Position numbers and translations under genes: made by a program. A stretch of 64,000 nucleotides of DNA, from IMG/VR virus record IMGVR_UViG_3300047548_001509, positions 18,783-82,782 of that record; one strand, written 5' to 3'. The stretch is from a virus. Positions 1-64,000 of this stretch are shown here, piece by piece (the first letter of the stretch is position 1; every line of letters starts with the position of its first letter). The notes below the pieces were generated by a model that was not told the origin of the DNA, ran no database searches, and saw only the letters and a program-made list of their open reading frames with translations.

Positions 1-1
1 T

Positions 2-181
2 TATGTTGAGTCTCCAATGGCCCTTCAGCCTGTAGAATCTGAGGAAGAAGAAAAGAAAGGTAATGTTTCTAGATCCAAACTATCAGAATATGTCAATGCT
101 GAGATACATAAAGCATCAATGTTTGGAATGGATTATTGTGTTATGGTTCTTTCTGAACTTCAGAAGAAGTTTCGTCTTTAA
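2..181 (+). CDS. C-terminal end of an unidentified protein (cut by window edge)
   Basis: An open frame enters from the left edge and stops with TAA at 179-181, giving 59 residues with an acidic/basic patch (ESEEEEKKGN) and a hydrophobic end (CVMVLSELQKKF). It overlaps the convergent minus-strand gene by about 40 nt, comparable to other convergent pairs here. I do not recognise the family; too little is visible to assign a role. Confidence 0.4.
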   Translation, partial: YVESPMALQPVESEEEEKKGNVSRSKLSEYVNAEIHKASMFGMDYCVMVLSELQKKFRL

Positions 182-470
182 TAGAGCGAATAAGACCCGG
201 TAAATTTATTATGGTGTTAAAGATATTATCAACACCATAGCAAAATGCAGAAGAAATAAACGGCATCATTAAATGAAACCAAAGCTGTTTATCAAGGAAA
301 AATTGCCAAAACAAACCAACCCACCAACCTGAACACATTGCACAAGTTAGTAATTTTCGGAAGAAGTCGTATTCAAATAGCCTCTCCCTAATTGGCTCAA
401 GGATTGACCCGTATTTAATAATCCAGGTCAACCCCAAACAACCTAATAGTATTGCAAATAGATCAGCCAT
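141..470 (-). CDS. DUF1360-like small membrane protein
   Basis: A 109-residue protein with about three hydrophobic segments (residues 4-18, 43-58, 64-82) and a CAMCSGWWVG motif at about 43-52. That Cys-x2-Cys plus Gly-Trp pattern is characteristic of the DUF1360 membrane family, which occurs in bacteria and phages and has no known function. The hydrophobic segments place it in the host inner membrane. It overlaps the start of the next minus-strand gene (463-699) by a few bases, so the two are probably co-transcribed from the late-type promoter at 705-712. Confidence 0.6.
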   Translation of the reverse strand: MADLFAILLGCLGLTWIIKYGSILEPIRERLFEYDFFRKLLTCAMCSGWWVGLFWQFFLDKQLWFHLMMPFISSAFCYGVDNIFNTIINLPGLIRSIKDETSSEVQKEP

Positions 471-699
471 TGATCAATACATCTCCGGGCATATAAACTT
501 TATTTTCAGCAACTTTTAATTGTTGTGATTTAAAGTGTGTATTTGCTCCTTCAACCATATCAAGTTCTTCTTTTGAGAGAATTACTTCTCCACCGAAATC
601 ATCAGTGATCTTAAATTTATTATCACCAATTTTTTCAACGACTGGGCAATTTTGTCCATTACAACATAGCTTTACTCTGTTTTTATCTAAGATTTTCAT
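463..699 (-). CDS. Small unidentified protein
   Basis: 78 residues with three cysteines near the N-terminus (positions 12, 13 and 18) and predicted beta-rich text after them. I do not recognise the family. It lies between the portal gene and the DUF1360-like gene on the same strand, with an NATAAATA late promoter 6 nt upstream, so it is likely made late and may be a virion or morphogenesis factor. That is inference from position only. Confidence 0.55.
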   Translation of the reverse strand: MKILDKNRVKLCCNGQNCPVVEKIGDNKFKITDDFGGEVILSKEELDMVEGANTHFKSQQLKVAENKVYMPGDVLING

Positions 700-704
700 A
701 TTCT

Positions 705-712
705 TATTTATG
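705..712 (-). promoter_or_regulatory. T4-type late promoter (CATAAATA)
   Basis: Minus-strand CATAAATA, differing from T4 TATAAATA only at the first base, ends 6 nt before the ATG of the 78-residue gene. Would be read by gp55 with the sliding clamp; gp55 and clamp genes are both in this window. Confidence 0.5.
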
Positions 713-714
713 TA

Positions 715-2478
715 TTATTGTTGCTGTGGTTGTTCAACAGGTTCATTTTCTGTAGTTTGATCTTGTGGTTCTTCTCCGGTTTCAGCTGCTGTAATTACAC
801 CACCACCTCCGAAAGCTGGCGGGGCTGCGCTGCCAGCACCTCCGCCACCCATATCCATTCCACCTTCACCTGGTGCTGCACCAGCTTGCATTGCTTCTTG
901 CCAATTTGGACCCAATGCGGTAATCTGGCTAATCTCCCACTGAAACTCAGCATCTTTTCTAATATATTCCCTATTAGCTAGAATATCTAAGTCAGAAAAT
1001 CCGAGATATTTCTTTTGCGCAAACGTCTTTGATATCATTGGATCAGACGTTAAGTTAGTATAGTTTTGAGCTTTTAGTTCAAGCTTCTGATTTTCACGTA
1101 AATCATAAAAGTTTGTTGGTGGGTTAAACTCAATAACCATATTAGGTTCTATTAACTCATACTCACTCCAGAGATTTTTTAATTTGAGATGAGTTATAAA
1201 CCCCTTTTTAATTGCATTTGCAAATCTATTTTGATGTCTAATTACAAAACGTGCAAATTTTAACTCTTCACGAAGAATATCACCCCCATCACGGAATGCA
1301 TCCTGTGGGTCTAATCTTGTTGTTGGTATTTTTAATGATCTGTATAACTTCTTAATGAAGTGCATCAAATCATCAAGTTGACCTAAATTTTGACCACCTG
1401 GGAGGGTCGTGACATCTGTACCTTGTCCATTACGCTTTGTAAACCAATATGCATCAAGCATAGATTGGGGATTATACTTTTGAACAACGTCGTTCTGGTC
1501 TAAGTCAAAGGTCTTTGTTGACCAATATTGTTGTATTAACTTTCTTAAATGAGCTTCGGCTTTTGGTGGGGGTAAGTTACCGACATCAACGTTAAAAACA
1601 AGTCTCTCTGGTGCTCTCACAAGTCGATATATAACAATACTATCTTCAATAAGAGATAATTGTCTATATGGTCTGCGAGCGTTTTCTAAAATTGGGAGGA
1701 CGAATGTTTTTGATTCATCATATATACCACTATTGATATATACGCATTGGTTTTCTTGAAGTGGTATAAAATCAAACTTTTCAATTTTGTTTGGATTTTT
1801 TGGATCCATAATAGGCTTTCTATATAGAAAACCTTTCACTATTAAGTTCTGTAAATTATTATATACTGGATCAATTAGTTCCGTTGGTACGTTTACCAGA
1901 CCCAACACACCTTCATCCAAGTAATCTTTATGAATAATGTTTTCAAAAAATACCTCCCCTTCGGTTAGATATTGTCTTACATATTGCCACCCTTTTGATT
2001 GAAAATCAAAGTAGTCAACATACTTAACAAACTCCTTTTGTAAAACTGAATTTTGAACATCTGTTAACTTTATGTTTCTAAATTTTAGTTTACAAACGTC
2101 GCCATTATTATCAGGGTTGATAAATTCGTCACAAATCTCATCTAATGCATCAGCAACTTCACTAAATGCTGCCATTACTCTATAATCTCGTAATCTTGCT
2201 CCTTTATCTTGATTGATAGAAGCATACAATATATGTTGAAACGAATTATCTCTTTGTAATTCTACAATTGGTGAATTGTTATATTGGTTGCTTAGTGCAA
2301 CAGAATGTTTTGTTAGTACTTCAGCTCGTCTAACACCTGCTCCTTCAAACGTTTTATATTTTGGATTATGGTGAGCAGCTTTATCAACAGTCTGGAATGA
2401 ATTATATGGCAGCTTTTGTGAAACATAGTCCATCATGCTTCGACCAAAAGTTGAGCTCTTATCTTTTGTATTAGACAT
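715..2478 (-). CDS. 20: Portal vertex protein (T4 gp20-like)
   Basis: A 587-residue protein, somewhat longer than T4 gp20 (about 524). It forms the dodecameric portal through which DNA is packaged and which nucleates head assembly. The gp20 family signature around residues 355-395 is visible (GGQNLGQLDDLMHF, then LYRSLKIPTTRLDP), along with the FRDGGDILREELKFARF segment. The C-terminal 60 residues are low-complexity, Gly/Ala then Glu/Gln rich (ending EQPQQQ), which is unusual for T4 itself. A perfect TATAAATA late promoter lies 10 nt upstream. The gp15-like gene sits directly upstream on the same strand. Confidence 0.93.
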   Translation of the reverse strand: MSNTKDKSSTFGRSMMDYVSQKLPYNSFQTVDKAAHHNPKYKTFEGAGVRRAEVLTKHSVALSNQYNNSPIVELQRDNSFQHILYASINQDKGARLRDYRVMAAFSEVADALDEICDEFINPDNNGDVCKLKFRNIKLTDVQNSVLQKEFVKYVDYFDFQSKGWQYVRQYLTEGEVFFENIIHKDYLDEGVLGLVNVPTELIDPVYNNLQNLIVKGFLYRKPIMDPKNPNKIEKFDFIPLQENQCVYINSGIYDESKTFVLPILENARRPYRQLSLIEDSIVIYRLVRAPERLVFNVDVGNLPPPKAEAHLRKLIQQYWSTKTFDLDQNDVVQKYNPQSMLDAYWFTKRNGQGTDVTTLPGGQNLGQLDDLMHFIKKLYRSLKIPTTRLDPQDAFRDGGDILREELKFARFVIRHQNRFANAIKKGFITHLKLKNLWSEYELIEPNMVIEFNPPTNFYDLRENQKLELKAQNYTNLTSDPMISKTFAQKKYLGFSDLDILANREYIRKDAEFQWEISQITALGPNWQEAMQAGAAPGEGGMDMGGGGAGSAAPPAFGGGGVITAAETGEEPQDQTTENEPVEQPQQQ

Positions 2479-2487
2479 TATTACACC

Positions 2488-2495
2488 TATTTATA
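2488..2495 (-). promoter_or_regulatory. T4-type late promoter (TATAAATA) for portal
   Basis: A perfect T4 late promoter octamer on the minus strand, 10 nt upstream of the portal ATG, in the short gap between the gp15-like gene and the portal gene. Confidence 0.7.
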
Positions 2496-2497
2496 AT

Positions 2498-3631
2498 TTA
2501 TTCCACAAGATTAAAGTATATATCTTTATTGGTGCCTGTTGATTGCCAACTGACAAAGTTATGTAACACAAGATCATATAACCCTGGTACACAACCATTT
2601 GGTATATCTACAGTCATTATATTATCAGATAATACTGTATAGCTCGGAACAGGATAAGCACTGAGCGTCTGACCATATTCACTTGTTAGTTGCTGTTGTG
2701 TGGTGAATGTGTTTATTTGATTGGAGCTAAGTGCAACTGTATCTAATATATCAAAATTCTTACCATATAGTAATACATTTGTATTTGCACTACTTAATAC
2801 AATCGTTTGTGTATCAAATAACTCATATCTTAATCCCTGCTTTGCATAATAAACGTTTGTTATCTGTGGGAATGCTGATAGGGTCACACCGGGTGTGTCT
2901 CCTGGATAGCTACCAGAAAGAAGGGTAGATGACGTGTAATTAAACAGGTCATTTGGCATGTTTGTTGCTTCATAGAAGTCAGCATTAATAAAGTAAATGT
3001 TGCTTGTATCTTCTCCAAGATCTTTAAACAACCACGTCTTTATTGTAAATGTGGTGTCTGCAGATACTTTATATCTGTCGCTTGCAGTCAGATCAACAGG
3101 TTGATCCAATGCAATATTACCATTCCATAGTACCTCTGTTCGTAACTCTTCAGTATACTCTAATCCAGCTTCTGTTGGTACTTTCCAAGTTAGTATGATA
3201 TATGGATTAGAATAAACAACAAAGTTTGATAATATTTGATATATATCAAGCTCAAACTTTGTAATTATTGACATATTAACGTCAATATTAATTGGTACAG
3301 GCTGGGGTATCTTTTGAGTATTTTTTGTAGATAAATTCTTAACGGGATAATAACCCGTTAGCTTATTAAACACCCTATTTTCATCCCTAGTAATATTTGT
3401 AACAGTAAATGCAACAGCAGGTAATATTAATTCATGAGGTTCTTCAGATATGATATCATGCAGCACCCGACCTTTTGGGGCGTTTATATATCTTACTTTG
3501 ATTATATCTTGAGGTCTTTTATTGTTATTAAACCTCTTGACAACGACGTTATCAAACGCAGCAACAAACTGCTTTAAGATGTCTTGGATTTCATGATAAT
3601 AATTGTAGTTATCCACTACATTATTTATCAC
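2498..3631 (-). CDS. 15: gp15-like tail terminator / sheath stabiliser with C-terminal TIG-like domain
   Basis: 377 residues. The N-terminal two thirds follow the T4 gp15 pattern: a start of the type NYYHEIQDIL, a strand with IKVRYINAPKGR, a LPAVAFTVTNITRDENR segment, then PQPVPINIDVNMSI with ELDIYQILSNF, and a WLFKD strand. T4 gp15 caps the tail tube and sheath and joins the tail to the head neck. Residues about 250-377 look like an immunoglobulin-like TIG/IPT fold (LLYGKNFDILDTVALSS, GLYDLVLHN), absent from T4 gp15. The GTG start overlaps the TGA of the upstream helicase gene (GTGA), indicating translational coupling. Confidence 0.7.
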   Translation of the reverse strand: MINNVVDNYNYYHEIQDILKQFVAAFDNVVVKRFNNNKRPQDIIKVRYINAPKGRVLHDIISEEPHELILPAVAFTVTNITRDENRVFNKLTGYYPVKNLSTKNTQKIPQPVPINIDVNMSIITKFELDIYQILSNFVVYSNPYIILTWKVPTEAGLEYTEELRTEVLWNGNIALDQPVDLTASDRYKVSADTTFTIKTWLFKDLGEDTSNIYFINADFYEATNMPNDLFNYTSSTLLSGSYPGDTPGVTLSAFPQITNVYYAKQGLRYELFDTQTIVLSSANTNVLLYGKNFDILDTVALSSNQINTFTTQQQLTSEYGQTLSAYPVPSYTVLSDNIMTVDIPNGCVPGLYDLVLHNFVSWQSTGTNKDIYFNLVE

Positions 3632-5250
3632 ACAAAGCGATCAATGAAGTACTTTGGTAAAATGGATTTGTTATCAAGAATTTCTTCTGATATTTTACCA
3701 TCTAAAATATACGTAATACACTTATCATCTTTTGATCGAACACCTCGGCCACACGCTTGTATTAATTGTGATAACATTTTATTGGTATACCACTTTTGAT
3801 CCATTTCAGTTAGCTTTTTAACTCGCTGATTTAGTAATGGTGGGTATGGAGCTTTAACAATAATTTGGAATCTAGCAAGATCATCTTTTAAGTCAACACC
3901 AAAAGTCATTGATGGTGAGACAATAATTGAATCATCATCTGTGTTTAGATGTTGATATAAAATTTGTTCGTTATTTGTACCTGCTTCTCTAAAAATATAC
4001 CGCCCATATCGAAGCTTATTTTTTAGAAACATTGTGATCTCATTTGTGTGGGTATGAATAATACCTTTTTGACCTTTATGAGAATCACAAATTTGCTGAA
4101 CCATATCTGCAATTGAAGGCAATGCTTTTTGAAGTGTGTACCTACTCAATTTAAACTTATTAGAGCAAAATATAGGCCCATTTTTTGGATCAAATGTTGA
4201 CCCTACTTCAATATACCCATAGTCTTCAATACCAAGTGTTTTAGCAAAATTCTTGTGATCAATAATAGTTGCTGATAACAGTATAATTCTATCACCATAA
4301 TCAAATAGATATTTTGACAGTTTATCAACCTTCAACGGATAAAATTTGATGGTATCTTTATCAACATCAAAAAGGTACTCACAATCACTCCAAGTATCTA
4401 AAACAATTCTAAGTTTATGCAAAACGTTTGAGAGATATACAACTCTTAGCTTGAGTGTATTCTCTCTCGATTTCGATGCAGATCGCTTAAGTTCTTCTTT
4501 AAATTTATCAATGTTGCTAGCAATCTGGCCACTAACATTATTAATCCAACCGGGTATCTTACCAACATCGTCATTAAATTGTGGTATCTTTATCTCAGAA
4601 GCTCTCAATACTTTAAGATTGAGATCGCATGTAAACTGCTTCACCAATACATCTTCAAGTTCAGAAGCTTCATCACATACAATATACTTTCGTCTCTTAA
4701 CAATATCTGGAAGACTAAAGAACATATTGTAGTTCAGAGCTGCTAACGTAGATGTAACAGCTCTATTACGTTGTGAGTAGTATGGACATGAATTATTCTT
4801 CCAGCATTCCTGCTTAATAGATTTAACATGCACACACGGAGCTGTCTCTACAGAGAAGTTAGGATCAACCTCACATGTATAATTTGACTTACCTTTAAGG
4901 TCTTCACACTCTTTAAATAGTTCAGTATATTGATCCTGCAGAGTTTTTGTAATTGTTAATGCATAACAACCAAAAGACTTTTGCCCATTTACTTCATCTT
5001 CATTACTGTATCCACCCATTCCATCTGATTTGTATACAGCGTATGAATCAACAAGATCTTTAAAAATTGCAGAACATTTACCTGCTTCGTTAGCAAGTGT
5101 TGCTGGTATGAATGACTTTCCTGAACCGGTCGGTGCACTTATAATAACGAATTTTTTACCCTCTTTAAAATAATTCTCAGCTGATTTGAGAATATCAACT
5201 TGCTGTTTGAGAGGAGTAAAAGTCTTTGGAAAGTAATCAATATAATTCAC
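3628..5250 (-). CDS. DinG/XPD-like superfamily 2 DNA helicase
   Basis: 540 residues. Walker A APTGSGKS at about 39-46, Walker B variant CDEASELED near 198, motif III-like LLSATI near 328 and motif VI GRGVRS near 500. Between Walker A and B are cysteines at about 117, 127, 138, 148 and 154, in an arrangement resembling the iron-sulphur cluster of DinG/XPD helicases (SNYTC, then CPYY). The family unwinds DNA 5' to 3', often at R-loops or forks. It is overlapped by the gp15-like gene downstream. The role in this phage is unknown; it may replace a T4 accessory helicase. Confidence 0.82.
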   Translation of the reverse strand: MNYIDYFPKTFTPLKQQVDILKSAENYFKEGKKFVIISAPTGSGKSFIPATLANEAGKCSAIFKDLVDSYAVYKSDGMGGYSNEDEVNGQKSFGCYALTITKTLQDQYTELFKECEDLKGKSNYTCEVDPNFSVETAPCVHVKSIKQECWKNNSCPYYSQRNRAVTSTLAALNYNMFFSLPDIVKRRKYIVCDEASELEDVLVKQFTCDLNLKVLRASEIKIPQFNDDVGKIPGWINNVSGQIASNIDKFKEELKRSASKSRENTLKLRVVYLSNVLHKLRIVLDTWSDCEYLFDVDKDTIKFYPLKVDKLSKYLFDYGDRIILLSATIIDHKNFAKTLGIEDYGYIEVGSTFDPKNGPIFCSNKFKLSRYTLQKALPSIADMVQQICDSHKGQKGIIHTHTNEITMFLKNKLRYGRYIFREAGTNNEQILYQHLNTDDDSIIVSPSMTFGVDLKDDLARFQIIVKAPYPPLLNQRVKKLTEMDQKWYTNKMLSQLIQACGRGVRSKDDKCITYILDGKISEEILDNKSILPKYFIDRFV

Positions 5251-5273
5251 AATTCAAATTATATCTTAAGAAA

Positions 5274-5615
5274 TTAGGATTTCAAGATCTCAATTGTTGA
5301 ATTATAAAATTTCAATGGTTTATTTGTAATTTTGAAATTTTTTAGCATTGAAAATATAGGTTTTGATCCATGTGATAGAGACTCAATGGTGTAATCTAAC
5401 ACACATCGATCTGCTTGCTTTAATAGCTTATATGGGTATGGGAGTTCAAACACCTTAATAACCCCATCTATTTCTATATTAAGCTTTATAAAGAATTGTT
5501 TGATATTAACAAGTTTGAGGCGTCCTTGTTTTACAACTTTGTTATCAACTTTTATAATAATATCTTTGAGTAAGAAATCCATCAAAAGATTTTCAATGTT
5601 CTCTTTTTGTTTCAT
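5274..5615 (-). CDS. Unidentified 113-residue protein
   Basis: Lysine- and leucine-rich, with alternating hydrophobic text suggesting a mainly beta fold (KLVNIKQFFIKLNIEIDG, VIKVFELPYPYKLL). No family is recognised. It overlaps the next upstream gene by 4 nt (ATGA) and lies upstream of the DinG-like helicase, so it is part of the same minus-strand operon. Confidence 0.6.
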   Translation of the reverse strand: MKQKENIENLLMDFLLKDIIIKVDNKVVKQGRLKLVNIKQFFIKLNIEIDGVIKVFELPYPYKLLKQADRCVLDYTIESLSHGSKPIFSMLKNFKITNKPLKFYNSTIEILKS

Positions 5616-5986
5616 GAGTCCATATAACTTGTTTTATCTCTTTGAGACATTAACCTATATTGCTTATTAAACTTCTCCCAGAATTGCTCTGGATCTAATG
5701 CTTCAATAACCGTACAAGATTCAACTGGGATATTTCTATAATCTTGCATAAAAATATCCCACACCCCAACAAGATTTTCATATAGGGGGTTATATTTTGG
5801 CTGCTGCGTAGGCGGTTTATAGTTCAATATCAACCGCCCATTATTAGAGTTCAAAATTTCAAGAGATTTTGTACATAACATCCTCCTTGTAGAAGGGTGG
5901 TTATCTTTTAGAAGTCGTCTTGTAAATCGTACATCTAAAACCTTTTCTCTTAAAAGTTGATCCAATTGAGATTTTAACATTATCAA
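5612..5986 (-). CDS. Small SH3 beta-barrel-like protein (DUF2693-type)
   Basis: 124 residues. The pattern VLDVRFTRRL, TRRMLCTKSLEIL, then VWDIFMQDYRNIPVESCTVIEAL resembles the small SH3-barrel proteins (WYL-like, DUF2693-type) widespread in large myoviruses, in which 'v.FTK..G..R.M.CTl' is followed by 'vwD.....WR.i....i'. Function unknown; such folds often bind nucleic acid or ligands. The coding sequence overlaps both neighbours by 4 nt. Confidence 0.45.
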   Translation of the reverse strand: MIMLKSQLDQLLREKVLDVRFTRRLLKDNHPSTRRMLCTKSLEILNSNNGRLILNYKPPTQQPKYNPLYENLVGVWDIFMQDYRNIPVESCTVIEALDPEQFWEKFNKQYRLMSQRDKTSYMDS

Positions 5987-6378
5987 TTAACTTTTGTGCA
6001 TACACCAAACAAACGTTGCTCGTTTAAGAATTTACCATTCTTCACAATACCGTAATCTGCAATAGCTGCGTTTGTTAATGCAATTCCCCTGTCGTGTGGG
6101 AACATTACAACATCACCAACTTTACAGTGCTTTACGTCTGGACCTGCAAGAATTACTTTTCCTCGTCGCCAAAGAGATCGGGTTGCTGCAACAGGAACGA
6201 AAAGAGAACCCCTTTTAACCATATCTCCAGTTTCGTCTGTATCATTATATTCAACAAGAACAATGTCACCAAAAACTTTTGATAAAATGTATTCATTATC
6301 AAATGAAAATTCTGCATTATCATAACGTTCAATATCAAGTCCAACAGTTACTGGACCAAGCATGTCAATATCAGCCAT
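5983..6378 (-). CDS. 31: GroES/gp31-like co-chaperonin
   Basis: 131 residues. After a 30-residue leader comes a GroES-type barrel: FGDIVLVEYND, a mobile-loop-like stretch (TDETGDMVKRGSLFVP), then GKVILAGP, KVGDVVMFPHDRG and a final strand. In T4 the equivalent gp31 replaces host GroES on GroEL and is required for capsid protein folding. The mobile loop here differs from both GroES and T4 gp31, as is common in phage co-chaperonins. It lies in the minus-strand operon beside the clamp-loader subunit. Confidence 0.75.
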   Translation of the reverse strand: MADIDMLGPVTVGLDIERYDNAEFSFDNEYILSKVFGDIVLVEYNDTDETGDMVKRGSLFVPVAATRSLWRRGKVILAGPDVKHCKVGDVVMFPHDRGIALTNAAIADYGIVKNGKFLNEQRLFGVCTKVN

Positions 6379-6383
6379 ATTGT

Positions 6384-6758
6384 TTAGTTATATTGTTTAA
6401 AATATTGTTCAACCTCTCTCTTAGAGATTTCTCGAGCTTTTGCAATTAACCCAATATTTTTTTCTTGCTCCTCTTGCTCTTTATTGGGCTTTTCTTTCTT
6501 CACCTTTTTAACATAATTGATTTTTTTGAATCTACAACTTGGTATAATATTCATTAAAAATGACAGTTGATCATCTTTTGAGTCAAAAGCCTGACCGTAT
6601 TTATTGGTTGTATCATCAATAAGATTGTTAATACCCGGTGAGTACATTGAGCACCATCTATTGATCATATATAGATTGAAGATATTTTCATCATCAACAT
6701 TTATACTAAGGGGCTTCTTTGTATAGAGAAGTGAATTAAGAATAGAGAATATAGTCAT
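6384..6758 (-). CDS. 62: Clamp-loader small subunit (gp62-like)
   Basis: 124 residues. The text NLYMINRWCSMYSPGINNLI followed by DQLSFLMNIIPSCRFKKINYVKK matches the core of the small 'clamp loader subunit A' proteins of marine T4-like phages (FiVNR.LS, Q..FLlN.i..+KRF.kW). A charged coiled region and a C-terminal helix (ISKREVEQYFKQY) follow. With gp44, gp62 loads the sliding clamp; gp44 is not in this window but the clamp candidate is (53275-53997). Shorter than T4 gp62 (187). The call rests on motif memory. Confidence 0.6.
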   Translation of the reverse strand: MTIFSILNSLLYTKKPLSINVDDENIFNLYMINRWCSMYSPGINNLIDDTTNKYGQAFDSKDDQLSFLMNIIPSCRFKKINYVKKVKKEKPNKEQEEQEKNIGLIAKAREISKREVEQYFKQYN

Positions 6759-7339
6759 TAAAGAGAAATTTTTGTAGTTGCTTTAAAAATATCTGCAACC
6801 ATTTCGTCAAATAAACCACAAACATCATTCATAAAAGACAACACCTTATCATTTGCCATCTTAGTTGAATATGCAAAACCAGGAGCTGTTAGACCGGCAT
6901 CAATATTAATGCCAAGATGACCTATTGCTACATTGTCTTTGGAGTACGTTATAGATACCGAACACTTACCAACATCATATTCTTTTCCGTCTGAACCAAC
7001 AAACTTATCAACAACCATAATATCATCACCTTTCACAGATATAGGTTTTTGAATATATTGGAAGATAATATTAGCAACATTGGTATTGAATAGTCTTTGA
7101 AAAGCAACAGCACCTAATGGACACATATTTGGAATTTCCCAACAGAAGTTAATAGCATCGTCACTTGCAATAAAATCATTTGTTAGGGCGTCTTCAAGGT
7201 CGATAAGATTATCAGATACATTCATTGGGCTTCTAAATGCGACAATATTACCATATGGACTAACATTTTCACGGAAATATTTGTAAGCAAATCTTGATTT
7301 TAAGAATGAACCGTTGTAATCTTTTTGTTTGATTATCAT
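6758..7339 (-). CDS. DUF366 family protein
   Basis: 193 residues with the DUF366 pattern: YNGSFLKSRFAYKYF at the N-terminus, IVAFRSPMNVSDNLIDLEDAL, then AVAFQRLF, GDDIMV, and a C-terminal KCSVSITYSKDNVAIGHLGINI. DUF366 is a small bacterial/archaeal family of unknown function, distantly like biotin/lipoate-ligase folds. Its stop overlaps the start of the clamp-loader gene, so it is read in the same operon. Unusual in a phage; see findings. Confidence 0.7.
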   Translation of the reverse strand: MIIKQKDYNGSFLKSRFAYKYFRENVSPYGNIVAFRSPMNVSDNLIDLEDALTNDFIASDDAINFCWEIPNMCPLGAVAFQRLFNTNVANIIFQYIQKPISVKGDDIMVVDKFVGSDGKEYDVGKCSVSITYSKDNVAIGHLGINIDAGLTAPGFAYSTKMANDKVLSFMNDVCGLFDEMVADIFKATTKISL

Positions 7340-7364
7340 ATCTAATTATATAATGTTTTGAATT

Positions 7365-8165
7365 TTAATCAATACTGTAATTAAAAAGTTCTTCAATTTG
7401 CTGCTTATATGGTTTTATTATTCTTGTCCCATAATGTATAGATTGTAAAGCTCTATTAATCGGTTGCTCTGATTCAACGGGTATAACTTCATTGTTTAGT
7501 TTATATACATCATTTATTATTTTAACCAGACTGTACTTTGTTATATGTTGAGATGTATAATAATGCTTTACTCCGTTCCAAAGGATTCCCTTATTAATAA
7601 TTTTATCTATCTCTCTACATAACTCCAAACAAGTAACCCCGTTCCATATATGATTAATATATCCATTTATAGATGAATTTTTATTGGACTTTACCCACTC
7701 AATTAGAGAGAGTTTACCTTTATTTTCTTCTCCAATTATGGAAGTTCGTATAATTGTAAGGTTTGTATATTCTCCATTATACTTAGTGATTCCATACACA
7801 TCTTTTGCATTTGCAATACTTAGTTCATTATACCAACCGGACTGACCATCAAAAACACAATCGGTTGTGATATGAATTATATTACAATCAAACATCTGCT
7901 TTAGTATAGACAAATGAAGGGGTATTACTGAATTAAGATTAATACTCTCTGTTATGGAATAATCCTTTTGTTTAATTGCGCCTATGCAGTTTATTATGAC
8001 ATCTTTTACAGAGACTTTATCTTTAAGAAAATCTATAATAGACACAGATGTTGCTTGATCTCCATAATCAGCTCTTGTTAGTGGAATAACATCATATTTA
8101 CTTTTTAGAAATTTTGATGCATAAGTGCCAAGCATTCCATTCGCACCTAAAATAAAAACTTTCAT
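7365..8165 (-). CDS. RmlD-like NAD(P)-dependent sugar epimerase/reductase
   Basis: 266 residues of the extended SDR superfamily. N-terminal nucleotide-binding motif FILGANGMLG at 4-13, a DVIINCIGA stretch, HITTDCVFDG carrying the family Thr/Ser, and YGITKYNGE with the catalytic Tyr-x3-Lys near 129. Closest to dTDP-4-dehydrorhamnose reductases, which finish nucleotide-activated deoxysugars. It begins a minus-strand transfer island and is overlapped by the methyltransferase gene upstream, suggesting a role in making or altering a donor sugar. Confidence 0.82.
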   Translation of the reverse strand: MKVFILGANGMLGTYASKFLKSKYDVIPLTRADYGDQATSVSIIDFLKDKVSVKDVIINCIGAIKQKDYSITESINLNSVIPLHLSILKQMFDCNIIHITTDCVFDGQSGWYNELSIANAKDVYGITKYNGEYTNLTIIRTSIIGEENKGKLSLIEWVKSNKNSSINGYINHIWNGVTCLELCREIDKIINKGILWNGVKHYYTSQHITKYSLVKIINDVYKLNNEVIPVESEQPINRALQSIHYGTRIIKPYKQQIEELFNYSID

Positions 8166-8716
8166 ATGTATATTATTTGTTTGTTTCTTTTTATTTTTTT
8201 TACCATCGTCACTCCCGGATTAAAAGGAAGGGTGAGTATTTCAAAATCATCAATGAAATATGTTTTTATGTGTAATGCAGTTTTATATACATCATTACAC
8301 ATTCCAGGGTCGAACATTTTTGAATCATGAGGGTATGTATCATGTAAAAAAATAAACCCATCTTCTATTACTCTATCTTTAACATTGTTGAAATCTATTA
8401 ACGACTGTTCATAAGAATGGTCAGCATCAATAAAAACTACATCAAATACTGTAATAGGATCTAGTTTACTAAAATATTCATCAGTTGTCATTTGGTGGTA
8501 TTCCATATTAGACTTCATCGGTCTCTTAGGGGGTATGATATCCACACCTATAGCTCTCTTGCAATGCTTTGCACATACTTCAAAATTTACCCCTTCTCTA
8601 ACACCTAATTCAATATAACATTCAGGCTTTATCCAACTCAACATCATATCAAAAAAATTAATATGATCGAAAGTTTCAACTGGCGGCGGTAGATTACGTA
8701 AGTGTATTGGAGTCAT
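8162..8716 (-). CDS. Class I SAM-dependent methyltransferase (Methyltransf_24 type)
   Basis: 184 residues. Motif I CYIELGVREGVNFE, post-I acidic end of strand 2 at GVDII, and DVVFIDADHSYEQSLIDF followed by FIFLHDTYP, the usual signature of the cephalosporin-hydroxylase-like Methyltransf_24 group. The substrate is not evident; within a glycosyltransferase island it probably methylates a sugar or a protein side chain. Overlaps neighbours on both sides. Confidence 0.75.
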   Translation of the reverse strand: MTPIHLRNLPPPVETFDHINFFDMMLSWIKPECYIELGVREGVNFEVCAKHCKRAIGVDIIPPKRPMKSNMEYHQMTTDEYFSKLDPITVFDVVFIDADHSYEQSLIDFNNVKDRVIEDGFIFLHDTYPHDSKMFDPGMCNDVYKTALHIKTYFIDDFEILTLPFNPGVTMVKKIKRNKQIIYI

Positions 8717-9449
8717 ATTCTGGCTTTGGGGTATAATTTTTTGTAAATATAGTTGTTATAGCTCTCTCAATCATGTGAGCTTCAGCATTTAATACGTTCC
8801 ATGATAATATATGTCTTATTTTTTCATAGAACTGCTTTGTATACCTAAGAATTAAATGCTTAGGTATGATATAGCAACCGCCAGGAGAGAATTGAAGATA
8901 TTGTTCTATAGGTGGGTCAATGTACATATCATTAAAAAAATCATTTATATTTGTATAATACTTTGATGGTTGTAAACCAAAATACCAACTATTATTAAGT
9001 TCTAAGTACTCACCATTAGGTCCTTTTTTGTTATCATAACCAGAAAATCTCCAATCTTCTTTGAAAAAATCATTAAGCTCTGTAAATGTTGTATTGTTGC
9101 AATTTTCCTTGAAAAATTCTTCAGTGCAATTTCCATTAGATAGTCTGTTGCCTTTATTATCATATCTAGGGGTACCTGTATCTTTTGGGAAAAGAAACGC
9201 TGCTCTACAGAAGATCATACAATCTGGAAGATTATTGTATCTTGTAACAATAAAATCAAATATGTCGTATATATTTTGACCGACATTGTTTTGGTGTATT
9301 ACCTTATCTGTCTGTCTAAACCTATGTGCTCTATCATAGATTAAGTAATTATCTGTTGATCTACAAACCCATGAATTTTCTAAGTCTTCGTCCAACCAGT
9401 TGTAATCACTAACAACGAGAAAATTTTTTTCAATATTAAAATTTATCAT
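8694..9449 (-). CDS. DUF3431-like putative glycosyltransferase
   Basis: 251 residues. The pattern LVVSDYNWLDEDL, then a short strand with YDRA, NNVGQNIYDIFDFIVTRY and LPDCMIFCRAAFLFP follows the DUF3431 layout (partner-facing 'N.GrE..tyL.yIi..Yd.LPd..iF'). A C-terminal SPGGCYIIPKHLILRY segment resembles the acceptor part of small glycosyltransferases. Function unproven. Part of the minus-strand transfer island with 14-nt overlaps at its ends. Confidence 0.55.
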   Translation of the reverse strand: MINFNIEKNFLVVSDYNWLDEDLENSWVCRSTDNYLIYDRAHRFRQTDKVIHQNNVGQNIYDIFDFIVTRYNNLPDCMIFCRAAFLFPKDTGTPRYDNKGNRLSNGNCTEEFFKENCNNTTFTELNDFFKEDWRFSGYDNKKGPNGEYLELNNSWYFGLQPSKYYTNINDFFNDMYIDPPIEQYLQFSPGGCYIIPKHLILRYTKQFYEKIRHILSWNVLNAEAHMIERAITTIFTKNYTPKPEYDSNTLT

Positions 9450-10239
9450 AAAACAAATTAATCCACTTCTGTTTATTGTCTTTAAGATATTGAGGCAATC
9501 TACTAAAATCTGTAGATATTACATCACTACTATTAATTTCTATATGATTCTTAGCTCGATTAAATCTTCCAATATTATCTGGATGGCTATCTCCCCATTT
9601 ATCTGCATGTTTAATAAGCCAAGAAAAATGCCATCCAGCTGGCTCAGACTCACCTAGCATTGCAATGCTAGGGCATTCTCTTTCTGTTCTAAAGTGATTT
9701 GGACCAAATTGATTTAAAATTTTAAATTGCCCTATTCTTGTACCGGTCCAATCACTAAAATGTTGAGTTGTTGGAACATCTACCCATAATGCTCTGCCTT
9801 CAAGGATTGGCTTATATACCTTTCCATTAAAATCTAACCCCTCAAAAGATATTTTTGGGTTCCATATTTCATCTACATCTGACACACATATAATATCGTC
9901 ATCATTACAAATAGGTAGTAATGGAATTATAAGTTCTTCTTTTTGATAAAATTCTCTTACCCAGTAGTGTTCTTTATTTGGTCCAGTATTAGGACTAGCT
10001 AAAGCTTTTTGGTATATATGTTCATTTGTATGAAAATCTGTAGTTATATAATGTATAATTTTATCTTCCCACTCTTTAAACCTGTCTCTATTTTCGTTAA
10101 AGAATAATGGTTTTTCTTTACCATTAAAGGTTTGATTAGACTCTACAACTATAAATCTATCAACAACGGGGCTTAATATGTTAAATCTTATTTCAAGTAA
10201 ATCTAACTCATCAAAAAAATTGAAACAATCGTATATCAT
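9436..10239 (-). CDS. Glycosyltransferase family 17 protein
   Basis: 267 residues. The GT17 start is clear: MIYDCFNFFDELDLLEIRF, then VDRFIVVESNQTF, with FFNENRDRF, CVSDVDEIWNP near 113-124 and GWHFSWL. GT17 includes beta-1,4-N-acetylglucosaminyltransferases acting on mannose; bacterial and phage members are uncharacterised. The Asp-rich VSDVDEI motif is the expected nucleotide-sugar/metal site. Within the glycan island. Confidence 0.82.
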   Translation of the reverse strand: MIYDCFNFFDELDLLEIRFNILSPVVDRFIVVESNQTFNGKEKPLFFNENRDRFKEWEDKIIHYITTDFHTNEHIYQKALASPNTGPNKEHYWVREFYQKEELIIPLLPICNDDDIICVSDVDEIWNPKISFEGLDFNGKVYKPILEGRALWVDVPTTQHFSDWTGTRIGQFKILNQFGPNHFRTERECPSIAMLGESEPAGWHFSWLIKHADKWGDSHPDNIGRFNRAKNHIEINSSDVISTDFSRLPQYLKDNKQKWINLFYDKF

Positions 10240-11123
10240 CCGTAAATTCTTGTTTTAGTTTTATAATTCTCAAATTCTTCAACACATTGATCATATGTAA
10301 AAAGTTTACCATCTCTATCTATATACGTATGGTTTCTGAAAATATTATAACCACATGACCAATATCCATCAGAAACATTATGTCTTGCCCAATATTTTGG
10401 AGCTAATATATACTCATTACGATCACTAATAAGTGTAGCAAAATATGGAAAGCTGGAATTTGAAAGTATTAAATACTTTGCATTTTTTATAATTGTAAAG
10501 TCGTCAGATATATTACCATGATAAATTATAAAATCAGGAAAAAACTGCTTAGCAGCTTCTGGATCATCTGTTACTACAACAAATCTCATTTTCGGGTTAA
10601 TGAATTTCATTTGTTTTATTGCATCTTCCCAGTACTGCTTTCTTAAAAAGAATCCACTTACTGCTTTATATTCACCCCCTCTAAAATTAATAATACATGT
10701 ATTATCATCAGCAAAGTTAAAATTATCCTTATCAGGCAATACTTGCAGCCAATCTTTTATTTCTTTTTTTCTATGTATAATCTTATTTTCAGATTGGAAT
10801 ATCCCATCAATTTTTGTATTGTCCGGTAACCTATTTAAATTGGGGTCGTCTATTGTTATATTTGCCCCGTTATAATATTGCCACTGCTCCTTATAATAAT
10901 ATTTTATACCATCGGGAAGAGTAGTCGGTGGTCCACCCTCTGGTCCGTCGCCACCTGATACGGGTATACCGCTATCTAACTTAATAAAGTCATTACATTT
11001 AAACTTATATGAATTCATTATGCCATATTCATACCCTAGGTCTTTTGCAATTACTCTTGTAGTTACATAACATGCTAATTGATTACCTAACCCCTGACCA
11101 TTATAAATTTCAGTTACTAACAT
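10236..11123 (-). CDS. GT11-like (fucosyltransferase-fold) glycosyltransferase
   Basis: 295 residues. GQGLGNQLACYVTTRVIAKD near the N-terminus is the GT11 opening motif; INFRGGEYK near 145 corresponds to the HxRRGDY donor site but with RGGEY, and LILSNSSFPYFA matches the C-terminal NSTFSWW-type motif. GT11 enzymes are mostly alpha-1,2-fucosyltransferases. The altered donor motif means the sugar may differ. Overlaps both neighbours. Confidence 0.65.
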   Translation of the reverse strand: MLVTEIYNGQGLGNQLACYVTTRVIAKDLGYEYGIMNSYKFKCNDFIKLDSGIPVSGGDGPEGGPPTTLPDGIKYYYKEQWQYYNGANITIDDPNLNRLPDNTKIDGIFQSENKIIHRKKEIKDWLQVLPDKDNFNFADDNTCIINFRGGEYKAVSGFFLRKQYWEDAIKQMKFINPKMRFVVVTDDPEAAKQFFPDFIIYHGNISDDFTIIKNAKYLILSNSSFPYFATLISDRNEYILAPKYWARHNVSDGYWSCGYNIFRNHTYIDRDGKLFTYDQCVEEFENYKTKTRIYG

Positions 11124-12405
11124 ATCTTTTTAATATAGTCAATCCATTATTATTATCAAATTTTTCCACTAAGACCCATTCTTGTGTGTTAATTAATTCT
11201 TCAATAGGTTTCCATATTCCGTCTTTACCTTTTGTTTCACCACTAGTTGCGAATGTTGTGGTATCATGAAATATAATATACTTTTGAACTTTGTCTTTAT
11301 GGTTCTTAATTTCTTCTCTAATTTGATCTTCATCATGTAAAGTATCAATAAACAATAGATCACATTCTGGGATATTAACTGTTCTTGAATCTGATAACTT
11401 AAATTCAAAATCAATTCCGTTTTGTATACATAATGATTCAACGTCTTCTAATTTTGACGCTCCTGGTATAAACGAATATGAGTCAGGATGAGCAATATCA
11501 ACAGAAACCATTCTTTGAGGCTTACCGGCAAGGAATGCCCATGTTGATACAATAGATCTCATCCCTAGCTCCACTATAGTTTTACACTTTGATGCGTAAA
11601 ATGTTAGAGTATCTAGATGTTCTCTTATATCTATTGCCGCTGTTGGGTGTCTCTTTAAGAACAATACCTTTTGTTCGAATTCATTCATCTTACTCAGTAT
11701 GTACTCTTGTTCTTTTTTCTTAACATCTTCTGTTATTAGTGTATTTGTTACTTGTCCAGACCATAAAGTATTAACAATGCTGTCATGCTCAATAACGACA
11801 GGTTTACCATATTTGATAAACATTCGATGGTAAAATTCAGTATCCATGTACCATATTAAATTTCCATCAAAAAAGTTACCCTCATTTGGAAATACAATAC
11901 AAGAAGGAGGTCCTATGGTATTATTACCAGACTGTATATCAGCATTATAATATGGTGTTCTGTGTCTAAAATGTTCACCATTACTCATATGATAATGGTG
12001 ATAGCTTTGAATGGCCCAACATTTGATGTTATTATCTATAACATCAAAAATATAACTCAGAGCTTTATTATTACTAAAATAATCATCCTGGAATATAGGC
12101 TTGATATAATCACCTTTACTATTTTTGATACAATTATTAATATTGTGTGATGAAGAACCCCTTTGTTCAGTATTTTTTACATAATTAATAGCAAGAGCTT
12201 TCTTGCCAATATAATCATCAACAAGTTTATATATTCTATCATCTTCAGAATGGTCACTTATTACAATTTCTGTTCGATATCTTTGATCATCAGATACTAA
12301 TTGAGTTACAATCGATTGAAGAAGAATATCTAAAAATGTAGTACCAGATCCATGCATTTCATAGCACGGAATACAAATTGATAATGTTGGTTTTAATTTT
12401 TCCAT
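11110..12405 (-). CDS. Fused GT2 glycosyltransferase and SAM methyltransferase
   Basis: 431 residues in two parts. Residues 1-240 are a GT-A, family 2-like domain: LSICIPCYEMHGSG at 8-21, IVISDHSEDDRI, IKPIFQDDYFSNN (Asp-Asp metal site), LIWYMDTEFYHRM. Residues 260-431 are a class I methyltransferase: KTIVELGMRSIVSTW near 276, MVSVDIAHP, CDLLFIDTLHDEDQ, YIIFHDTTTF. The order suggests a two-step enzyme that transfers a sugar and then methylates it or a neighbour. The frame is continuous; no sign of assembly error. Inference on substrate only from context. Confidence 0.75.
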   Translation of the reverse strand: MEKLKPTLSICIPCYEMHGSGTTFLDILLQSIVTQLVSDDQRYRTEIVISDHSEDDRIYKLVDDYIGKKALAINYVKNTEQRGSSSHNINNCIKNSKGDYIKPIFQDDYFSNNKALSYIFDVIDNNIKCWAIQSYHHYHMSNGEHFRHRTPYYNADIQSGNNTIGPPSCIVFPNEGNFFDGNLIWYMDTEFYHRMFIKYGKPVVIEHDSIVNTLWSGQVTNTLITEDVKKKEQEYILSKMNEFEQKVLFLKRHPTAAIDIREHLDTLTFYASKCKTIVELGMRSIVSTWAFLAGKPQRMVSVDIAHPDSYSFIPGASKLEDVESLCIQNGIDFEFKLSDSRTVNIPECDLLFIDTLHDEDQIREEIKNHKDKVQKYIIFHDTTTFATSGETKGKDGIWKPIEELINTQEWVLVEKFDNNNGLTILKRYVSN

Positions 12406-13205
12406 GTCTTAATATAATTTTCTAATTCTTCTTTTGTGCAGTGACCAACAAATTCACTATGTTGGTAATTTTGTTGATAGAACGGGTGTTTTTCTCTCAC
12501 TGTATTATCATGTGGTAGATGCCAAGCGATCGCCTTTGGGTCTTTAACTCTCTCAAGTTCGAATCCGAGCTTTGTATATCTATTCGATATTTCGTCATCT
12601 TCAAATCCCCAACCAATAAAATTCGTATTATACCCACCGCAATACTCGAATGCTTCTCTAGAAAACATAACAGAACCACCTTTACTCATTGGATGAGCTA
12701 CAAGAAAATTTTCTGTTTCAAAATATGGCACTGGCTTTAGAGTATGTATTAAATCTTCAAGTGGTGTAATATCAAGTGTTTTATCAAATTCTTCACTATT
12801 ATGTTTCTTGAGATGAACAAACATCCCACTGTATGGATAAACAACACCAACTTTTGGATTTTGTTCAAATATCTTTATTGCGTCTAGAATATATTTTGGA
12901 TTTATAAAGACATCTGTATCACCAGCAATGAGATATTTTCTTTTTGAGAACTTCGCTGCTTCGTTAAACGCTTTTGTTCTCCAGTAAGTACCACTATTTT
13001 GCTGAAATAGTACCCAACAATTATATGTTCTATGAAGCCTATCAAGATCTGGATCTATATCTTTATCATCATTAACAATAATAATGCTGAGGTTGGGTGC
13101 ATATTTTCTATAGAACTTCATTACAGTTTCCAAATTAGTAAGACGTTGTTCAACATCTCTTCTAAAATGAATCATTAATGCTACATCACTTAAGTCAATT
13201 TTCAT
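12393..13205 (-). CDS. GT2 glycosyltransferase with galactosyltransferase-type C-terminal motif
   Basis: 270 residues. N-terminal GT-A fold with a DDKDIDPDLDRL stretch, DxD at LIAGDTDVFINP near 93-104, and a C-terminal FIGWGFEDDEISNRYTKLG, the hallmark of the Glyco_transf_7C domain seen in chondroitin-polymerase and galactosyltransferase families. Acceptor unknown. In the minus-strand glycan island with 4-13 nt overlaps. Confidence 0.8.
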   Translation of the reverse strand: MKIDLSDVALMIHFRRDVEQRLTNLETVMKFYRKYAPNLSIIIVNDDKDIDPDLDRLHRTYNCWVLFQQNSGTYWRTKAFNEAAKFSKRKYLIAGDTDVFINPKYILDAIKIFEQNPKVGVVYPYSGMFVHLKKHNSEEFDKTLDITPLEDLIHTLKPVPYFETENFLVAHPMSKGGSVMFSREAFEYCGGYNTNFIGWGFEDDEISNRYTKLGFELERVKDPKAIAWHLPHDNTVREKHPFYQQNYQHSEFVGHCTKEELENYIKTWKN

Positions 13206-14017
13206 ATCTTATACCAAAAAGGGTCGTATAAATCATCTGTATCTTGAGGCCCGTTTGCTCCAAACCATTTTTTTGGAGCAACAACTGAATTACCTCGGTG
13301 TTTTCCTAAAAACGCACCCCACCATGAGAATGTACTGTTACTTATAATTAGTCTCTTACACATTGAGAGTGTATATAGATCTTGTAGCTCAGTACTACCT
13401 TCTGTTGAATAATATTTGTGACAAACAGTAGAGTTAAAAATATTTTCTTCATTTAGTGAATACCAATCATCACAACAAATTATAATATTATCAACAACAT
13501 AATCAAGAGTTAGTGTGTTAGAACTATCAAGATAGTGAATAGCTTTATCGTAATAATCACGATTTAGACAGGGATGTATATTTTCATAATGAACATAATC
13601 ACCTCTTCTAACATGACAACCGATAATTGTTGCTGGGTCTAATTTTTCAGTTATCTTATTCCACTTCTCTTTATCGTTATCAGAGAAATAAAATAATTCT
13701 CTTACCTCTTCACGACATTCTTGGAAATATTTTTCTGATTGCCAATAACCGTCAATAAGTATGTCTCCCTCAATTTTAGGAAGTTCTTGATATACAAATC
13801 CTTTCTCAATTACTGACTGTTTGGGTACTATATCAGTTGTTGGAATATTTTTGAATATAGTACTTTTATATTTGTCTGGGGACTTTCCTTGACCACCATG
13901 GTGTGGAATGTTATAATTAATTGCAAATTCAGTACCCAATTGTTTCGCATATGCATAAGCACATGCTATCTGAAACATTTGATTACCTAATCCACCTTTA
14001 AGATTTGGTACTACCAT
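13202..14017 (-). CDS. GT11 alpha-1,2-fucosyltransferase-like enzyme
   Basis: 271 residues from the ATG at 14017; a longer frame starts at 14041 but the internal start gives the usual family opening MVVPNLKGGLGNQMFQ. All three GT11 motifs are present: GGLGNQMFQIACAYAYAK, GCHVRRGDYVHYE (GDP-fucose binding HxRRGDY) and IISNSTFSWWGAFLG. Likely adds fucose to a terminal galactose of a glycan. Overlaps the end of the GT2 gene upstream. Confidence 0.85.
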   Translation of the reverse strand: MVVPNLKGGLGNQMFQIACAYAYAKQLGTEFAINYNIPHHGGQGKSPDKYKSTIFKNIPTTDIVPKQSVIEKGFVYQELPKIEGDILIDGYWQSEKYFQECREEVRELFYFSDNDKEKWNKITEKLDPATIIGCHVRRGDYVHYENIHPCLNRDYYDKAIHYLDSSNTLTLDYVVDNIIICCDDWYSLNEENIFNSTVCHKYYSTEGSTELQDLYTLSMCKRLIISNSTFSWWGAFLGKHRGNSVVAPKKWFGANGPQDTDDLYDPFWYKI

Positions 14018-14810
14018 ATTTTTGCTTAATGAATTTAACAACTTCTTCTTCTGGTGTATCTTTTACGCCTTCAGGTCCAAAAGGTAAGACACCAAACTGC
14101 TCTTTAAAGAGCTGCATTGATTGTTGTATGTTACTTACCCATTTATCATGTTGCTCTGGTGTCTTTATAGATGATGATTCTTCAGAGCATTTTTGTTCTC
14201 TAATATAATCTGTTGACTTCCATACATCTGACCACCACCAATATGGTGTAGATAATCCATTAAGTGCAAGCTTATATGAGTGTGATACATGATCAAATGC
14301 GTTTTTATACTTTTCATCTATTAATCCTGTTTGAACTAAAGACCCTCTTGTATAGTAACAAAATGCTCCAACGCAATGTCTGTTTAAGGCTAATTTAGTA
14401 TCTTCTGAATATTCTAAAATTAATCGAGGAGCCGGAGAACCTTTTGATATATTATTTTTGTTGGCTGGCCCATGGTAACCAAACATTAAATGCTGTATGC
14501 CTGTTTCTTTTGATGTGTTAATATATTTATCAAAAATATCTTCGCGAAGAAGTTCCATGTCATCTTCTATGATGAATATATGTTCACATTTTTTATCAAT
14601 TAGGTATTTTAGAGCTTCGTTTTTACTTCCACCCACACCAACATTTGTCAGATGATTTATCGTTTTACAGTCGTATATTTCTTCTAGTGGAGACCCATCA
14701 TTAATTATAATGAGTTCATCTACTTTATTTTTTGGAATAGAATTATAACAGACCTTTAACATATCTGGTCTATTACAAGTGATTATCCCAACACCAACCT
14801 TTTCAATCAT
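13998..14810 (-). CDS. GT2-family glycosyltransferase
   Basis: 270 residues. VGVGIITCNRPDMLKVCYNS at the N-terminus, LIIINDGSP, the acidic EDDMELLREDIF near 80, and a long C-terminal part with aromatic YWWWSDVW. First gene of the minus-strand glycan island, starting just upstream of the divergent late promoter region; a TATAAT-like box lies within the 33-nt gap. Confidence 0.78.
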   Translation of the reverse strand: MIEKVGVGIITCNRPDMLKVCYNSIPKNKVDELIIINDGSPLEEIYDCKTINHLTNVGVGGSKNEALKYLIDKKCEHIFIIEDDMELLREDIFDKYINTSKETGIQHLMFGYHGPANKNNISKGSPAPRLILEYSEDTKLALNRHCVGAFCYYTRGSLVQTGLIDEKYKNAFDHVSHSYKLALNGLSTPYWWWSDVWKSTDYIREQKCSEESSSIKTPEQHDKWVSNIQQSMQLFKEQFGVLPFGPEGVKDTPEEEVVKFIKQKYGSTKS

Positions 14811-14825
14811 TACATTATAATAGAG

Positions 14826-14833
14826 ACTAAATA
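14826..14833 (+). promoter_or_regulatory. Late-type promoter (ACTAAATA) of the leader-tagged operon
   Basis: ACTAAATA, 10 nt before the ATG at 14844, at the spacing seen for perfect TATAAATA boxes elsewhere in the window. It would make the 14844-19974 operon late, as expected for packaged proteins. The gap 14811-14843 also holds TATAAT readable on both strands. Confidence 0.5.
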
Positions 14834-14843
14834 ATGTAAATCC

Positions 14844-15182
14844 ATGTCTAAATTTACCAAAATACTAGAAAACGCTGATCCTCAACTGCAAGATAATGAT
14901 GATATGAAGCTCCTAAATGCTCTTCATAAAGTATGTAACGGTTTAGGATATAATTGCAGCCTTGAAGGTAGTACATTAACCATTTCCCTCACAGAAGAAG
15001 AACAAGAAACACAAGCTGATATGATAAGTACAATATCTGCAATTGCACAGCTTCCGGACCAGGGAATGGGGAAGCAGTTAATGTCTGCAACAGCACGTAA
15101 GCTTCAAATGGCAAAACGAAAGATGGCAGACGGAGCTGAAAAAATTGCAGATAAATTTCTTAGAGCAGCTTCTCAGCGTTAA
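14844..15182 (+). CDS. Small leader-bearing protein, possible internal head protein
   Basis: 112 residues. Starts MSKFTKILENADP, an M-x-x-F-K-x-I/F-L-E leader containing I-L-E, which fits the I/L-x-E cleavage preference of the T4 prohead protease. The C-terminal 50 residues are Lys/Arg/Ala rich and helical (MATA-like SATARKLQMAKRKMADG), suited to lying with DNA. First gene of a plus-strand late operon. Not recognised as any named family. Confidence 0.6.
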   Translation: MSKFTKILENADPQLQDNDDMKLLNALHKVCNGLGYNCSLEGSTLTISLTEEEQETQADMISTISAIAQLPDQGMGKQLMSATARKLQMAKRKMADGAEKIADKFLRAASQR

Positions 15183-15185
15183 TTT

Positions 15186-15527
15186 ATGAAATCAAAAACC
15201 GTACAGCTAATAAACACTTTTTTTGAACAGGTTGATCCATCACAGGTGCAACCTGATGATAATTTAATGCCTGATGCAACTAATGTTCAAGATACAGAAG
15301 AAGTTTCAAATGAAATTACTGCAAATCAAATTGTAAATCTTGCAACAATAATGAGAGATTTTATTGTTAATATGTCTCAATTTGGTAATAAATTAGATAC
15401 TGATGAGGTTGCAAGACTATCTGGAGATAAAATAACAGCAGAAAATGCAATGCAAAAAATCTCAGAATATTCAAGAATTGCGACTAGTAAGCAACCTGAC
15501 ATGGGTGTAAATATTCCATTAACATGA
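15186..15527 (+). CDS. Small leader-bearing helical protein
   Basis: 113 residues. Starts MKSKTVQLINTFFEQVDP, another short amphipathic leader ending in FFE. The rest is acidic then helical (ATIMRDFIVNMSQFGNKL). Begins 3 nt after its upstream neighbour and overlaps the next gene by 4 nt (ATGA). Similar in style and size to 56970-57383. No family recognised. Confidence 0.55.
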   Translation: MKSKTVQLINTFFEQVDPSQVQPDDNLMPDATNVQDTEEVSNEITANQIVNLATIMRDFIVNMSQFGNKLDTDEVARLSGDKITAENAMQKISEYSRIATSKQPDMGVNIPLT

Positions 15528-16960
15528 TCAATACATTATATGACAGAATGGTTTCAACACAACCAACAAAATCATTAGTAGACGCATATAAGTCTATTAA
15601 TGAAGCAACAGTTGTTGTAGATTTTGGTCAAGGTCATATTAAGCAATTAGAAGTAGATAATAATGTTGCTCGTGAAATATTATCACATAGTCAGAAAATT
15701 ACCACCGACTATGATAATCTAATTGATGAGTGGATTAAGACCGGGGGGTGGAATACATCTGAAGAGATTAATATTATCAAACCAATAATCATCAAAGCTC
15801 TTGAAGGTAGTATAAGATTAACAAACAGGGGTGTTTTCTCACAGGTCATAAAAGAGATACAAAAGCTAACTAAGTTAAAGCCATCTCTTACAAATTTCGA
15901 AAGTAAGTTTCACTCAAAAAACTTTCTTGCGTTTATTGAAGATCTACGTACAAAGCACGATATTAAGATCATCACTAATCCTTCGGTAGTTTCTGTTATC
16001 AAAAATTCTAAGTTTCTGGTTGGTACCGTATCAGTAGGCCCTGGAGAATTATTAATCACTTTATTTTCTGGTTCACAAAAATCTGACATCGGTGATATTA
16101 AATTACTAAACGGTCAGATGGTTGAAATTAAAGGATCTGGTGGTAGAGCTGGTAAAGGCCCATGGAATGATAGGGCTCTAAAATCAGCTGCTGATATAGC
16201 AGGACTACTAAAAAATAATACATATATACAGCAACACCTTTCCAACATTACAACAAAAATCAGTAAAGTTGCAAAAAATTTATCTTCCAAATTATCTAAG
16301 TTTACTCCTGGAACAAAACAAATTGTGGGTAAAAATGACGCTGTAAGAATTAAAGCATTAATAGACTATATCTATTATAATGCTAATAATTTACATCAAA
16401 AAAATATTGAGAAGATTGTATCTTTTAATCATCTCAAGCCTGAGAACCTCAGAAATGCAAGTAGTTATTTCACCCAAACTCTAAACATTAATATTCTTCC
16501 AGAGCTTCAAAATCTAATCAATGATTTGAATTTGCTATTCAAAGATAGGACACAGGGTGGCCAGACAGCAATGTTCAGACAATTTTTTGAATTGTTTAAT
16601 CATAGTACAGGTTCAAAACCTATTGAAGAACTAACAAAAATTATTTCTCAGTATTCAATGAGACCAGAAGTAGTTACAAAAGATATCAAAAAATATCTAA
16701 GCTCTAATTTTGGCTCTATACCTATTGAGAGACTTGCAAGTCAAATAATAGCATCACTACAATTAACAGATTATCAAAATAAAGAAAAATTTACATATCT
16801 GCTTTTCTACGATAAATTTTCAGACAAGCAGCTCGTAATTGGGGAGTTTACAGATGATTATCATGACAACTTTAAAAAGATATTAACTAAGTCAAAATTC
16901 TTCAATGTTGATCCAACTATTGTCAGAGGTGATGGATTTGGTATTACTATTAATATATGA
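15524..16960 (+). CDS. Leader-bearing protein with a PD-(D/E)XK-like nuclease region
   Basis: 478 residues. Residues about 165-210 read VGPGELLITLFSG then IGDIKLLNGQMVEIKGSGGR; the Asp, spaced Glu-x-Lys (EIK) and flanking Gly are what a restriction-endonuclease-like core would show. Similar 'GPGE...GD....ELKG.GGR' proteins occur in marine T4-like phages with no known role. The N-terminal part has KSINEATVV, matching I-x-E cleavage. Long helical C-terminal half. Translationally coupled on both sides (ATGA). Nuclease activity is inference. Confidence 0.55.
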   Translation: MINTLYDRMVSTQPTKSLVDAYKSINEATVVVDFGQGHIKQLEVDNNVAREILSHSQKITTDYDNLIDEWIKTGGWNTSEEINIIKPIIIKALEGSIRLTNRGVFSQVIKEIQKLTKLKPSLTNFESKFHSKNFLAFIEDLRTKHDIKIITNPSVVSVIKNSKFLVGTVSVGPGELLITLFSGSQKSDIGDIKLLNGQMVEIKGSGGRAGKGPWNDRALKSAADIAGLLKNNTYIQQHLSNITTKISKVAKNLSSKLSKFTPGTKQIVGKNDAVRIKALIDYIYYNANNLHQKNIEKIVSFNHLKPENLRNASSYFTQTLNINILPELQNLINDLNLLFKDRTQGGQTAMFRQFFELFNHSTGSKPIEELTKIISQYSMRPEVVTKDIKKYLSSNFGSIPIERLASQIIASLQLTDYQNKEKFTYLLFYDKFSDKQLVIGEFTDDYHDNFKKILTKSKFFNVDPTIVRGDGFGITINI

Positions 16961-17676
16961 TCAAATTTAAAGACTTTTTTTTACTCAAAGAAGGTGGTAA
17001 TGTTTTTAAAACACACCCAACCTCGAGAATTTCTCTCCAACATATACCTCAAACACTCAGTTTTTTGAGTAGTATTGTTGGGTGGGACGTATCTAAGAAT
17101 TTATTAGGTTCAACAGGTAAAAAACCAACATCAGGAGACATTGATATTGCTGTTGATCAGCAAAAAATATCAAAGAAAAATTTTGAACAACTTTTAATAA
17201 AGTGGTGTGAAGATAGAAATTTAAATCCGAAAGATTATGTTGCAAAATCTGGTATAAGTGTACATTTTAGAACACCAATTGCAAATACAGAAGATTTTGT
17301 ACAGACAGATTTCATGTTTTACGATGATGTAAATTTTGCTCAATTTGCAGCGAGTAATGATGAGACACCTCCTCTAAAGGGTGTTCATCGCCATATGGTA
17401 CTCTCAAATTTGGCAAAAAATTTGGGATATAAATGGTCTGTCACTGCAGGGTTAAAAAGTAGACAAACGGATCAAGTTATTGAGTCACATAATCCAGATA
17501 ATGTTGCTCGACTCATTTTAAATGATAAAAGTGCGACAGCTAAAAATATTATAAACATACCAGCAATCTTTGAATTTCTAAAGCGTAAATATAGTGTTGA
17601 TATGATTCAAGATATGGTTAGAGAAGCTCATGATACAATTTTAAAAGAAGGGATAGATATATATGATCAGCTTTAA
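16957..17676 (+). CDS. Nucleotidyltransferase (Pol-beta-like) with capsid-type leader
   Basis: 239 residues. Starts MIKFKDFFLLKEGG: leader with FKDFF and an L-K-E site. Residues about 48-65 read GSTGKKPTSGDIDIAVD, the G-S...D-x-D signature of the DNA polymerase beta-type nucleotidyltransferase fold; further acidic residues occur in QTDFMFYDD near 108-116. Could transfer NMP to RNA, protein or a small molecule. It overlaps the ligase-like gene by 14 nt, so the two may act together on nucleic-acid ends. Confidence 0.65.
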   Translation: MIKFKDFFLLKEGGNVFKTHPTSRISLQHIPQTLSFLSSIVGWDVSKNLLGSTGKKPTSGDIDIAVDQQKISKKNFEQLLIKWCEDRNLNPKDYVAKSGISVHFRTPIANTEDFVQTDFMFYDDVNFAQFAASNDETPPLKGVHRHMVLSNLAKNLGYKWSVTAGLKSRQTDQVIESHNPDNVARLILNDKSATAKNIINIPAIFEFLKRKYSVDMIQDMVREAHDTILKEGIDIYDQL

Positions 17677-18646
17677 GAGTTTTTTTATTGAAAATAATAT
17701 TGGTGATCGTGTTGGTATACAACATTTGTATTCAGATTATAAACCAACAGAATACTCTATGTCTTTCGAAAACCTGGAGACTCTTATAGATTCTCTCAAA
17801 ATGTCAAGGGGGCTTATACAGCCTGGTAATTCACAGTTATCTGAAAAAGCTGATGGTATGGCTGTTAAATTTGGATTAGATCCTAATTTTAATTTCTTTC
17901 TTCAGTCTAGTTATAGTGGTCCTGTTTTTGATGGTAATTTTGATGGTAAAATAAAACATCCACCTACAAAAGTGGCTTTTGAAGAAGAGTTTCCAAAACT
18001 TAAAAAGCTTATATCACCGGTATTAAAAAGAATAGCTAAACAACACAAATTAAAAGGAATAAGGGTGAACTGTGAATGGTTATACTCTCCATTTGCTATT
18101 CATAGAGAAAATAAACCTGGGTTTGTTTATTTTGTCGCAACAAATTATAGTTTGGATAAGATTGGTAAGTGGTCAACTTTTCCAATTATTAACGCAACAG
18201 ACTTTCAGGGTAATCCTATTGATGATAGTATTTTTACTGAAATTGTACACAGCTTAAGTAGCTTATCAAATGATGACATTAAATTTGTAGATCTCAATGT
18301 AGTAGAGTTTCCTGTTATTGATTTACGTGCTGAAACTATTGAAGCTGAAAAAGTTATAAACTCTTTCAAACTTAATAATCCGGATTACGAAGAGGTATTA
18401 TATTCGGGTTCTAGAAAACGTGAAGACCATGTTAAGAAAAAACAAATGAGACAAAGTCTTATTAATTCACTCTTACACATCCAAAAAGCAATGCATGTTA
18501 AAATACAAGAGGTTATTACAAATATTGAAGGTAAGCTTGGTGAGTACGAAGGTATGGTGTTTAAACTACAGACACCATCAGGTAAGCCATTTTTGTTTAA
18601 AGTTATATCACCATCTTTTCACGAACAAAAAGGGAGAACTATATGA
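17663..18646 (+). CDS. Covalent nucleotidyltransferase (DNA/RNA ligase-like) with leader
   Basis: 327 residues. Starts MISFKSFFIENN (leader). Ligase motif I is seen as SEKADGMAVKFG (Lys-x-Asp-Gly, Lys near 63), with a downstream motif III/IIIa-like region (NCEWLYSPF), motif IV YEGMVFK near 295 and motif V LFKVIS near 313. These define the adenylate-forming ligase/capping superfamily. Substrate cannot be told from the text; adjacent Pol-beta-type and HxGH nucleotidyl transfer genes suggest end repair or tagging. ATGA-coupled to the next gene. Confidence 0.62.
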   Translation: MISFKSFFIENNIGDRVGIQHLYSDYKPTEYSMSFENLETLIDSLKMSRGLIQPGNSQLSEKADGMAVKFGLDPNFNFFLQSSYSGPVFDGNFDGKIKHPPTKVAFEEEFPKLKKLISPVLKRIAKQHKLKGIRVNCEWLYSPFAIHRENKPGFVYFVATNYSLDKIGKWSTFPIINATDFQGNPIDDSIFTEIVHSLSSLSNDDIKFVDLNVVEFPVIDLRAETIEAEKVINSFKLNNPDYEEVLYSGSRKREDHVKKKQMRQSLINSLLHIQKAMHVKIQEVITNIEGKLGEYEGMVFKLQTPSGKPFLFKVISPSFHEQKGRTI

Positions 18647-19188
18647 ACTTCAAAACATTCTTCGAAAATTATAAACAAAAATCCATCGCCGTTTTTCCCG
18701 GGGGTTCAAAACCCCCACATAAAGGTCACTTTAAAGCTCTTGAATATCTCCTTCAAACATGTGATGAAGGGGTTGTGTACATTGGTAACCAAGTGAGAGA
18801 CGGTATAACAGCTGCAATGGCTGAGCAAATTTGGGAAATTTATAAGAAGTATCTTCCGGTACCAGTAAGTGTATATATCTCCCCAGTAACACCCGTTAAA
18901 TCTGTATATGATTTTGCTGATAACAATTTAGATAAACGAATCGTTGTTGGAGCAGGGGATAAAGATGATGATATTAAGCGGTATGCATACTTTATGAAGA
19001 ATGTTCAGAAGTATCCTTTCGTTGAAGTTGTAAAGATTCCAATTCAAGAAGGTGGTATTTCTGGTTCAGTAACCCGACAAAGAATACAATCTGGTGATCC
19101 AAATGTTGTGGATTATTTTGTCCCTGATGTTGTATCTCCAGAAGATCGTGAAAAAATTAAACAAATTTTAGGACTAAATAGTAGATGA
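18643..19188 (+). CDS. HxGH adenylyl/cytidylyltransferase with capsid-type leader
   Basis: 181 residues. Starts MNFKTFFENYKQK (leader), then the nucleotidyltransferase alpha/beta phosphodiesterase motif FPGGSKPPHKGHFKAL (HxGH near 26-29) and a C-terminal GISGSVTRQRI, equivalent to the ISSTxxR motif that binds ATP. Family members include NMN, pantetheine-phosphate and glycerol-3-phosphate nucleotidyltransferases. In cyanophages similar leader-HxGH proteins exist. Substrate unknown; NMN-like is possible. ATGA overlap with both neighbours. Confidence 0.72.
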   Translation: MNFKTFFENYKQKSIAVFPGGSKPPHKGHFKALEYLLQTCDEGVVYIGNQVRDGITAAMAEQIWEIYKKYLPVPVSVYISPVTPVKSVYDFADNNLDKRIVVGAGDKDDDIKRYAYFMKNVQKYPFVEVVKIPIQEGGISGSVTRQRIQSGDPNVVDYFVPDVVSPEDREKIKQILGLNSR

Positions 19189-19550
19189 CCAGAAAAGAGA
19201 TCAATACAATGGGTAAACTTTATGAGTCTGTTGTTTTTGTTGCAAAACAACAAGACCTATCAAGCGAGCCTTCCCCTGCTGATAAATTTCATACACAGTT
19301 AAAGTCAGTTCTTGGTCAAACAACAAATCCAGATGAATGTGGTGACCCAGGAGATATTGAATTAGCTTTATCCGACTTAAAAAAACTTCATGAATACTCC
19401 AAAAAACTGCACTCTTTAATTCAAAATAAACAAGATGTTGATGGGTGGATGCAATCAAAAATTACTAAAGCAGCTGATTATGTTTCAGAAGTCTATCATC
19501 GTTTAGATTCTATAGAATCAGAAGGAGATATGTGTTGTGATGAATTTTAA
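19185..19550 (+). CDS. Small helical protein of marine T4-like phages
   Basis: 121 residues. Start chosen at the ATGA overlap with the previous stop; an internal ATG at 19209 gives MGKLYESV, which looks like a shortened leader with L-Y-E. The C-terminal DGWMQSKITKAADYVSEVYHRLD closely follows a motif I associate with small hypothetical proteins of cyanophages and other T4-like viruses. Function unknown; position suggests a packaged protein. Confidence 0.6.
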   Translation: MTRKEINTMGKLYESVVFVAKQQDLSSEPSPADKFHTQLKSVLGQTTNPDECGDPGDIELALSDLKKLHEYSKKLHSLIQNKQDVDGWMQSKITKAADYVSEVYHRLDSIESEGDMCCDEF

Positions 19551-19974
19551 AGAATTCTACATTGAAAAAACAATTATTGGGCTCGTTGAAGAAATAACAA
19601 TTGACGAGCTTGGTCCTGTTCCATGTAAGGTTGATTCAGGTAATGGTGCTTATAATGTTCTTCATGGTGAAAATATTAGACATGGATCTGGAACAGTAAA
19701 GTTTGATACTGTTCATAATAAAACTCTTCAAAAAGATGTTGTTGATACTATTGTTATCAATGTTGGAGCTGGTAATACAGAAGAGAGACCCATAGTACTG
19801 TTCGATATCAAGCTTGGTGATAAGGTGTTTAAGAATGTAAAATTCTCTATTGGTAATAGAACCACAAACGAATATCCTGTATTAATCGGTGCTACATTTA
19901 TCAAAGAACTTGACGCGCTTATTGATATTTCCCAAAAAAATATATTTTCTCAAAATTTGACAGTTGATTTATAA
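19540..19974 (+). CDS. Retropepsin-like aspartyl protease with leader
   Basis: 144 residues from ATG 19540 (a GTG lies just before). Starts MNFKEFYIEKT. Active-site-like VPCKVDSGNGAYNVLHG near 32-48 (Asp-Ser-Gly in place of Asp-Thr-Gly), and a second half YPVLIGATFIKELDALIDIS, as in the RimK-associated 'ATP-dependent zinc protease' and retropepsin families. May process packaged proteins or act after ejection. An AAGGAGAT Shine-Dalgarno sequence lies 12 nt upstream. Last gene of the operon. Confidence 0.65.
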   Translation: MNFKEFYIEKTIIGLVEEITIDELGPVPCKVDSGNGAYNVLHGENIRHGSGTVKFDTVHNKTLQKDVVDTIVINVGAGNTEERPIVLFDIKLGDKVFKNVKFSIGNRTTNEYPVLIGATFIKELDALIDISQKNIFSQNLTVDL

Positions 19975-20082
19975 TCCGCGGAGACTAACTATTCTTAGAA
20001 TAAGAAAATTGGGAAGCTGGGAAGCCAAAAGCAAAAACAGTATTTCAGTTGTTTTTCATAAATTCTAATAAATAGTTAGAAT
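19975..20082 (+). other. Structured intergenic region before the DUF1549 gene
   Basis: Contains several overlapping inverted repeats: TTCTTA/TAAGAA around 19992-20006, AAAAACA/TGTTTTT around 20032-20057 followed by a C, and a wide pair CTAACTATT (19985-19993) with AATAGTTAG (20071-20079) whose right arm overlaps the late-type promoter. A short tandem GGGAAGCTGGGAAGC is also present. It may end the upstream operon and control the exported-gene module. Confidence 0.35.
20067..20074 (+). promoter_or_regulatory. Late-type promoter (AATAAATA) for DUF1549 gene
   Basis: AATAAATA, 8 nt upstream of the ATG at 20083, at late-promoter spacing; overlaps one arm of the CTAACTATT/AATAGTTAG repeat. Confidence 0.45.
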
Positions 20083-21861
20083 ATGAGAACGTTAATAGCA
20101 ACTGCAATTATCTTGGTATCATCAGTATATGGACAAGATTACAATAAGCTTAATAATTATTCACAAGCTATTGATAATATCTTAGAGTCTCAATATCAGA
20201 AAGTTAAGCTTAAGGGTAATCCAATAATCAATGATGATCAATTTGTACGAAGAGCATATCTAACAATTATAGGAAGAATTCCAACAGTTGATGAATATGA
20301 TGCATTTATTACAAATAATCTTCCAACAAAGAGACAGGAATTAATTAAACATCTTCTTAAACACCCGGGTTATACATCTCATATGTATAATTTCTGGGCA
20401 GATGCTCTTAGATTGAGAGAAAGATTATCACCAGTTAACAACTTCAATGGTGGTCCTTATATTCAATACATTAAAGATCAAATTAAGAAAAACGTTCCGT
20501 ATACACAATTTGTTAAGGATCTTTTACAGTCATCGGGGTTATATTACACTAATCCAGCAACGGGTTATTATTACAGAGATCTTGGAATGCCTCTTGATAA
20601 TTTAATCGCAACAATGAAAGTATTTGGTGGTACAGACATTTCATGTGCTCAATGTCATGATGACCCTTTCCAAGATTTCTCTCAATTAGAGTTTTATGAA
20701 CTTGCAGCATTTTTTGTACAGACAGATCTAAGAAATAAAACTGATAAAGAAATGCAAGAGAAAGTTGCTTCTCTACGAAAAGAAGTTGATGAACTAATTA
20801 AGCAAGATCCAATGAAGAATAGAGGTCTCAACAATCAGATTAATAATTTCGTTCGAGCAACTCAAACAGCTGTTGAGGTAATCGAAAATAAAACAATTAA
20901 GCTTCCGCATGACTATCAATATACAGATAAAAAGCCAAATGAAGTAATACAACCAAAGTTTCTTAAATCATCTGGAGAAATAAAGAATAAACACGACTTA
21001 AGAATTGATGCTATTAATTGGCTAACATCACCACAACATCCAACATTTACTAAAAATATATCTAACAGATATTGGAGACTCATTTTTGGCCGTTATATTA
21101 TCGAAGAATTTGACAACATTCAAGATTCTGCTGTACTATCTGGAGATTTAATGACCATGCTTCAGAAAATAATGATAGATTGTGGATATAATACACAGCA
21201 ATTTTTATATGTACTTCTCAATACAAAGCTTTTCCAAAGAGAAATGTATGATGGTGCATATGCAAATTCTGAATCATTTGTCTTTATTGGTCCTGTAAAG
21301 CAAAGACTTTCAGCTGAGCAATTGTGGGATTCTGTTCTGTCTCTTACATTGGAAAAGCCAGAACAATTTCAAACAACATTCCAGATTGAATACTCAAAAA
21401 TTATGCAGACTTATTTGGAAGACATGACAATTGAAGGTATCAAGAAAAAGCTTGATCAATACAATAAGGTCATGCAAACAAAATATGATGGTGCTCCTAA
21501 GTATAAAAATTACATGTTAGTCCGCGCTTCTGAGGTTAATGATTTAACAGGTTCTAACAATGTGATAAGTCAACTTGGTAGATCAGATAGAGAATTAATT
21601 CAAACATCTTCTCTCGAGGGATCTGTTACGCAAGTAATATCTTTCATGAATGGACAGATTGGGGAGATTGCAACATCAAAAGACTTGAGATTAATGCAAT
21701 TACTACAGGGTAAATCACCTGCTGATAAAATTGAGATTGTTTTCAAAGCAGTTCTTTCTAGAAAGCCAACTATTGCTGAGAAGTCTCAATTTGCTGGTGT
21801 TCCGGACGATGATATCATCTGGGCGTTGATTAACACAAATCAATTCAAATTCACTAAATAA
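20083..21861 (+). CDS. Exported DUF1549/DUF1553 (PSCyt2/PSD1) protein
   Basis: 592 residues. N-terminal signal peptide (MRTLIATAIILVSSVYGQ, cleavage near 17-18). DUF1549: FVRRAYLTIIGRIPTVDEYDA near 53-73, TKRQELIKHLLKHPGY, then DISCAQCHDDPF near 183-194, with a CxxCH that in this family could bind haem. DUF1553: NRYWRLIFGRYIIEEFDNI near 326-344 and RLSAEQLWDSVL. Such proteins are abundant in Planctomycetota and Verrucomicrobiota and usually paired with DUF1501 genes, as here. Function unknown; exported to the periplasm. Base composition matches the phage, so the gene has been resident a long time. Confidence 0.85.
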   Translation: MRTLIATAIILVSSVYGQDYNKLNNYSQAIDNILESQYQKVKLKGNPIINDDQFVRRAYLTIIGRIPTVDEYDAFITNNLPTKRQELIKHLLKHPGYTSHMYNFWADALRLRERLSPVNNFNGGPYIQYIKDQIKKNVPYTQFVKDLLQSSGLYYTNPATGYYYRDLGMPLDNLIATMKVFGGTDISCAQCHDDPFQDFSQLEFYELAAFFVQTDLRNKTDKEMQEKVASLRKEVDELIKQDPMKNRGLNNQINNFVRATQTAVEVIENKTIKLPHDYQYTDKKPNEVIQPKFLKSSGEIKNKHDLRIDAINWLTSPQHPTFTKNISNRYWRLIFGRYIIEEFDNIQDSAVLSGDLMTMLQKIMIDCGYNTQQFLYVLLNTKLFQREMYDGAYANSESFVFIGPVKQRLSAEQLWDSVLSLTLEKPEQFQTTFQIEYSKIMQTYLEDMTIEGIKKKLDQYNKVMQTKYDGAPKYKNYMLVRASEVNDLTGSNNVISQLGRSDRELIQTSSLEGSVTQVISFMNGQIGEIATSKDLRLMQLLQGKSPADKIEIVFKAVLSRKPTIAEKSQFAGVPDDDIIWALINTNQFKFTK

Positions 21862-21865
21862 TACT

Positions 21866-22072
21866 ATGACAAAAACTGACCAGCGTTTAATTTGGGAAGC
21901 TTATGTGGATTCATTTGAAGATAGTGAACTTCAAATGGGTATTGAAGTAGAAATGGAGCATACAGATGACCCAAAGATTGCTGAGCAGATTGCCAGGGAC
22001 CACCTTGCTGAAAATCCAACGTATTATACAGACTTAAAAAGATGTGAAGATCAAACAGGAAAAAAATTATGA
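21866..22072 (+). CDS. Small DUF5661-like protein
   Basis: 68 residues. The pattern ELQMGIEVEMEHTDDPKIA then ARDHLAENPTYYTDLKRCE matches the small DUF5661-type proteins found in phages and bacteria (GieVE.EHt.d...A..IA.DHL.E.P.YY..L). RLIWEAY near the start contains I-x-E. It sits between the two PVC-type genes and overlaps the DUF1501 start by 4 nt (ATGA), so the three are one operon. Function unknown. Confidence 0.6.
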   Translation: MTKTDQRLIWEAYVDSFEDSELQMGIEVEMEHTDDPKIAEQIARDHLAENPTYYTDLKRCEDQTGKKL

Positions 22073-23304
22073 ATAAACTAAATCGTCGCGAATTCGTTCT
22101 CAACCTAGCTGCTACAGGGTTGGGTGTTACTGTATTACCAACCATTAATGCTGCTCCAGCTCCACGAAAAGCTGAGCATATCATTTACTTGTTTATGAAT
22201 GGTGGTATGTCACATCTTGATACATTTGACCCAAAAACAAATGAAGAAGTAAAAGGGGAATTTAATACCATTAAAACTAATACTGGAGCTGATATTAGCG
22301 AACATCTACCTAATTTAGCTAAACTTGGAGATAAAATGGCTATTATCCGCTCAATGATGGTTACAACTGGAGCTCACGAACAAGCTCAATATCTTCAGAG
22401 AACATCTTATAAAAAGATTGGTACAATTGTTCATCCAAATTTAGGTGCATGGATGTGTAATGTTCAAGATGATAAGAAACTTCGTGCTATTCCACAGAAT
22501 GTTCTTATTTCAGGACCAGCAGATCATCCAGGTTCAGGTTGGATGCCAAAGAAATATGCACCGGTTCCGATCCAAGATCCAATGAGAGGTCTTGAAAATT
22601 CTGCTTTGAAAAATAAAGACGAGTTTTCAAAGCGTATTCAAATCCTCCAACAACTTGAAAAAGATTCTCTTAAAGCTATAAACCCACAACAAAAAGCTTA
22701 CAGTGAGTTTTATGATCAAACAATTAGACTGCTCAATTCAACTGAGTTAGATGTATTTGATCTTTCAAAAGAAACAAAAGAAACACGCGATAAATATGGT
22801 GATAACCGTTTTGGTCAAGGTTGTTGTCTTGCAAAACGCCTTATTGAAAAAGGTGGTGTGAAGTTTATTGAAGTTCAAGATGGTGGATGGGATACACACG
22901 TTAATAACTTTGAAGCTCTTGAAACAAAACTTAAGATTTTTGATACAGCTATTTCTGCTCTTGTTGAAGATCTCAAGCAGTCTGGTTTGCTTGAAAAAAC
23001 ATTAATTGTCATTTCAACAGACTTTGGTCGTACTCCTGTAATTAATGTTAATAATGGTCGTGACCACCACCCGGGTTGCTTTAGCGGATGTTTGATTGGT
23101 GCTGGAATTAAAGGAGGCCAAGTACATGGGACAACTGACGAAAAGGGAATGAAAGTTGTTGATAAGGTTGTGTCTGTGCAGGATTTTAATGCAACTATTG
23201 CAGCTGCAGCAAATATACCTGTTGATCTTGTTCTTCACTCACCAGAAGGAAGACCATTTAAAGTCGCCGATAAAGGTGTACCAATTCAAAGTCTTCTAGT
23301 TTAA
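22069..23304 (+). CDS. Exported DUF1501 protein (Tat signal)
   Basis: 411 residues. Starts MNKLNRREFVLNLAATG with twin arginines and a hydrophobic stretch ending AAPAP, a Tat export signal. DUF1501 features: HIIYLFMNGGMSHLDTFDPK near 38-57, GPADHPGSGWMP, FGQGCCLAKRLIEKGGVKF, QDGGWDTHVNN near 275, and STDFGRTPVIN with GRDHHPG. DUF1501 lies in the alkaline-phosphatase/sulphatase superfamily and almost always accompanies DUF1549/1553 genes in PVC bacteria. Full length for the family. The role in a phage is not known; the protein would fold in the cytoplasm and go to the periplasm. Confidence 0.87.
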   Translation: MNKLNRREFVLNLAATGLGVTVLPTINAAPAPRKAEHIIYLFMNGGMSHLDTFDPKTNEEVKGEFNTIKTNTGADISEHLPNLAKLGDKMAIIRSMMVTTGAHEQAQYLQRTSYKKIGTIVHPNLGAWMCNVQDDKKLRAIPQNVLISGPADHPGSGWMPKKYAPVPIQDPMRGLENSALKNKDEFSKRIQILQQLEKDSLKAINPQQKAYSEFYDQTIRLLNSTELDVFDLSKETKETRDKYGDNRFGQGCCLAKRLIEKGGVKFIEVQDGGWDTHVNNFEALETKLKIFDTAISALVEDLKQSGLLEKTLIVISTDFGRTPVINVNNGRDHHPGCFSGCLIGAGIKGGQVHGTTDEKGMKVVDKVVSVQDFNATIAAAANIPVDLVLHSPEGRPFKVADKGVPIQSLLV

Positions 23305-23340
23305 TCTAGATATTTTAATACAGTAACATAAATTAAATTT

Positions 23341-24153
23341 ATGAGCATACTTTGCTTGGGTAATGGTTTGGTTGGAAGAGAATTCCAAAGACGGGGTATT
23401 CAGTCCCTTGGAAGAGAACTTATTAATATTACACATCAGGCTAGTGTGTTTGATAGTTATGCTTTGCAAGAACAATTAGATCAGTTTGATACTATTATAA
23501 ATTGTATTGCATTTACAAATACAAAGCCAAAAACAAAAGAAGACTTTTCATTTAACGTATTGGTTAATACCAATTTTGTTAGAGATCTTGCTATTTTTTG
23601 TGACGAACACAATAAAAAATTGGTCCATATCTCAACCGGGGATATCTATGGAGATTCACAAAGACTTCGAATGTCTAAAGCATTTAAGGAGACAGATTCG
23701 ACAATCGTGATGACAGAGTATTCTGCAGCAAAATACCTTGCAGAACAATTCATTGATAAAGATAAACATCTCATCTTAAGACCTCGTTTGATTTTTGGAC
23801 CAGATAATCTGTCTAGTAACTTAATAACAAAACTATACAAATATACATCATTTACCCCTTATATAAATTCATTCTGTTCAACACGAACATTAGTTGATGC
23901 TGCTCTCACACTAATAGACAAGCAAGCAACGGGGGTGTTTAATGTATGTAACTCTGGTATCTCTACTATGTTGGAATTAGCAGAGATAATTAGAGATAAA
24001 TTCGATAAGTCGAAAAAAATAGAACATGCTCAGATTGATTCAATTAATAATGTTCTTGATATTAAGAAACTTTCACTATACTATAAACCAACTCCTATTG
24101 TTTTTGAATTTCAGGATATCTATCCAAAATTTCTTGAAACCATAAAGGCTTAG
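23341..24153 (+). CDS. SDR-family nucleotide-sugar epimerase/reductase
   Basis: 270 residues. LCLGNGLVGREF at the N-terminus (a modified Gly-rich loop), DTIINCIAFTNT, LVHISTGDIYGDS with the Ser/Thr of the active site, and MTEYSAAKYLAEQ containing Tyr-x3-Lys near 133-137. Similar to the RmlD-like gene at 7365-8165 but clearly different. Its end overlaps the convergent gene by 59 nt. Probably contributes to glycan donor synthesis. Confidence 0.75.
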   Translation: MSILCLGNGLVGREFQRRGIQSLGRELINITHQASVFDSYALQEQLDQFDTIINCIAFTNTKPKTKEDFSFNVLVNTNFVRDLAIFCDEHNKKLVHISTGDIYGDSQRLRMSKAFKETDSTIVMTEYSAAKYLAEQFIDKDKHLILRPRLIFGPDNLSSNLITKLYKYTSFTPYINSFCSTRTLVDAALTLIDKQATGVFNVCNSGISTMLELAEIIRDKFDKSKKIEHAQIDSINNVLDIKKLSLYYKPTPIVFEFQDIYPKFLETIKA

Positions 24154-24664
24154 ATTTGTTTGTCCATGTAGCAAAAGGTTTGTCAAACACATAATAGTGT
24201 CTATATTTTTCTTTAGCAGAAAAATTTTCAAAACCACTAATCTTCCAACAATTTTTATCTTTGTTGATTGCTATTGCATAAGGTGTAATTGAACCACCTT
24301 CAACGCATGCATTACTTTTGTTTTTATCAACCCAATTAACAAAATCCCCAGTAAAATGTTCTTCTGACTGAGGCCATCTCTCATATCGTTCTCTTAACAT
24401 AGTTTTTGTATGTTCAAGAAGCCAAAAAAAGTTTGCAGAGGTTTTACGAGCCCAAACAGACGAAGGGTGATTTGCGTAACCACCCTTCGATTTTCTAATT
24501 TTACCCGTTTTGGTACGTGGGCAGCTACTATGACTAAGTTGATCTTGATCAAAGCATGATTGAAGTGCAATTGCACTCTCAATAATCATTTTTGATCTAA
24601 CATGCTTATCACATAGATCTTTTGCTGCCTTGACTGGGTCATCGTCAAGGATAAAGATATTCAT
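24095..24664 (-). CDS. Pyrimidine-dimer DNA glycosylase-like phage protein
   Basis: 189 residues. The opening MNIFILDDDPVKAAKDLCDKH followed by KMIIESAIALQSCF matches a family common in large phages usually named pyrimidine dimer DNA glycosylase; WARKTSANFFWLLEHTKTM and the Tyr/Trp-rich C-terminus fit. Activity unproven for this branch. Converges on the epimerase gene and precedes, on the same strand, folE's 3' side by 10 nt. Confidence 0.6.
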   Translation of the reverse strand: MNIFILDDDPVKAAKDLCDKHVRSKMIIESAIALQSCFDQDQLSHSSCPRTKTGKIRKSKGGYANHPSSVWARKTSANFFWLLEHTKTMLRERYERWPQSEEHFTGDFVNWVDKNKSNACVEGGSITPYAIAINKDKNCWKISGFENFSAKEKYRHYYVFDKPFATWTNKSKPLWFQEILDRYPEIQKQ

Positions 24665-24673
24665 CTTGTATAA

Positions 24674-25294
24674 TTACAATACGCCTCGGTTATTCTGAGC
24701 AAATTCAACGAATTTATAAAATTCAGCCCGGGATGCTCCATCAATATCATGGAAAGCTCCAGACACTCTCGCTGTGCGCATGCAACTAGGGTGCTTAATT
24801 CCGCGTGCTGAACAACATGTATGATTTGCTTCAATCATTACTGCAACACCTTTATTATCAATGCATACACTATCGATAGTCTCGTGGATCTTCTTAGTAA
24901 GAGATTCTTGAACTGATGGTCTACGACTAATGTGGTCAACAATTCTATTTAATTTTGACAATCCTATCATTTTGCCATCTCGAGATGGGATATAAGCAAC
25001 ATGCGCATACCCAGAAAAGGTAAGCAGATGATGTGCGCAAAGTGATACTAATGGAATATTAGTTTGACATACCATTCCATCGTATTGTTCATCATTTGCA
25101 AAAGATGTAATAGTTGGTGGATCAGTAAAAAGGCCTTTCATAAGGTCATTAATCCAGGATTTAATAACTCTTTTAGGTGTGTCCTGCATATGTGGATCAG
25201 TATCCCAATTAATATTGAGAGACTTAAGTACATGACCCATATGGGTAGTAGCATCTATAATATTTTGTTCTGTAATATTAATTTTATCGATCAT
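24674..25294 (-). CDS. folE: GTP cyclohydrolase I
   Basis: 206 residues. Catalyses GTP to 7,8-dihydroneopterin triphosphate, first step to folate or 7-deazaguanines. Visible motifs: QTNIPLVSLCAHHLLTFSG with zinc ligands Cys-x2-His near 88-91, GLSKLNRIVDHISRRPSVQE, and VAVMIEANHTCCSARGIK with the second zinc Cys. Complete. With queD, queE and queC it supplies preQ0. Promoter TTGACA-N16-TAATAT ends 6 nt before the ATG. Confidence 0.95.
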   Translation of the reverse strand: MIDKINITEQNIIDATTHMGHVLKSLNINWDTDPHMQDTPKRVIKSWINDLMKGLFTDPPTITSFANDEQYDGMVCQTNIPLVSLCAHHLLTFSGYAHVAYIPSRDGKMIGLSKLNRIVDHISRRPSVQESLTKKIHETIDSVCIDNKGVAVMIEANHTCCSARGIKHPSCMRTARVSGAFHDIDGASRAEFYKFVEFAQNNRGVL

Positions 25295-25328
25295 AATATA
25301 ATATTATCTACTTTCCCATAGATGTCAA
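25295..25328 (-). promoter_or_regulatory. Sigma70-type promoter of folE, leaderless geometry
   Basis: Minus strand: TTGACA at 25328-25323, 16-nt spacer, TAATAT at 25306-25301, then 6 nt to the ATG. Transcription should begin at or next to the start codon. No Shine-Dalgarno sequence. Confidence 0.65.
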
Positions 25329-25580
25329 ATATTTTTTTGATTGCCAATATATTATAATTGTTTCAGCTCCGAGTTCTTTTTAGGTTACACTCTGTATCTC
25401 TAATAGTCGATAAGTTAAACATATTCATGTACTTTCGACAGGTTGTGTTATGTTGTCTTAGATGGGAGTTTGTTACCTCTTTAAATTCTCTGTTACATAT
25501 TAAGCATCATCTCATCTACATATTTACAGCGAATGGGTTATGATATCCACAACTAATACTAGTAATATTCTACTTTACTT
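25329..25580 (+). ncRNA. Gene-free stretch with two stem-loops; possible small RNA
   Basis: About 250 nt with no convincing gene (the open frame at 25358-25543 has no start signal and implausible composition). A TATAAT at about 25351 could drive a plus-strand RNA. Stem 1 spans 25406-25439: GTCGA/TCGAC, AAGT/ACTT and ACAT/ATGT stacked around an ATTC loop. Stem 2 pairs AGATGGGA (25460-25467) with TCTCATCT (25510-25517). Strand and existence of the RNA are inference. Confidence 0.28.
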
Positions 25581-25588
25581 ACTAAATA
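25581..25588 (+). promoter_or_regulatory. Late-type promoter (ACTAAATA)
   Basis: ACTAAATA 5 nt upstream of the ATG at 25594, same form as the box before 14844. Confidence 0.45.
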
Positions 25589-25593
25589 TCCAT

Positions 25594-25947
25594 ATGGAAA
25601 AATTCAAACAACTTTTTGAAGAAGCACAAAGATTAAATGAGAGTGATCAGATTTTTGGAAATGTTAAATTAATTCCAACACCGAATGATGTTGTTAAAGG
25701 CATTGGTAATTTATTAGCAAAACCTTTTAAAAAGGGCGTCGCACAACAATCTACACAACAATCTACTAACCAATTACAGCAATCTACTGACCAACAACAA
25801 TCTCCAGTTCAAAGAAAAGAAAAAGGGACGATACTATATTTTAGAATGTATGATTCTAAATTACCAAACCCTCTTTTTATTAGATATGATAGGAGGACAA
25901 AGCATATAACCTTCATTTCAGAAAATGATTTCAAAAAAATGGTTTGA
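25594..25947 (+). CDS. Leader-bearing small protein, possible packaged protein
   Basis: 117 residues. The open frame extends upstream to 25540 but the ATG at 25594 gives the leader MEKFKQLFEEAQRLNES, with L-F-E and L-N-E sites, and follows a late-type promoter. A Gln/Ser/Thr-rich linker (QQSTQQSTNQLQQSTDQQQ) separates it from a C-terminal domain (ILYFRMYDSKLPNPLFIRYD). Family not recognised. Confidence 0.6.
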   Translation: MEKFKQLFEEAQRLNESDQIFGNVKLIPTPNDVVKGIGNLLAKPFKKGVAQQSTQQSTNQLQQSTDQQQSPVQRKEKGTILYFRMYDSKLPNPLFIRYDRRTKHITFISENDFKKMV

Positions 25948-25971
25948 TTTATTTAGGAAGTATCTCATAAT
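25944..25971 (+). promoter_or_regulatory. Sigma70-type promoter of queD-like gene, leaderless geometry
   Basis: TTGATT at 25944-25949, 16-nt spacer, CATAAT at 25966-25971, then 6 nt to the ATG at 25978. Confidence 0.5.
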
Positions 25972-25977
25972 TAATTT

Positions 25978-26655
25978 ATGAGTAATTTTATTTCAACAAA
26001 AGTTATTGAATTGGGTTCAAGTGCGTTCAGACAGTGGAGAGCAACACACAGCCATTGCCAATATATTCATGGGTACCAGCTTAAAGCAAAATTTTGGTTT
26101 ACATGTAGTAAATTAGATGAAAAGCACTGGTGTGCTGATTTTGGAGGTCTTAAGCCGTTAAAGGAAGCTTTGCAAGCAGTATTTGATCATAAATTACTCG
26201 TAGCAGCTGATGATCCCTGCCTTGAAGATTTTAAATCTCTCGAACAAAAAGGTGTTGTAAAATTGTCAATTTTTCCAAAGGGTGTTGGTATTGAAAGAGC
26301 TGCTGAATATTGTTTTGAAGTTGCACAAGATTTTATTCACCAGACGTATGGACCAAGAGTTCAAGTTAGTAGAGTAGAAGTATTTGAACACGAAGATAAT
26401 TCAGCTGTTTATGAATCTTGTGCAAAATATGAAAAATATTTATCTAAAGTACAATCAATGATTGCAGAAGCAATTTCACAACCAGATGAAAACCCACAGG
26501 ATGGAAGTGTAACCGGTACTATGACCTCAATTGAAGAGTCTCCCTGGGGTACACCGGTTACAGAATTAACAGTCACACCACATCAGCCAGCACAGATCTC
26601 ACAACAAGTAACCTCTGGTCGTGGTAATTGGTTTGCTGGTACTTCTTGGCAATAA
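25978..26655 (+). CDS. QueD-like protein with altered zinc site and long C-terminal tail
   Basis: 225 residues against about 120-150 for QueD. RQWRATHSHCQYIHGYQLK near 19-37 keeps Cys-x3-His-Gly but has Tyr where the usual HGH motif has its second zinc-binding His. CADFGGLKPLKEAL and ERAAEYCFEVA match the family's middle and end; VEVFEHEDNSAVYE holds the C-terminal Glu region. Residues 165-225 are a Pro/Thr/Ser tail ending GTSWQ. This divergent form occurs in marine phages; it may have a different pterin substrate. The bona fide QueD is at 28296-28904. Confidence 0.72.
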   Translation: MSNFISTKVIELGSSAFRQWRATHSHCQYIHGYQLKAKFWFTCSKLDEKHWCADFGGLKPLKEALQAVFDHKLLVAADDPCLEDFKSLEQKGVVKLSIFPKGVGIERAAEYCFEVAQDFIHQTYGPRVQVSRVEVFEHEDNSAVYESCAKYEKYLSKVQSMIAEAISQPDENPQDGSVTGTMTSIEESPWGTPVTELTVTPHQPAQISQQVTSGRGNWFAGTSWQ

Positions 26656-27417
26656 TTATTTTGCTAAATCAAGTACTTCAACAATGTGTTTGAGAATCTC
26701 AGAACGTACGATGTCTTCTGTAGTGAACTTTGCACAGAAGATATCATGTTCTTTTGATAGATCAGTATTAAAAGCATTAAACACCCTGCGAAATCCAGAA
26801 TCTTTAATATCTGATTGATTACAATCTCCTATTACGGCATACTTAGATTTATTACCAAAACGGGTTAGTATAGTTGCACATTCCTTAGGTGAGAAATTTT
26901 GTGATTCGTCCACAATTACAAATGTTCTATGAAATGTTAGACCACGGCAGAAATTGACAGGTATACCTTTAATTAACCCGTGTTGAAAAAGATACTCCCC
27001 TGTACCATTTCTAGTTAGTTCATTTACTTTATCAATAAGAGGCATAGACCAAGGAAGAAATTTATCATCAATTTCACCAGGAAGTGAACCCATTTTATTA
27101 TCAGCAGACTCAGCAATAGAACGAATATAAAAGATTTTATCAACATACCGCTCTTTAAGTGCTGTTAACGCGGCATAAACAGCTAGAAAAGTTTTGCCAC
27201 TGCCTGCAGGACCATCAATTAAAACCATTTTTGTTTTGTTTCTTTGCATCAAATGTAAAACATCCAGATGTCTCTGAGACAATTCAAAAGGTTGGTATAT
27301 CTCAAAATTTGTTACCGCATTTTGATTTAATGATGTGTATATGTCATCAACTAATATATCGTTAGTTTTTGACCCGTCAACTTTATGCGATTTACGTATC
27401 GCTTTTTTAGTAGACAT
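26656..27417 (-). CDS. phoH: PhoH-like P-loop ATPase
   Basis: 253 residues. Walker A IDGPAGSGKTFLAVY near 65-79, KIFYIRSIAES, LPGEIDDKFLPWSMP, and Walker B VIVDESQNFSPKE near 165, then GDCNQSDIKDSGFRR. PhoH proteins are very common in marine phages; proposed to be RNA helicase- or nuclease-associated ATPases. Its stop abuts the stop of the convergent queD-like gene with no space. Confidence 0.9.
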   Translation of the reverse strand: MSTKKAIRKSHKVDGSKTNDILVDDIYTSLNQNAVTNFEIYQPFELSQRHLDVLHLMQRNKTKMVLIDGPAGSGKTFLAVYAALTALKERYVDKIFYIRSIAESADNKMGSLPGEIDDKFLPWSMPLIDKVNELTRNGTGEYLFQHGLIKGIPVNFCRGLTFHRTFVIVDESQNFSPKECATILTRFGNKSKYAVIGDCNQSDIKDSGFRRVFNAFNTDLSKEHDIFCAKFTTEDIVRSEILKHIVEVLDLAK

Positions 27418-27434
27418 ATAAGCTATTTAATAAT

Positions 27435-27462
27435 TTGACATTAGGAAACAGGTGATTATAAT
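27435..27462 (+). promoter_or_regulatory. Sigma70-type promoter of queE, leaderless geometry
   Basis: TTGACA at 27435-27440, 16-nt spacer, perfect TATAAT at 27457-27462, then 5 nt to the ATG at 27468. The clearest case of this class. Confidence 0.75.
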
Positions 27463-27467
27463 TAGTA

Positions 27468-28277
27468 ATGATTGATATTGATAAAGAGTTTTTAACTGTC
27501 GGTGGTGTAGGTGGGGAACCAGAAATTTTTGCAACACTCGAGGGTGAAGGCAGATATGTTGGACAACCTTCAATTTTTATTCGAATGGCTACATGTAATT
27601 TAACATGTAGTGCGTGGGCTTCTCCAGACTCTCCAAATGGATGTGATTCATATGTATCATGGTCGGTTAAGAACAAAATTACATTTCGTAAGGCATTTGA
27701 AATCTTAGAAGGGTTGAATGCAATTCAACGACTAAAAGATGGTTGGATTCTAAAACTCACAGGCGGTGAACCATTTATTAGACAAAAAGAGCTTTATAAA
27801 TTTGTTCAAGCTCTTGGTCAGGAATATGGAATAAACAAACCAAAAATTGATTTTGAGACAAATGGTACAATAATGCCAGATTGTAAAATGTGGGGATGGG
27901 ATGATTCCAATAGTTTCTCAAACCTATGGATTGATAATAATGTAACGTTTACTACTTCACCAAAACTATCTACAAATGGTGATCCTGAAGAAAAGACATA
28001 CAAGCCAGAAGTACTTAGATTTTTGAAGAAAAATTATGCATGTTTTAAATTCGTGATTACAGGGGAAAGAGACATTGAAGAAATTTGGAGAAAATACGTA
28101 GAAGATAAAGAAGGGATTAATATCACAAGGGATATGATTTGGTTTATGCCTTGTTGTGGTTCTCGACAGGAGCATATTGAAAGAGCAACTACAGTAGCAG
28201 AGTATGCGAAATCAATGGGTGTTAACTTTTCTCCAAGGTTGCATTTGATACTCTGGGACAAAAGTCTAAGAGTGTAA
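27468..28277 (+). CDS. queE: 7-carboxy-7-deazaguanine synthase, radical SAM
   Basis: 269 residues. Converts 6-carboxytetrahydropterin to CDG. LEGEGRYVGQPSIFIRMATC precedes the cluster-binding cysteines: CNLTC then, after an 11-residue insertion, GCDSYVSW. Ordinary QueE has C-x3-C-x2-C; the longer spacing resembles inserts in other phage QueE. LTGGEPFIR near 96-104 binds SAM. Followed 18 nt later by queD. Confidence 0.88.
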   Translation: MIDIDKEFLTVGGVGGEPEIFATLEGEGRYVGQPSIFIRMATCNLTCSAWASPDSPNGCDSYVSWSVKNKITFRKAFEILEGLNAIQRLKDGWILKLTGGEPFIRQKELYKFVQALGQEYGINKPKIDFETNGTIMPDCKMWGWDDSNSFSNLWIDNNVTFTTSPKLSTNGDPEEKTYKPEVLRFLKKNYACFKFVITGERDIEEIWRKYVEDKEGINITRDMIWFMPCCGSRQEHIERATTVAEYAKSMGVNFSPRLHLILWDKSLRV

Positions 28278-28295
28278 TTAACATCTAGGTAATTT

Positions 28296-28904
28296 ATGGT
28301 AATAACAAAAAAAATCGATTTCGAGATGGCACATATTGTGCGTAACGCATGGTCTCGAAGATGTTCACATAGTATTCATGGTCATAGCTACACAGCAGAG
28401 ATCATGATTGAATCAAAAGAGTTTGATAGTGGTGGAATGGTTATGGACTTTGGTCTTGTTAAAAAATATATTCACCCATTTATCGATTCCTTTGATCATG
28501 CAACTATGTTGTGGAATCAAGATGACCCAGAGATTATATCATTATTTGAGAACAAATTTGAACGTGTAATTGTATCACCATTTACATCTTCTTGTGAGCA
28601 ACAAGCCCGGTATTTTTATTGGATTATTAATGAAATTATTGAATATGTAAAAGTTATAGACCCACAAGTTTCAAACCGATATGTATCAGTTCGTGGTGTG
28701 AGAATACACGAAACCAAAACAGGAAGTGCATTTTATACGTCACATAATGCAAAATCAGAAGATAACAAATTTAAGTATACAGATGTGTATAATGATATTG
28801 TAAGTATTAAATTTTCTGATGGTATAATTAGTGAATGGCCTAAAGAAATACAACATATCTATCATGATATTTTTGATATAGATCCACAGAAACTAGGAAA
28901 TTGA
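28296..28904 (+). CDS. queD: 6-carboxy-5,6,7,8-tetrahydropterin synthase
   Basis: 202 residues. Zinc and catalytic features are complete: FEMAHIVRNAW, RRCSHSIHGHSYTAEI (Cys-x4-HGH arrangement near 23-32), MVMDFGLVKKYIHPFIDSFDHATML, and VRGVRIHETKTGSAFY with the C-terminal Glu. Makes CPH4 from dihydroneopterin triphosphate, between FolE and QueE. Longer than usual by about 60 residues. Likely on the queE transcript with a weak AGG ribosome site. Confidence 0.87.
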   Translation: MVITKKIDFEMAHIVRNAWSRRCSHSIHGHSYTAEIMIESKEFDSGGMVMDFGLVKKYIHPFIDSFDHATMLWNQDDPEIISLFENKFERVIVSPFTSSCEQQARYFYWIINEIIEYVKVIDPQVSNRYVSVRGVRIHETKTGSAFYTSHNAKSEDNKFKYTDVYNDIVSIKFSDGIISEWPKEIQHIYHDIFDIDPQKLGN

Positions 28905-28928
28905 TTACAATTGATAAAAAGTAATCAA
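28901..28928 (+). other. Inverted repeat between queD and HNH gene
   Basis: TTGATTAC (28901-28908) and GTAATCAA (28921-28928) are a perfect 8-bp inverted repeat with a 12-nt loop; the left arm overlaps the queD stop codon. No T-run follows, so it is more like an operator or mRNA hairpin than an intrinsic terminator. Confidence 0.4.
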
Positions 28929-28932
28929 AAAG

Positions 28933-29559
28933 ATGATTAAGCACAAAAGTAAAATACTTAAGCTAAATGCTAACTACATGCCTATTGATGTGGGTGATTG
29001 GAAAGATATTATGGTTAATATCGTTTCTGGTGCCGCATATCCTGTAGATGTGCAGTATGCTCAAGATGAAGATGGAAAGTATACCAATAAAATTGAATCT
29101 TTCTTCCCAGTAAAATCTTGGAAAGACTGGGAAGAACTTTCTATTAGAGAATGTGACGAGTATGTTATTGGCGCTACAAAGACTTACAGGTTACCTGTTG
29201 TTGTAATTTGCTCAAGATATGATCAGGTTAGATGGGGACATTCAGTATTCCCAACTAGTAGAAACATTTATAAGAGAGATAATTATACATGTCAGTATAC
29301 TGGGAAAAAATTACAAAAACATGAGCTGTCTGTAGACCACATTATACCAGTCTCAAAAGGTGGTCAAAATACCTGGACTAATCTTGTTTGTTGTGATAGG
29401 GAATTAAATAGTTGGAAAGGTTCACGTACCCTAAAAGAATGTGGTCTTAAGCTGATTAATAAACCTATTCAACCAACAAATGGTGTTAATAGGGTGTTCG
29501 AATTCATGAAAGATGAATGGAATATTTTTCTTGGTGGAGATTACGACAGTACATATTAA
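28933..29559 (+). CDS. HNH endonuclease
   Basis: 208 residues. N-terminal 100 residues unidentified (LNANYMPIDVGDWKDIMVN resembles the usual N-terminal part of bacterial HNH proteins of this type). HNH core: YTCQYTGKKL near 118-127, LSVDHIIPVSKGGQNTWTN near 132-150, LVCCDRELNSWKGSRT. Free-standing, so either a homing-type nuclease or a DNA processing enzyme. Confidence 0.85.
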   Translation: MIKHKSKILKLNANYMPIDVGDWKDIMVNIVSGAAYPVDVQYAQDEDGKYTNKIESFFPVKSWKDWEELSIRECDEYVIGATKTYRLPVVVICSRYDQVRWGHSVFPTSRNIYKRDNYTCQYTGKKLQKHELSVDHIIPVSKGGQNTWTNLVCCDRELNSWKGSRTLKECGLKLINKPIQPTNGVNRVFEFMKDEWNIFLGGDYDSTY

Positions 29560-29568
29560 AATAAGGTT

Positions 29569-30300
29569 ATGAGAATTTGCGTTTCTGGTCCCCAATGTAC
29601 AGGTAAATCAACATTCATTAAAGATTTCTTGAGTGAGTGGCCAAAGTATAAGACAACAAAAAAGACATATAGGGACATTATTACTGAGAATAATTTAACA
29701 CATTCATCGGTAACAACAGAAGAAACACAACGAAAAATTCTCGATTGGATGGTCATCGAGGGGAGGAAGTACTCCCCTCGTGACAAAATTATCTTTGATC
29801 GTGGACCGCTTGACAATTTAGTTTATACAATGTGGGCAGCTGGCAATGGGTTGGTTTCTGAAGAATTCTTTAAAGAAACGACAAAGCGAGTAAAGAATGC
29901 GCTAAAATATGTAGATTTAATTATCATCATTCCTACAGACCCATCTATTAAGATGGAAGATGATAATCTAAGAGATACAAATATTCAATATCAAAAAGAT
30001 ATTAATGACATCTTTCTGTTTTTGCATGATCAATACAAAAACAACTTTGAATCAGATGTTTTCTTCCCATATAATGACTCCCCGGGGGTAATAACCATTA
30101 GTGGCACGAGAGAGCAAAGAATATCGTATCTTAAACAGAACTATTTTGATAGTAGTGGTGATATCTACGGTGATGAGCATTCTATTCTCAATCCAGATCA
30201 TCTTGATATGATTGAAGATTTGATTGAATATCAAGAAGGTAGTCTTAAAGCTGAAAAAGAGATCGAAGAAAAGATCAAAAAGCTGAAAAACGGACTTTAA
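29569..30300 (+). CDS. AAA_28/NadR-like P-loop kinase
   Basis: 243 residues. Walker A CVSGPQCTGKSTFIKDF near 4-20, IIFDRGPLDNLVYTMWA near 83-99 (the Asp-Arg-Gly-Pro of nucleoside/NMR kinases), and TDPSIKMEDDNLR as a lid. C-terminal 40 residues are a charged helix. Probably phosphorylates a nucleoside or deoxynucleotide. A strong GC-rich hairpin lies within its coding region (29752-29784). End overlaps the convergent fibre gene. Confidence 0.7.
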   Translation: MRICVSGPQCTGKSTFIKDFLSEWPKYKTTKKTYRDIITENNLTHSSVTTEETQRKILDWMVIEGRKYSPRDKIIFDRGPLDNLVYTMWAAGNGLVSEEFFKETTKRVKNALKYVDLIIIIPTDPSIKMEDDNLRDTNIQYQKDINDIFLFLHDQYKNNFESDVFFPYNDSPGVITISGTREQRISYLKQNYFDSSGDIYGDEHSILNPDHLDMIEDLIEYQEGSLKAEKEIEEKIKKLKNGL

Positions 30301-31051
30301 ATCCACTGTCCCCAGTTCCAGGGCCTTGAGTTGATACACTCACATAATATGTATCATTTGGTGTTTGGTTCGTTGATAGCATAGGCATACTCACATCAAA
30401 TCTACGGCTTTGTGAATATGATATATTTGCTAATTGTATATCAACGTAATTAATTTCGATATTACGTGCAAATACAATATTCCAAACTCTCAAATACGGG
30501 CTTATACTTCCAACGATTGGTATGGTTGTGGAAAAACGTACGTGTTGATAATACTGTACGTTATATTTACCAAGGTCTGTAAAACTTGTAATATATGTAG
30601 GGGCACCGCCGCTACTCATACCTACATACCCATAAGCTTTAATACCACCAGATTCAACCACAGCACTAATTGTTGTGACGTCTGTTTGGATCTGGGTAAT
30701 TGTTTCATTTGTTGTTTCAACAGATGCTTCTAAGCTTGTTATACTTACAGTATTAGCATAAATCTGCGCTGAAAGTGCATTAAATGCAGTACCCCCAAGA
30801 GCGTCGACTGTAATTTGTAGGTCTGCTAGGTCTTCTTCAAGCTCAACAATAGCATTATCAAGAGCAAGATCATTAGCTGTTAAGACACTGTAAAAAGTGG
30901 TTTGGTATGTATCAATGACGAGGTCGTCAAAGTCCATAATATTTGTTCCATCTTCTGTTTCGACAATGAGCAGATCACCACTTTCGATACCACCTATTTG
31001 TGGTAATTCTTTGATGTTTACAAATATATTCTCGTTACTGATCTTAGCCAT
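30275..31051 (-). CDS. Virion fibre-like structural protein
   Basis: 258 residues. N-terminal NIKELPQIGGIESGDLLIVET is typical of phage fibre anchors; residues 55-135 are a Thr/Ala/Ser-rich helical coiled coil (VETTNETITQIQTDVTT) as in trimeric fibres; C-terminal 110 residues are beta-rich. A perfect late promoter is 7 nt upstream. Likely part of tail fibre or baseplate decoration. Confidence 0.65.
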   Translation of the reverse strand: MAKISNENIFVNIKELPQIGGIESGDLLIVETEDGTNIMDFDDLVIDTYQTTFYSVLTANDLALDNAIVELEEDLADLQITVDALGGTAFNALSAQIYANTVSITSLEASVETTNETITQIQTDVTTISAVVESGGIKAYGYVGMSSGGAPTYITSFTDLGKYNVQYYQHVRFSTTIPIVGSISPYLRVWNIVFARNIEINYVDIQLANISYSQSRRFDVSMPMLSTNQTPNDTYYVSVSTQGPGTGDSGFKVRFSAF

Positions 31052-31057
31052 TTATTT

Positions 31058-31065
31058 TATTTATA
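31058..31065 (-). promoter_or_regulatory. T4-type late promoter (TATAAATA)
   Basis: Perfect minus-strand TATAAATA 7 nt before the fibre-like gene's ATG. Confidence 0.7.
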
Positions 31066-31066
31066 A

Positions 31067-31606
31067 CTAGGTCGTTAGTATAAGGTAGTTGATATTTTTG
31101 AAATGGTTTTCATAGAGATATTTTAAACCATATTTTTGGAAAAATTTTTGTTGCTTCTTTTTATCACTTTTACACGATCTTAGCGTCCACCCTTTTGAAA
31201 TAGCAGATGCAGATCCACTGTTATATTCTTCGTAGAATTTCTTTGCACCTCCAGGAAATTCATAGATAATAATACCAATAGTGGTTATACATGTTTTGAT
31301 AAATTCTTCCAAAAATAGTTTAATATCCGCAGCTGTATCAATAAAGATAGTATTTAATTTTGTAAAGGATAACCTATGTGAAGAATATATAAAGTATATT
31401 CTCTGAAAATTGTGTTGTACGTGAATTTCACACAATCTTTTTATAAGATGGTGATATACAATCTTTTTACTATCCTTATGGTTTATCGATGTCGATAACA
31501 GTCCATATTGTATGATATCTTTCTGAATGTCTAATGCAATCTCATTTATCGAATCAATGAGATCTGTAAATGAGAGATTTTCAATGGGTATGTAATAGGG
31601 ATTCAT
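31067..31606 (-). CDS. Unidentified 179-residue protein
   Basis: Mixed alpha/beta, Ile- and Tyr-rich, ending in a basic stretch (RSCKSDKKKQQKFFQKYG). No recognised family. It abuts the GIY-YIG gene (1 nt between stop and start) and may be co-expressed. Confidence 0.55.
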   Translation of the reverse strand: MNPYYIPIENLSFTDLIDSINEIALDIQKDIIQYGLLSTSINHKDSKKIVYHHLIKRLCEIHVQHNFQRIYFIYSSHRLSFTKLNTIFIDTAADIKLFLEEFIKTCITTIGIIIYEFPGGAKKFYEEYNSGSASAISKGWTLRSCKSDKKKQQKFFQKYGLKYLYENHFKNINYLILTT

Positions 31607-32032
31607 TTAGAATTTTACTTTACCGAGACGGCAATTTATAATCCCATTGTAGTATTCTTCCTTTAGAAGTACATCTTCAATTATTTGAAGTTTAATTTCT
31701 TCATAAGCTAGATGTGACTTACTGTTACAAAATTTAAGTATATCAAAGGAAAAATTTTCTTTTCCTAACTTCTTAATGTCACTATTGAGTTCATTTGATG
31801 AACCAGTATATGTTTTCCAGTCTGTTTCCTTTTCTACCCGTCTGGATTTTTTCTTTCCCTTTAGGGGTTTAAGCTTACGCATAGTAAGCATTTGCTTTTT
31901 TCCAATATACTTTCGATTTGTAACGTTATTTGTTATTTGGTATATAAAACCAAAAGCGTGTTCCACAAAATCAGTCTTCAGATTCCAATGGCCCAGGTTT
32001 TTGAGACTTTGATTTTCGTTTTTTTCTTCCAC
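31607..32032 (-). CDS. GIY-YIG endonuclease
   Basis: 141 residues. FGFIYQITNNVTNRKYIGKKQM near 27-48 gives the GIY (FIY) and YIG elements; a basic KGKKKSRR loop and DWKTYTGSSNELNSDIKKLG follow, then YEEIKLQIIEDVL with the metal-binding Glu. Similar small GIY-YIG proteins sit near packaging or head genes in T4-like phages. Overlaps the next upstream gene by 62 nt. Confidence 0.78.
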   Translation of the reverse strand: MEEKNENQSLKNLGHWNLKTDFVEHAFGFIYQITNNVTNRKYIGKKQMLTMRKLKPLKGKKKSRRVEKETDWKTYTGSSNELNSDIKKLGKENFSFDILKFCNSKSHLAYEEIKLQIIEDVLLKEEYYNGIINCRLGKVKF

Positions 32033-32228
32033 GCTTAGTATTTAATCCTGGTCTGCGTTGTATTCCAGACCCTTTTGGTGTGCGTGTATCACCAGGGGCG
32101 TATGAATCTGTAGAGTATATTGAATGAGGTGGTTCAAATCCTGGTGAATAATCTCCGAAAACACCCCCATCACCGGATATCATTTCTTCTTTAATAAATT
32201 TGTTATAAAACTCTTGAAATCTATCCAT
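31971..32228 (-). CDS. Leader-bearing basic small protein
   Basis: 85 residues. Starts MDRFQEFYNKFIKEEMISGD: leader with F-Q-E-F and I-K-E. The remainder is Gly/Pro/Ser then strongly basic (RPGLNTKRGRKKRKSKSQK). Resembles the packaged small basic proteins of T4-like phages. A CCTAAATA late-like box lies upstream. Confidence 0.6.
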   Translation of the reverse strand: MDRFQEFYNKFIKEEMISGDGGVFGDYSPGFEPPHSIYSTDSYAPGDTRTPKGSGIQRRPGLNTKRGRKKRKSKSQKPGPLESED

Positions 32229-32241
32229 GTAGCTATATAGT
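32214..32241 (+). promoter_or_regulatory. Sigma70-type promoter of uvsY operon
   Basis: TTGAAA at 32214-32219, 16-nt spacer, TATAGT at 32236-32241, then 11 nt to the ATG at 32253. Same class as the leaderless promoters but with about a 5-nt leader. Confidence 0.45.
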
Positions 32242-32248
32242 ATTTAGG
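32241..32248 (-). promoter_or_regulatory. Late-like box (CCTAAATA)
   Basis: Minus-strand CCTAAATA 12 nt upstream of the 85-residue gene's ATG; weaker match to NATAAATA. Confidence 0.35.
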
Positions 32249-32252
32249 TCAG

Positions 32253-32648
32253 ATGGAACTACTCAAGCAATATATTGAAGAACTTAATAGAGATCTTATA
32301 ATTAACGACCTCAATGTAAAAGAGGTACAAATGAGATTACCAGCACGTAAGCATTTTTGGATAGGTCGATCTATTAATGCAAAAATTGAATTAGCAAAGC
32401 TGGAGAAAAAAGAAAAGCAAATGAGAGAAGAAATATTTGCAAGAATTTCGGCAACTTCTCCAATTGCAATGTCACATAGTCAGGTAAATATTGCTGTCAA
32501 TAATACTGCTGAAATGTCAAGGATTATGGAGCAAATTAAGGAGTATAAGTATATTGTTGAGTATCTTGAAAAAATTGAGAAAGTTTTTTCTCAGATGACA
32601 TTTGATATTGGTAACATTATTAAAATTATACAACTTGAGCAAAACTGA
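32253..32648 (+). CDS. uvsY: UvsY-like recombination mediator
   Basis: 131 residues, the T4 UvsY size (137). Helical and charged throughout; LKQYIEELNRDLIINDLNV then RKHFWIGRSINAKIELAKLEKKEKQM follow the T4 pattern (EELKKD.FID..KLQ...... K.......IK.E). Loads UvsX on gp32-coated ssDNA. Identity strengthened by the next genes uvsW, 55, 47, 46. Overlaps uvsW by 1 nt. Confidence 0.7.
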   Translation: MELLKQYIEELNRDLIINDLNVKEVQMRLPARKHFWIGRSINAKIELAKLEKKEKQMREEIFARISATSPIAMSHSQVNIAVNNTAEMSRIMEQIKEYKYIVEYLEKIEKVFSQMTFDIGNIIKIIQLEQN

Positions 32649-34072
32649 TGGTCACAGTTGATTATAATTCTAAAACCCGGATGGGTAGACTTATATGTGA
32701 TAGTGTAATTATAGAAACTGTCCGTAATAACTTTTCTCAAGAACGCAAGGGTATATTTTACATAAAGAAAGTGAACAAGCATGTCTCACAGAGAGAATAT
32801 GTGTTAACACCGGGTGGTCAATTTAAGATAGGTTTATATAAGTTGATTATATCATACATAAGACATGAACTGGATCTAACCGTATCATTAACAGATAATT
32901 TTAAGAGCTATATATCAAAAAAGTATGGTCATGATATAATTGAGTATGAAAAATACCCGCTAAGATATTATCAAAAAGATATAGTAAATAATTGTCTCAA
33001 CACCATTAATGGTGTTGTTGTATTAGGCACAGGTGGCGGCAAAACACTAACAATGTGTACTTTGTTAGAGACAATTTATAAAAACTCTAAAGATCCAAAT
33101 CTCTTTAAATGTTTGATTATAGTTCCAGATCTAGGTCTTGTAACACAAACATATAATGATTTTAAAGAATATGGATGTACATTTTCGCTTCAAAAATGGA
33201 CAGGAAGTAATGATCTTACTATGGATTACAATGTGGTAATTTGTAATATGCAGATACTGCTTCGTCGATTTAAAAATGAAGAATGGCTAAAATATGTCGA
33301 TCTATTAATGGTAGATGAAGTACATAGAATCACTGCAACAGAACTACAGTCTGTTGCCATTAAAATTAAAACAGAGAATCGATTTGGGTTTACTGGTACA
33401 TTACCAATAGATAAGATTAATTATTGGAATGTATTGGGTATCATTGGCCCGCTTATATATGAAAAAAGATCAAAAGAGTTAAGAGATGACAAATATCTTG
33501 CAAATGTAGAATGTAAGATATTAAACATTGAGTACAACGATGTTACTGATCTTATCTATAATAGTTCATTTGAAAATGAAACTAATTTTATTATCAACAA
33601 TGAGTTTAGAAACAATGTTATATTAAAATTATGTACCAATGTAAAAAATAACATATTGGTAATGGTTAATAGGATTGAACATGGTGAGATATTAGAGAAC
33701 ATACTGAAGCGTTCTGGTAAGCGAGTTTATTTTATTCGGGGCTCTGTTGATGTTGAAACAAGAGAAAAAATAAAGAGTATTATTGAAAATGAAAATAATG
33801 TAGTATGTGTTGCAATAAGTAAAATATTTTCAACAGGTATTAATATTAAGAATATACATTATATTATGTTTTGTGCCGGTGGAAAAGCATTTATACAAAT
33901 AGTTCAATCAATTGGGCGGGGATTAAGATTACACCCCAATAAATCTAAACTAACTATTTTTGATGTTGCAGATAACCTTAAACATGGTACAAATCATTCG
34001 GTAGAGAGAAAGAAAATATATGAATTGGAACAAATAAAATTTACTGAAACAAATATCATTGAAAAATCATAG
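32648..34072 (+). CDS. uvsW: UvsW-like SF2 DNA helicase
   Basis: 474 residues (T4 UvsW about 500). YQKDIVNNCL then Walker A LGTGGGKTLTM near 124-134, motif II MVDEVHRITA near 220, III GFTGTLP, V VCVAISKIFSTGINI, VI QSIGRGLRLHP near 425. N-terminal 100 residues fit the UvsW DNA-binding part. Processes branched replication intermediates. A 20-bp perfect palindrome lies just before Walker A (32998-33017). Confidence 0.85.
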   Translation: MVTVDYNSKTRMGRLICDSVIIETVRNNFSQERKGIFYIKKVNKHVSQREYVLTPGGQFKIGLYKLIISYIRHELDLTVSLTDNFKSYISKKYGHDIIEYEKYPLRYYQKDIVNNCLNTINGVVVLGTGGGKTLTMCTLLETIYKNSKDPNLFKCLIIVPDLGLVTQTYNDFKEYGCTFSLQKWTGSNDLTMDYNVVICNMQILLRRFKNEEWLKYVDLLMVDEVHRITATELQSVAIKIKTENRFGFTGTLPIDKINYWNVLGIIGPLIYEKRSKELRDDKYLANVECKILNIEYNDVTDLIYNSSFENETNFIINNEFRNNVILKLCTNVKNNILVMVNRIEHGEILENILKRSGKRVYFIRGSVDVETREKIKSIIENENNVVCVAISKIFSTGINIKNIHYIMFCAGGKAFIQIVQSIGRGLRLHPNKSKLTIFDVADNLKHGTNHSVERKKIYELEQIKFTETNIIEKS

Positions 34073-34084
34073 AAATAACATAAA

Positions 34085-34558
34085 ATGAAATCAAAGCCAA
34101 GAAAACAAAGGTCAAAAGAAGAAGAAAAATTTTATATTTCACCTGCTGAATTCAGAGATGAATTACGAAAATTTTACGAATCAGGTAGTGAAATAGTTCC
34201 AGATATTTTAGCGGAAAACATTAAAAAGATAGCGTATGGTTTAAGTTATACACATCAATTTAAAGGTTATACATATATTGAGGATATGGTTGGTGATGCA
34301 ATTCTTAAAATGTATGCAGCTTTAAAATACAAGAAGTATTCATTTAACACTGTTACAAATCCCTTTTCATATTTTACTACTATTGCATGGCATGCTTTTA
34401 TTAACAGAATTAAGAAAGAGAAAAAATGTCAAGAGACGCATGAAGCATATAGAGAAAAAATGTATAGTGAACTTCTTATTGATGACCCTGATGGTGTTGG
34501 GTGTATATACGTAAGACCAACACATTGTGATGATGATTTTATAGATGATGGAGATTAA
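34085..34558 (+). CDS. 55: Late-transcription sigma factor gp55
   Basis: 157 residues (T4 gp55 185). Sigma region 2-like text: LSYTHQFKGYTYIEDMVGDAILKMYAAL near 68-96 followed by KYSFNTVTNPFSYFTTIAWHAFINRIKKEKK, where the Trp-His-Ala-Phe stretch contacts the promoter. Directs host RNA polymerase to NATAAATA promoters, several of which are in this window. Overlaps gene 47 by 14 nt. Confidence 0.87.
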   Translation: MKSKPRKQRSKEEEKFYISPAEFRDELRKFYESGSEIVPDILAENIKKIAYGLSYTHQFKGYTYIEDMVGDAILKMYAALKYKKYSFNTVTNPFSYFTTIAWHAFINRIKKEKKCQETHEAYREKMYSELLIDDPDGVGCIYVRPTHCDDDFIDDGD

Positions 34559-35594
34559 TGAAAAAGAAATAGCAATATTTTCTGACCTTCACTTAGGGGT
34601 CCATGGAAACTCAACAAAGTGGCACGATATAACACTTGAGTGGGTTACATGGATAAAGGATGAACTAAACGACAAAAAAATCAAAACCATTTTCTTTTTA
34701 GGGGATTGGTTTGATAATAGGAGTGAAATTGCAGTTAATACTTTAGATGTATCAAGCAAGGTATTAGACATTCTAAAAGATTTTAAACTGATCATGATAA
34801 CTGGTAACCATGATCAGTTTTTTAAATATAGAACCGACGTACATTCTCTTTCAATCTTAAAAGGTAGAGAAAATGTTACTATATTAGACAAACCTTCTTA
34901 TATTACGGTTAATGGGAAGAAGTGCGTTTTCATTCCGTGGGGTTATAATTTAAGCGATATTGAACCAGGAGATTGCTGCTTTGGTCATCTTGAGGTTGAG
35001 TTGTTTAATATGAACAACTCTGTTATATGTGAGCATGGAATTAAAATCCCAGAGCTATTAAGCAAGTATAAATTATCCTTTTCTGGACACTTTCATACCA
35101 GATCAGAAAAAGCCTTTAAAGAAGGTAAAATTGTTTACGTTGGTAACCCATTTGCAACGACATTTAATGACACTGATAATCAAAAAGGTTATTATATTCT
35201 TAATACAGATACACTTAATTATTCGTTTTTCGGTAATAGTGTATCACCAAAATATTATAAGCTTCTTTTATCAAATATTATAAAGGAAGAAGGGATAACA
35301 ACAAACTTAAAGAACATATTTTGTAATAATTTCATAACCATCAAGATTGACAAAAATGTATCATCTGATGACATGCACACACTTCAAACTGTGTTCTCCC
35401 AATTAAAGGCAGAACAAATAGTGTATGATTATGACACATCTTATAATAAGATACAAAATGATACAGCAGATCAAGATTTTAGTGGAGTTGACATCCCACT
35501 AGCATTTGAGCAATTTATTCAAATGCTAGATATAGATGATAAAAAGATGATGGTAGAGTTCATGGTTGATTTATACAAAAAGCACAAAAAATGA
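34545..35594 (+). CDS. 47: SbcD/Mre11-type recombination nuclease subunit gp47
   Basis: 349 residues. Calcineurin-fold metallophosphatase: FSDLHLGVHGN near 9-19, FFLGDWFDNRSE near 47, MITGNHDQFF near 83, FSGHFHTRSE near 184. Forms a complex with gp46 for end resection in recombination-dependent replication. ATGA coupled to gene 46. Confidence 0.92.
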   Translation: MMEINEKEIAIFSDLHLGVHGNSTKWHDITLEWVTWIKDELNDKKIKTIFFLGDWFDNRSEIAVNTLDVSSKVLDILKDFKLIMITGNHDQFFKYRTDVHSLSILKGRENVTILDKPSYITVNGKKCVFIPWGYNLSDIEPGDCCFGHLEVELFNMNNSVICEHGIKIPELLSKYKLSFSGHFHTRSEKAFKEGKIVYVGNPFATTFNDTDNQKGYYILNTDTLNYSFFGNSVSPKYYKLLLSNIIKEEGITTNLKNIFCNNFITIKIDKNVSSDDMHTLQTVFSQLKAEQIVYDYDTSYNKIQNDTADQDFSGVDIPLAFEQFIQMLDIDDKKMMVEFMVDLYKKHKK

Positions 35595-37405
35595 AGCAGG
35601 TTATTTTTAAGAAGCTAACTATTAGAAATTTTTTATCAATTGGGGACGAACCGGTTTCTATTGATTTTGGTCCGGGGCTACATGTTATAACAGGCTCTAA
35701 TATTGATAAGCCAGAAAGAAAAAATGCTGTTGGGAAGACTACTATTCTCAATGGTTTTTACTGGAGTATATTTGGTAATACAATTGATGGTCTCAAGAAG
35801 GATCTTATCATAAACAATGTAGTTGGTGGTACGGCAGAATGCAAATTAACATTTGATGTAATAACATCGACATCTAATAATTCTTATGAAATTATAAGAA
35901 GGTTAAATCCATCTAACTTAACATTTACATGTAATGGTGTTGATAAAACAAGAGATTCTATTGCAAATACAAATGATTATATTTGTGAAGTATTATCAGC
36001 TTCCCCTCAATTGTTTCAGAATTGTGTTGTTATGACTATCAATAATACAATTCCGTTCATGGCAAAGAGTAAGACGGATAAAAGAAAGTTTATTGAAGAT
36101 ATTTTTAGCTTAGAAATATTTTCACAAATGGTACAGACCGTTCGTGGTCAATATAATGAAATTACGAAAAAACATGAGATTGAACGGTCAAAATATACAG
36201 AGCTATGTCTATCACTAAATAATTTAAATGAGCAAAAACAATCACTGATTGAACAGAAGAAACAAAAAGTGGAGTTATACAAAAAGAGGCAGAAAGATAA
36301 TGAAGCTCAGCTAAAACTATACAATAAAGAGATCAATAGTATTGAGGTGGTAGAGATATCTGTTCTTGAAGAGAAAAAAGCTGCACTAGAAGCCGGGGAG
36401 AAAAATTTAGAATCGCAGATAAGCGATATGACTAGTAAAATTACTGCAAGTAAATTGAGTAGAGCTCACGAACAAACCGTGTTACAAAATATTGGTACAG
36501 ATAAAGATCTTTGCCCGACATGTTTAAAACCAATAACAAGTGATGATATTGACCACATTAAAGAAGAAAAGGTTAAGATATCCAAGAAAATAGATGATAT
36601 AACTAATGCGCTGGAAAAGTTAGAGATAAAAAAGAAACACCTTACAGATAAAAAAAGTAAGATACAAGCAGCATTACAGCAAGTAAACAAAAAAATAACG
36701 CAAAATTTTGTAAATTCTATGAAGATACAAAATTTGACTGAAAAGATTGAACAGATTAAAGAGTGGCAGAAAACTCTTGTTGATGATATTGCAGAATGTA
36801 TTAGTGATAGTACTGAGTTTGATAGTGCTCTTGCAGATGTTGAATCTCGTATAAAGGTTATTGAAGGTGCTTGTGTTGAGTTAAAGAAAGAAATATCAAA
36901 ACTTGATGTTGCTAAATTTATTCTTAGCGATGAAGGAGTGAAGTCCTATATTGTGAAGATACTTTTAGATCAACTTAATTCTAGACTTTTATATTATCTT
37001 AATAAATTGGATTCAAATTGTATTTGCTACTTTGACGAGTTTTTTGAAGAAGAAATTCTCAATGAGCGTAAGAGAGCATGTTCATACTTCAATTTCTCTG
37101 GTGCTGAGAAGAAGTCGATTGATATTGCATGTATGTTTGCATTCTCAGATATCAAAAGAATGCAAGGCGGTGTAAAATATAATGTAACATTTTACGATGA
37201 ATTATTTGATACATCTTTTGATGAAAAGGGTATTGAATTGGTTGTTGGTGTATTAAAAGAAAGAGTTGAGAAATATAATGAAGGATGTTATATTATTTCA
37301 CACCAGAAGGGATCTGTTAAGAATGTAACCGGGCAGGTTATATATCTTGAAAAGATGAATGATATAACTCGTCGAGTTGAAATTCCTGAAGGTATGTTTA
37401 ATTAG
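35591..37405 (+). CDS. 46: SbcC/Rad50-type SMC ATPase gp46
   Basis: 604 residues. N-terminal GLHVITGSN and Walker A NAVGKTTILNGFYWSIFG near 44-61; long coiled coil from about 180 to 450 interrupted by the zinc hook CPTCLKPI near 309; C-terminal signature FSGAEKKSIDIACMFAF near 490 and Walker B NVTFYDELFD. Partner of gp47. Complete, T4-like in length (560). Confidence 0.92.
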   Translation: MKQVIFKKLTIRNFLSIGDEPVSIDFGPGLHVITGSNIDKPERKNAVGKTTILNGFYWSIFGNTIDGLKKDLIINNVVGGTAECKLTFDVITSTSNNSYEIIRRLNPSNLTFTCNGVDKTRDSIANTNDYICEVLSASPQLFQNCVVMTINNTIPFMAKSKTDKRKFIEDIFSLEIFSQMVQTVRGQYNEITKKHEIERSKYTELCLSLNNLNEQKQSLIEQKKQKVELYKKRQKDNEAQLKLYNKEINSIEVVEISVLEEKKAALEAGEKNLESQISDMTSKITASKLSRAHEQTVLQNIGTDKDLCPTCLKPITSDDIDHIKEEKVKISKKIDDITNALEKLEIKKKHLTDKKSKIQAALQQVNKKITQNFVNSMKIQNLTEKIEQIKEWQKTLVDDIAECISDSTEFDSALADVESRIKVIEGACVELKKEISKLDVAKFILSDEGVKSYIVKILLDQLNSRLLYYLNKLDSNCICYFDEFFEEEILNERKRACSYFNFSGAEKKSIDIACMFAFSDIKRMQGGVKYNVTFYDELFDTSFDEKGIELVVGVLKERVEKYNEGCYIISHQKGSVKNVTGQVIYLEKMNDITRRVEIPEGMFN

Positions 37406-37408
37406 AAT

Positions 37409-38617
37409 ATGTTCAACAATTTGTACCAATCAAACCTATTTGCTCCTAAAAAAAATTTACAGGGTGTTTTTAATCCTCAGATACAAAAACAGCAAATTGA
37501 AGAACCAAGAGAGTTAAGCTACCCTAGAGTCGTTCAATATATTGCAGATCAATCAGGATGTGCACATTATAGAATGATTTGGCCGGAGCAGTTCTTGAAT
37601 GCTGAGAATAAAACAATGTCTTCATCTCTTACTTGTATGGTGTTACAACCGCAGTGGTATAAAGGTGTTAAAGTTGTAAAGGTACAAAGACAAGCTACAG
37701 GGATTCAAAAACAGTTCATGCAGTTTCTTAAGAGTGTTCAAAACGAACATGGTTTTCGACTTATATATGAAGTAGACGATGTTGTATTCTCTGAAGATAT
37801 TCCTAATTACAATAAGTTTAAGTTTGCGTTTGATTCAGAAGAGATAAGAAATAATTGTATTGACATGATTAACATGTGCGATGAAGTCACCGTCACGTGT
37901 CAGTTCATGAAGGACTTATATCAGGAAAAAACAGGTAAAAAAGAAATAAGTGTTATACCAAACTTCCCGCCAAATTGGTGGATGGGTTATCTTTATAATA
38001 AAGATAAAGTGTTGAGAGACTATTCACAAAATTATAACAAGCCTAGAATTTTATATACAGGATCTGGAGCTCATTTTGATGTTGAAAATAAAAATGGTGG
38101 TGTTGATGATTTTTCCCATGTTGTTGATGCAGTGAGAAAAACTGTTGATAAGTTTCAATGGGTCTTTATTGGTTGCTTTCCACCAAGCCTTATTGACTTA
38201 GTTAAAGCAAAAAAGATTGAATTTCACCCCTGGCAGACACTTTACAAATATCCTCAATTGGTATATAGACTAAATCCTACAGCCACAATAGCACCTCTTC
38301 ACGATAATAATTTCAATAGAGCTAAATCAGATATTAAATTTATTGAATCATCTATTATGGGCATACCAAGTTTCTGTCAAGATATGTGTACCTATGAGAA
38401 TGCAATGTTTAAATTTAAGACAGGGGATGAGTTAGTAGATTCAATTAACTGTTTGGTCCGCAATAAAGAAAGATATAAAAAAGTTGTACCACAACTAAGG
38501 GAGGTTGGAGCAAAGCGAATTCTCGAGCAAGATGAAAATATTTCATGTTATGAGGAGCTTGTGTTACACCCGTATGGATCTCCGGAGAGAAAAAATATAT
38601 TAAAGTGGAATGCTTGA
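37409..38617 (+). CDS. GT4-type (GT-B fold) glycosyltransferase
   Basis: 402 residues. Opens after a 40-residue Gln-rich leader with VVQYIADQSGCAHYRMIWPEQ; mid EVDDVVFSEDIPNYNKF, CDEVTVTCQFMKDLY, VIPNFPP; C-terminal donor half with ILYTGSG, WVFIGCFP, TIAPLHDNNFNRAKSDIKFIE (Glu-x7-Glu-like site). Located between gp46 and DNA polymerase, apart from the other glycosyltransferases. May act on modified DNA bases or virion glycans; neither is shown. Confidence 0.78.
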   Translation: MFNNLYQSNLFAPKKNLQGVFNPQIQKQQIEEPRELSYPRVVQYIADQSGCAHYRMIWPEQFLNAENKTMSSSLTCMVLQPQWYKGVKVVKVQRQATGIQKQFMQFLKSVQNEHGFRLIYEVDDVVFSEDIPNYNKFKFAFDSEEIRNNCIDMINMCDEVTVTCQFMKDLYQEKTGKKEISVIPNFPPNWWMGYLYNKDKVLRDYSQNYNKPRILYTGSGAHFDVENKNGGVDDFSHVVDAVRKTVDKFQWVFIGCFPPSLIDLVKAKKIEFHPWQTLYKYPQLVYRLNPTATIAPLHDNNFNRAKSDIKFIESSIMGIPSFCQDMCTYENAMFKFKTGDELVDSINCLVRNKERYKKVVPQLREVGAKRILEQDENISCYEELVLHPYGSPERKNILKWNA

Positions 38618-38639
38618 GGAAATATTCTAAACTTTAGTT

Positions 38640-40748
38640 GTGTTTAGAAACTGTTTTTATAACTCTTTTGAAAGAGAAATTGTATTATCGACTTGGGACA
38701 AAGATGGTAAGCGGGTAAAATATAACATACCCTTCGAGCCATATCTATATGTAGAAGATCCAAAAGGTGAATATAAGTCGATATTCAATACTAATTTAGC
38801 AAAGAAAACTTTTCGTAATGGATACGAAAAGAATAAATTTTTACGGGATACTGGAATCAAACGAGTGTTTGGAAATTTCCAACCGGTTCAGCAATTTCTG
38901 ATTGATACATTCTGGAGAGAAAATGAAACTAGAGAATTTTCGCAACACCCATTAAATGTATTGTTTCTAGATATTGAGACAATTTCTGAAACTGACCAAA
39001 CATTCCCAAACCCAGAAGACCCAAATCATCCCATTGTATCACTTGCATGTTACTCAACTCTGTACAAGGAGATGATGTGTTTTGGTATTGGACCATATAC
39101 AGGTAATAAAGCTCATGAGTTCACATATGTGAACTGTAAATCTGAGAAAGAACTTTTCCTGCGATTTATAGAATATCTTCAGAAGGATTACCCTGATCTG
39201 ATGACTGCATACAATGGAGAGATATTTGACTTTCCATATATTATTAATAGATGTACAAGAGTGTGTGGAGAAGATGTAACAAAAAAACTATCACCATTTG
39301 GTAAAATTCGAATCTCTGTTATACCTCCATCAGCTGCTTCCTTTGGTAAAGAGCGAAAGAGATATTTTATTGAAGGTATTGCTGTTGTAGATTACCTGGA
39401 GATTTACAAGAGATTTCAATTATCACCAAGAGACTCATTCAAACTTGATAATATTGCAGAGATTGAACTCGGTGAAAATAAAGTAGATTTTGGGATGATG
39501 TCGCTAACATCATTGATGAAAGAGGACTGGAATAAGTTCATTGAGTATAACGTTCAAGACGTTAATCTTCTTGTTAGATTAGATAATAAGCTTGGGTTTG
39601 TTAACTTACTTAGAATGTTAGCATACACAGGACTTACTAATTTGGATTCTGCAATGGGTTCAATTGTGGTAAATACCGGAGCTTTTGCTATTAAGGCAAA
39701 ACAGCTTGGACAAATATTATCAACATTTGTAAGAAATGATCCAGACAGTACAAACCCCGGGGCATTCGTAGCGGAACCTCAACAAGGATTTCAAGAGCAA
39801 TTCATTTATTTCGATGCAAGTTCCCTATATCCAAATACGATGATTACTCTTAATCTATCCATGGAGACAAAGGTTGGTAGACTTATCGAGAATGATAATA
39901 ATGTGATATTCAGACATGTATCTGGAAAGGAATACCCGATGTCTAGAGAGAAATTTGACATGCTTTGTAATAAAGAGCAGCTTTGTATTTCTAAAAATAA
40001 TATCATTTTTAGTCAAAAAAAGCGTGGAATTATACCAATGTTTCTTGAGGAGAAATATAATGAACGGATCCAAATTAGAAATAAGATGAAGGATCTAAAA
40101 AAGGAGAAACAAAAATATAAAAAGGGAGCTACTCGGATTGATGAAATTGATAGTGAGTTGAAAATTTTAGACGCAAAACAACTATGTATAAAAATTATTA
40201 TTAATTCTGCGTATGGGCTTTTAGGGAATAAGAATGCTGCTGTTGGTGATGATGATCTTGCAGCTGCAATTACTTTAACAGGTCAAGGTGTAATTAAAAA
40301 AGCCGCAAGTATCTACAGCAATTATCTCAAGTTAAATGGAGTTAATATGTCCGACGAACAATGCCGTATCACCGGAGATACTGATAGCTACTCTGGTGAT
40401 ACACTAATTAAAACTAATAAAGGGTTATTTGATGCTGCATCTCTGTGGGATCAATATAATATTTCTAGAAAAGTAGAAACACAAAAATCTGGGCACGAAA
40501 TAATCGATGTTTTTGATTTAGATTTACAGGTTGATACATATGAACATACCACAGGTAATGTTAAAAAGGTCAAGATAAAGAATCTTATTCGACATAAGGT
40601 GAGTAAGCGCAGATTTAAGATTAAAGCCGGTGATAAAGAAATTATAATGACGGAGGACCATGGTTGTATGGTGGTGAGAGATGGTAATTTGATAGAAGTT
40701 AGACCATATGATATTTTAACAACAGATAAAATGGTATTATTGGATTAA
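38640..40748 (+). CDS. 43: DNA polymerase gp43, N-terminal part fused to split-intein N-half
   Basis: 702 residues, GTG start. Family B polymerase: ExoI FLDIETIS near 110, ExoII AYNGEIFDFPYI near 195, ExoIII YNVQDVNLLVRLD near 303, Pol A FDASSLYPNTMI near 393 (Asn in place of the usual Ser), Pol B KIIINSAYGLLGNK near 525, and Pol C ITGDTDS ending at 583. From Ser583 the text changes to an intein (SYSGDTLIKTNKG, then MTEDHGCMV block B) and stops after 120 intein residues. The rest of the polymerase is at 40950-41918. After splicing the exteins join as GDTD-SCVLKM, total about 861 residues. Confidence 0.93.
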   Translation: MFRNCFYNSFEREIVLSTWDKDGKRVKYNIPFEPYLYVEDPKGEYKSIFNTNLAKKTFRNGYEKNKFLRDTGIKRVFGNFQPVQQFLIDTFWRENETREFSQHPLNVLFLDIETISETDQTFPNPEDPNHPIVSLACYSTLYKEMMCFGIGPYTGNKAHEFTYVNCKSEKELFLRFIEYLQKDYPDLMTAYNGEIFDFPYIINRCTRVCGEDVTKKLSPFGKIRISVIPPSAASFGKERKRYFIEGIAVVDYLEIYKRFQLSPRDSFKLDNIAEIELGENKVDFGMMSLTSLMKEDWNKFIEYNVQDVNLLVRLDNKLGFVNLLRMLAYTGLTNLDSAMGSIVVNTGAFAIKAKQLGQILSTFVRNDPDSTNPGAFVAEPQQGFQEQFIYFDASSLYPNTMITLNLSMETKVGRLIENDNNVIFRHVSGKEYPMSREKFDMLCNKEQLCISKNNIIFSQKKRGIIPMFLEEKYNERIQIRNKMKDLKKEKQKYKKGATRIDEIDSELKILDAKQLCIKIIINSAYGLLGNKNAAVGDDDLAAAITLTGQGVIKKAASIYSNYLKLNGVNMSDEQCRITGDTDSYSGDTLIKTNKGLFDAASLWDQYNISRKVETQKSGHEIIDVFDLDLQVDTYEHTTGNVKKVKIKNLIRHKVSKRRFKIKAGDKEIIMTEDHGCMVVRDGNLIEVRPYDILTTDKMVLLD
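40386..40748 (+). other. DNA polymerase split intein, N-half (IntN)
   Basis: 120 residues from Ser1 (codon at 40386) to the TAA. Block A is SYSGDTLI, block B is EIIMTEDHGCMVV. Serine at position 1 and serine as +1 residue, inserted in the GDTDS motif C, the same site and nucleophiles known for split PolB inteins of some T4-like phages. Confidence 0.85.
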
Positions 40749-40956
40749 TTACTGGGCATGGTAATCCTCGGTTTTTTAATGAGAATGAGATATTGAGAGG
40801 TAATGTAACTGTTAAAGAAAAAAGAGAATGGGATAAAATTAGACTAGATAAAATACATGAAATAACAGGATTTGATATATTGGTTGTATGGGAAATAGAT
40901 TATAGATCAAATAGAGACGAAGTAATAAATCAGTGTAAGAAGTTTTTATATGAGTA
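40730..40956 (+). pseudogene. Decayed Vsr-like (EDxHD) homing endonuclease, C-terminal remnant, in pol locus
   Basis: A frame with no start codon runs from 40730 through the gap between the polymerase halves. It contains LITGHGNPRFFNENE, then REWDKIRLDKIHEITG, and FDILVVWEIDYRSN: the HGNP and 'D..R...l...G+.vLvvWE.D' elements of Vsr-like homing endonucleases associated with split inteins. The catalytic N-terminal half is missing. Its stop overlaps the start of the polymerase C-half. Confidence 0.65.
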
Positions 40957-41078
40957 ATGTTTTACTAACAAATGTTGAAGTAGAGGAGTTAACACCTTTT
41001 GAGGATGAGTATGTATATGATATGGAGGTTGATTCAGAAGAACATACATTTTTCGCGAATGATATATTAATACATAAC
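40950..41078 (+). other. DNA polymerase split intein, C-half (IntC)
   Basis: 43 residues starting at its own ATG, ending in IHN before Ser+1; no cysteine in this half. Canonical split position for a class of phage split inteins. Confidence 0.85.
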
Positions 41079-41918
41079 TCCTGTGTGTTGAAAATGAAAG
41101 AGTTGCTAAGTCTAAAAGGTATAAAATTTCAGAATGAAGATGGTACCCTCACAAAGGAAGTATATGAAGAAGCTCAAAAAATTGAACAGTATCTTAATAC
41201 AAAAATCAATGAATGGGCGAGAGCAGAACTAAAATCTAATGACCCTAGATTCTCATTTAAGAGGGAATTAATTGGATCTTGTGGGTTGTTTCTGGCCAAG
41301 AAAAGATACGTTCTTCATATGCTTGATGACGAAGGTATACCATGTAGTAAATACAAGTATACTGGTGTTGAGGTTGTAAGAACAACAATGCCAAAGCAAA
41401 TTAAGCCGTATGCAAAGAAGATTATTGAAACAATGATTTCAACAAAGTCTAGAGCAGAAGTAGATAAAGTTGTTCAGGAGTGTTATGAGATATTCAAAAC
41501 ACTTCCAATTAAAGATCTTGCTTTTGTTATGGGTATTAAAGGATACAGAAAATACACAAGCAGCTTAACAGATTTTAACATCCCTTCTGGTACAGGTACA
41601 CCGGTTCATGTTAAATCAGCGTATTATTATAATAAATTCCTAAAAGAGTTTAACATTGAAAACAAGTACGAAACTATTAATGATGGTGATAAGTGTAGGT
41701 TTTTTTATGTTGAACAACCAAACAAATATAGAATTGAGTCATGTGGTTTTAAGTATGAATGGCCTGAAGAATTAAACGATATTATAAAAATTGATCATGA
41801 GAAAATGTTTAACAAAATTCTATTCTCAATGATTGAAAGATTTTATGATTGTGTATCATGGCAAATAAGAAAACCAAGCGAAAATGTTAGAGTAGAACTA
41901 GTGGATTTGTTTGGTTAA
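40950..41918 (+). CDS. 43: DNA polymerase gp43, C-terminal part with split-intein C-half
   Basis: 322 residues. Residues 1-43 are IntC: block F YDMEVDSEEHTFFANDILIHN ends with His-Asn, followed by the +1 Ser at 41079. Residues 44-322 are the thumb and palm end of a family B polymerase (FSFKRELIGSCGLFLAKKRY, KYKYTGVEVVRTTMPK with the Lys-x-Tyr motif, VELVDLFG C-terminus as a clamp-binding tail). Needs trans-splicing with 38640-40748. Same frame as the N-part. Confidence 0.92.
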   Translation: MSNVLLTNVEVEELTPFEDEYVYDMEVDSEEHTFFANDILIHNSCVLKMKELLSLKGIKFQNEDGTLTKEVYEEAQKIEQYLNTKINEWARAELKSNDPRFSFKRELIGSCGLFLAKKRYVLHMLDDEGIPCSKYKYTGVEVVRTTMPKQIKPYAKKIIETMISTKSRAEVDKVVQECYEIFKTLPIKDLAFVMGIKGYRKYTSSLTDFNIPSGTGTPVHVKSAYYYNKFLKEFNIENKYETINDGDKCRFFYVEQPNKYRIESCGFKYEWPEELNDIIKIDHEKMFNKILFSMIERFYDCVSWQIRKPSENVRVELVDLFG

Positions 41919-41937
41919 TAAGCTATAATATTCATAT

Positions 41938-42279
41938 ATGAAAAAGAAATTAGTAACTCTAATTGATTCGGTTGGTCGCTATATTATCGGTGAGCTTAAA
42001 AGTGAAGACGAGTCGTCAATTACTCTAAAAACACCCGTAATGCTTAATGTTCAACCTGATCCAAACACAGGTAAGCTCCATGTACAAACATATCCACTTT
42101 TCTTTAAGGAGTTCCTTGTTAAGGGTTCGGATAATCTTTGGACCTATGCAAAGTCTTCTGTTGTTATTGGAAATTTAGAACTTGATGCGCAGCTTGTGCA
42201 GCAATATAATAATATTGCAAACCCTCAAGAACTTTCTAAACCAACCGATTCTAAAGTAATTAAACTTTTTGAAGATTAA
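41938..42279 (+). CDS. Sm-like/beta-barrel phage protein
   Basis: 113 residues. The opening KLVTLIDSVGRYIIGELKSEDESS then LKTPVMLNVQPDPNTGKL and YPLFFKEFLVKGS corresponds to a small protein common next to replication genes in cyanophages, with an Sm-like barrel appearance. Function unknown. A TATAAT box lies 8 nt before the ATG. Confidence 0.55.
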   Translation: MKKKLVTLIDSVGRYIIGELKSEDESSITLKTPVMLNVQPDPNTGKLHVQTYPLFFKEFLVKGSDNLWTYAKSSVVIGNLELDAQLVQQYNNIANPQELSKPTDSKVIKLFED

Positions 42280-42280
42280 T

Positions 42281-42592
42281 ATGTACAGAGACCCATACAA
42301 AGATTGTACAATAAAAAAATCTAAATTAAATCCCTTAACACCCTGTTCTTCTTGGGATGAAATAGCAGGTAGAATTGCAGTTCTTAAAGAAAATCTCTGC
42401 ATAATATCTGAACTAGCACATTTTGTTGATGAAAGAACGATACAGTATAGATCACAGGGAGTAGAAAGTGTATTACCTGAAGAGCTACCACAAAAGTATA
42501 TAGATATACCAATATGCAAAACTATTCAGGAGCTGATTGATATTGCTATTCGAATAAAAGAAAAACTTAGTTATATTAACGATACTTTATAA
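42281..42592 (+). CDS. Unidentified protein preceding uvsX
   Basis: 103 residues from the ATG at 42281 (a TTG four codons earlier is less likely because the ATG lies 1 nt after the previous stop). Mixed helical text with IAGRIAVLKENLCII. Overlaps the uvsX start by 1 nt (A of ATG). No family recognised. Confidence 0.55.
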   Translation: MYRDPYKDCTIKKSKLNPLTPCSSWDEIAGRIAVLKENLCIISELAHFVDERTIQYRSQGVESVLPEELPQKYIDIPICKTIQELIDIAIRIKEKLSYINDTL

Positions 42593-42840
42593 TGGAAAAA
42601 GATGTATTACAAGCGCTAAGTTCAATTGACGAAGTAAATCCATACGCTTCGTTTTTGAACGAGAGTACACTATCAAATATTGATGGGTATATTGATACAG
42701 GTTCATATGTCTTAAATGCATTGATTTCTGGATCGATTCATGGTGGTATCCCTATGGGAAGGGTTACAATTTTTGGAGGCCCAAGCCAATGTATAACAGC
42801 TTCACAAAAAATAAAAGTATATGAGATGAAAACCATGTAG
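42592..42840 (+). CDS. uvsX: UvsX recombinase N-terminal part with ultra-short IntN
   Basis: 82 residues: 66 residues of UvsX (ending GRVTIFGGPSQ, the start of Walker A) followed by CITASQKIKVYEMKTM and a TAG. Those last 16 residues are an intein N-half, with Cys1 as nucleophile. The rest of Walker A (TGKS) appears at 43538 in the C-part. Atypically split inteins with such short N-halves are known from phage TerL and UvsX genes. Confidence 0.85.
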   Translation: MEKDVLQALSSIDEVNPYASFLNESTLSNIDGYIDTGSYVLNALISGSIHGGIPMGRVTIFGGPSQCITASQKIKVYEMKTM

Positions 42841-43056
42841 TCGCAGGACAATCCCTTTATTACTGTAGAGGAGAGTGTCAGAAAAGATACATATAAACAA
42901 CAACTAGCAAACAAAAATGGGTTTTTAGTTATAACAGTTTGGGAGAATGACAATTTAACACACAAACTTAAGGAACTGGTGGAATTAATAGAAAAACACA
43001 TTATAATTAATAATGGAGACAATTCAGAAACTAAAAGAACTACAATACTACTATAG
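42841..43056 (+). pseudogene. Decayed Vsr-like endonuclease remnant in uvsX locus
   Basis: The same frame as the uvsX N-part continues past the TAG for 71 codons: VRKDTYKQQLANKNGFLVIT then VWENDN, again the C-terminal element of Vsr-like nucleases (kD..K...l...GF.V..VWE.D). No start, no catalytic N-terminal half. Overlaps the C-part start by 44 nt. Confidence 0.6.
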
Positions 43057-44440
43057 TATTGAAAAAATTAGTGAAATTACAAATATACATCACCAAACAT
43101 TATTAAAATCTATAAAAAACAACAGGTTTACAAAAAAACTATCACAATTGATTGATATAGCTTTTAACCATCATTGTGATAGTTTTGGGGTTTTTAAGTC
43201 TATTCCAGAAATTATGGATACATCTGCTAAGTATGTAGTAGACACACCTGATGGTTTTCAACTAATAAAGAATTTTATAACCAAAAATGTTCAGCCATGT
43301 GTTCGACTAACAACCTCTAAAGGTGCCATGATTGAATGTTCGTCAAAGCATCTAATTGAATGTATTGGTGATGAAAGATGGGTATTTGCTGGTGATCTTA
43401 GAGAACAACAGGTAGTAACACAACTCGGTCCTGATTTTATTACGCTTTTGGAACCGATTGAAGATCAGGTTGTATATGACTTTGAAGTAGAACACCCGGA
43501 ACATCGCTATTGGAGCGGTGGGTTTAGTAATCACAATACCGGAAAATCGCTCTTTGTTCTCAAGATTCTTGCTAATGCACAGAAACGAGGTTTAATACCC
43601 GTTATATTCGATACTGAAAATGCTATTGATTCTGTTTCTGCAGAAAGAATTGGTCTTGATCCATCGAAAATTAAATACGTTCCTTGTGTTACTATTGAAC
43701 AAACACGAAATGCAATTTTTAAATTTCTCAATTCTGTAAAAGAAAAAGGTTTAGAAGGGAAGTTTATTATTGCTATTGATTCATTAGGTAATTTACAATC
43801 ACAACAAGAGATGTCTCGGATGGAGAAAGAATCTTCTTCAGCAGACATGGGGTCAACAGCACGTGCAATGAAATCATTGATGAAGACCCTTACAAACTTG
43901 TGTGGTCTTACAAAGACAACTGCTATTTGTACAAATCATGTTTATGATGATCCAAGTGCAATGTTTCCGTCATTAGAGAAAAATATGCCTGGTGGTAGAT
44001 CTGTTGTATATCTTCCATCAGTTACTGTTCAGTTAGCCCGCAAACCTGTAAAAGCAGATGGTGGTAAAACTATTGATGATGAATTAGAAGCAGGTCAGAA
44101 AAATTATTCTGGTGTCGTGTTGAGAGCACTTACAGTGAAGAATAGATTTATTAGACAATATCTTGAAGGTGAGATGTACTTATCATTTACATCCGGTCTT
44201 GATAGATACTATGGTCTTTTAGATCTCTGTGTTGGTTTTGGAATCATTTTACAGACAGGATCAACATATACTCTTGCTGATGGAACAAAGCTTGGTTTCT
44301 ATAAGAACTTTCGCAAGAACGTTGATTTGTGGGAAAAAACTCTTCTTCCAGAACTTGAAAAGGTAATTAAAGAAAAGTGGGCTTATTCACAAGGTGAGCA
44401 GATCCCAGACGAAACTGAAGACGTACCAGACGAAGAATAA
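43013..44440 (+). CDS. uvsX: UvsX recombinase C-terminal part with IntC
   Basis: 475 residues. Residues 1-60 resemble a helix-turn-helix (SIEKISEITNIHHQTLLKSI), possibly a relic of the nuclease's DNA-binding region; residues 68-175 are the large IntC (block B-like GAMIECSSKHLIEC, ending YWSGGFSNHN), an internal ATG at 43214 could start it. From Thr176: TGKSLFVLKI completes Walker A; later FDTENAIDS, IAIDSLGNL, and NHVYDDPSAMF. RecA-type strand exchange protein. Spliced product about 366 residues (T4 391). Confidence 0.9.
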   Translation: METIQKLKELQYYYSIEKISEITNIHHQTLLKSIKNNRFTKKLSQLIDIAFNHHCDSFGVFKSIPEIMDTSAKYVVDTPDGFQLIKNFITKNVQPCVRLTTSKGAMIECSSKHLIECIGDERWVFAGDLREQQVVTQLGPDFITLLEPIEDQVVYDFEVEHPEHRYWSGGFSNHNTGKSLFVLKILANAQKRGLIPVIFDTENAIDSVSAERIGLDPSKIKYVPCVTIEQTRNAIFKFLNSVKEKGLEGKFIIAIDSLGNLQSQQEMSRMEKESSSADMGSTARAMKSLMKTLTNLCGLTKTTAICTNHVYDDPSAMFPSLEKNMPGGRSVVYLPSVTVQLARKPVKADGGKTIDDELEAGQKNYSGVVLRALTVKNRFIRQYLEGEMYLSFTSGLDRYYGLLDLCVGFGIILQTGSTYTLADGTKLGFYKNFRKNVDLWEKTLLPELEKVIKEKWAYSQGEQIPDETEDVPDEE

Positions 44441-44457
44441 ACACATAATTAAATTTA

Positions 44458-44488
44458 GGGAGGTGGTTTATATCACCTCCCTTTTTTT
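44458..44488 (+). terminator. Rho-independent terminator after uvsX
   Basis: Perfect 8-bp stem GGGAGGTG/CACCTCCC with an 8-nt loop, followed by seven T. Separates the replication operon from the late gene downstream. Confidence 0.9.
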
Positions 44489-44489
44489 G

Positions 44490-44497
44490 TATAAATA
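44490..44497 (+). promoter_or_regulatory. T4-type late promoter (TATAAATA)
   Basis: Perfect TATAAATA directly after the terminator and 5 nt before the ATG at 44503. Confidence 0.75.
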
Positions 44498-44502
44498 TCA
44501 AT

Positions 44503-44775
44503 ATGCAAATTTTAAAGATTTTGATGCTGGTTCTAGTGGTTGGTTGTACAACTACAAAACCACAAGGACTTCAAAGTAACTTTGTTTTTTCAAAAGCATA
44601 TGTTGAATTGTCTTATATTTCAAGAGACAAAACTGAGTTACAACAACTATTAACTATTGTGGAATCAAATGCAACACCACAAAAGAAATTTAACGAGTGG
44701 GATTCAAAATTTGATGACAAAGTTAAGGTTGAAGTTTTGAAAAAATATATCAAAGAAGGACACAGAGGATTATGA
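44503..44775 (+). CDS. Small lipoprotein
   Basis: 90 residues. Signal with lipobox LVVGC near 11-15, then a helical soluble part. Late promoter immediately upstream. Overlaps the papain-like gene by 4 nt (ATGA). Could be anchored in the outer or inner membrane and act in lysis or superinfection exclusion; not decided by the sequence. Confidence 0.65.
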   Translation: MQILKILMLVLVVGCTTTKPQGLQSNFVFSKAYVELSYISRDKTELQQLLTIVESNATPQKKFNEWDSKFDDKVKVEVLKKYIKEGHRGL

Positions 44776-45524
44776 GAGTAAAATTAAAAAGTGAAAATTT
44801 CCGGTTTGTAAGACCATCTCTACCAGATAGTAGAGACATTGTTTATAAAACATCAGTGACAGCAGTATCAGAACATTCTCTAGAAGAGTTTAGAGGTCCT
44901 ATATTAGACCAAGGCTCATATGGTGCTTGTACAGGGTTTGGTACTGCAGGAATGTTAAGATCAACGTTTAAGAGACTAACAGATCTCGAAGTTGACTTTA
45001 ATCCATGGTTCATTTATTATAATGCTCGTTCTCGTTCGGGATGGCGTTATAAAGATGAAGGAGCTTACCCGCGAGAAGTGTTTAAGTCGTTGGTTAGGGA
45101 TGGAGTTATTGAAGATTCGAAGTGGAACCCACAAAATAAAATTAAGGAAGATCCTCCTAAATTTAGCGATGCTGATTTAATTAAGTTTAAGTCATATAAG
45201 AGATTTGAGCTTAAAAACATGGAACAGATTCAAAGAGATTTTTCAAATTTCATTAGTGTTGAAAAAATGCCTATTGGAATTGCAATGATCATTAACGAAA
45301 AATCTACAGCTGAAGCTGGTAAATCCGGGGTGTTTAATGTATATAAAAATGATGAGTCTCTAGGGGCCCATTGGGTATATGCAGATAAAGTAAACCAAAA
45401 CGGGATTACATTAGTAAACTCTTGGTCAAAACGCTGGGGTAAAAATGGTACAGCTATTGTACCATGGGATATTTTCCCTCATATTATATTTGAAGCATGG
45501 TCTTTAGATCCTGCGCTTCCTTGA
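44772..45524 (+). CDS. Papain-like (C1A) cysteine peptidase
   Basis: 250 residues. Q47 and C53 in ILDQGSYGACTGFGTAG (oxyanion Gln and nucleophile Cys), His in LGAHWVYADK near 197, and Asn in LVNSWSKRWGKNGTAIVP near 215: the complete papain triad. No signal peptide is evident. Late transcription with the lipoprotein upstream. Targets unknown; might process virion proteins or act on host protein. Papain-like peptidases are rare in phages. Confidence 0.8.
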   Translation: MRVKLKSENFRFVRPSLPDSRDIVYKTSVTAVSEHSLEEFRGPILDQGSYGACTGFGTAGMLRSTFKRLTDLEVDFNPWFIYYNARSRSGWRYKDEGAYPREVFKSLVRDGVIEDSKWNPQNKIKEDPPKFSDADLIKFKSYKRFELKNMEQIQRDFSNFISVEKMPIGIAMIINEKSTAEAGKSGVFNVYKNDESLGAHWVYADKVNQNGITLVNSWSKRWGKNGTAIVPWDIFPHIIFEAWSLDPALP

Positions 45525-45547
45525 CTTTTTAGGAAATATCATATAAT
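45521..45547 (+). promoter_or_regulatory. Sigma70-type promoter of queC, leaderless geometry
   Basis: TTGACT at 45521-45526, 15-nt spacer, TATAAT at 45542-45547, 6 nt to the ATG at 45554. It begins in the stop codon region of the peptidase gene. Confidence 0.65.
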
Positions 45548-45553
45548 TCAAGA

Positions 45554-46282
45554 ATGTTAAATAAGTGTGTATTAGCCTTATCTGGTGGGTTAGACTCTAC
45601 AGTTCTTCTACATAAAGCATGTCAGGAATTTGATAAAGTACATTGTGTGTTTTTTGATTATGGTCAGAGGCATAGAAGAGAACTAGATTGTGCATGTGAT
45701 CAGATTTGCATTGTAAATGCAAAAAATCATAAAGTAGATCTAATTACAATACCTGTACCCCTTCGAACTATTGCACCAATTAGTTCTCTTACTTCAGATG
45801 AAGTTGATACGCCTGACGTGAGAAATATGCTCGGTGAAGCTCAACCAGTATCATATGTCCCATTTCGAAATCTAATATTCCTATCAATGCTTTTGTCTTA
45901 TGCTGAGAGTGTTGATGCAAAAACGGTCTGGTATGGAGCAGCCGGTGTGGATACAGTAAGTGGTTATTGGGACTGCACTACAGACTTTGTTGATAGACTG
46001 AATGGGGTATCAGAACTTAACAGAGAACATCAGATTAAAATTGAAGCTCCTCTTATCAATTTATCAAAGAAAGAAATTATTGAACTTGGTGTCAATTTGA
46101 AGGTAGACTTTAGTAAAACCTGGACATGCTACAGTGGAGAAGATAAAGCCAACCCATATACACCATCTTCTTCTTCAAGACTCAGAGGTTTTGTCGATGC
46201 TGGTTATATTGACCCTATTGAATACGCCCAGGATCTTACAAATTTCTGGGAGAAAAATAACTGTAAGAAGATAGAATATTAA
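45554..46282 (+). CDS. queC: 7-cyano-7-deazaguanine synthase QueC
   Basis: 242 residues. PP-loop ALSGGLDSTVLLHKA near 7-21, FFDYGQRHRRELDCA, YVPFRNLIFLSMLLSYAES, and TWTCYSGEDKANPY. The usual downstream zinc motif (C-x2-C-x2-C) is replaced by TPSSSSRLRGF, so only one of the four Cys ligands remains. Makes preQ0 from CDG. Neighbour of an amidotransferase two genes on. Confidence 0.88.
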   Translation: MLNKCVLALSGGLDSTVLLHKACQEFDKVHCVFFDYGQRHRRELDCACDQICIVNAKNHKVDLITIPVPLRTIAPISSLTSDEVDTPDVRNMLGEAQPVSYVPFRNLIFLSMLLSYAESVDAKTVWYGAAGVDTVSGYWDCTTDFVDRLNGVSELNREHQIKIEAPLINLSKKEIIELGVNLKVDFSKTWTCYSGEDKANPYTPSSSSRLRGFVDAGYIDPIEYAQDLTNFWEKNNCKKIEY

Positions 46283-47322
46283 ATTCTAAACTGCTCGTTC
46301 TGGAGTTGAATTTGTTGCCATATAGTCTTAGGCTTATATAGGTCTCTATTTGTAACAAATTTCACTTCTTTCTTCTTATAGCTCTCTTTGACAGGCTCTT
46401 CTTCGTCTTCAAAACGTTGCTCATCAGGTTGGCCAAAACTACCCATTCCATATCCTTGATCATCTACACCGGCTTTTTGAGAAAATGTTTTTGGTTTTTC
46501 TTCAGCACCACCAAAATCAAATTCCCCTGGAGCGTGAACAATAACTTCAAAGTCAACTGTATCAATACCTAGTACTTTAGAAAGCGTTTGTTTAAGAGAT
46601 TTTTCCACTTTCTCAGCCCCGGCTTTTTTAATAGTCTGTGTAATAATACTATCTCCACTAAATTCAAAATCAGCTGAATTTTCCCCGGCATCAAGTTCTG
46701 GAGCATTTCCACCATTAACTTTTGTCAAATACGTATTAAGCTTTTGAACGTCAATAGGTAAGTCTTCACCCCACACAATTTCAATAATTGAGGTATCAGC
46801 TGTAAACGAAGAAGTTGGTGATATATCATCTGCTGCAGATTGCTTTTGTTGTTTGCCTTCAAGTTTTTTAGCTTCTCTCTCAGCTTTTAATTCTTCCGCA
46901 GTTTTAACAGTCTTAAATTGTTGGAAATCATCTTTAGAGCCAAAAGTTTTACCAACCATTTCACCTTTACCTCTTGTACGAACTTGTTGTAAACGTGCTA
47001 AAAATTGACCAAGTTTGTCTTGAGTATATTGTCTAAATTCATCAGCAATTTCATCTTTAACGACACCACTATCAACGAGGTTTTTGATAAATTCCCCAGC
47101 TTCAGCAGCATAACGTGCACCAGCAAATGCTGTGCCCTCTGGTACTAGTCCTTTTTCTTGAAGAAATTCAATAATAAATTTAAACATGATAGGTCTTGCA
47201 ACACCAAGCTTTTTGTCTTCAATAGCTTTACGAAGATAACCAGTTTGGAAAAGTGTTTCAAATCTACTTGTACGAGCTTCGTTAAGTACTTCTGCTCTTT
47301 TTGTAATTTTTTCAAAAATCAT
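46279..47322 (-). CDS. Late leader-bearing structural or scaffold-like protein
   Basis: 347 residues. Starts MIFEKITKRAEVLNEART with an L-N-E site. Long central charged helix (AEREAKKLEGKQQKQ), then a beta domain around 180-270 (IIEIVWGEDLPIDVQKLNTY), and a flexible acidic C-terminal part. A perfect TATAAATA lies 5 nt upstream. Ends overlap queC by 4 nt. Possibly an internal head protein; family not recognised. Confidence 0.6.
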   Translation of the reverse strand: MIFEKITKRAEVLNEARTSRFETLFQTGYLRKAIEDKKLGVARPIMFKFIIEFLQEKGLVPEGTAFAGARYAAEAGEFIKNLVDSGVVKDEIADEFRQYTQDKLGQFLARLQQVRTRGKGEMVGKTFGSKDDFQQFKTVKTAEELKAEREAKKLEGKQQKQSAADDISPTSSFTADTSIIEIVWGEDLPIDVQKLNTYLTKVNGGNAPELDAGENSADFEFSGDSIITQTIKKAGAEKVEKSLKQTLSKVLGIDTVDFEVIVHAPGEFDFGGAEEKPKTFSQKAGVDDQGYGMGSFGQPDEQRFEDEEEPVKESYKKKEVKFVTNRDLYKPKTIWQQIQLQNEQFRI

Positions 47323-47327
47323 GTATA

Positions 47328-47335
47328 TATTTATA
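47328..47335 (-). promoter_or_regulatory. T4-type late promoter (TATAAATA)
   Basis: Perfect minus-strand TATAAATA 5 nt from the ATG of the 347-residue gene. The rest of the gap to 47394 may hold the divergent amidotransferase promoter (TAGATT-N16-TAAATA-N6-ATG). Confidence 0.7.
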
Positions 47336-47394
47336 GGAAAGCATGTAAGATTATAGAATATAGATTTAATAGAGAAAAGATGTAAATAATTTCA

Positions 47395-48087
47395 ATGTGT
47401 GCAATTCTAGGATCAAGAGATGTTTCAATGTTTGAAATATTATATGAGGCAAATAAAACTCGCGGAGCTTTTGCTTCTTCAGTATGTTCGCTAATATCTG
47501 ACGGAAATGGTAATGTTTGTGATCATTGGATTGGTAAGTTTAAAAATGTATTTGATATTGGTAAGATTAGCTTTGTAGACGGAGAACAAGAGTATATACT
47601 TGGTCACTTTCAAGCGCCGACGTCATCAAAACGAAAATGGGATTACGATACATCACACCCTTTTGAATCTCTCGATTGGTGTGTGGCTCATAATGGGGTT
47701 CTAACAAATTTTGAATATCTCAACAATAAATTTACACCATGGAATGTCAACCCTGTTGATTCCTCTGTGATTGTTAGTATGTTACAAGAAGAATATGAAG
47801 AAAAAGGAAAATTATCCATTAGCAAAGAATACCAATTATTGGAGAAGGTTCTGGATCGTCTCGAAGGTACATTTGCTCTTTATATTGTCAATACTAATAA
47901 TTGGAATACTTATATATGCCGTCAGGGGTCTACTTTATTTTTTGACAAATTAGGCAATTTCTCATCAATTAAGGGTAAAGGAATGACAGAGGTTCCAGAA
48001 GGTAAGATATACCAACTAGTAGACAGATATGGGTCTTTCAAACAAGTTGGAGAATTTAAAAGTAAATCACCGTTTTTAGTAATTTAA
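47395..48087 (+). CDS. Class II glutamine amidotransferase
   Basis: 230 residues. Starts MCAILGSRDVSM: Cys2 is the N-terminal nucleophile once Met is removed. ILGHFQAPTSSKR and CVAHNGVLTNFEYLNNKF are the usual class II Gln-binding and oxyanion segments. In phages with archaeosine-type bases a Gat domain is fused to QueC; here the two are separate but close, so this may amidate a preQ0-derived base. Asparagine-synthase-like or other roles remain possible. Confidence 0.75.
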   Translation: MCAILGSRDVSMFEILYEANKTRGAFASSVCSLISDGNGNVCDHWIGKFKNVFDIGKISFVDGEQEYILGHFQAPTSSKRKWDYDTSHPFESLDWCVAHNGVLTNFEYLNNKFTPWNVNPVDSSVIVSMLQEEYEEKGKLSISKEYQLLEKVLDRLEGTFALYIVNTNNWNTYICRQGSTLFFDKLGNFSSIKGKGMTEVPEGKIYQLVDRYGSFKQVGEFKSKSPFLVI

Positions 48088-48090
48088 TAT

Positions 48091-48789
48091 ATGGAAAACA
48101 AAAGAGTATATTTTTATGCTTGTACAAGTCAGAAAAATGAAGTAGATACATTATTATACAAAAGTTTAATACATAATGGGATTACAGATTACAATATAAC
48201 TGTAAACTTTAAAGGATCATTAACAAAACAATATAATATACTTCTCCATAAGCTTCTTCAGGATAAAAATAGTCTATACAGTACTGTTATTTTCTGTCAT
48301 GATGATATTACAATTAATACAAATGATTTGCGAAAATTTGATAATGAATTTGTAGTATTTGGGTTAGCTGGTACATCACAAGCAACAATCAAACATCCAT
48401 TTCTTTGGCATCTTTCTGCTCCAAGAGAAAATCATCTTGGTGCCGTTGCTCATTATAATGAGCATAATGATGATTACTTTATAACATCTTTTGGACCATT
48501 CAACAAGCAAGCTGTTCTTATTGACGGGGTGTTTATGGGAATAAATCTATCAAAATGGAAGAAAAACCCTATCTTTTTTGATGAAAATATACCATCAAAA
48601 TATCATTTTTATGACCTTGCGTTTTCATTAGATAATAATCTTGCAAAGAATAAAGTCGGTGTTATTGACTTCCCTATTATACATTGTTCACATGGGTTAC
48701 ACTCATTAAGTGATCAGCAGTGGCAAGACGGTGAAAAATATATATTAAAAAAATATGATAAGTATACAGGAACAACAATTGCAGTCTGA
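48091..48789 (+). CDS. Glycosyltransferase-like protein (Glyco_tranf_2_5 type)
   Basis: 232 residues. VYFYACTSQKNEVDTLLYKSL, YNILLHKLLQDKN, VIFCHDDITIN near 67 (Asp-Asp), FLWHLSAPRENHLG, LIDGVFMGINLSKW, YHFYDLAFSLD. Fits a group of uncharacterised family-2-like transferases that occur singly in phages. Follows the amidotransferase by 3 nt. Confidence 0.6.
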   Translation: MENKRVYFYACTSQKNEVDTLLYKSLIHNGITDYNITVNFKGSLTKQYNILLHKLLQDKNSLYSTVIFCHDDITINTNDLRKFDNEFVVFGLAGTSQATIKHPFLWHLSAPRENHLGAVAHYNEHNDDYFITSFGPFNKQAVLIDGVFMGINLSKWKKNPIFFDENIPSKYHFYDLAFSLDNNLAKNKVGVIDFPIIHCSHGLHSLSDQQWQDGEKYILKKYDKYTGTTIAV

Positions 48790-48913
48790 TATAGATAGGT
48801 TAAGATTATCACAGAAGCATATAAAAACATTGTGTAGCAATACACTAAAAAGCAATAAAGACCCTGCCGTACAAAAATTAATGAGACAAATTTTGAGTTA
48901 TATTAAACCATAA
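48755..48913 (+). CDS. Small ORF overlapping the glycosyltransferase end
   Basis: 52 residues from ATG 48755, in a different frame; basic helical composition (DIDRLRLSQKHIKTLCSN, VQKLMRQILSY). It fills the gap exactly and its TAA is directly followed by the ATG of the helicase gene. No family recognised. Confidence 0.45.
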   Translation: MISIQEQQLQSDIDRLRLSQKHIKTLCSNTLKSNKDPAVQKLMRQILSYIKP

Positions 48914-50233
48914 ATGAAATTTAATGCGGACTATTTTGAAAACATCTTCATATATAAATGTCTAACAGATCAGAGCTATGTAAGTTCAGTTATTGATTAT
49001 ACAGATATAAGATACTTTAACAATAAGGATATTAGACTGGTTTGGGATATTATTAAGGGGTTCTATGATAAGCATTCTACTATTCCAAATACCACTGAGA
49101 TCAAGCAGTACATACAAACAAATGATCAAAAACAATCTCTTGTTAATGTATTGACAAAAATTAAAGAGGTTGAGAAAAATCTCAATAATGACGAGTTATA
49201 TCAAAACACAGAACTTTTTCTAAAAGAAAGATCTGTATACAACACCATGCTGGATGTTGCACAAGACATTTCTTCAAAGACTGTTGATCCAGCTGAAATT
49301 TTAGAAAAGTTTGATAGATCATGTAATATATCCTTACATACAGACATTGGTTTAGATCTATACAATGATATTGACAAAGTTTGTGCGCATTTAAGTAGTG
49401 TAGAAGAGACTATACCGACTAGTTGGAACTGGCTTGATGAAAATATTGGTGGCGGAATCTTTAAAAATGGTCGTGCTTTGTATGTATTTGTTGGTCAAAC
49501 CAATATTGGTAAATCTATTTTTCTTGGAAATGTCGCAACCAACATCGCAAAACAAGGTAAAACAGTGTTGCTTATAACACTTGAAATGCCGGAGATGTTA
49601 TATGCAAAGAGAATTTGTTCGAACGTAGCAAAAATACCACTATCAACAATTCATTTAGAGACACACACGCTCAAAAAGGAGATTAATAGCATAAAAGATA
49701 AGGGAAGACTTTTAATCAAAGAATTTCCTCCATCTACTATTACACCAAGACAATTGTACGGGTTTATCAAAAAAATAACAGATAGAGGTATTAAAATTGA
49801 TGCAATTGTGTTAGATTATATCAATTTGCTTAGTTCTCCGATTGGTTCAAACTCATATGAAAGAGTAAAGTATATAACAGAGCAGGTTCGGGCAATGTCT
49901 TATAGTTTTTCATGCCCAGTGATCTCAGCTTCCCAATTAAACCGATCAGGAACCCATGTTAATAATCCAGACCTAACAACTATTTCTGAAAGTTTGGGAT
50001 TGAGTATGACTGCTGATGTAATGGTTTCAATTTTTCAGTCTGATGAAGATAGAGAGTTGGGAATTATTAGATTAGGTATGATGAAAAATAGACTTGGACC
50101 TGTAGGTTCAACTCAAGCAATGAGAATCGATTATGGTACCCTTACAGTTACAGAAGCAGAAGATATTGAAGAAGATGAGAGTACAGAACAAGAAATGATA
50201 TCAACTCTTGAGATGTTTAAGGGTGTTGATTAA
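48914..50233 (+). CDS. 41: Replicative DNA helicase gp41 (DnaB-like)
   Basis: 439 residues (T4 475). N-terminal domain helical; Walker A FVGQTNIGKSIFLGN near 192, LLITLEMPEMLYAKRI (Glu switch), Walker B AIVLDYINLLSSP near 297, SASQLNRSG near 340, and a C-terminal acidic tail. Unwinds DNA at the fork with the gp61 primase candidate at 55916-56977. Confidence 0.92.
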   Translation: MKFNADYFENIFIYKCLTDQSYVSSVIDYTDIRYFNNKDIRLVWDIIKGFYDKHSTIPNTTEIKQYIQTNDQKQSLVNVLTKIKEVEKNLNNDELYQNTELFLKERSVYNTMLDVAQDISSKTVDPAEILEKFDRSCNISLHTDIGLDLYNDIDKVCAHLSSVEETIPTSWNWLDENIGGGIFKNGRALYVFVGQTNIGKSIFLGNVATNIAKQGKTVLLITLEMPEMLYAKRICSNVAKIPLSTIHLETHTLKKEINSIKDKGRLLIKEFPPSTITPRQLYGFIKKITDRGIKIDAIVLDYINLLSSPIGSNSYERVKYITEQVRAMSYSFSCPVISASQLNRSGTHVNNPDLTTISESLGLSMTADVMVSIFQSDEDRELGIIRLGMMKNRLGPVGSTQAMRIDYGTLTVTEAEDIEEDESTEQEMISTLEMFKGVD

Positions 50234-50253
50234 GATAACAAACCTAATAACTA
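50226..50253 (+). promoter_or_regulatory. Sigma70-type promoter of DHH gene, leaderless geometry
   Basis: TTGATT at 50226-50231, 16-nt spacer, TAACTA at 50248-50253, 5 nt to the GTG at 50259. Confidence 0.4.
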
Positions 50254-50258
50254 CGTAA

Positions 50259-51137
50259 GTGAAACAGAGTGTTTTAATAATAACTGATAGTGATCTTGAT
50301 GGATGTGGGTCTTGTCTTGTTCTAAGATGGGTATATAAAGGATGTAATATTACAAACTGGTGTATCGATAGAGGTAATCCAAAAAGTATTTTTAACAAGG
50401 TTGATCATACGAAATTTGATAAAATCTATATTACAGATACATATGTGCCAGATGATTGTAAGTCTCTTGTAGATTATGAAAATGTATACATAGTGGATCA
50501 TCATAAAGCTCATTTCGAAGAAAGGGATAGTTATAAGAAGGCTAAAATATTGATGAAAGAGTATTATACATCTTGTACAAAGTTGTTATATGATCTCTTT
50601 CATTCAAAAGTTGAATTTAGTAAGTATCAGAAGTTACTTGTAAGTATAATTGACGATTATGATTGTTTTAGGTTGAAATATAAACAATCAAGACAGTTAG
50701 ATTCAATTTACCATGAGTTGAGAGGAACAAATCAAGACAAACTTGAAAAATTTATCGAGGAATTTACTGATGGGTTTAAAGGGTTTACACAGATACAAAA
50801 CAACATTATAAATTTAAGACAGAAGCAGCTTGTTGATACTATCAAAGAATGTGAGTTCTTTAGAGGTAAAATTGATAGCAATGATGCAATTGTTACATTT
50901 GGTGGTAAGTTTAATAATGATATTGCATTATATGCATTGAAAAAATATAATGTACCAGTTTGTATTATTGTGATGCCCGGAATTGGTCGAGTTTCATTTC
51001 GTAGATCAAAAGATAGTGATATAGATCTTCTTGAATTATGTAAAAAATATTGTGATGGAGTTGGTCATCCATATGCAGCTGGGGGTGTAATAACTGACAG
51101 TTTTTTAGAACTCACCAAAACATTTAAGAAGATCTAA
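50259..51137 (+). CDS. DHH-family phosphoesterase
   Basis: 292 residues, GTG start. ITDSDLDGCGS near 8-18, YITDTYVPDDC, and VDHHKAHFEE near 80 are the DHH metal motifs; GVGHPYAAGG near the C-terminus is the DHHA1 GGGH-like region. Related to RecJ/nanoRNase proteins that remove nucleotides 5' to 3' or hydrolyse oligonucleotides. In the replication block; overlaps the next gene by 1 nt. Confidence 0.8.
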   Translation: MKQSVLIITDSDLDGCGSCLVLRWVYKGCNITNWCIDRGNPKSIFNKVDHTKFDKIYITDTYVPDDCKSLVDYENVYIVDHHKAHFEERDSYKKAKILMKEYYTSCTKLLYDLFHSKVEFSKYQKLLVSIIDDYDCFRLKYKQSRQLDSIYHELRGTNQDKLEKFIEEFTDGFKGFTQIQNNIINLRQKQLVDTIKECEFFRGKIDSNDAIVTFGGKFNNDIALYALKKYNVPVCIIVMPGIGRVSFRRSKDSDIDLLELCKKYCDGVGHPYAAGGVITDSFLELTKTFKKI

Positions 51138-51421
51138 TGAATCCAGCTACTAACATTATTGAAGATGAAACAGAGCATATTTTATTATGTTATTGTACAT
51201 ACTGTATGATTACTGTTGGTAAAAAGTTATCAATGCAAAATATCTTTCTTTTAACTCTTAAGGAAGATCGTTATAAACAATTGATTAAAGATCTTCTCGA
51301 TATTGAAAATGATTTTGAATTAGTCAGAATATTTCTTGATTATGATGATACCATAATAAAATCAAAATACGTCACAAAATATGTCAATTCCCTTAACAGA
51401 GCAAGAAAAGCAAGTTTATAA
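51137..51421 (+). CDS. Unidentified 94-residue protein
   Basis: Helical, with TEHILLCYCTYCMITVG near the N-terminus. Overlaps the next gene by 41 nt. By position (between helicase and gp32) a gp33-like coactivator is conceivable but no sequence feature supports it. Confidence 0.5.
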   Translation: MNPATNIIEDETEHILLCYCTYCMITVGKKLSMQNIFLLTLKEDRYKQLIKDLLDIENDFELVRIFLDYDDTIIKSKYVTKYVNSLNRARKASL

Positions 51422-52046
51422 CACATGGTTGAGAGTAACAAGACAACAAAAACAACAACCTTTTACACCCCGCAAAAAATTTGACGACCTAAAAGAAGAA
51501 AAATGCATTTTTATCCAAAAGATAAGTAGATTTTTTGATTCAAATCCCACAGTTAAGTGGGATTTGTTTTTTCAAGCCCCTTTTAGAGTATTCAAAGATG
51601 GTACATTCGATTTAGAATTTTTCACCACAAGGAAAGCAGTATCATGTTATATATCTTTGCTTGAGACAATTAGATTAGGAGATATTAAAACGGGGGAAAT
51701 ACAAAACCAGACAAAGCAGGGTATAAAGACAATTTTTGAACTATGTAAAGATAAAAGTATTACATTTGAGGAATATAAGACATATTTTGTTGAAAGTAAT
51801 ACTATTCCAGATTATATTATTAAGTTGAAGGATGGATCAATCAATTTTTATTGTTTGCATCTTCTCAATATAACCCCAAACATAGAAAAAAACATATTGG
51901 AATTTATTATTCCAGATTTTTATAACATATTTCAAAAAACCAAAATCAAATTTTTAGGTTCCGGAGAACCTAAGGAAACATTGAGAGATATAGTAAAAAA
52001 ACTTGAACTTTACCTCTTGAAAAATAGCAAAAGTAGATTAAAATAA
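51381..52046 (+). CDS. Unidentified protein next to gp32 (position of gp59)
   Basis: 221 residues. TPRKKFDDLKEEKCIFIQKISRFFDSN then VKWDLFFQAPFRVFKDGTFDLEFF occur in other large phages without known function. In T4 the helicase loader gene 59 sits directly before gene 32, but the T4 gp59 motifs are not visible. A strong intrinsic-terminator structure lies inside the coding region (51541-51572). Confidence 0.6.
   Translation: MSIPLTEQEKQVYNTWLRVTRQQKQQPFTPRKKFDDLKEEKCIFIQKISRFFDSNPTVKWDLFFQAPFRVFKDGTFDLEFFTTRKAVSCYISLLETIRLGDIKTGEIQNQTKQGIKTIFELCKDKSITFEEYKTYFVESNTIPDYIIKLKDGSINFYCLHLLNITPNIEKNILEFIIPDFYNIFQKTKIKFLGSGEPKETLRDIVKKLELYLLKNSKSRLK
51541..51572 (+). terminator. Intrinsic terminator inside a coding sequence upstream of gp32
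   Basis: CAAATCCCAC/GTGGGATTTG, a perfect 10-bp stem with a 6-nt loop (AGTTAA), followed by six T (51567-51572). Sense orientation, within the 51381-52046 gene; gp32 has its own promoter 445 nt downstream. Confidence 0.75.
52017..52044 (+). promoter_or_regulatory. Sigma70-type promoter of gene 32, near-leaderless
   Basis: TTGAAA at 52017-52022, 16-nt spacer, TAAAAT at 52039-52044, 7 nt to the ATG at 52052; lies within the end of the previous gene. Confidence 0.55.
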
Positions 52047-52051
52047 CATAT

Positions 52052-52897
52052 ATGAAATACAACACAAACACACTATTCGAATCAATCAAAGGCGCTCTTC
52101 AAAAAGAAGAAAAGAAAGACGGAGGTTTCAGGGACATCCTGCAATTGAAGCCAGGTAATACTTATACAGTTAGGTTTATTCCTAATGTAAAGGACCCAGC
52201 TGGAACGTTTTTTCATCACTTTACTCATGGCTGGACGTCATTTTTGACTGGGTCGTATGTAAGTGCATTGTCACCGATGACTTTTGGTGAGAGGGATCCA
52301 ATTGCTGAAGAAAGATATCGTGTCAATAGAGTTGGGACAGAAGCAGAGAAAGAAAAAATGAAGAGTGTTCGTAGAGCTGAACAATGGCTTGCTCGGGTCT
52401 ACGTTATCGACGATCCGACTAACCCAGAAAATAATGGAAAGGTCAAGAAAATTCGTTATGGTAAGCAAATCGATAAGATTGTGAAAGATGCGATTCAGGG
52501 AGAAATGGCTGAAGAGTTTGGATCTCGTATTTTCGATCTTACTAAAGCTGGTGCTAACTTTAAGATTAAGGTTGAAAAACAAACTGATTTGTACCCTTCG
52601 TATACATCTTCAAGATTCACTACAGCAAATAGTGATCTCAAGCTTACTGAAGCTCAAATTGAAGAAATCTTAACGACCGCACATGAAGTACCTCTTAGCG
52701 AAACTATTCCACTTAAGTCTTACGACGAGTTGAAGAAAATGCTTGATGAGCATTATTACTGCAAGACGGAGACTTCTTCAGATGATGTTGATGAAGAAAT
52801 TATCAGCTCTATCAACAGCGGGAATAAAGCTAAAGATGGTGGGGACGATGTGGATATTTCTGATGCAGAAGTTGAAGAACTTCTTAAGGATCTGTAA
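52052..52897 (+). CDS. 32: Single-stranded DNA-binding protein gp32
   Basis: 281 residues (T4 301). LKPGNTYTVRFIPNVKDPAGTFFHHFTHGW near 31-60, FGERDPIAEERYRVN, WLARVYVIDDPTNPENNGKVK and YGKQIDKIV follow the gp32 core; acidic C-terminus DDVDISDAEVEELLKDL, which binds partner proteins. Unlike T4, the core has no cysteines (only one, near 243), so the zinc subdomain appears lost. Protects ssDNA and organises replication. Confidence 0.9.
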   Translation: MKYNTNTLFESIKGALQKEEKKDGGFRDILQLKPGNTYTVRFIPNVKDPAGTFFHHFTHGWTSFLTGSYVSALSPMTFGERDPIAEERYRVNRVGTEAEKEKMKSVRRAEQWLARVYVIDDPTNPENNGKVKKIRYGKQIDKIVKDAIQGEMAEEFGSRIFDLTKAGANFKIKVEKQTDLYPSYTSSRFTTANSDLKLTEAQIEEILTTAHEVPLSETIPLKSYDELKKMLDEHYYCKTETSSDDVDEEIISSINSGNKAKDGGDDVDISDAEVEELLKDL

Positions 52898-52898
52898 G

Positions 52899-53327
52899 AT
52901 GGAAAAGCCACCAGCAGAATTAATTCATGCGATTGGGACTCTCTTCGGAGAGTCCAAACGTATTGACAATAATATTGTCGAGAGATCAAAAGATCTGTTT
53001 GGTACAAGCGATCTAATTCAAAAGACGCTTGAGCAAACTATCAGTACCATAAAAGCCCCTTCCGCTCCTGCTCCTGCTCCTGCTCAGGCTACATTTCATC
53101 AATCCCCATTTGTTGTGGATAACATGAAAGACTATTATACAGTACCAGAACCAGTAATGGGAGTGGGTTCATCAACTGTTTTGCCTGTAGATAATACAAC
53201 ACAGACGTTTTGGGTATTGAAATCTATTGATACTAAGCTACAATTGATTATTGATATTTTAACAGCAAAAAATAATGCATCTAAACCTAGAAAAAGAAAG
53301 CCTCGTAAGATTCCTACAAAATCTTGA
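52899..53327 (+). CDS. Unidentified protein downstream of gp32
   Basis: 142 residues from ATG 52899, 1 nt after the gp32 stop. ELIHAIGTLFGESKRIDNN, an Ala-Pro linker (APSAPAPAPAQA), and a basic C-terminus SKPRKRKPRKIPTKS that overlaps the sliding clamp gene by 53 nt. A UUCG-capped hairpin lies near its 5' end. No known family. Confidence 0.6.
   Translation: MEKPPAELIHAIGTLFGESKRIDNNIVERSKDLFGTSDLIQKTLEQTISTIKAPSAPAPAPAQATFHQSPFVVDNMKDYYTVPEPVMGVGSSTVLPVDNTTQTFWVLKSIDTKLQLIIDILTAKNNASKPRKRKPRKIPTKS
52936..52955 (+). other. UUCG-capped hairpin just after gene 32
   Basis: GGACTCTC-TTCG-GAGAGTCC, a perfect 8-bp stem with the very stable UUCG tetraloop; no T-run. May define or protect the 3' end of gp32 mRNA. 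Confidence 0.55.
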
Positions 53328-53997
53328 TTCAATTACACAGCAGTCAATAATTACATTAACAGATTCAAAGATAGAGAGTATTGTTTCAACGCCAGACAAT
53401 ACTCTTTTTCTTTATAGTGAGTGGATATGTGATACTGATGTTGAAGATAAAAAAGCTATACACATTCCTGATGTAAAAAGATTATTAAATCTTGTCAGGT
53501 ATATCGATAGCGAGAATATTAATCTTGAATTATGTTCAAATTCTTTGAAATATAAATCAAAGGAGATGAAATTCACATATCATCTGTTTGAAGAAGGACT
53601 GATATCACCATGTCAATTAAAGGCTGAAAAAATTAAAGCTTTTGATACAGATTTTTCCTTTAACCTTACAAAAGCAGAATATCAAAAGCTAACAAAAGCG
53701 TCAGCTTTTTCTGGCGATGTTAATAAGATATACTTCTATACAAATGATGATGGTGTATTTGGTGAAATTACTGATAGAGCAAAACATAGTGTTGATACCT
53801 TCGGCTGTAAAGTCGGTGAGATAACAAAAGGCTCAACATTAGAACCGATTAGCCTTAACTTTGAAAACTTCAAACTGCTGCAATCTGGTTGGCAAACATG
53901 TAATGTAAGCTTTAATCAGCAACTTGGAGTGTGTATTATTAAAACAGTTGAGAATAATATTGAATCAACATACATATTTACATCTTTCAAACAATGA
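53275..53997 (+). CDS. 45: Sliding clamp gp45-like
   Basis: 240 residues (T4 228). PCNA-like two-domain beta pattern: SLVRFLQNLDSITQQSIITLTDSKIESIVSTPDNTLFLYSEW, then DVKRLLNLVRYIDSENINLELCSNSLKYKSKEMKFTYHLFE, second domain with KIYFYTNDDGVFGEITD. Trimeric clamp for gp43 and activator of late transcription with gp55. ATGA coupling to the next gene. Confidence 0.78.
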   Translation: MHLNLEKESLVRFLQNLDSITQQSIITLTDSKIESIVSTPDNTLFLYSEWICDTDVEDKKAIHIPDVKRLLNLVRYIDSENINLELCSNSLKYKSKEMKFTYHLFEEGLISPCQLKAEKIKAFDTDFSFNLTKAEYQKLTKASAFSGDVNKIYFYTNDDGVFGEITDRAKHSVDTFGCKVGEITKGSTLEPISLNFENFKLLQSGWQTCNVSFNQQLGVCIIKTVENNIESTYIFTSFKQ

Positions 53998-54356
53998 AAA
54001 TAACAAAACAAGACAAGAACAAGCTTAAGACACCGGGGTACTTTATTAAAAGGTTAAAAGATAATGGGTATATTACTTTGAGAATGTTTCAAAAATATGC
54101 TCCATCTGACCCCAGAAAGTGGACTGTATTGATTGACCCTGGTAATTTTTCTGTGTTTGTAACATGTTTTGAGAATAAAAATGAGAAAGGCGAGATTCTA
54201 TTCCAAGTAGATGATGGTGGTAGATTATTTCCTAACAACTTTTATATCAAAACACATTCAATGGAAGTTGTGATCAACAATCTTATCGAAAGGGGTGTAA
54301 CACAATCGCAGAAAGATTCAATATTCTTTAAGACAAAAGATGAAGAGAATAAATAA
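53994..54356 (+). CDS. Unidentified 120-residue replication-block protein
   Basis: LKTPGYFIKRLKDNGYITLRMF then SDPRKWTVLIDPGNFSVFVTCF, repeated in related large phages as a conserved hypothetical. No known motif. Between clamp and RNase H. Confidence 0.55.
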   Translation: MKITKQDKNKLKTPGYFIKRLKDNGYITLRMFQKYAPSDPRKWTVLIDPGNFSVFVTCFENKNEKGEILFQVDDGGRLFPNNFYIKTHSMEVVINNLIERGVTQSQKDSIFFKTKDEENK

Positions 54357-54360
54357 AGGC

Positions 54361-54759
54361 ATGGCTGATGAAACACCACGTAGAAGACGCCGAAGCAAAT
54401 CAGCCAAGCCAATAACTGATTTGGATACACCCGACACACCAATGGTGGGTAATATTGGTGATACTGAATCAGCAAATACAAAGGCTATTCGGTCTTTAAT
54501 ACAAGCTGTGTTAGGTGAAAAAGTTGAAGCACAAAAGCATATACGTGAATCAGAAGACAATTCAAGAGCTCTTATTTCAACAATTTCAGAGTTTCTTGAT
54601 TGTTTTGTGCTGCTTGGATATGATCAAGAAGGAGACCCAATGATTATTTCATATGGACCTACTTCAAAAGATGGTGACGCACTGAGAAATTTATATCTCA
54701 AATTCCTACCACAATTCATGCATTCGCAAGATGATTTGGGCGACCCTGAAGAGTTTTAA
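54361..54759 (+). CDS. Unidentified protein with basic N-terminus
   Basis: 132 residues from ATG 54361, 5 nt after the previous stop (an ATG at 54340 would overlap). MADETPRRRRRSKSAKP followed by helical AIRSLIQAVLGEKVEAQ and a C-terminal acidic end. Not recognised. Confidence 0.55.
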   Translation: MADETPRRRRRSKSAKPITDLDTPDTPMVGNIGDTESANTKAIRSLIQAVLGEKVEAQKHIRESEDNSRALISTISEFLDCFVLLGYDQEGDPMIISYGPTSKDGDALRNLYLKFLPQFMHSQDDLGDPEEF

Positions 54760-54775
54760 ACCAAGAGACTCTTTT

Positions 54776-55123
54776 ATGATTCGTTCTGGAGAACGAATGG
54801 GAGAGATGCTTATATTGATGGAGACACTTCAAACGAATTACGTTTTCCTTTCGTATCCTCTAAACATTATTAGGGTTTACGAAAAAGGACAGTTTGATTT
54901 AGAGAGGAAAGATGGTATAATTGAATTTATACAGAAGCTTCCTAAACATGTGTTCAAAGGACTCAAGCAAACGTTTGAATCAGCTAAGCGAAAAGGTAGT
55001 GTAACACAATGGGAAAAGGAAACACTTCGTTCTCAAATAAGAAAAGATGAAAACTTTAATAATAGACGGAAACAACCTGGTGTGGAGAGCTCAGTGGGTG
55101 GCAAAAAACACCCACCAGACTGA
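54776..55123 (+). CDS. Unidentified basic protein
   Basis: 115 residues from ATG 54776 (a longer frame starts at 54731, overlapping the previous gene). LMETLQTNYVFLSYPLNIIRVYEKGQFDLERKDG then a basic helical end; it overlaps the RNase H gene by 77 nt. No family known. Confidence 0.5.
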   Translation: MIRSGERMGEMLILMETLQTNYVFLSYPLNIIRVYEKGQFDLERKDGIIEFIQKLPKHVFKGLKQTFESAKRKGSVTQWEKETLRSQIRKDENFNNRRKQPGVESSVGGKKHPPD

Positions 55124-55919
55124 CGCAGATTTTCTTGGTGTATATATATTCCTTACGTCATTAAAGTCATATTATGAAAAATACCAGCCTACCCATATTA
55201 TATGCTGTTGGGATGAGAAATTAGAATATAAACCCAACCCAAGAAAGCAGTTACTTGAGCAATATAAAGGCAACAGAGATAAAGATAATAATGTTGATAT
55301 ACATGCAGATAATCAACATATTAAAGATCTGATTGAATCCATTGGTGGTATTAATTTCTTTCCGCGTGAGTTAGAAGCTGATGATATTATGGCATTTTTA
55401 TGCCATAATATACCAGGGAAGAAAGTAATTATTACTGTTGATAAGGACCTCCTTCAGCTTGTTGATAGTGATACTGTTGTCTATAGTCCTATTAAAAAGG
55501 TTGAGTATAACATTGATAACATTGATGAACTACTAGGATATAGCCATAAGAATTTCGTTATATATAAAGCCTTTATTGGGGATCAATCAGATAATATTCC
55601 TGGTGTGTATCGATTTGGACCAAAGAAAATTGAACAATATATAAACGGGAGTATTGCTCTAACAGAGGATCAGCAAAAAATTGTTGATCTCAATATGAGC
55701 TTAATGGATCTTAATCAGGGATATGTTCAATATCCCGAGGAAAAGCAATATTATCAAGATCAGATGAAGAAAGAATTCCCAAAACCAGATTGGGATAGGT
55801 TTATGTTTATCTGCAAAGATCTTAATTTCCAAAAAGTTGTTAACCAAAAGGAAAAATGGTTTGAGACATTTTTCCAAAAAGATGTGATGAATAACATAAT
55901 CAGTAACTTGTTTGCATGA
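55047..55919 (+). CDS. rnh: T4 RNase H-like 5'-3' exonuclease (FEN1 family)
   Basis: 290 residues (T4 Rnh 305). LIIDGNNLVWRAQWVA near 4-19, CWDEKLEYKPNPRKQLLEQYKGNR, ELEADDIMAFL near 109-119 and VDKDLLQLVDSDTVVYSP near 131, IGDQSDNIPGVYRFGPKK near 178: the metal-binding Asp/Glu set of FEN nucleases. Removes RNA primers of Okazaki fragments. ATGA overlap with primase. Confidence 0.92.
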   Translation: MKTLIIDGNNLVWRAQWVAKNTHQTDADFLGVYIFLTSLKSYYEKYQPTHIICCWDEKLEYKPNPRKQLLEQYKGNRDKDNNVDIHADNQHIKDLIESIGGINFFPRELEADDIMAFLCHNIPGKKVIITVDKDLLQLVDSDTVVYSPIKKVEYNIDNIDELLGYSHKNFVIYKAFIGDQSDNIPGVYRFGPKKIEQYINGSIALTEDQQKIVDLNMSLMDLNQGYVQYPEEKQYYQDQMKKEFPKPDWDRFMFICKDLNFQKVVNQKEKWFETFFQKDVMNNIISNLFA

Positions 55920-56977
55920 TCAATGTACCAGAACAATATTCGATTAATAAATTCTATCAATACGCATATAGGGTAAAACATAACAAGTATAATAATACAT
56001 ATCAGGCTGAATGTCCTATATGTAGAGAAGGTAGTTCTTCTGGGAAAAAGCGCAGGTGCTACTTTATACCCAAAAAGGAACTAATATTTTGCCACAATTG
56101 CGGGTGGTCATCGAAGCCTCTCAAGTGGATATGTAAAGTATCTGGTGATACAATTAATGAAATCATTAATGAGATAAAAGAAAATGATTACGATTATGGT
56201 ATTCAAGAAGTAAAAGATAAAGTAAAGCCTGAAAGATACATTCCGGATATTCCAGATGATTGTATTGAGCTGTTTGAGATCAATAGAGAAGAACTAATAG
56301 ACAATGGAGAATCAATTTTGACAAAAGATCAAAGTCAGATTGTAGAAAAATGTCTTAAATTCATAGAATCAAGAAATCTCAACATTGCTGTTAATAGACC
56401 AAAATCACTTTATGTATCTTTTCGGGACCCCACCCATAAAAATAGGTTAATTATACCTTTTTATGACACAAAAGGCAAGATTGTATTTTATCAATCACGA
56501 AAAGTTATAGACTTTGATCCAAAGCCTCGTTATATTTCCAAGACCAATGGTGATAAAACAATATTTGGGATTGATAAAGTTACAAACGATAGTGATTATG
56601 TCTTCGTTTTTGAAGGACCATTTAATTCCTTTTTTATGAAAAACGGAGTTGCTGTTGGAGGTATTCAAGATTCACAGCAGACATTTACACAAAAGCAGCA
56701 AGATCAGTGGGATACACATTTACGATTTTATAAGCGTATATTTGTATTAGATTCTCAATGGAAAGACAAGACCAGTCTTTCAAAAACGGAAAAGCTGTTA
56801 GATATAGGCGAGACGGTATTTATATGGCCTGAAAATATTGGCAAACACTTTAAAGACTTTAATGAGATTGCAATAAGGGGAAATCTTGACCATGTAAGTC
56901 AAGATTTCGTTATTGGTAATTCTTTTTCTGGGTTAACCGGAAAAATTAAACTGGGTCAGATAAAGCGGATTATCTGA
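55916..56977 (+). CDS. 61: DNA primase gp61-like
   Basis: 353 residues (T4 342). N-terminal zinc site CPICREGSS and FCHNCGWSS near 37-65; Toprim part with VFVFEGPFNSFFMKNGVAVGG near 230-251 and FVLDSQWKDKT; KPRYISKTNG. Makes RNA primers with gp41. Ends overlap the convergent 137-residue gene by 8 nt. Confidence 0.88.
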   Translation: MINVPEQYSINKFYQYAYRVKHNKYNNTYQAECPICREGSSSGKKRRCYFIPKKELIFCHNCGWSSKPLKWICKVSGDTINEIINEIKENDYDYGIQEVKDKVKPERYIPDIPDDCIELFEINREELIDNGESILTKDQSQIVEKCLKFIESRNLNIAVNRPKSLYVSFRDPTHKNRLIIPFYDTKGKIVFYQSRKVIDFDPKPRYISKTNGDKTIFGIDKVTNDSDYVFVFEGPFNSFFMKNGVAVGGIQDSQQTFTQKQQDQWDTHLRFYKRIFVLDSQWKDKTSLSKTEKLLDIGETVFIWPENIGKHFKDFNEIAIRGNLDHVSQDFVIGNSFSGLTGKIKLGQIKRII

Positions 56978-57383
56978 ATCGATATTTCGGGTCTGTTGAA
57001 TTTGAGAGATAACCCTTCATGGACTGAGCTAATGATGCTAAATCCATAGCTGTACGAGAAATCTTTTTTGTTTCCGTTGTTCTGATTTTATCAAGAATAG
57101 TATCAGGTACCGAATTTTTTAAGATTGATTGAATAGATTTTGGATCGTCAGGGTCATTGAGAAAATTTGTGAATCTATCAAGTTCACCGATCCAATTTTT
57201 AATATGTTGAACCATTTGTTGCTCTTGTTGTGCCGCAGCTTGTAATACCGCTGAATCAACACCGGTTGCCCCAAGATCACTAGGTTCAGCACTATCTAAA
57301 GTTGCTTGCATCGCCTGTTCATCTGGTGTTTGCTCAATATCTTGTTCGATAAAAAGTTTAAATCTCTTTTGGAAAGCTGACAT
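56970..57383 (-). CDS. Leader-bearing small protein, possible internal head protein
   Basis: 137 residues. Starts MSAFQKRFKLFIEQDIEQTP (leader with F-x-K-R-F and FIE). Rest Gln/Ala/Asp rich and helical with AVLQAAAQQEQQMVQHIK and SIQSILKNSVPDTIL. An AATAAATA late-type box is 7 nt upstream. Single late gene inserted head-to-tail against the replication block. Confidence 0.6.
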   Translation of the reverse strand: MSAFQKRFKLFIEQDIEQTPDEQAMQATLDSAEPSDLGATGVDSAVLQAAAQQEQQMVQHIKNWIGELDRFTNFLNDPDDPKSIQSILKNSVPDTILDKIRTTETKKISRTAMDLASLAQSMKGYLSNSTDPKYRFR

Positions 57384-57390
57384 ATACAGT

Positions 57391-57398
57391 TATTTATT
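57391..57398 (-). promoter_or_regulatory. Late-type promoter (AATAAATA)
   Basis: Minus-strand AATAAATA 7 nt before the 137-residue gene's ATG. Confidence 0.55.
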
Positions 57399-57406
57399 CT
57401 CAACAC

Positions 57407-57414
57407 ACTAAATA
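57407..57414 (+). promoter_or_regulatory. Late-type promoter (ACTAAATA)
   Basis: ACTAAATA 5 nt before the ATG at 57420, divergent to the previous box. Confidence 0.45.
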
Positions 57415-57419
57415 TATAG

Positions 57420-57749
57420 ATGATTAATACACAGCCATCTCCATACCAGGTAGGTTTTGCTCAAGCCCCTACTTCTTCCATGGAAGATCTCAAGAGACAA
57501 TTTGAAATTCAAAAAGACGAAGAAAAGAGAACACATAAAGCACAACCTAATCTTCCAAATACCCTTCAGACAGTAGTAAATCAATTTGGTGATATATATT
57601 TGAAATTTGTAGATATTAGGAATGCACTAGAGTTAGCAAAGCAAAATACTAGACGAACTGAAGGTATAGAGATATTACAACAAAAAATTGACAGGATCAA
57701 CGAGCAAATATTTGATTTAACAAATGATTTAGATAAAATAAAGATGTGA
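57420..57749 (+). CDS. Unidentified coiled-coil protein
   Basis: 109 residues: flexible N-terminus, then a long coiled coil (EILQQKIDRINEQIFDLTNDLDK). ATGA overlap with the membrane protein gene, so they may form a pair. Confidence 0.55.
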   Translation: MINTQPSPYQVGFAQAPTSSMEDLKRQFEIQKDEEKRTHKAQPNLPNTLQTVVNQFGDIYLKFVDIRNALELAKQNTRRTEGIEILQQKIDRINEQIFDLTNDLDKIKM

Positions 57750-58183
57750 AACAAATATTACAATCAATTGCTTTAGTTTTATCAATCAGTGCTCTTATAT
57801 CAATACCTTTTTTTCCGGATAGTTTCTGGAAAATGTTTGTTATAGCAACGGGTATTCAGGTATTTGGTGGGTGGATAGCTAATACATTGTTTGGAATACA
57901 TAGAGAGAATTTAGAAGCTCAGAGATATAACGAATCTCTTGAGATATTATCACAGAATGTTGTTAATATTCCATGTACAGGGTGTAAAGCAATACTCAGC
58001 GTACCTATTTTTCTAAATGAAGATAATGTTTTTGAATGTGAAAAGTGTAATACAAAAACACGAGCAGGTATTGAAATAACACCGATTATGCTAACTAATC
58101 ATATCGACAATATCGTTTCAACACAAGAGATTTTCAATACCGTTGATAAGGTGATTGAAAATTCTGAAAATAATGATAATTAG
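57746..58183 (+). CDS. Membrane protein with cytoplasmic zinc ribbon
   Basis: 145 residues. Two hydrophobic segments near 4-24 and 29-49 (FVIATGIQVFGGWIANTLF), then a zinc-ribbon pair CTGC and CEKC around 76 and 97. No family identified. Overlaps the coiled-coil gene. Confidence 0.6.
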   Translation: MKQILQSIALVLSISALISIPFFPDSFWKMFVIATGIQVFGGWIANTLFGIHRENLEAQRYNESLEILSQNVVNIPCTGCKAILSVPIFLNEDNVFECEKCNTKTRAGIEITPIMLTNHIDNIVSTQEIFNTVDKVIENSENNDN

Positions 58184-58205
58184 AGGAAAATCATTATAAT
58201 AAGGG

Positions 58206-58472
58206 ATGACTGTAAATAAAAAACAGAAAAACTCCCCCAAAATTAAGGTAAATCTTAAAGATGGTGTTGAAGAAATGTCTATAGAGACATTTTCTCGATG
58301 GATGTGTCTAATAGAAGCTATTGATTGTATTCAGAGAAAGTGTGAAGAAGATGAGATTAATATGGAGAAGGTAGATTGGGTTAAACCTATTGCTATTCAA
58401 CACTATATTGATGAGAGATTTCATTCGATGGTACATGATGTTACAGTTGAACATCAATTAGGTAACTTATAA
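58206..58472 (+). CDS. Unidentified 88-residue protein
   Basis: Mixed, acidic; SRWMCLIEAIDCIQRKCEEDE. A TATAAT box ends 5 nt before the ATG without clear -35. Overlaps the convergent glycosyltransferase gene by 6 nt. Confidence 0.5.
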   Translation: MTVNKKQKNSPKIKVNLKDGVEEMSIETFSRWMCLIEAIDCIQRKCEEDEINMEKVDWVKPIAIQHYIDERFHSMVHDVTVEHQLGNL

Positions 58473-59222
58473 ATTTGCTACTTGATTATGCCAGACTATA
58501 TCTTTTAGTTCTTGCTGGAATATAACTCGATCATTACCAAATCCTCTCATTGCTGATAGAATACAACCTGCATCAATTGCAGGTTTTTTCACAGTTTGTG
58601 ATATAAACTGAGCTAGAAGTTTACCAATCATCCCAACACCCAAAACAGCAATATCGAATTCTTTTGTTATAATTTCATCACAAATTTTATTGTACACATC
58701 AATAGGGGTTTGTTTGGAATACGGTAAGGTTCTTCCTGCCGGTACCTGAATAGAGGTGTGTAAACCACCATAACAGATGCCGTAAAATTCACAAAATCGT
58801 CTCTTAGTTAAGTTTTTTATTATAATTGATGAATTGTTGGTAATCCATATGGTAGATTTACCATTTATAAGATTTCCAATTACAGATGGAACAAATAACG
58901 GAAAGATCGCACTAACAGTTGGCTTATTTGATACATCAACATTATATTTCTGTAAATTTGATATAATTTGAGGTTTCCACATGTGGGTATAACCACTATA
59001 ATGTTCTGGAAGACCCAATAAAGAGCAATTATCTACAGAATTTGCAAGCATGTAGCCGAGTTCTTCTTGTTTGTGTAGAATAGATAACTCACCATCACCA
59101 AGACGAATAAAATAACCCGATGGGTTGTCTTTCATGGTTGATAGAATTAAGTTCTTATCGATCTCAATATTACTCCAATCAGCTTTGCTCCATATTTCAT
59201 GACATATACTGTCAGCAGTCAT
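58467..59222 (-). CDS. GT-D fold glycosyltransferase-like protein
   Basis: 251 residues. FIRLGDGELSILHKQEELGY near 38-57 carries the Asp-x-Glu of GT-D (DUF1792-like) enzymes; middle WITNNSSIIIKNLTKRRF; C-terminal IAVLGVGMIGKLLAQFISQ and GCILSAMRGFGNDR. Downstream in the same direction as the three-domain enzyme, overlapping it by 11 nt. A plus-strand terminator hairpin is embedded in its coding sequence. Confidence 0.6.
   Translation of the reverse strand: MTADSICHEIWSKADWSNIEIDKNLILSTMKDNPSGYFIRLGDGELSILHKQEELGYMLANSVDNCSLLGLPEHYSGYTHMWKPQIISNLQKYNVDVSNKPTVSAIFPLFVPSVIGNLINGKSTIWITNNSSIIIKNLTKRRFCEFYGICYGGLHTSIQVPAGRTLPYSKQTPIDVYNKICDEIITKEFDIAVLGVGMIGKLLAQFISQTVKKPAIDAGCILSAMRGFGNDRVIFQQELKDIVWHNQVANL
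58565..58589 (+). terminator. Plus-strand intrinsic terminator inside the convergent gene
   Basis: AACCTGCA/TGCAGGTT, perfect 8-bp stem with a 5-nt loop; its final TT begins a run of six T (58584-58589). It lies 93 nt past the end of the plus-strand gene 58206-58472. Confidence 0.75.
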
Positions 59223-60837
59223 CTAGGTATTTAATTCTACCGCTTGTCACGTAAGGCTGTAATAAACCTCTCTCTAAATCACCATCATGTTCTACTGGTT
59301 GAATAAACGTGCGTGAATCCCAATAATGATGCATTCCAGAATCCTTTTTGCTAAAATGGTCAAACCCAATAATTGTTACATCTATATTATGGTCTAAAAG
59401 CCATCTGATAGTAAGATAACCGGTTGATGGTATTATACCAGCAGCTTTATCTGTTTTACTTGTCTTTTCTTGTAATTCTTTTCTGATATCATTATAATAT
59501 GATCTTGGTACCCGCCATATTTTTGTAGGTGTATATGGTGGATCTGATTCTTCATGAACCATAATGACATTTTTTGGTCTTATTGGGTCTTGCGGTAACG
59601 TTTTTTTGCCAAATGTTACCCATGCAGTGGTTTTAGAGCCAGTACACTTTTCAAGCCCGGTAGTTTTAAAGGTGTTTATTCGTATAACCTCATCAAATTC
59701 GTCTATTTTTGATCCATATTCTTTTTTTAGAATAGAAGGGCCATTTCCAACTACAATATATGTTTTTTTGGAAGTATTAATATTTTCAAACTTTGGAATC
59801 CAATCATTATCATCAGTTTTTATCACGTCCCAGGGTCTGGGCTTACCATGAAAGCAAATAACTTTAGCATTATTAGTTCTTTCTGGTGTAAATTTAAAAC
59901 TGCTTATATCATTAATGGGGAAATAATTAACTTTATTGATATTGACAGCAATAAAATCTTGATCTCCTCTGTATTCGGTAATATGCTTTTGTGGGTCTAA
60001 TATCCACTTACTCCATATTTGTTGTTTAACTTCAGTGGGTACAAACATAAACCCACTCTGAAGTGAATCTCTGCTTGAAAACGGTTTTGGTGTAACTAAT
60101 TCTTTTCCTTGAAACCAATCTGAGGGAATGTCACGTACAACTGTATCAAGATCAATATAGATAAAGGGGAATTTTAAAATATCTGGTCTAAACATTTCCA
60201 TTTTTGACCACCAACCGGGCCAATTATGTTTCATCTCGATAATGTTACCTCTGTTAATATCAAACATGTGAGAATCTGTTAGTACATATACATCTCCATC
60301 AAGTTGTGATATTAACCAATTGACATGATTATGGGTAAATTCACCACCAGTTTTATAAACCAGCACATATTTCTTGTTTGTATAAAAGTTATTTGAATAA
60401 ATTGTAACAGTATGTGGTAAAGATTCTTTGTACCATACATGTTTGTGTGTTTCTAATAGCTCTTTCCACCCTGTAAAGTTATTATACCTATCAGCATCAT
60501 GTATAACGACACATTTACATACTTTCAATAATGTAGGTAAATGTTCATATCTTTTCCATGTAACTTGTTCATTATCCAATAAACATACTGAATATTCTTC
60601 ATTGGGTTCCCATTTGGTCCAATCTTTTATAATATTAAGATTATCACATTGATTAATATACTTACTACCCCACTCTTCACTAGATGATACTATATTAAAT
60701 GTGTTACCTCTGCTCTTTGTTATTGAACGTATTATAGGTGTTGAATAATCTCCACATCCAAGTTCTAAAACCGGACCAGGATTATCAAACAGTGCATCAA
60801 TTAATGCTTTTTGATGAGTTGCGTATGGGTCTACCAT
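59212..60837 (-). CDS. Three-domain enzyme: methyltransferase-like, glycosyltransferase, GT29-like
   Basis: 541 residues. (1) About 1-170: class I methyltransferase-like, GPVLELGCGDYSTPIIRSI near 20 and VCLLDNEQVTW. (2) About 172-345: GT-A transferase of glycosyltransferase 8 appearance, KYVLVYKTGGEFTHNHVNWL, FIYIDLDTVVRDIP (Asp-x-Asp near 235), GDQDFIAVNI. (3) About 352-541: GT29-like, YIVVGNGPSILKKEYG, EFDEVIRINTFKTTG, STGYLTIRWLLDHNIDVTIIGFD, the sialyltransferase-type L and S motifs. One continuous frame; stop and start share a base with the fibre gene. Confidence 0.75.
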   Translation of the reverse strand: MVDPYATHQKALIDALFDNPGPVLELGCGDYSTPIIRSITKSRGNTFNIVSSSEEWGSKYINQCDNLNIIKDWTKWEPNEEYSVCLLDNEQVTWKRYEHLPTLLKVCKCVVIHDADRYNNFTGWKELLETHKHVWYKESLPHTVTIYSNNFYTNKKYVLVYKTGGEFTHNHVNWLISQLDGDVYVLTDSHMFDINRGNIIEMKHNWPGWWSKMEMFRPDILKFPFIYIDLDTVVRDIPSDWFQGKELVTPKPFSSRDSLQSGFMFVPTEVKQQIWSKWILDPQKHITEYRGDQDFIAVNINKVNYFPINDISSFKFTPERTNNAKVICFHGKPRPWDVIKTDDNDWIPKFENINTSKKTYIVVGNGPSILKKEYGSKIDEFDEVIRINTFKTTGLEKCTGSKTTAWVTFGKKTLPQDPIRPKNVIMVHEESDPPYTPTKIWRVPRSYYNDIRKELQEKTSKTDKAAGIIPSTGYLTIRWLLDHNIDVTIIGFDHFSKKDSGMHHYWDSRTFIQPVEHDGDLERGLLQPYVTSGRIKYLDDC

Positions 60838-62042
60838 TAAGGCGTTGGTGTTGGTGTTGGTGTTAAGGCTGGTGTAGGAGTTGCTGTAAGTTCAGGTGAT
60901 GGTGTTGGTTGTGGTGTTTGTGTGAGTGTTGGTGTTGGTGTAAATGTCGGTTGGGGCGTTGGTGTTGGTGTTAAAGATTCAGTTGGTTCAGGTGTTGGTG
61001 TTAATGTAAATGTAGGTGGCGGTGTTTGTGTTAAAGATGGAGATGGGGTTGCTTCGGGAGTTGGAGTTGGTAATCCACATACTGTTGAGAAGGTAACTTC
61101 ACCGTCTACTACATCATAGAGATTGTTATTATTAACAAAATTACCAGTGAAGGTAAGAACTAAAGCTGGTTCTATATAGAGAGGACCTGCTTCTAGAGTT
61201 GTATCATTGTCTGAATAAAGTAGTCTAGTTGTTTCTTGACTACAATCAGTATACACAACATAGGTTCTAATAGGGCTATAGATAGGTCTCGGTGGTATAT
61301 CAGCAGAAACTGTATAATATTGCGTTGGTATAAGACAATTATCACATAAATCTAACTCAATAGGTTCAAATGTGTTTGTTGTATATGTAGGAGCTGTATT
61401 TTTCCCTTCATATACAGGCTGCTTAATATATAAGACGGATTCTTCCCATCCTGATGTAGTTGAGACGGGTGTTGTAAATGAGTAACCAATGTAGTACTCT
61501 GTTGAATCATTTACGCTTAAGTTTGTATTAACTGATGTTAAGTTAATATATGCGGAACTGTTGGTTGGTCTCCAATCAATATAGATTTTTCTGCCTATAT
61601 CACCTAATCTAACCCGCATGATCTGATAATTTTCTGTGCTTCGTAATAATTCAAAAGAATCCGATAGAGCACTTAGTGGAGTAGAGTATATTAGACTAAA
61701 ATCTGGAAATCCTCCGCGTATAACTAGCATATCAGGTTGTATACTGGATAAGGCTATACCATCACGTGTTGATGAATCGGGGTAAATAAAAGAAGAAGCA
61801 AATAACCCAGTTGTATCAAACCCAACACATATTTTTGCACCAGATAAACCAATCTCACCACTATAGCCGACGTCGATACCCGTTCCTGGTGTAGTGAGAG
61901 AGGTCGTATCTGTTAGGAATGTTGTAAAAGCTCCGGAACTATTCTGATTTCCAGACAATAAAAATTGAAAGGACCAAACTATGTCATAATTTGGATTAAA
62001 TTCATGATCAAATATTACTGTTGTGGTCCGTGGAGCTGCCAT
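60837..62042 (-). CDS. Lectin-like virion protein with Pro/Thr-repeat tail
   Basis: 401 residues. Residues 1-200 are a beta sandwich resembling L-type lectin/concanavalin folds ([60 protein letters not shown]). Residues 205-320 beta-rich. Residues 325-401 are a Pro/Thr repeat. Late-type GATAAATA 8 nt upstream. Likely receptor-binding or head decoration protein. Neighbour glycosyltransferases may modify the tail. Confidence 0.65.
60840..61070 (-). repeat. Pro/Thr-repeat coding region (TPTP type)
   Basis: A degenerate GTTGGTGTT-type repeat of about 230 nt encoding runs such as [18 protein letters not shown]; mucin-like stalk of the fibre protein. Confidence 0.8.
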
Positions 62043-62049
62043 GTATGAT

Positions 62050-62057
62050 TATTTATC
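62050..62057 (-). promoter_or_regulatory. Late-type promoter (GATAAATA)
   Basis: Minus-strand GATAAATA 7 nt before the lectin-like gene's ATG. Confidence 0.55.
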
Positions 62058-62265
62058 AACATGTCATTGATGTAGCAGGATTTCCTATTTCATTCTCACA
62101 CGCTTGTATAATTTCATCAAGTTTTGTATAACATTCTAGTAATGGTATCATTTCTGTTACTTTGTGGTTTGATTGAGCATATTGAAACCAATACTTATCG
62201 ATAAATTTTTTCATAAATCTTATGTCATGAACCGTGATACCCGAATATTCTAGTACGTTTTCCAT
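62056..62265 (-). CDS. Unidentified 69-residue protein
   Basis: Helical small protein (DIRFMKKFIDKYWFQYAQ, YTKLDEIIQACENEIG). Upstream of the lectin-like gene; no family identified. Confidence 0.5.
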   Translation of the reverse strand: MENVLEYSGITVHDIRFMKKFIDKYWFQYAQSNHKVTEMIPLLECYTKLDEIIQACENEIGNPATSMTC

Positions 62266-62300
62266 ATATGTATTAATTTATGATTAAACCAGTTAATATC

Positions 62301-62308
62301 AATAAATA
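62301..62308 (+). promoter_or_regulatory. Late-type promoter (AATAAATA)
   Basis: AATAAATA 5 nt before the ATG at 62314. Confidence 0.5.
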
Positions 62309-62313
62309 AAAAC

Positions 62314-62538
62314 ATGGATGTTGTTGGTTTAATAAGAGAAGCTCTAAAATTTGTAAGTCAATTATTTGGCTTCTATAAAGAGAAGCAAGAGAAAAAGGAG
62401 ATTGAGGAGACCAAAAAAGAAAGAATAAAAGAGTTACAAGAATTGGTTGATAAACAAACAGAAACAGAAAGACAAATCAATAAAGGAGAAATCGATGAAC
62501 TTAATAAGAAATTTGGTTGGGATTCTAGCAATAAGTAG
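62314..62538 (+). CDS. Possible inner spanin-like coiled-coil protein
   Basis: 74 residues: an amphipathic or weakly membrane-seeking N-terminus (VVGLIREALKFVSQLFGFY) followed by a highly charged coiled coil (KEKQEKKEIEETKKER). Contains in another frame the start of a lipoprotein gene, the arrangement of Rz/Rz1 lysis genes. The membrane anchor is weak, so the role is tentative. Confidence 0.45.
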   Translation: MDVVGLIREALKFVSQLFGFYKEKQEKKEIEETKKERIKELQELVDKQTETERQINKGEIDELNKKFGWDSSNK

Positions 62539-62752
62539 TTTAGCTTCCTGCGCTACTACTGTCGAGTATGTTAAAGTACAATATCCAGCAATGCCTGTAG
62601 AACCTGAATGGATTAAATTCTCAAAACAGCCAATTATTGAAAAAATTGGTGACACGTTTATCGTATCAGATCAATTCGTTGAGAAAGCAGCACAAGAACA
62701 TGATTATATTCAGCGTGTACGTAAATGGAAGATACAAAATTCTGTACCTTAG
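62495..62752 (+). CDS. Outer-spanin-like lipoprotein
   Basis: 85 residues from ATG 62495, with AAAGGAG Shine-Dalgarno 8 nt upstream; a longer frame from 62447 lacks a signal. NLIRNLVGILAISSLASC gives a lipobox (LASC). Starts within the coiled-coil gene, Rz1-like. The C-terminal 60 residues are helical and overlap the fibre gene end by 4 nt. Confidence 0.6.
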   Translation: MNLIRNLVGILAISSLASCATTVEYVKVQYPAMPVEPEWIKFSKQPIIEKIGDTFIVSDQFVEKAAQEHDYIQRVRKWKIQNSVP

Positions 62753-63615
62753 AACCAGTCAAAATATGATGTGTCAGAAACGTAGCCGAGCAATATAATT
62801 TCAAGCTCATCTGCATCACAGAAACTAGCTGCTGCTGATCCAGCAAATATTTGTAATTCATCTCCAGCACTAATCGACTGATTTAGTACTAATGATGTAT
62901 ACTGATTATCTGCAGCTCCAAGATATGCAGTAACAGCTTGAGGAAATGCCCCGCCGTTTTTATAGATATCGAAAGAGACTTCTGACCCCTGTACAGTCTT
63001 TATAGTTGCAAATACTTTTGTAAGAGTAAATGTAAATGGGGCATATTTTGAAGTTTCATTATCCCTCATATCGTTACCTTCTCCCCAACTTACTAACTTA
63101 TATGTGACAGGATATATAATATTATTTACCGTTGTGGATAAAGCATTTACAGATGTTGTGAGTGTATTTGCTGTTGTAAATGCTGTGCTCCAATTTGATG
63201 AAGTATTTTGAACTGTTGTATGTGTTGATTCCCAATCACCAGATTGTGTTTGAACTGTTGTTTTGAGACTTTCGTATTCGACAGCGTCAATGTTAATATC
63301 TAAAGAGTACCAATCTGATTGTGATGTTCCTGTACCTGATTGGATATAATAAATTGTATTATTAGATGTATTATATGCTGTATCTCCAGGTTCAGCTGGT
63401 ACATTTGCTAATAATGTAAGATCAGGACCAGTGCCTAAAAATTTATTACCCGCTACTAATCCCCCGGCTGTAACACCATCTCCAATATACATCCGTTTAG
63501 TATCAACAGTGTATGCGGGTTCACCTTCTTCAAGTATAACTTGTTGTCTATCTACATTAGGGCCCTTTCTTAGGATGAGCTTAATTAAGGTGTTATCAAA
63601 GATTTCTAGGGACAT
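62749..63615 (-). CDS. Tail fibre-like protein
   Basis: 288 residues. N-terminal LILRKGPNVDRQQVILEEGEP then DTKRMYIGDGVTAGGLV near 38-54 is the standard fibre/tropism-determinant anchor; Thr/Ser-rich coiled middle (TTVQTQSGDWESTHTTVQ) and a beta C-terminal part. Late-type CATAAATA upstream. Follows the glycine-rich adhesin gene. Confidence 0.75.
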   Translation of the reverse strand: MSLEIFDNTLIKLILRKGPNVDRQQVILEEGEPAYTVDTKRMYIGDGVTAGGLVAGNKFLGTGPDLTLLANVPAEPGDTAYNTSNNTIYYIQSGTGTSQSDWYSLDINIDAVEYESLKTTVQTQSGDWESTHTTVQNTSSNWSTAFTTANTLTTSVNALSTTVNNIIYPVTYKLVSWGEGNDMRDNETSKYAPFTFTLTKVFATIKTVQGSEVSFDIYKNGGAFPQAVTAYLGAADNQYTSLVLNQSISAGDELQIFAGSAAASFCDADELEIILLGYVSDTSYFDWF

Positions 63616-63622
63616 ATCAAAC

Positions 63623-63630
63623 TATTTATG
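63623..63630 (-). promoter_or_regulatory. Late-type promoter (CATAAATA)
   Basis: Minus-strand CATAAATA 7 nt before the fibre gene's ATG, overlapping the stop of the upstream gene. Confidence 0.5.
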
Positions 63631-64000
63631 GAAGTGTTCCAGCTACTCCATCAACGAGTCTTGCTTTATAAGATGCTGCAACTGAACCAGTAAAGTTGTA
63701 TCCGTCCCCAACGGGCCTTTCAATTAGAACATAAGCAGAACCACCGCCTCCAGATCCACCATTACCACCTCTACCACCATTTCCAGCACATCCACCACAG
63801 CATTGACCAGCTCCACCGGCTCTGCCTAATCCATTACCGGTCTGATCTGGATCTCCACCTTTACCTCCATTGCCGCCGACCCATACAGTTGTATTTGATC
63901 CGACGCGACCATTACCACTTGATGGTGATGCAGACATATCTATTATACCTGTTCCACTAATTGTATTGCAATATATTGTTACGGAACCACCACCATGTTT
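63626..64000 (-). CDS. Glycine-rich adhesin/fibre tip protein (cut by window edge)
   Basis: The open frame runs without a stop from the window edge at 64000 to 63626; an internal ATG at 63937 is probably not the start, since KHGGGSVTIYCNTISGTG before it is already glycine-rich fibre text. Gly runs GGNGGKGGD, GGRGGNGGSGGGG resemble the glycine motifs of T-even gp38-type and other receptor-binding tips, and AYVLIERPV follows. C-terminal end of a larger gene. Confidence 0.65.
   Translation of the reverse strand, partial: KHGGGSVTIYCNTISGTGIIDMSASPSSGNGRVGSNTTVWVGGNGGKGGDPDQTGNGLGRAGGAGQCCGGCAGNGGRGGNGGSGGGGSAYVLIERPVGDGYNFTGSVAASYKARLVDGVAGTLP

Follow-up and report, generated by a model that had tools for sequence, protein, structure and literature searches.

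A phage-encoded fusion of methyltransferase-fold, GT8-like and GT29 domains adjoins a gene for a protein with a threonine-proline tail

The window, a 64,000-nucleotide stretch of viral DNA, comprises bases 18783-82782 of a linear 82,782-base IMG/VR record (IMGVR_UViG_3300047548_001509), which carries a T4-type capsid protein (named from sequence). On the minus strand, an intact open reading frame of 541 codons (59212-60837) starts with ATG and contains no internal stop; its coordinates and length are those given by the sequence-only reading of this DNA, which named no strand. The stop of the gene directly upstream overlaps the start codon of this frame (TAATG), and the start of a GT-D-like glycosyltransferase gene overlaps its end by 11 bases; that reading had overlooked both neighbours. 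Tail-fibre-like genes are located near the operon, which lies near the contig end; the phage genome is therefore probably incomplete. The features considered here are:

59212..60837, minus strand: three-domain fusion gene, 541 aa
60388..60837, minus strand: domain 1, class I methyltransferase fold with seven strands (residues 1-150), from AlphaFold2, Foldseek and stand-alone phage relatives
59788..60387, minus strand: domain 2, GT8/glycogenin-type GT-A glycosyltransferase (residues ~151-350), from PHROG, profile, AlphaFold2 and Foldseek
59215..59778, minus strand: domain 3, GT29 domain (residues 354-541), from Pfam, PDB alignment, AlphaFold2 and Foldseek
59626..59754, minus strand: sialylmotif L (residues 362-404, VVGNGPS...GSKTT), from alignment
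59359..59430, minus strand: sialylmotif S (residues 470-493, PSTGYL...IIGFD), from alignment
59320..59331, minus strand: sialylmotif III (residues 503-506, HHYW), from alignment
59272..59292, minus strand: sialylmotif VS (residues 516-522, EHDGDLE), from alignment, with His517 as predicted catalytic base
60837..62042, minus strand: 401-aa protein, the proposed acceptor, directly upstream of the fusion
60840..61073, minus strand: Thr-Pro repeat tail of the upstream protein (last ~78 residues)
58467..59222, minus strand: GT-D-like glycosyltransferase (PF22882, E 1.2e-7), from Pfam

The fusion is genuine and its domains are well identified. Pfam and PHROG matches, together with AlphaFold2 models compared by Foldseek, bear out the earlier proposal of three enzyme domains in one protein. 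Structures were predicted in two pieces because a full-length alignment misplaced fragments of the middle domain. The model of residues 1-356 (pLDDT 88.4) matches glycogenin/GT8 and class I O-methyltransferases, and hence both the first and the second part adopt enzyme folds. At the borders, the linkers are short, with high pLDDT at the first of them. The three parts hardly differ in base composition (GC 0.32, 0.33 and 0.34), and the domain borders of the fusion revealed no internal start accompanied by a Shine-Dalgarno-like site.

Domain 1 is modelled as a seven-stranded Rossmann fold that Foldseek relates to TrmR and cation-dependent O-methyltransferases. It displays the motifs ELGCGDYST (25-33), LLDNE (86-90) and VVIHDAD (110-116); the first, the glycine-rich loop of motif I, is invariant in the three closest rows. 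Stand-alone phage proteins match the domain at 35-40% identity, and its class is assigned from the fold and the motifs common to these relatives, as no Pfam match was obtained for domain 1 alone. The acid that usually ends strand 2 is replaced by Ser in the query and is non-acidic in its nearest relatives (L022, L025, L160), while the more distant L161 and L162 retain Asp. Activity of domain 1 is therefore uncertain, and judging by this substitution the methyltransferase may be weak or inactive. The substitution and the missing Pfam match would also fit a degenerate scaffold within a protein that acts solely as a two-step glycosyltransferase. Yet motif I, LDNE and HDA are invariant among close relatives, and other, canonical methyltransferases hold the same place in further members of the GT29 clade described below; we regard a mere scaffold as possible though rather unlikely.

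Domain 2 contains the motifs DLD (229-231), GDQ (291-293) and FHGKPRPW (329-336). PHROG 1962 ('glycosyltransferase', the P1 PmgQ/HdmD family) matches residues 158-356 with an E of 8.1e-35, a nine-sequence profile retrieves glycogenin (GT8) from the PDB (E 1.5e-7), and Foldseek returns glycogenin, a bacterial GT8 and LARGE1. Whereas the fold and the DxD motif are shared with glycogenin and LARGE1, identity to these is only ~15%; since the Pfam GT8 model PF01501 failed to match even with E values up to 10 allowed, we refer to the domain as GT8-like and not as a GT8 member. D229 and D231 of the DxD motif and the C-terminal H330 lie in conserved motifs and, by analogy, would serve as metal ligands. 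The P1 protein belongs to the same family (phrog_1962) but is stand-alone. Elsewhere in phages, MptE-like (DUF115) domains take the place of GT29 at 26 of 80 loci, where they are either fused to the GT8-like domain or lie close to it; GT29 itself is near the GT8-like domain in only one of the 80, and in a few loci the latter is apparently fused to a methyltransferase, as seen by eye.

Domain 3 matches PF00777 (Glyco_transf_29) with an E of 1.2e-16 and a score of 61.4 bits, where the cut-off is 23. A PDB sequence search led to ST3Gal1, with all four sialylmotifs aligned, including the ID..D..IR.N stretch in motif L; motifs L, S, III and VS and the catalytic His also align to phage and bacterial GT29 sequences. 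The VS-motif His is the catalytic base in GT29 (PMC10225777). The AlphaFold2 model of this C-terminal domain (pLDDT 90.4) is best matched by ST3Gal1, ST6GalNAc2, ST8Sia3 and ST6Gal1; the top 30 Foldseek hits are all GT29 enzymes (E 1.3e-9, TM 0.67), and significant matches are to GT29 only. The domain thus has the GT-A variant 2 fold of sialyltransferases. In its four sialylmotifs, GT-A variant fold and catalytic His it resembles CAZy GT29 enzymes (ST3Gal1, ST6GalNAc2 and bacterial GT29); unlike these, it is phage-encoded and fused behind methyltransferase and GT8-like domains.

GT29 had been considered uncommon in phages. This holds for annotated collections, where no named isolate phage with GT29 was found and only two uncultured huge-phage records were retrieved, but not for uncultured phages: one degenerate motif-L DNA pattern yielded 109 IMG/VR viral stretches, a lower bound rather than a census because the pattern selects for motif L, in addition to 15 genome stretches. 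All 126 ORFs from this pattern match, at E 2.4e-11 or better, a GT29 profile derived from a separate set of sequences. A single-domain viral scan revealed no close relatives of the GT29 part. Among the papers searched, none dealt with phage GT29; one phage paper names a sialyltransferase without a link to GT29 (PMC12772287). A survey from 2018 reports 23 bacterial GT29 sequences (PMC5811610), and phages are not mentioned in its main text.

In a tree of 109 rows, a quick search in which several long rows are unsure, the query GT29 falls into a clade of 16 rows with an SH-aLRT of 99. Its sole member from a genome contig is a Verrucomicrobiota MAG (L153), whose ORF at 492-3062 unites Methyltransf_24, GT29 and GT9 in a single reading frame that groups with the phage sequences. 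Fusion of GT29 to methyltransferases of types other than that of the query recurs in the clade. An N-terminal methyltransferase of the Methyltransf_11/23/25 type precedes GT29 in L071 and L136, in L116 by similarity to L071, and in the second GT29 gene of L062; L247, like L153, joins GT29 with Methyltransf_24, and L092, outside the clade, carries a C-terminal Methyltransf_23. The partner genes also occur unfused: in L025 and L160 a domain-1 gene is directly followed by a GT8-like gene, and L067 has an uninterrupted run of genes for an FkbM-type methyltransferase, a GT8-like protein, GT29 and a pyruvyl transferase. L136 shows a repeat-tail gene followed by a GT8 gene (PF01501) and then the methyltransferase-GT29 fusion. 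Proteins of ~670 aa with GT29 at the C-terminus were seen in L073, L085, L109 and L143; that of L085 has a GT4-type N-terminus ahead of the GT29 domain, and L143 is an Agrobacterium contig.

The 401-aa protein encoded directly upstream has no relatives that could be found by pattern, tblastn or PHROGs, and is probably a virion protein of the tail-fibre region. Its last 76 residues comprise 27 T, 26 P and 4 S. This Thr-Pro tail is imperfect, lacking the 11-residue run needed by the exact pattern (P[TS])5P, and TRF reported no repeat in it. The enzyme classes of the fusion recur beside repeat-tailed genes in other phages: such a gene lies directly upstream of the GT29 gene in the window, L247, L127, L136, L063 and L251, while L135, L118, L083, L074 and L068 have one close by on the opposite strand. 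TRF detects tandem repeats within 2.5 kb at 10 of 16 query-clade loci versus 4 of 86 other GT29 loci (Fisher p 2.9e-7). The (P[TS])5P DNA pattern occurs in 6 of 13 clade records, none of 37 other GT29 records and one of 50 control phages, chosen as other phages with relatives of the T4-type capsid protein of the record; as the clade includes related phages and its record counts are not fully independent, we also compared lineages, with the pattern present in 4 of 8 versus 0 of 37 (p 4.7e-4). GT29 itself turned up in none of the 50 control phages, and the idea that phages of this capsid type carry it as a rule was rejected accordingly. Because the repeat-tail proteins of different lineages show no homology outside the repeat, a single inherited locus does not account for the association. 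The X of the Pro-X units varies, and the L063 and L251/L062 lineages carry Pro-His instead of Pro-Thr repeats; the Pro-His tails of L063 and L251 make it less likely that Ser/Thr within the repeat is the acceptor throughout. Outside the clade, a Thr-rich tandem repeat of the TTTTIA type is located at 4200-4800 in L092, near its GT29-methyltransferase fusion.

As to the product, a methylated, possibly sialic-acid-like glycan had been suggested. All sialylmotifs are indeed present, but the methyltransferase lacks the usual acid of its SAM site, and a search of the 82.8-kb record for NeuB and a CMP-sugar synthetase found neither. Both were likewise missing from the 13 sampled records of the query clade, although among 50 GT29 records NeuB occurs in 14 and CMP-sugar synthetase in 23. 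For the synthetase, the difference between the clade (0 of 13) and other GT29 records (23 of 37) has a p of 6e-5; since GT29 records are fragments, the absence of a gene is not proof, yet it sets the clade apart from branches that may produce an acidic sugar themselves. With no CMP-sugar genes found in the contig or the sampled clade records, "sialic acid" is unproven, and the donor is likely CMP-Kdo or a CMP-nonulosonate of the host. One such branch is that of the huge phage LR756508, which bears GT29 in four divergent copies near a NeuB-like gene. In this record (L028, 7932-12765), the NeuB-like gene at 8608-9510, named from sequence, lies among the four paralogs, so that an acidic sugar may be made by the phage itself.

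Several other genes of the record deserve mention. A nine-gene glycan cluster on the minus strand (7365-14810) encodes RmlD-like, Methyltransf_24, DUF3431, GT17, two GT11-like, GT2 and galactosyltransferase-like proteins; its ORF 11110-12405 is apparently a second glycosyltransferase-methyltransferase fusion (GT2 by Pfam, the methyltransferase-like part by eye). Genes for preQ0 synthesis at 24674-28904 and 45554-46282 comprise GTP cyclohydrolase I, two PTPS/QueD, a probable QueE and QueC, and in L027 the stretch 7017-7802 resembles, by eye only, phage tRNA-guanine transglycosylase/DpdA. Intein-like interruptions, also noted by eye, affect DNA polymerase, RecA-like and ribonucleotide reductase genes (38640-41918; 43013-44440; L027 13209-16875). 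A phage-borne cysteine protease of the papain family is encoded at 44772-45524 (PF00112, E 8.6e-6). At 20083-23304 the phage holds a pair of DUF1549/DUF1553 and DUF1501 genes, families known mainly from Planctomycetes and Verrucomicrobia; the pair is a possible hint to the host.

We tentatively propose, at a strength somewhat short of probable, and as the function with the best support, that the fusion is a multifunctional enzyme which assembles a short glycan with a cap, the likeliest acceptor being the upstream Thr-Pro-tailed protein, itself probably a virion protein. The GT8-like domain would transfer a hexose from a nucleotide sugar with the help of a DxD-bound metal. Next, an acidic sugar that the host would provide in CMP-activated form, either Kdo or a sialic-acid-like nonulosonate, would be transferred by the GT29 domain, His517 acting as base. 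Provided that it is active, the methyltransferase domain would O-methylate a sugar, and the downstream GT-D-like enzyme would probably attach one further sugar. The order of the domains, from which an assembly line had been suggested, tells nothing about the order of reactions. A viral precedent for such an architecture is A064R of chlorovirus PBCV-1, a single protein whose three domains, two glycosyltransferases and a methyltransferase, act on capsid glycans (PMC7019647); A111/114R unites three glycosyltransferase functions (PMC7826918). In A064R, however, the glycosyltransferase domains are rhamnosyltransferases and the methyltransferase is C-terminal, whereas that of the query is N-terminal with GT8-like and GT29 partners; moreover, the host of PBCV-1 is an alga and that of the query presumably bacterial. 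A role of the query as an A064R-like synthase of virion glycans is suggested by genomic context only.

Alternatively, the fusion could modify a host surface polysaccharide (LPS or capsule), thereby blocking superinfection or changing receptors. Bacterial sialyl- and Kdo-transferases commonly act on cell-surface glycans, the GT8-like domain resembles PmgQ/HdmD of the temperate phage P1 and has relatives in P1-like and other phages, and the cluster at 7365-14810 provides the record with a second large set of glycan genes. We nevertheless judge this function unlikely, as the operon sits behind a repeat-tailed gene and near tail-fibre-like genes, the repeat association recurs in the query clade, and no integrase was noticed on reading the ORF lists. 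Action on phage DNA or a nucleotide to yield a glycosylated base is highly improbable: the preQ0 pathway indicates that the DNA of this phage is probably modified, but the fusion is far from the preQ0 genes (24.7-28.9 and 45.6 kb) and we know of no GT29 or GT8 enzyme that acts on DNA. An assembly artefact joining adjacent genes is just as implausible, for although the three-domain fusion was not met on any other contig seen, the 541-codon frame is intact and even in composition, the linkers are short with high pLDDT at the first border, and the neighbouring genes elsewhere form the same module in order.

Returning to glycosylation of the virion, a broader and more speculative extension, which we regard as possible though rather unlikely, is that this phage clade possesses its own mucin-type system, in which Pro-Thr/Ser stalks on virion proteins are decorated by GT29 enzymes, often fused to methyltransferases, and methylated acidic caps alter charge, stability or recognition. 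If this is true, phages would be decorating the Thr-Pro stalks of their own particles with members of the enzyme family responsible for the sialylation of animal mucins, which would be a novel form of glycosylation of the phage surface. It would also yield compact enzymes with several functions for the transfer of acidic sugars, as well as many phage GT29 sequences that bear on the origin of eukaryotic sialyltransferases. The gene pair of stalk protein and enzyme makes the idea directly testable.
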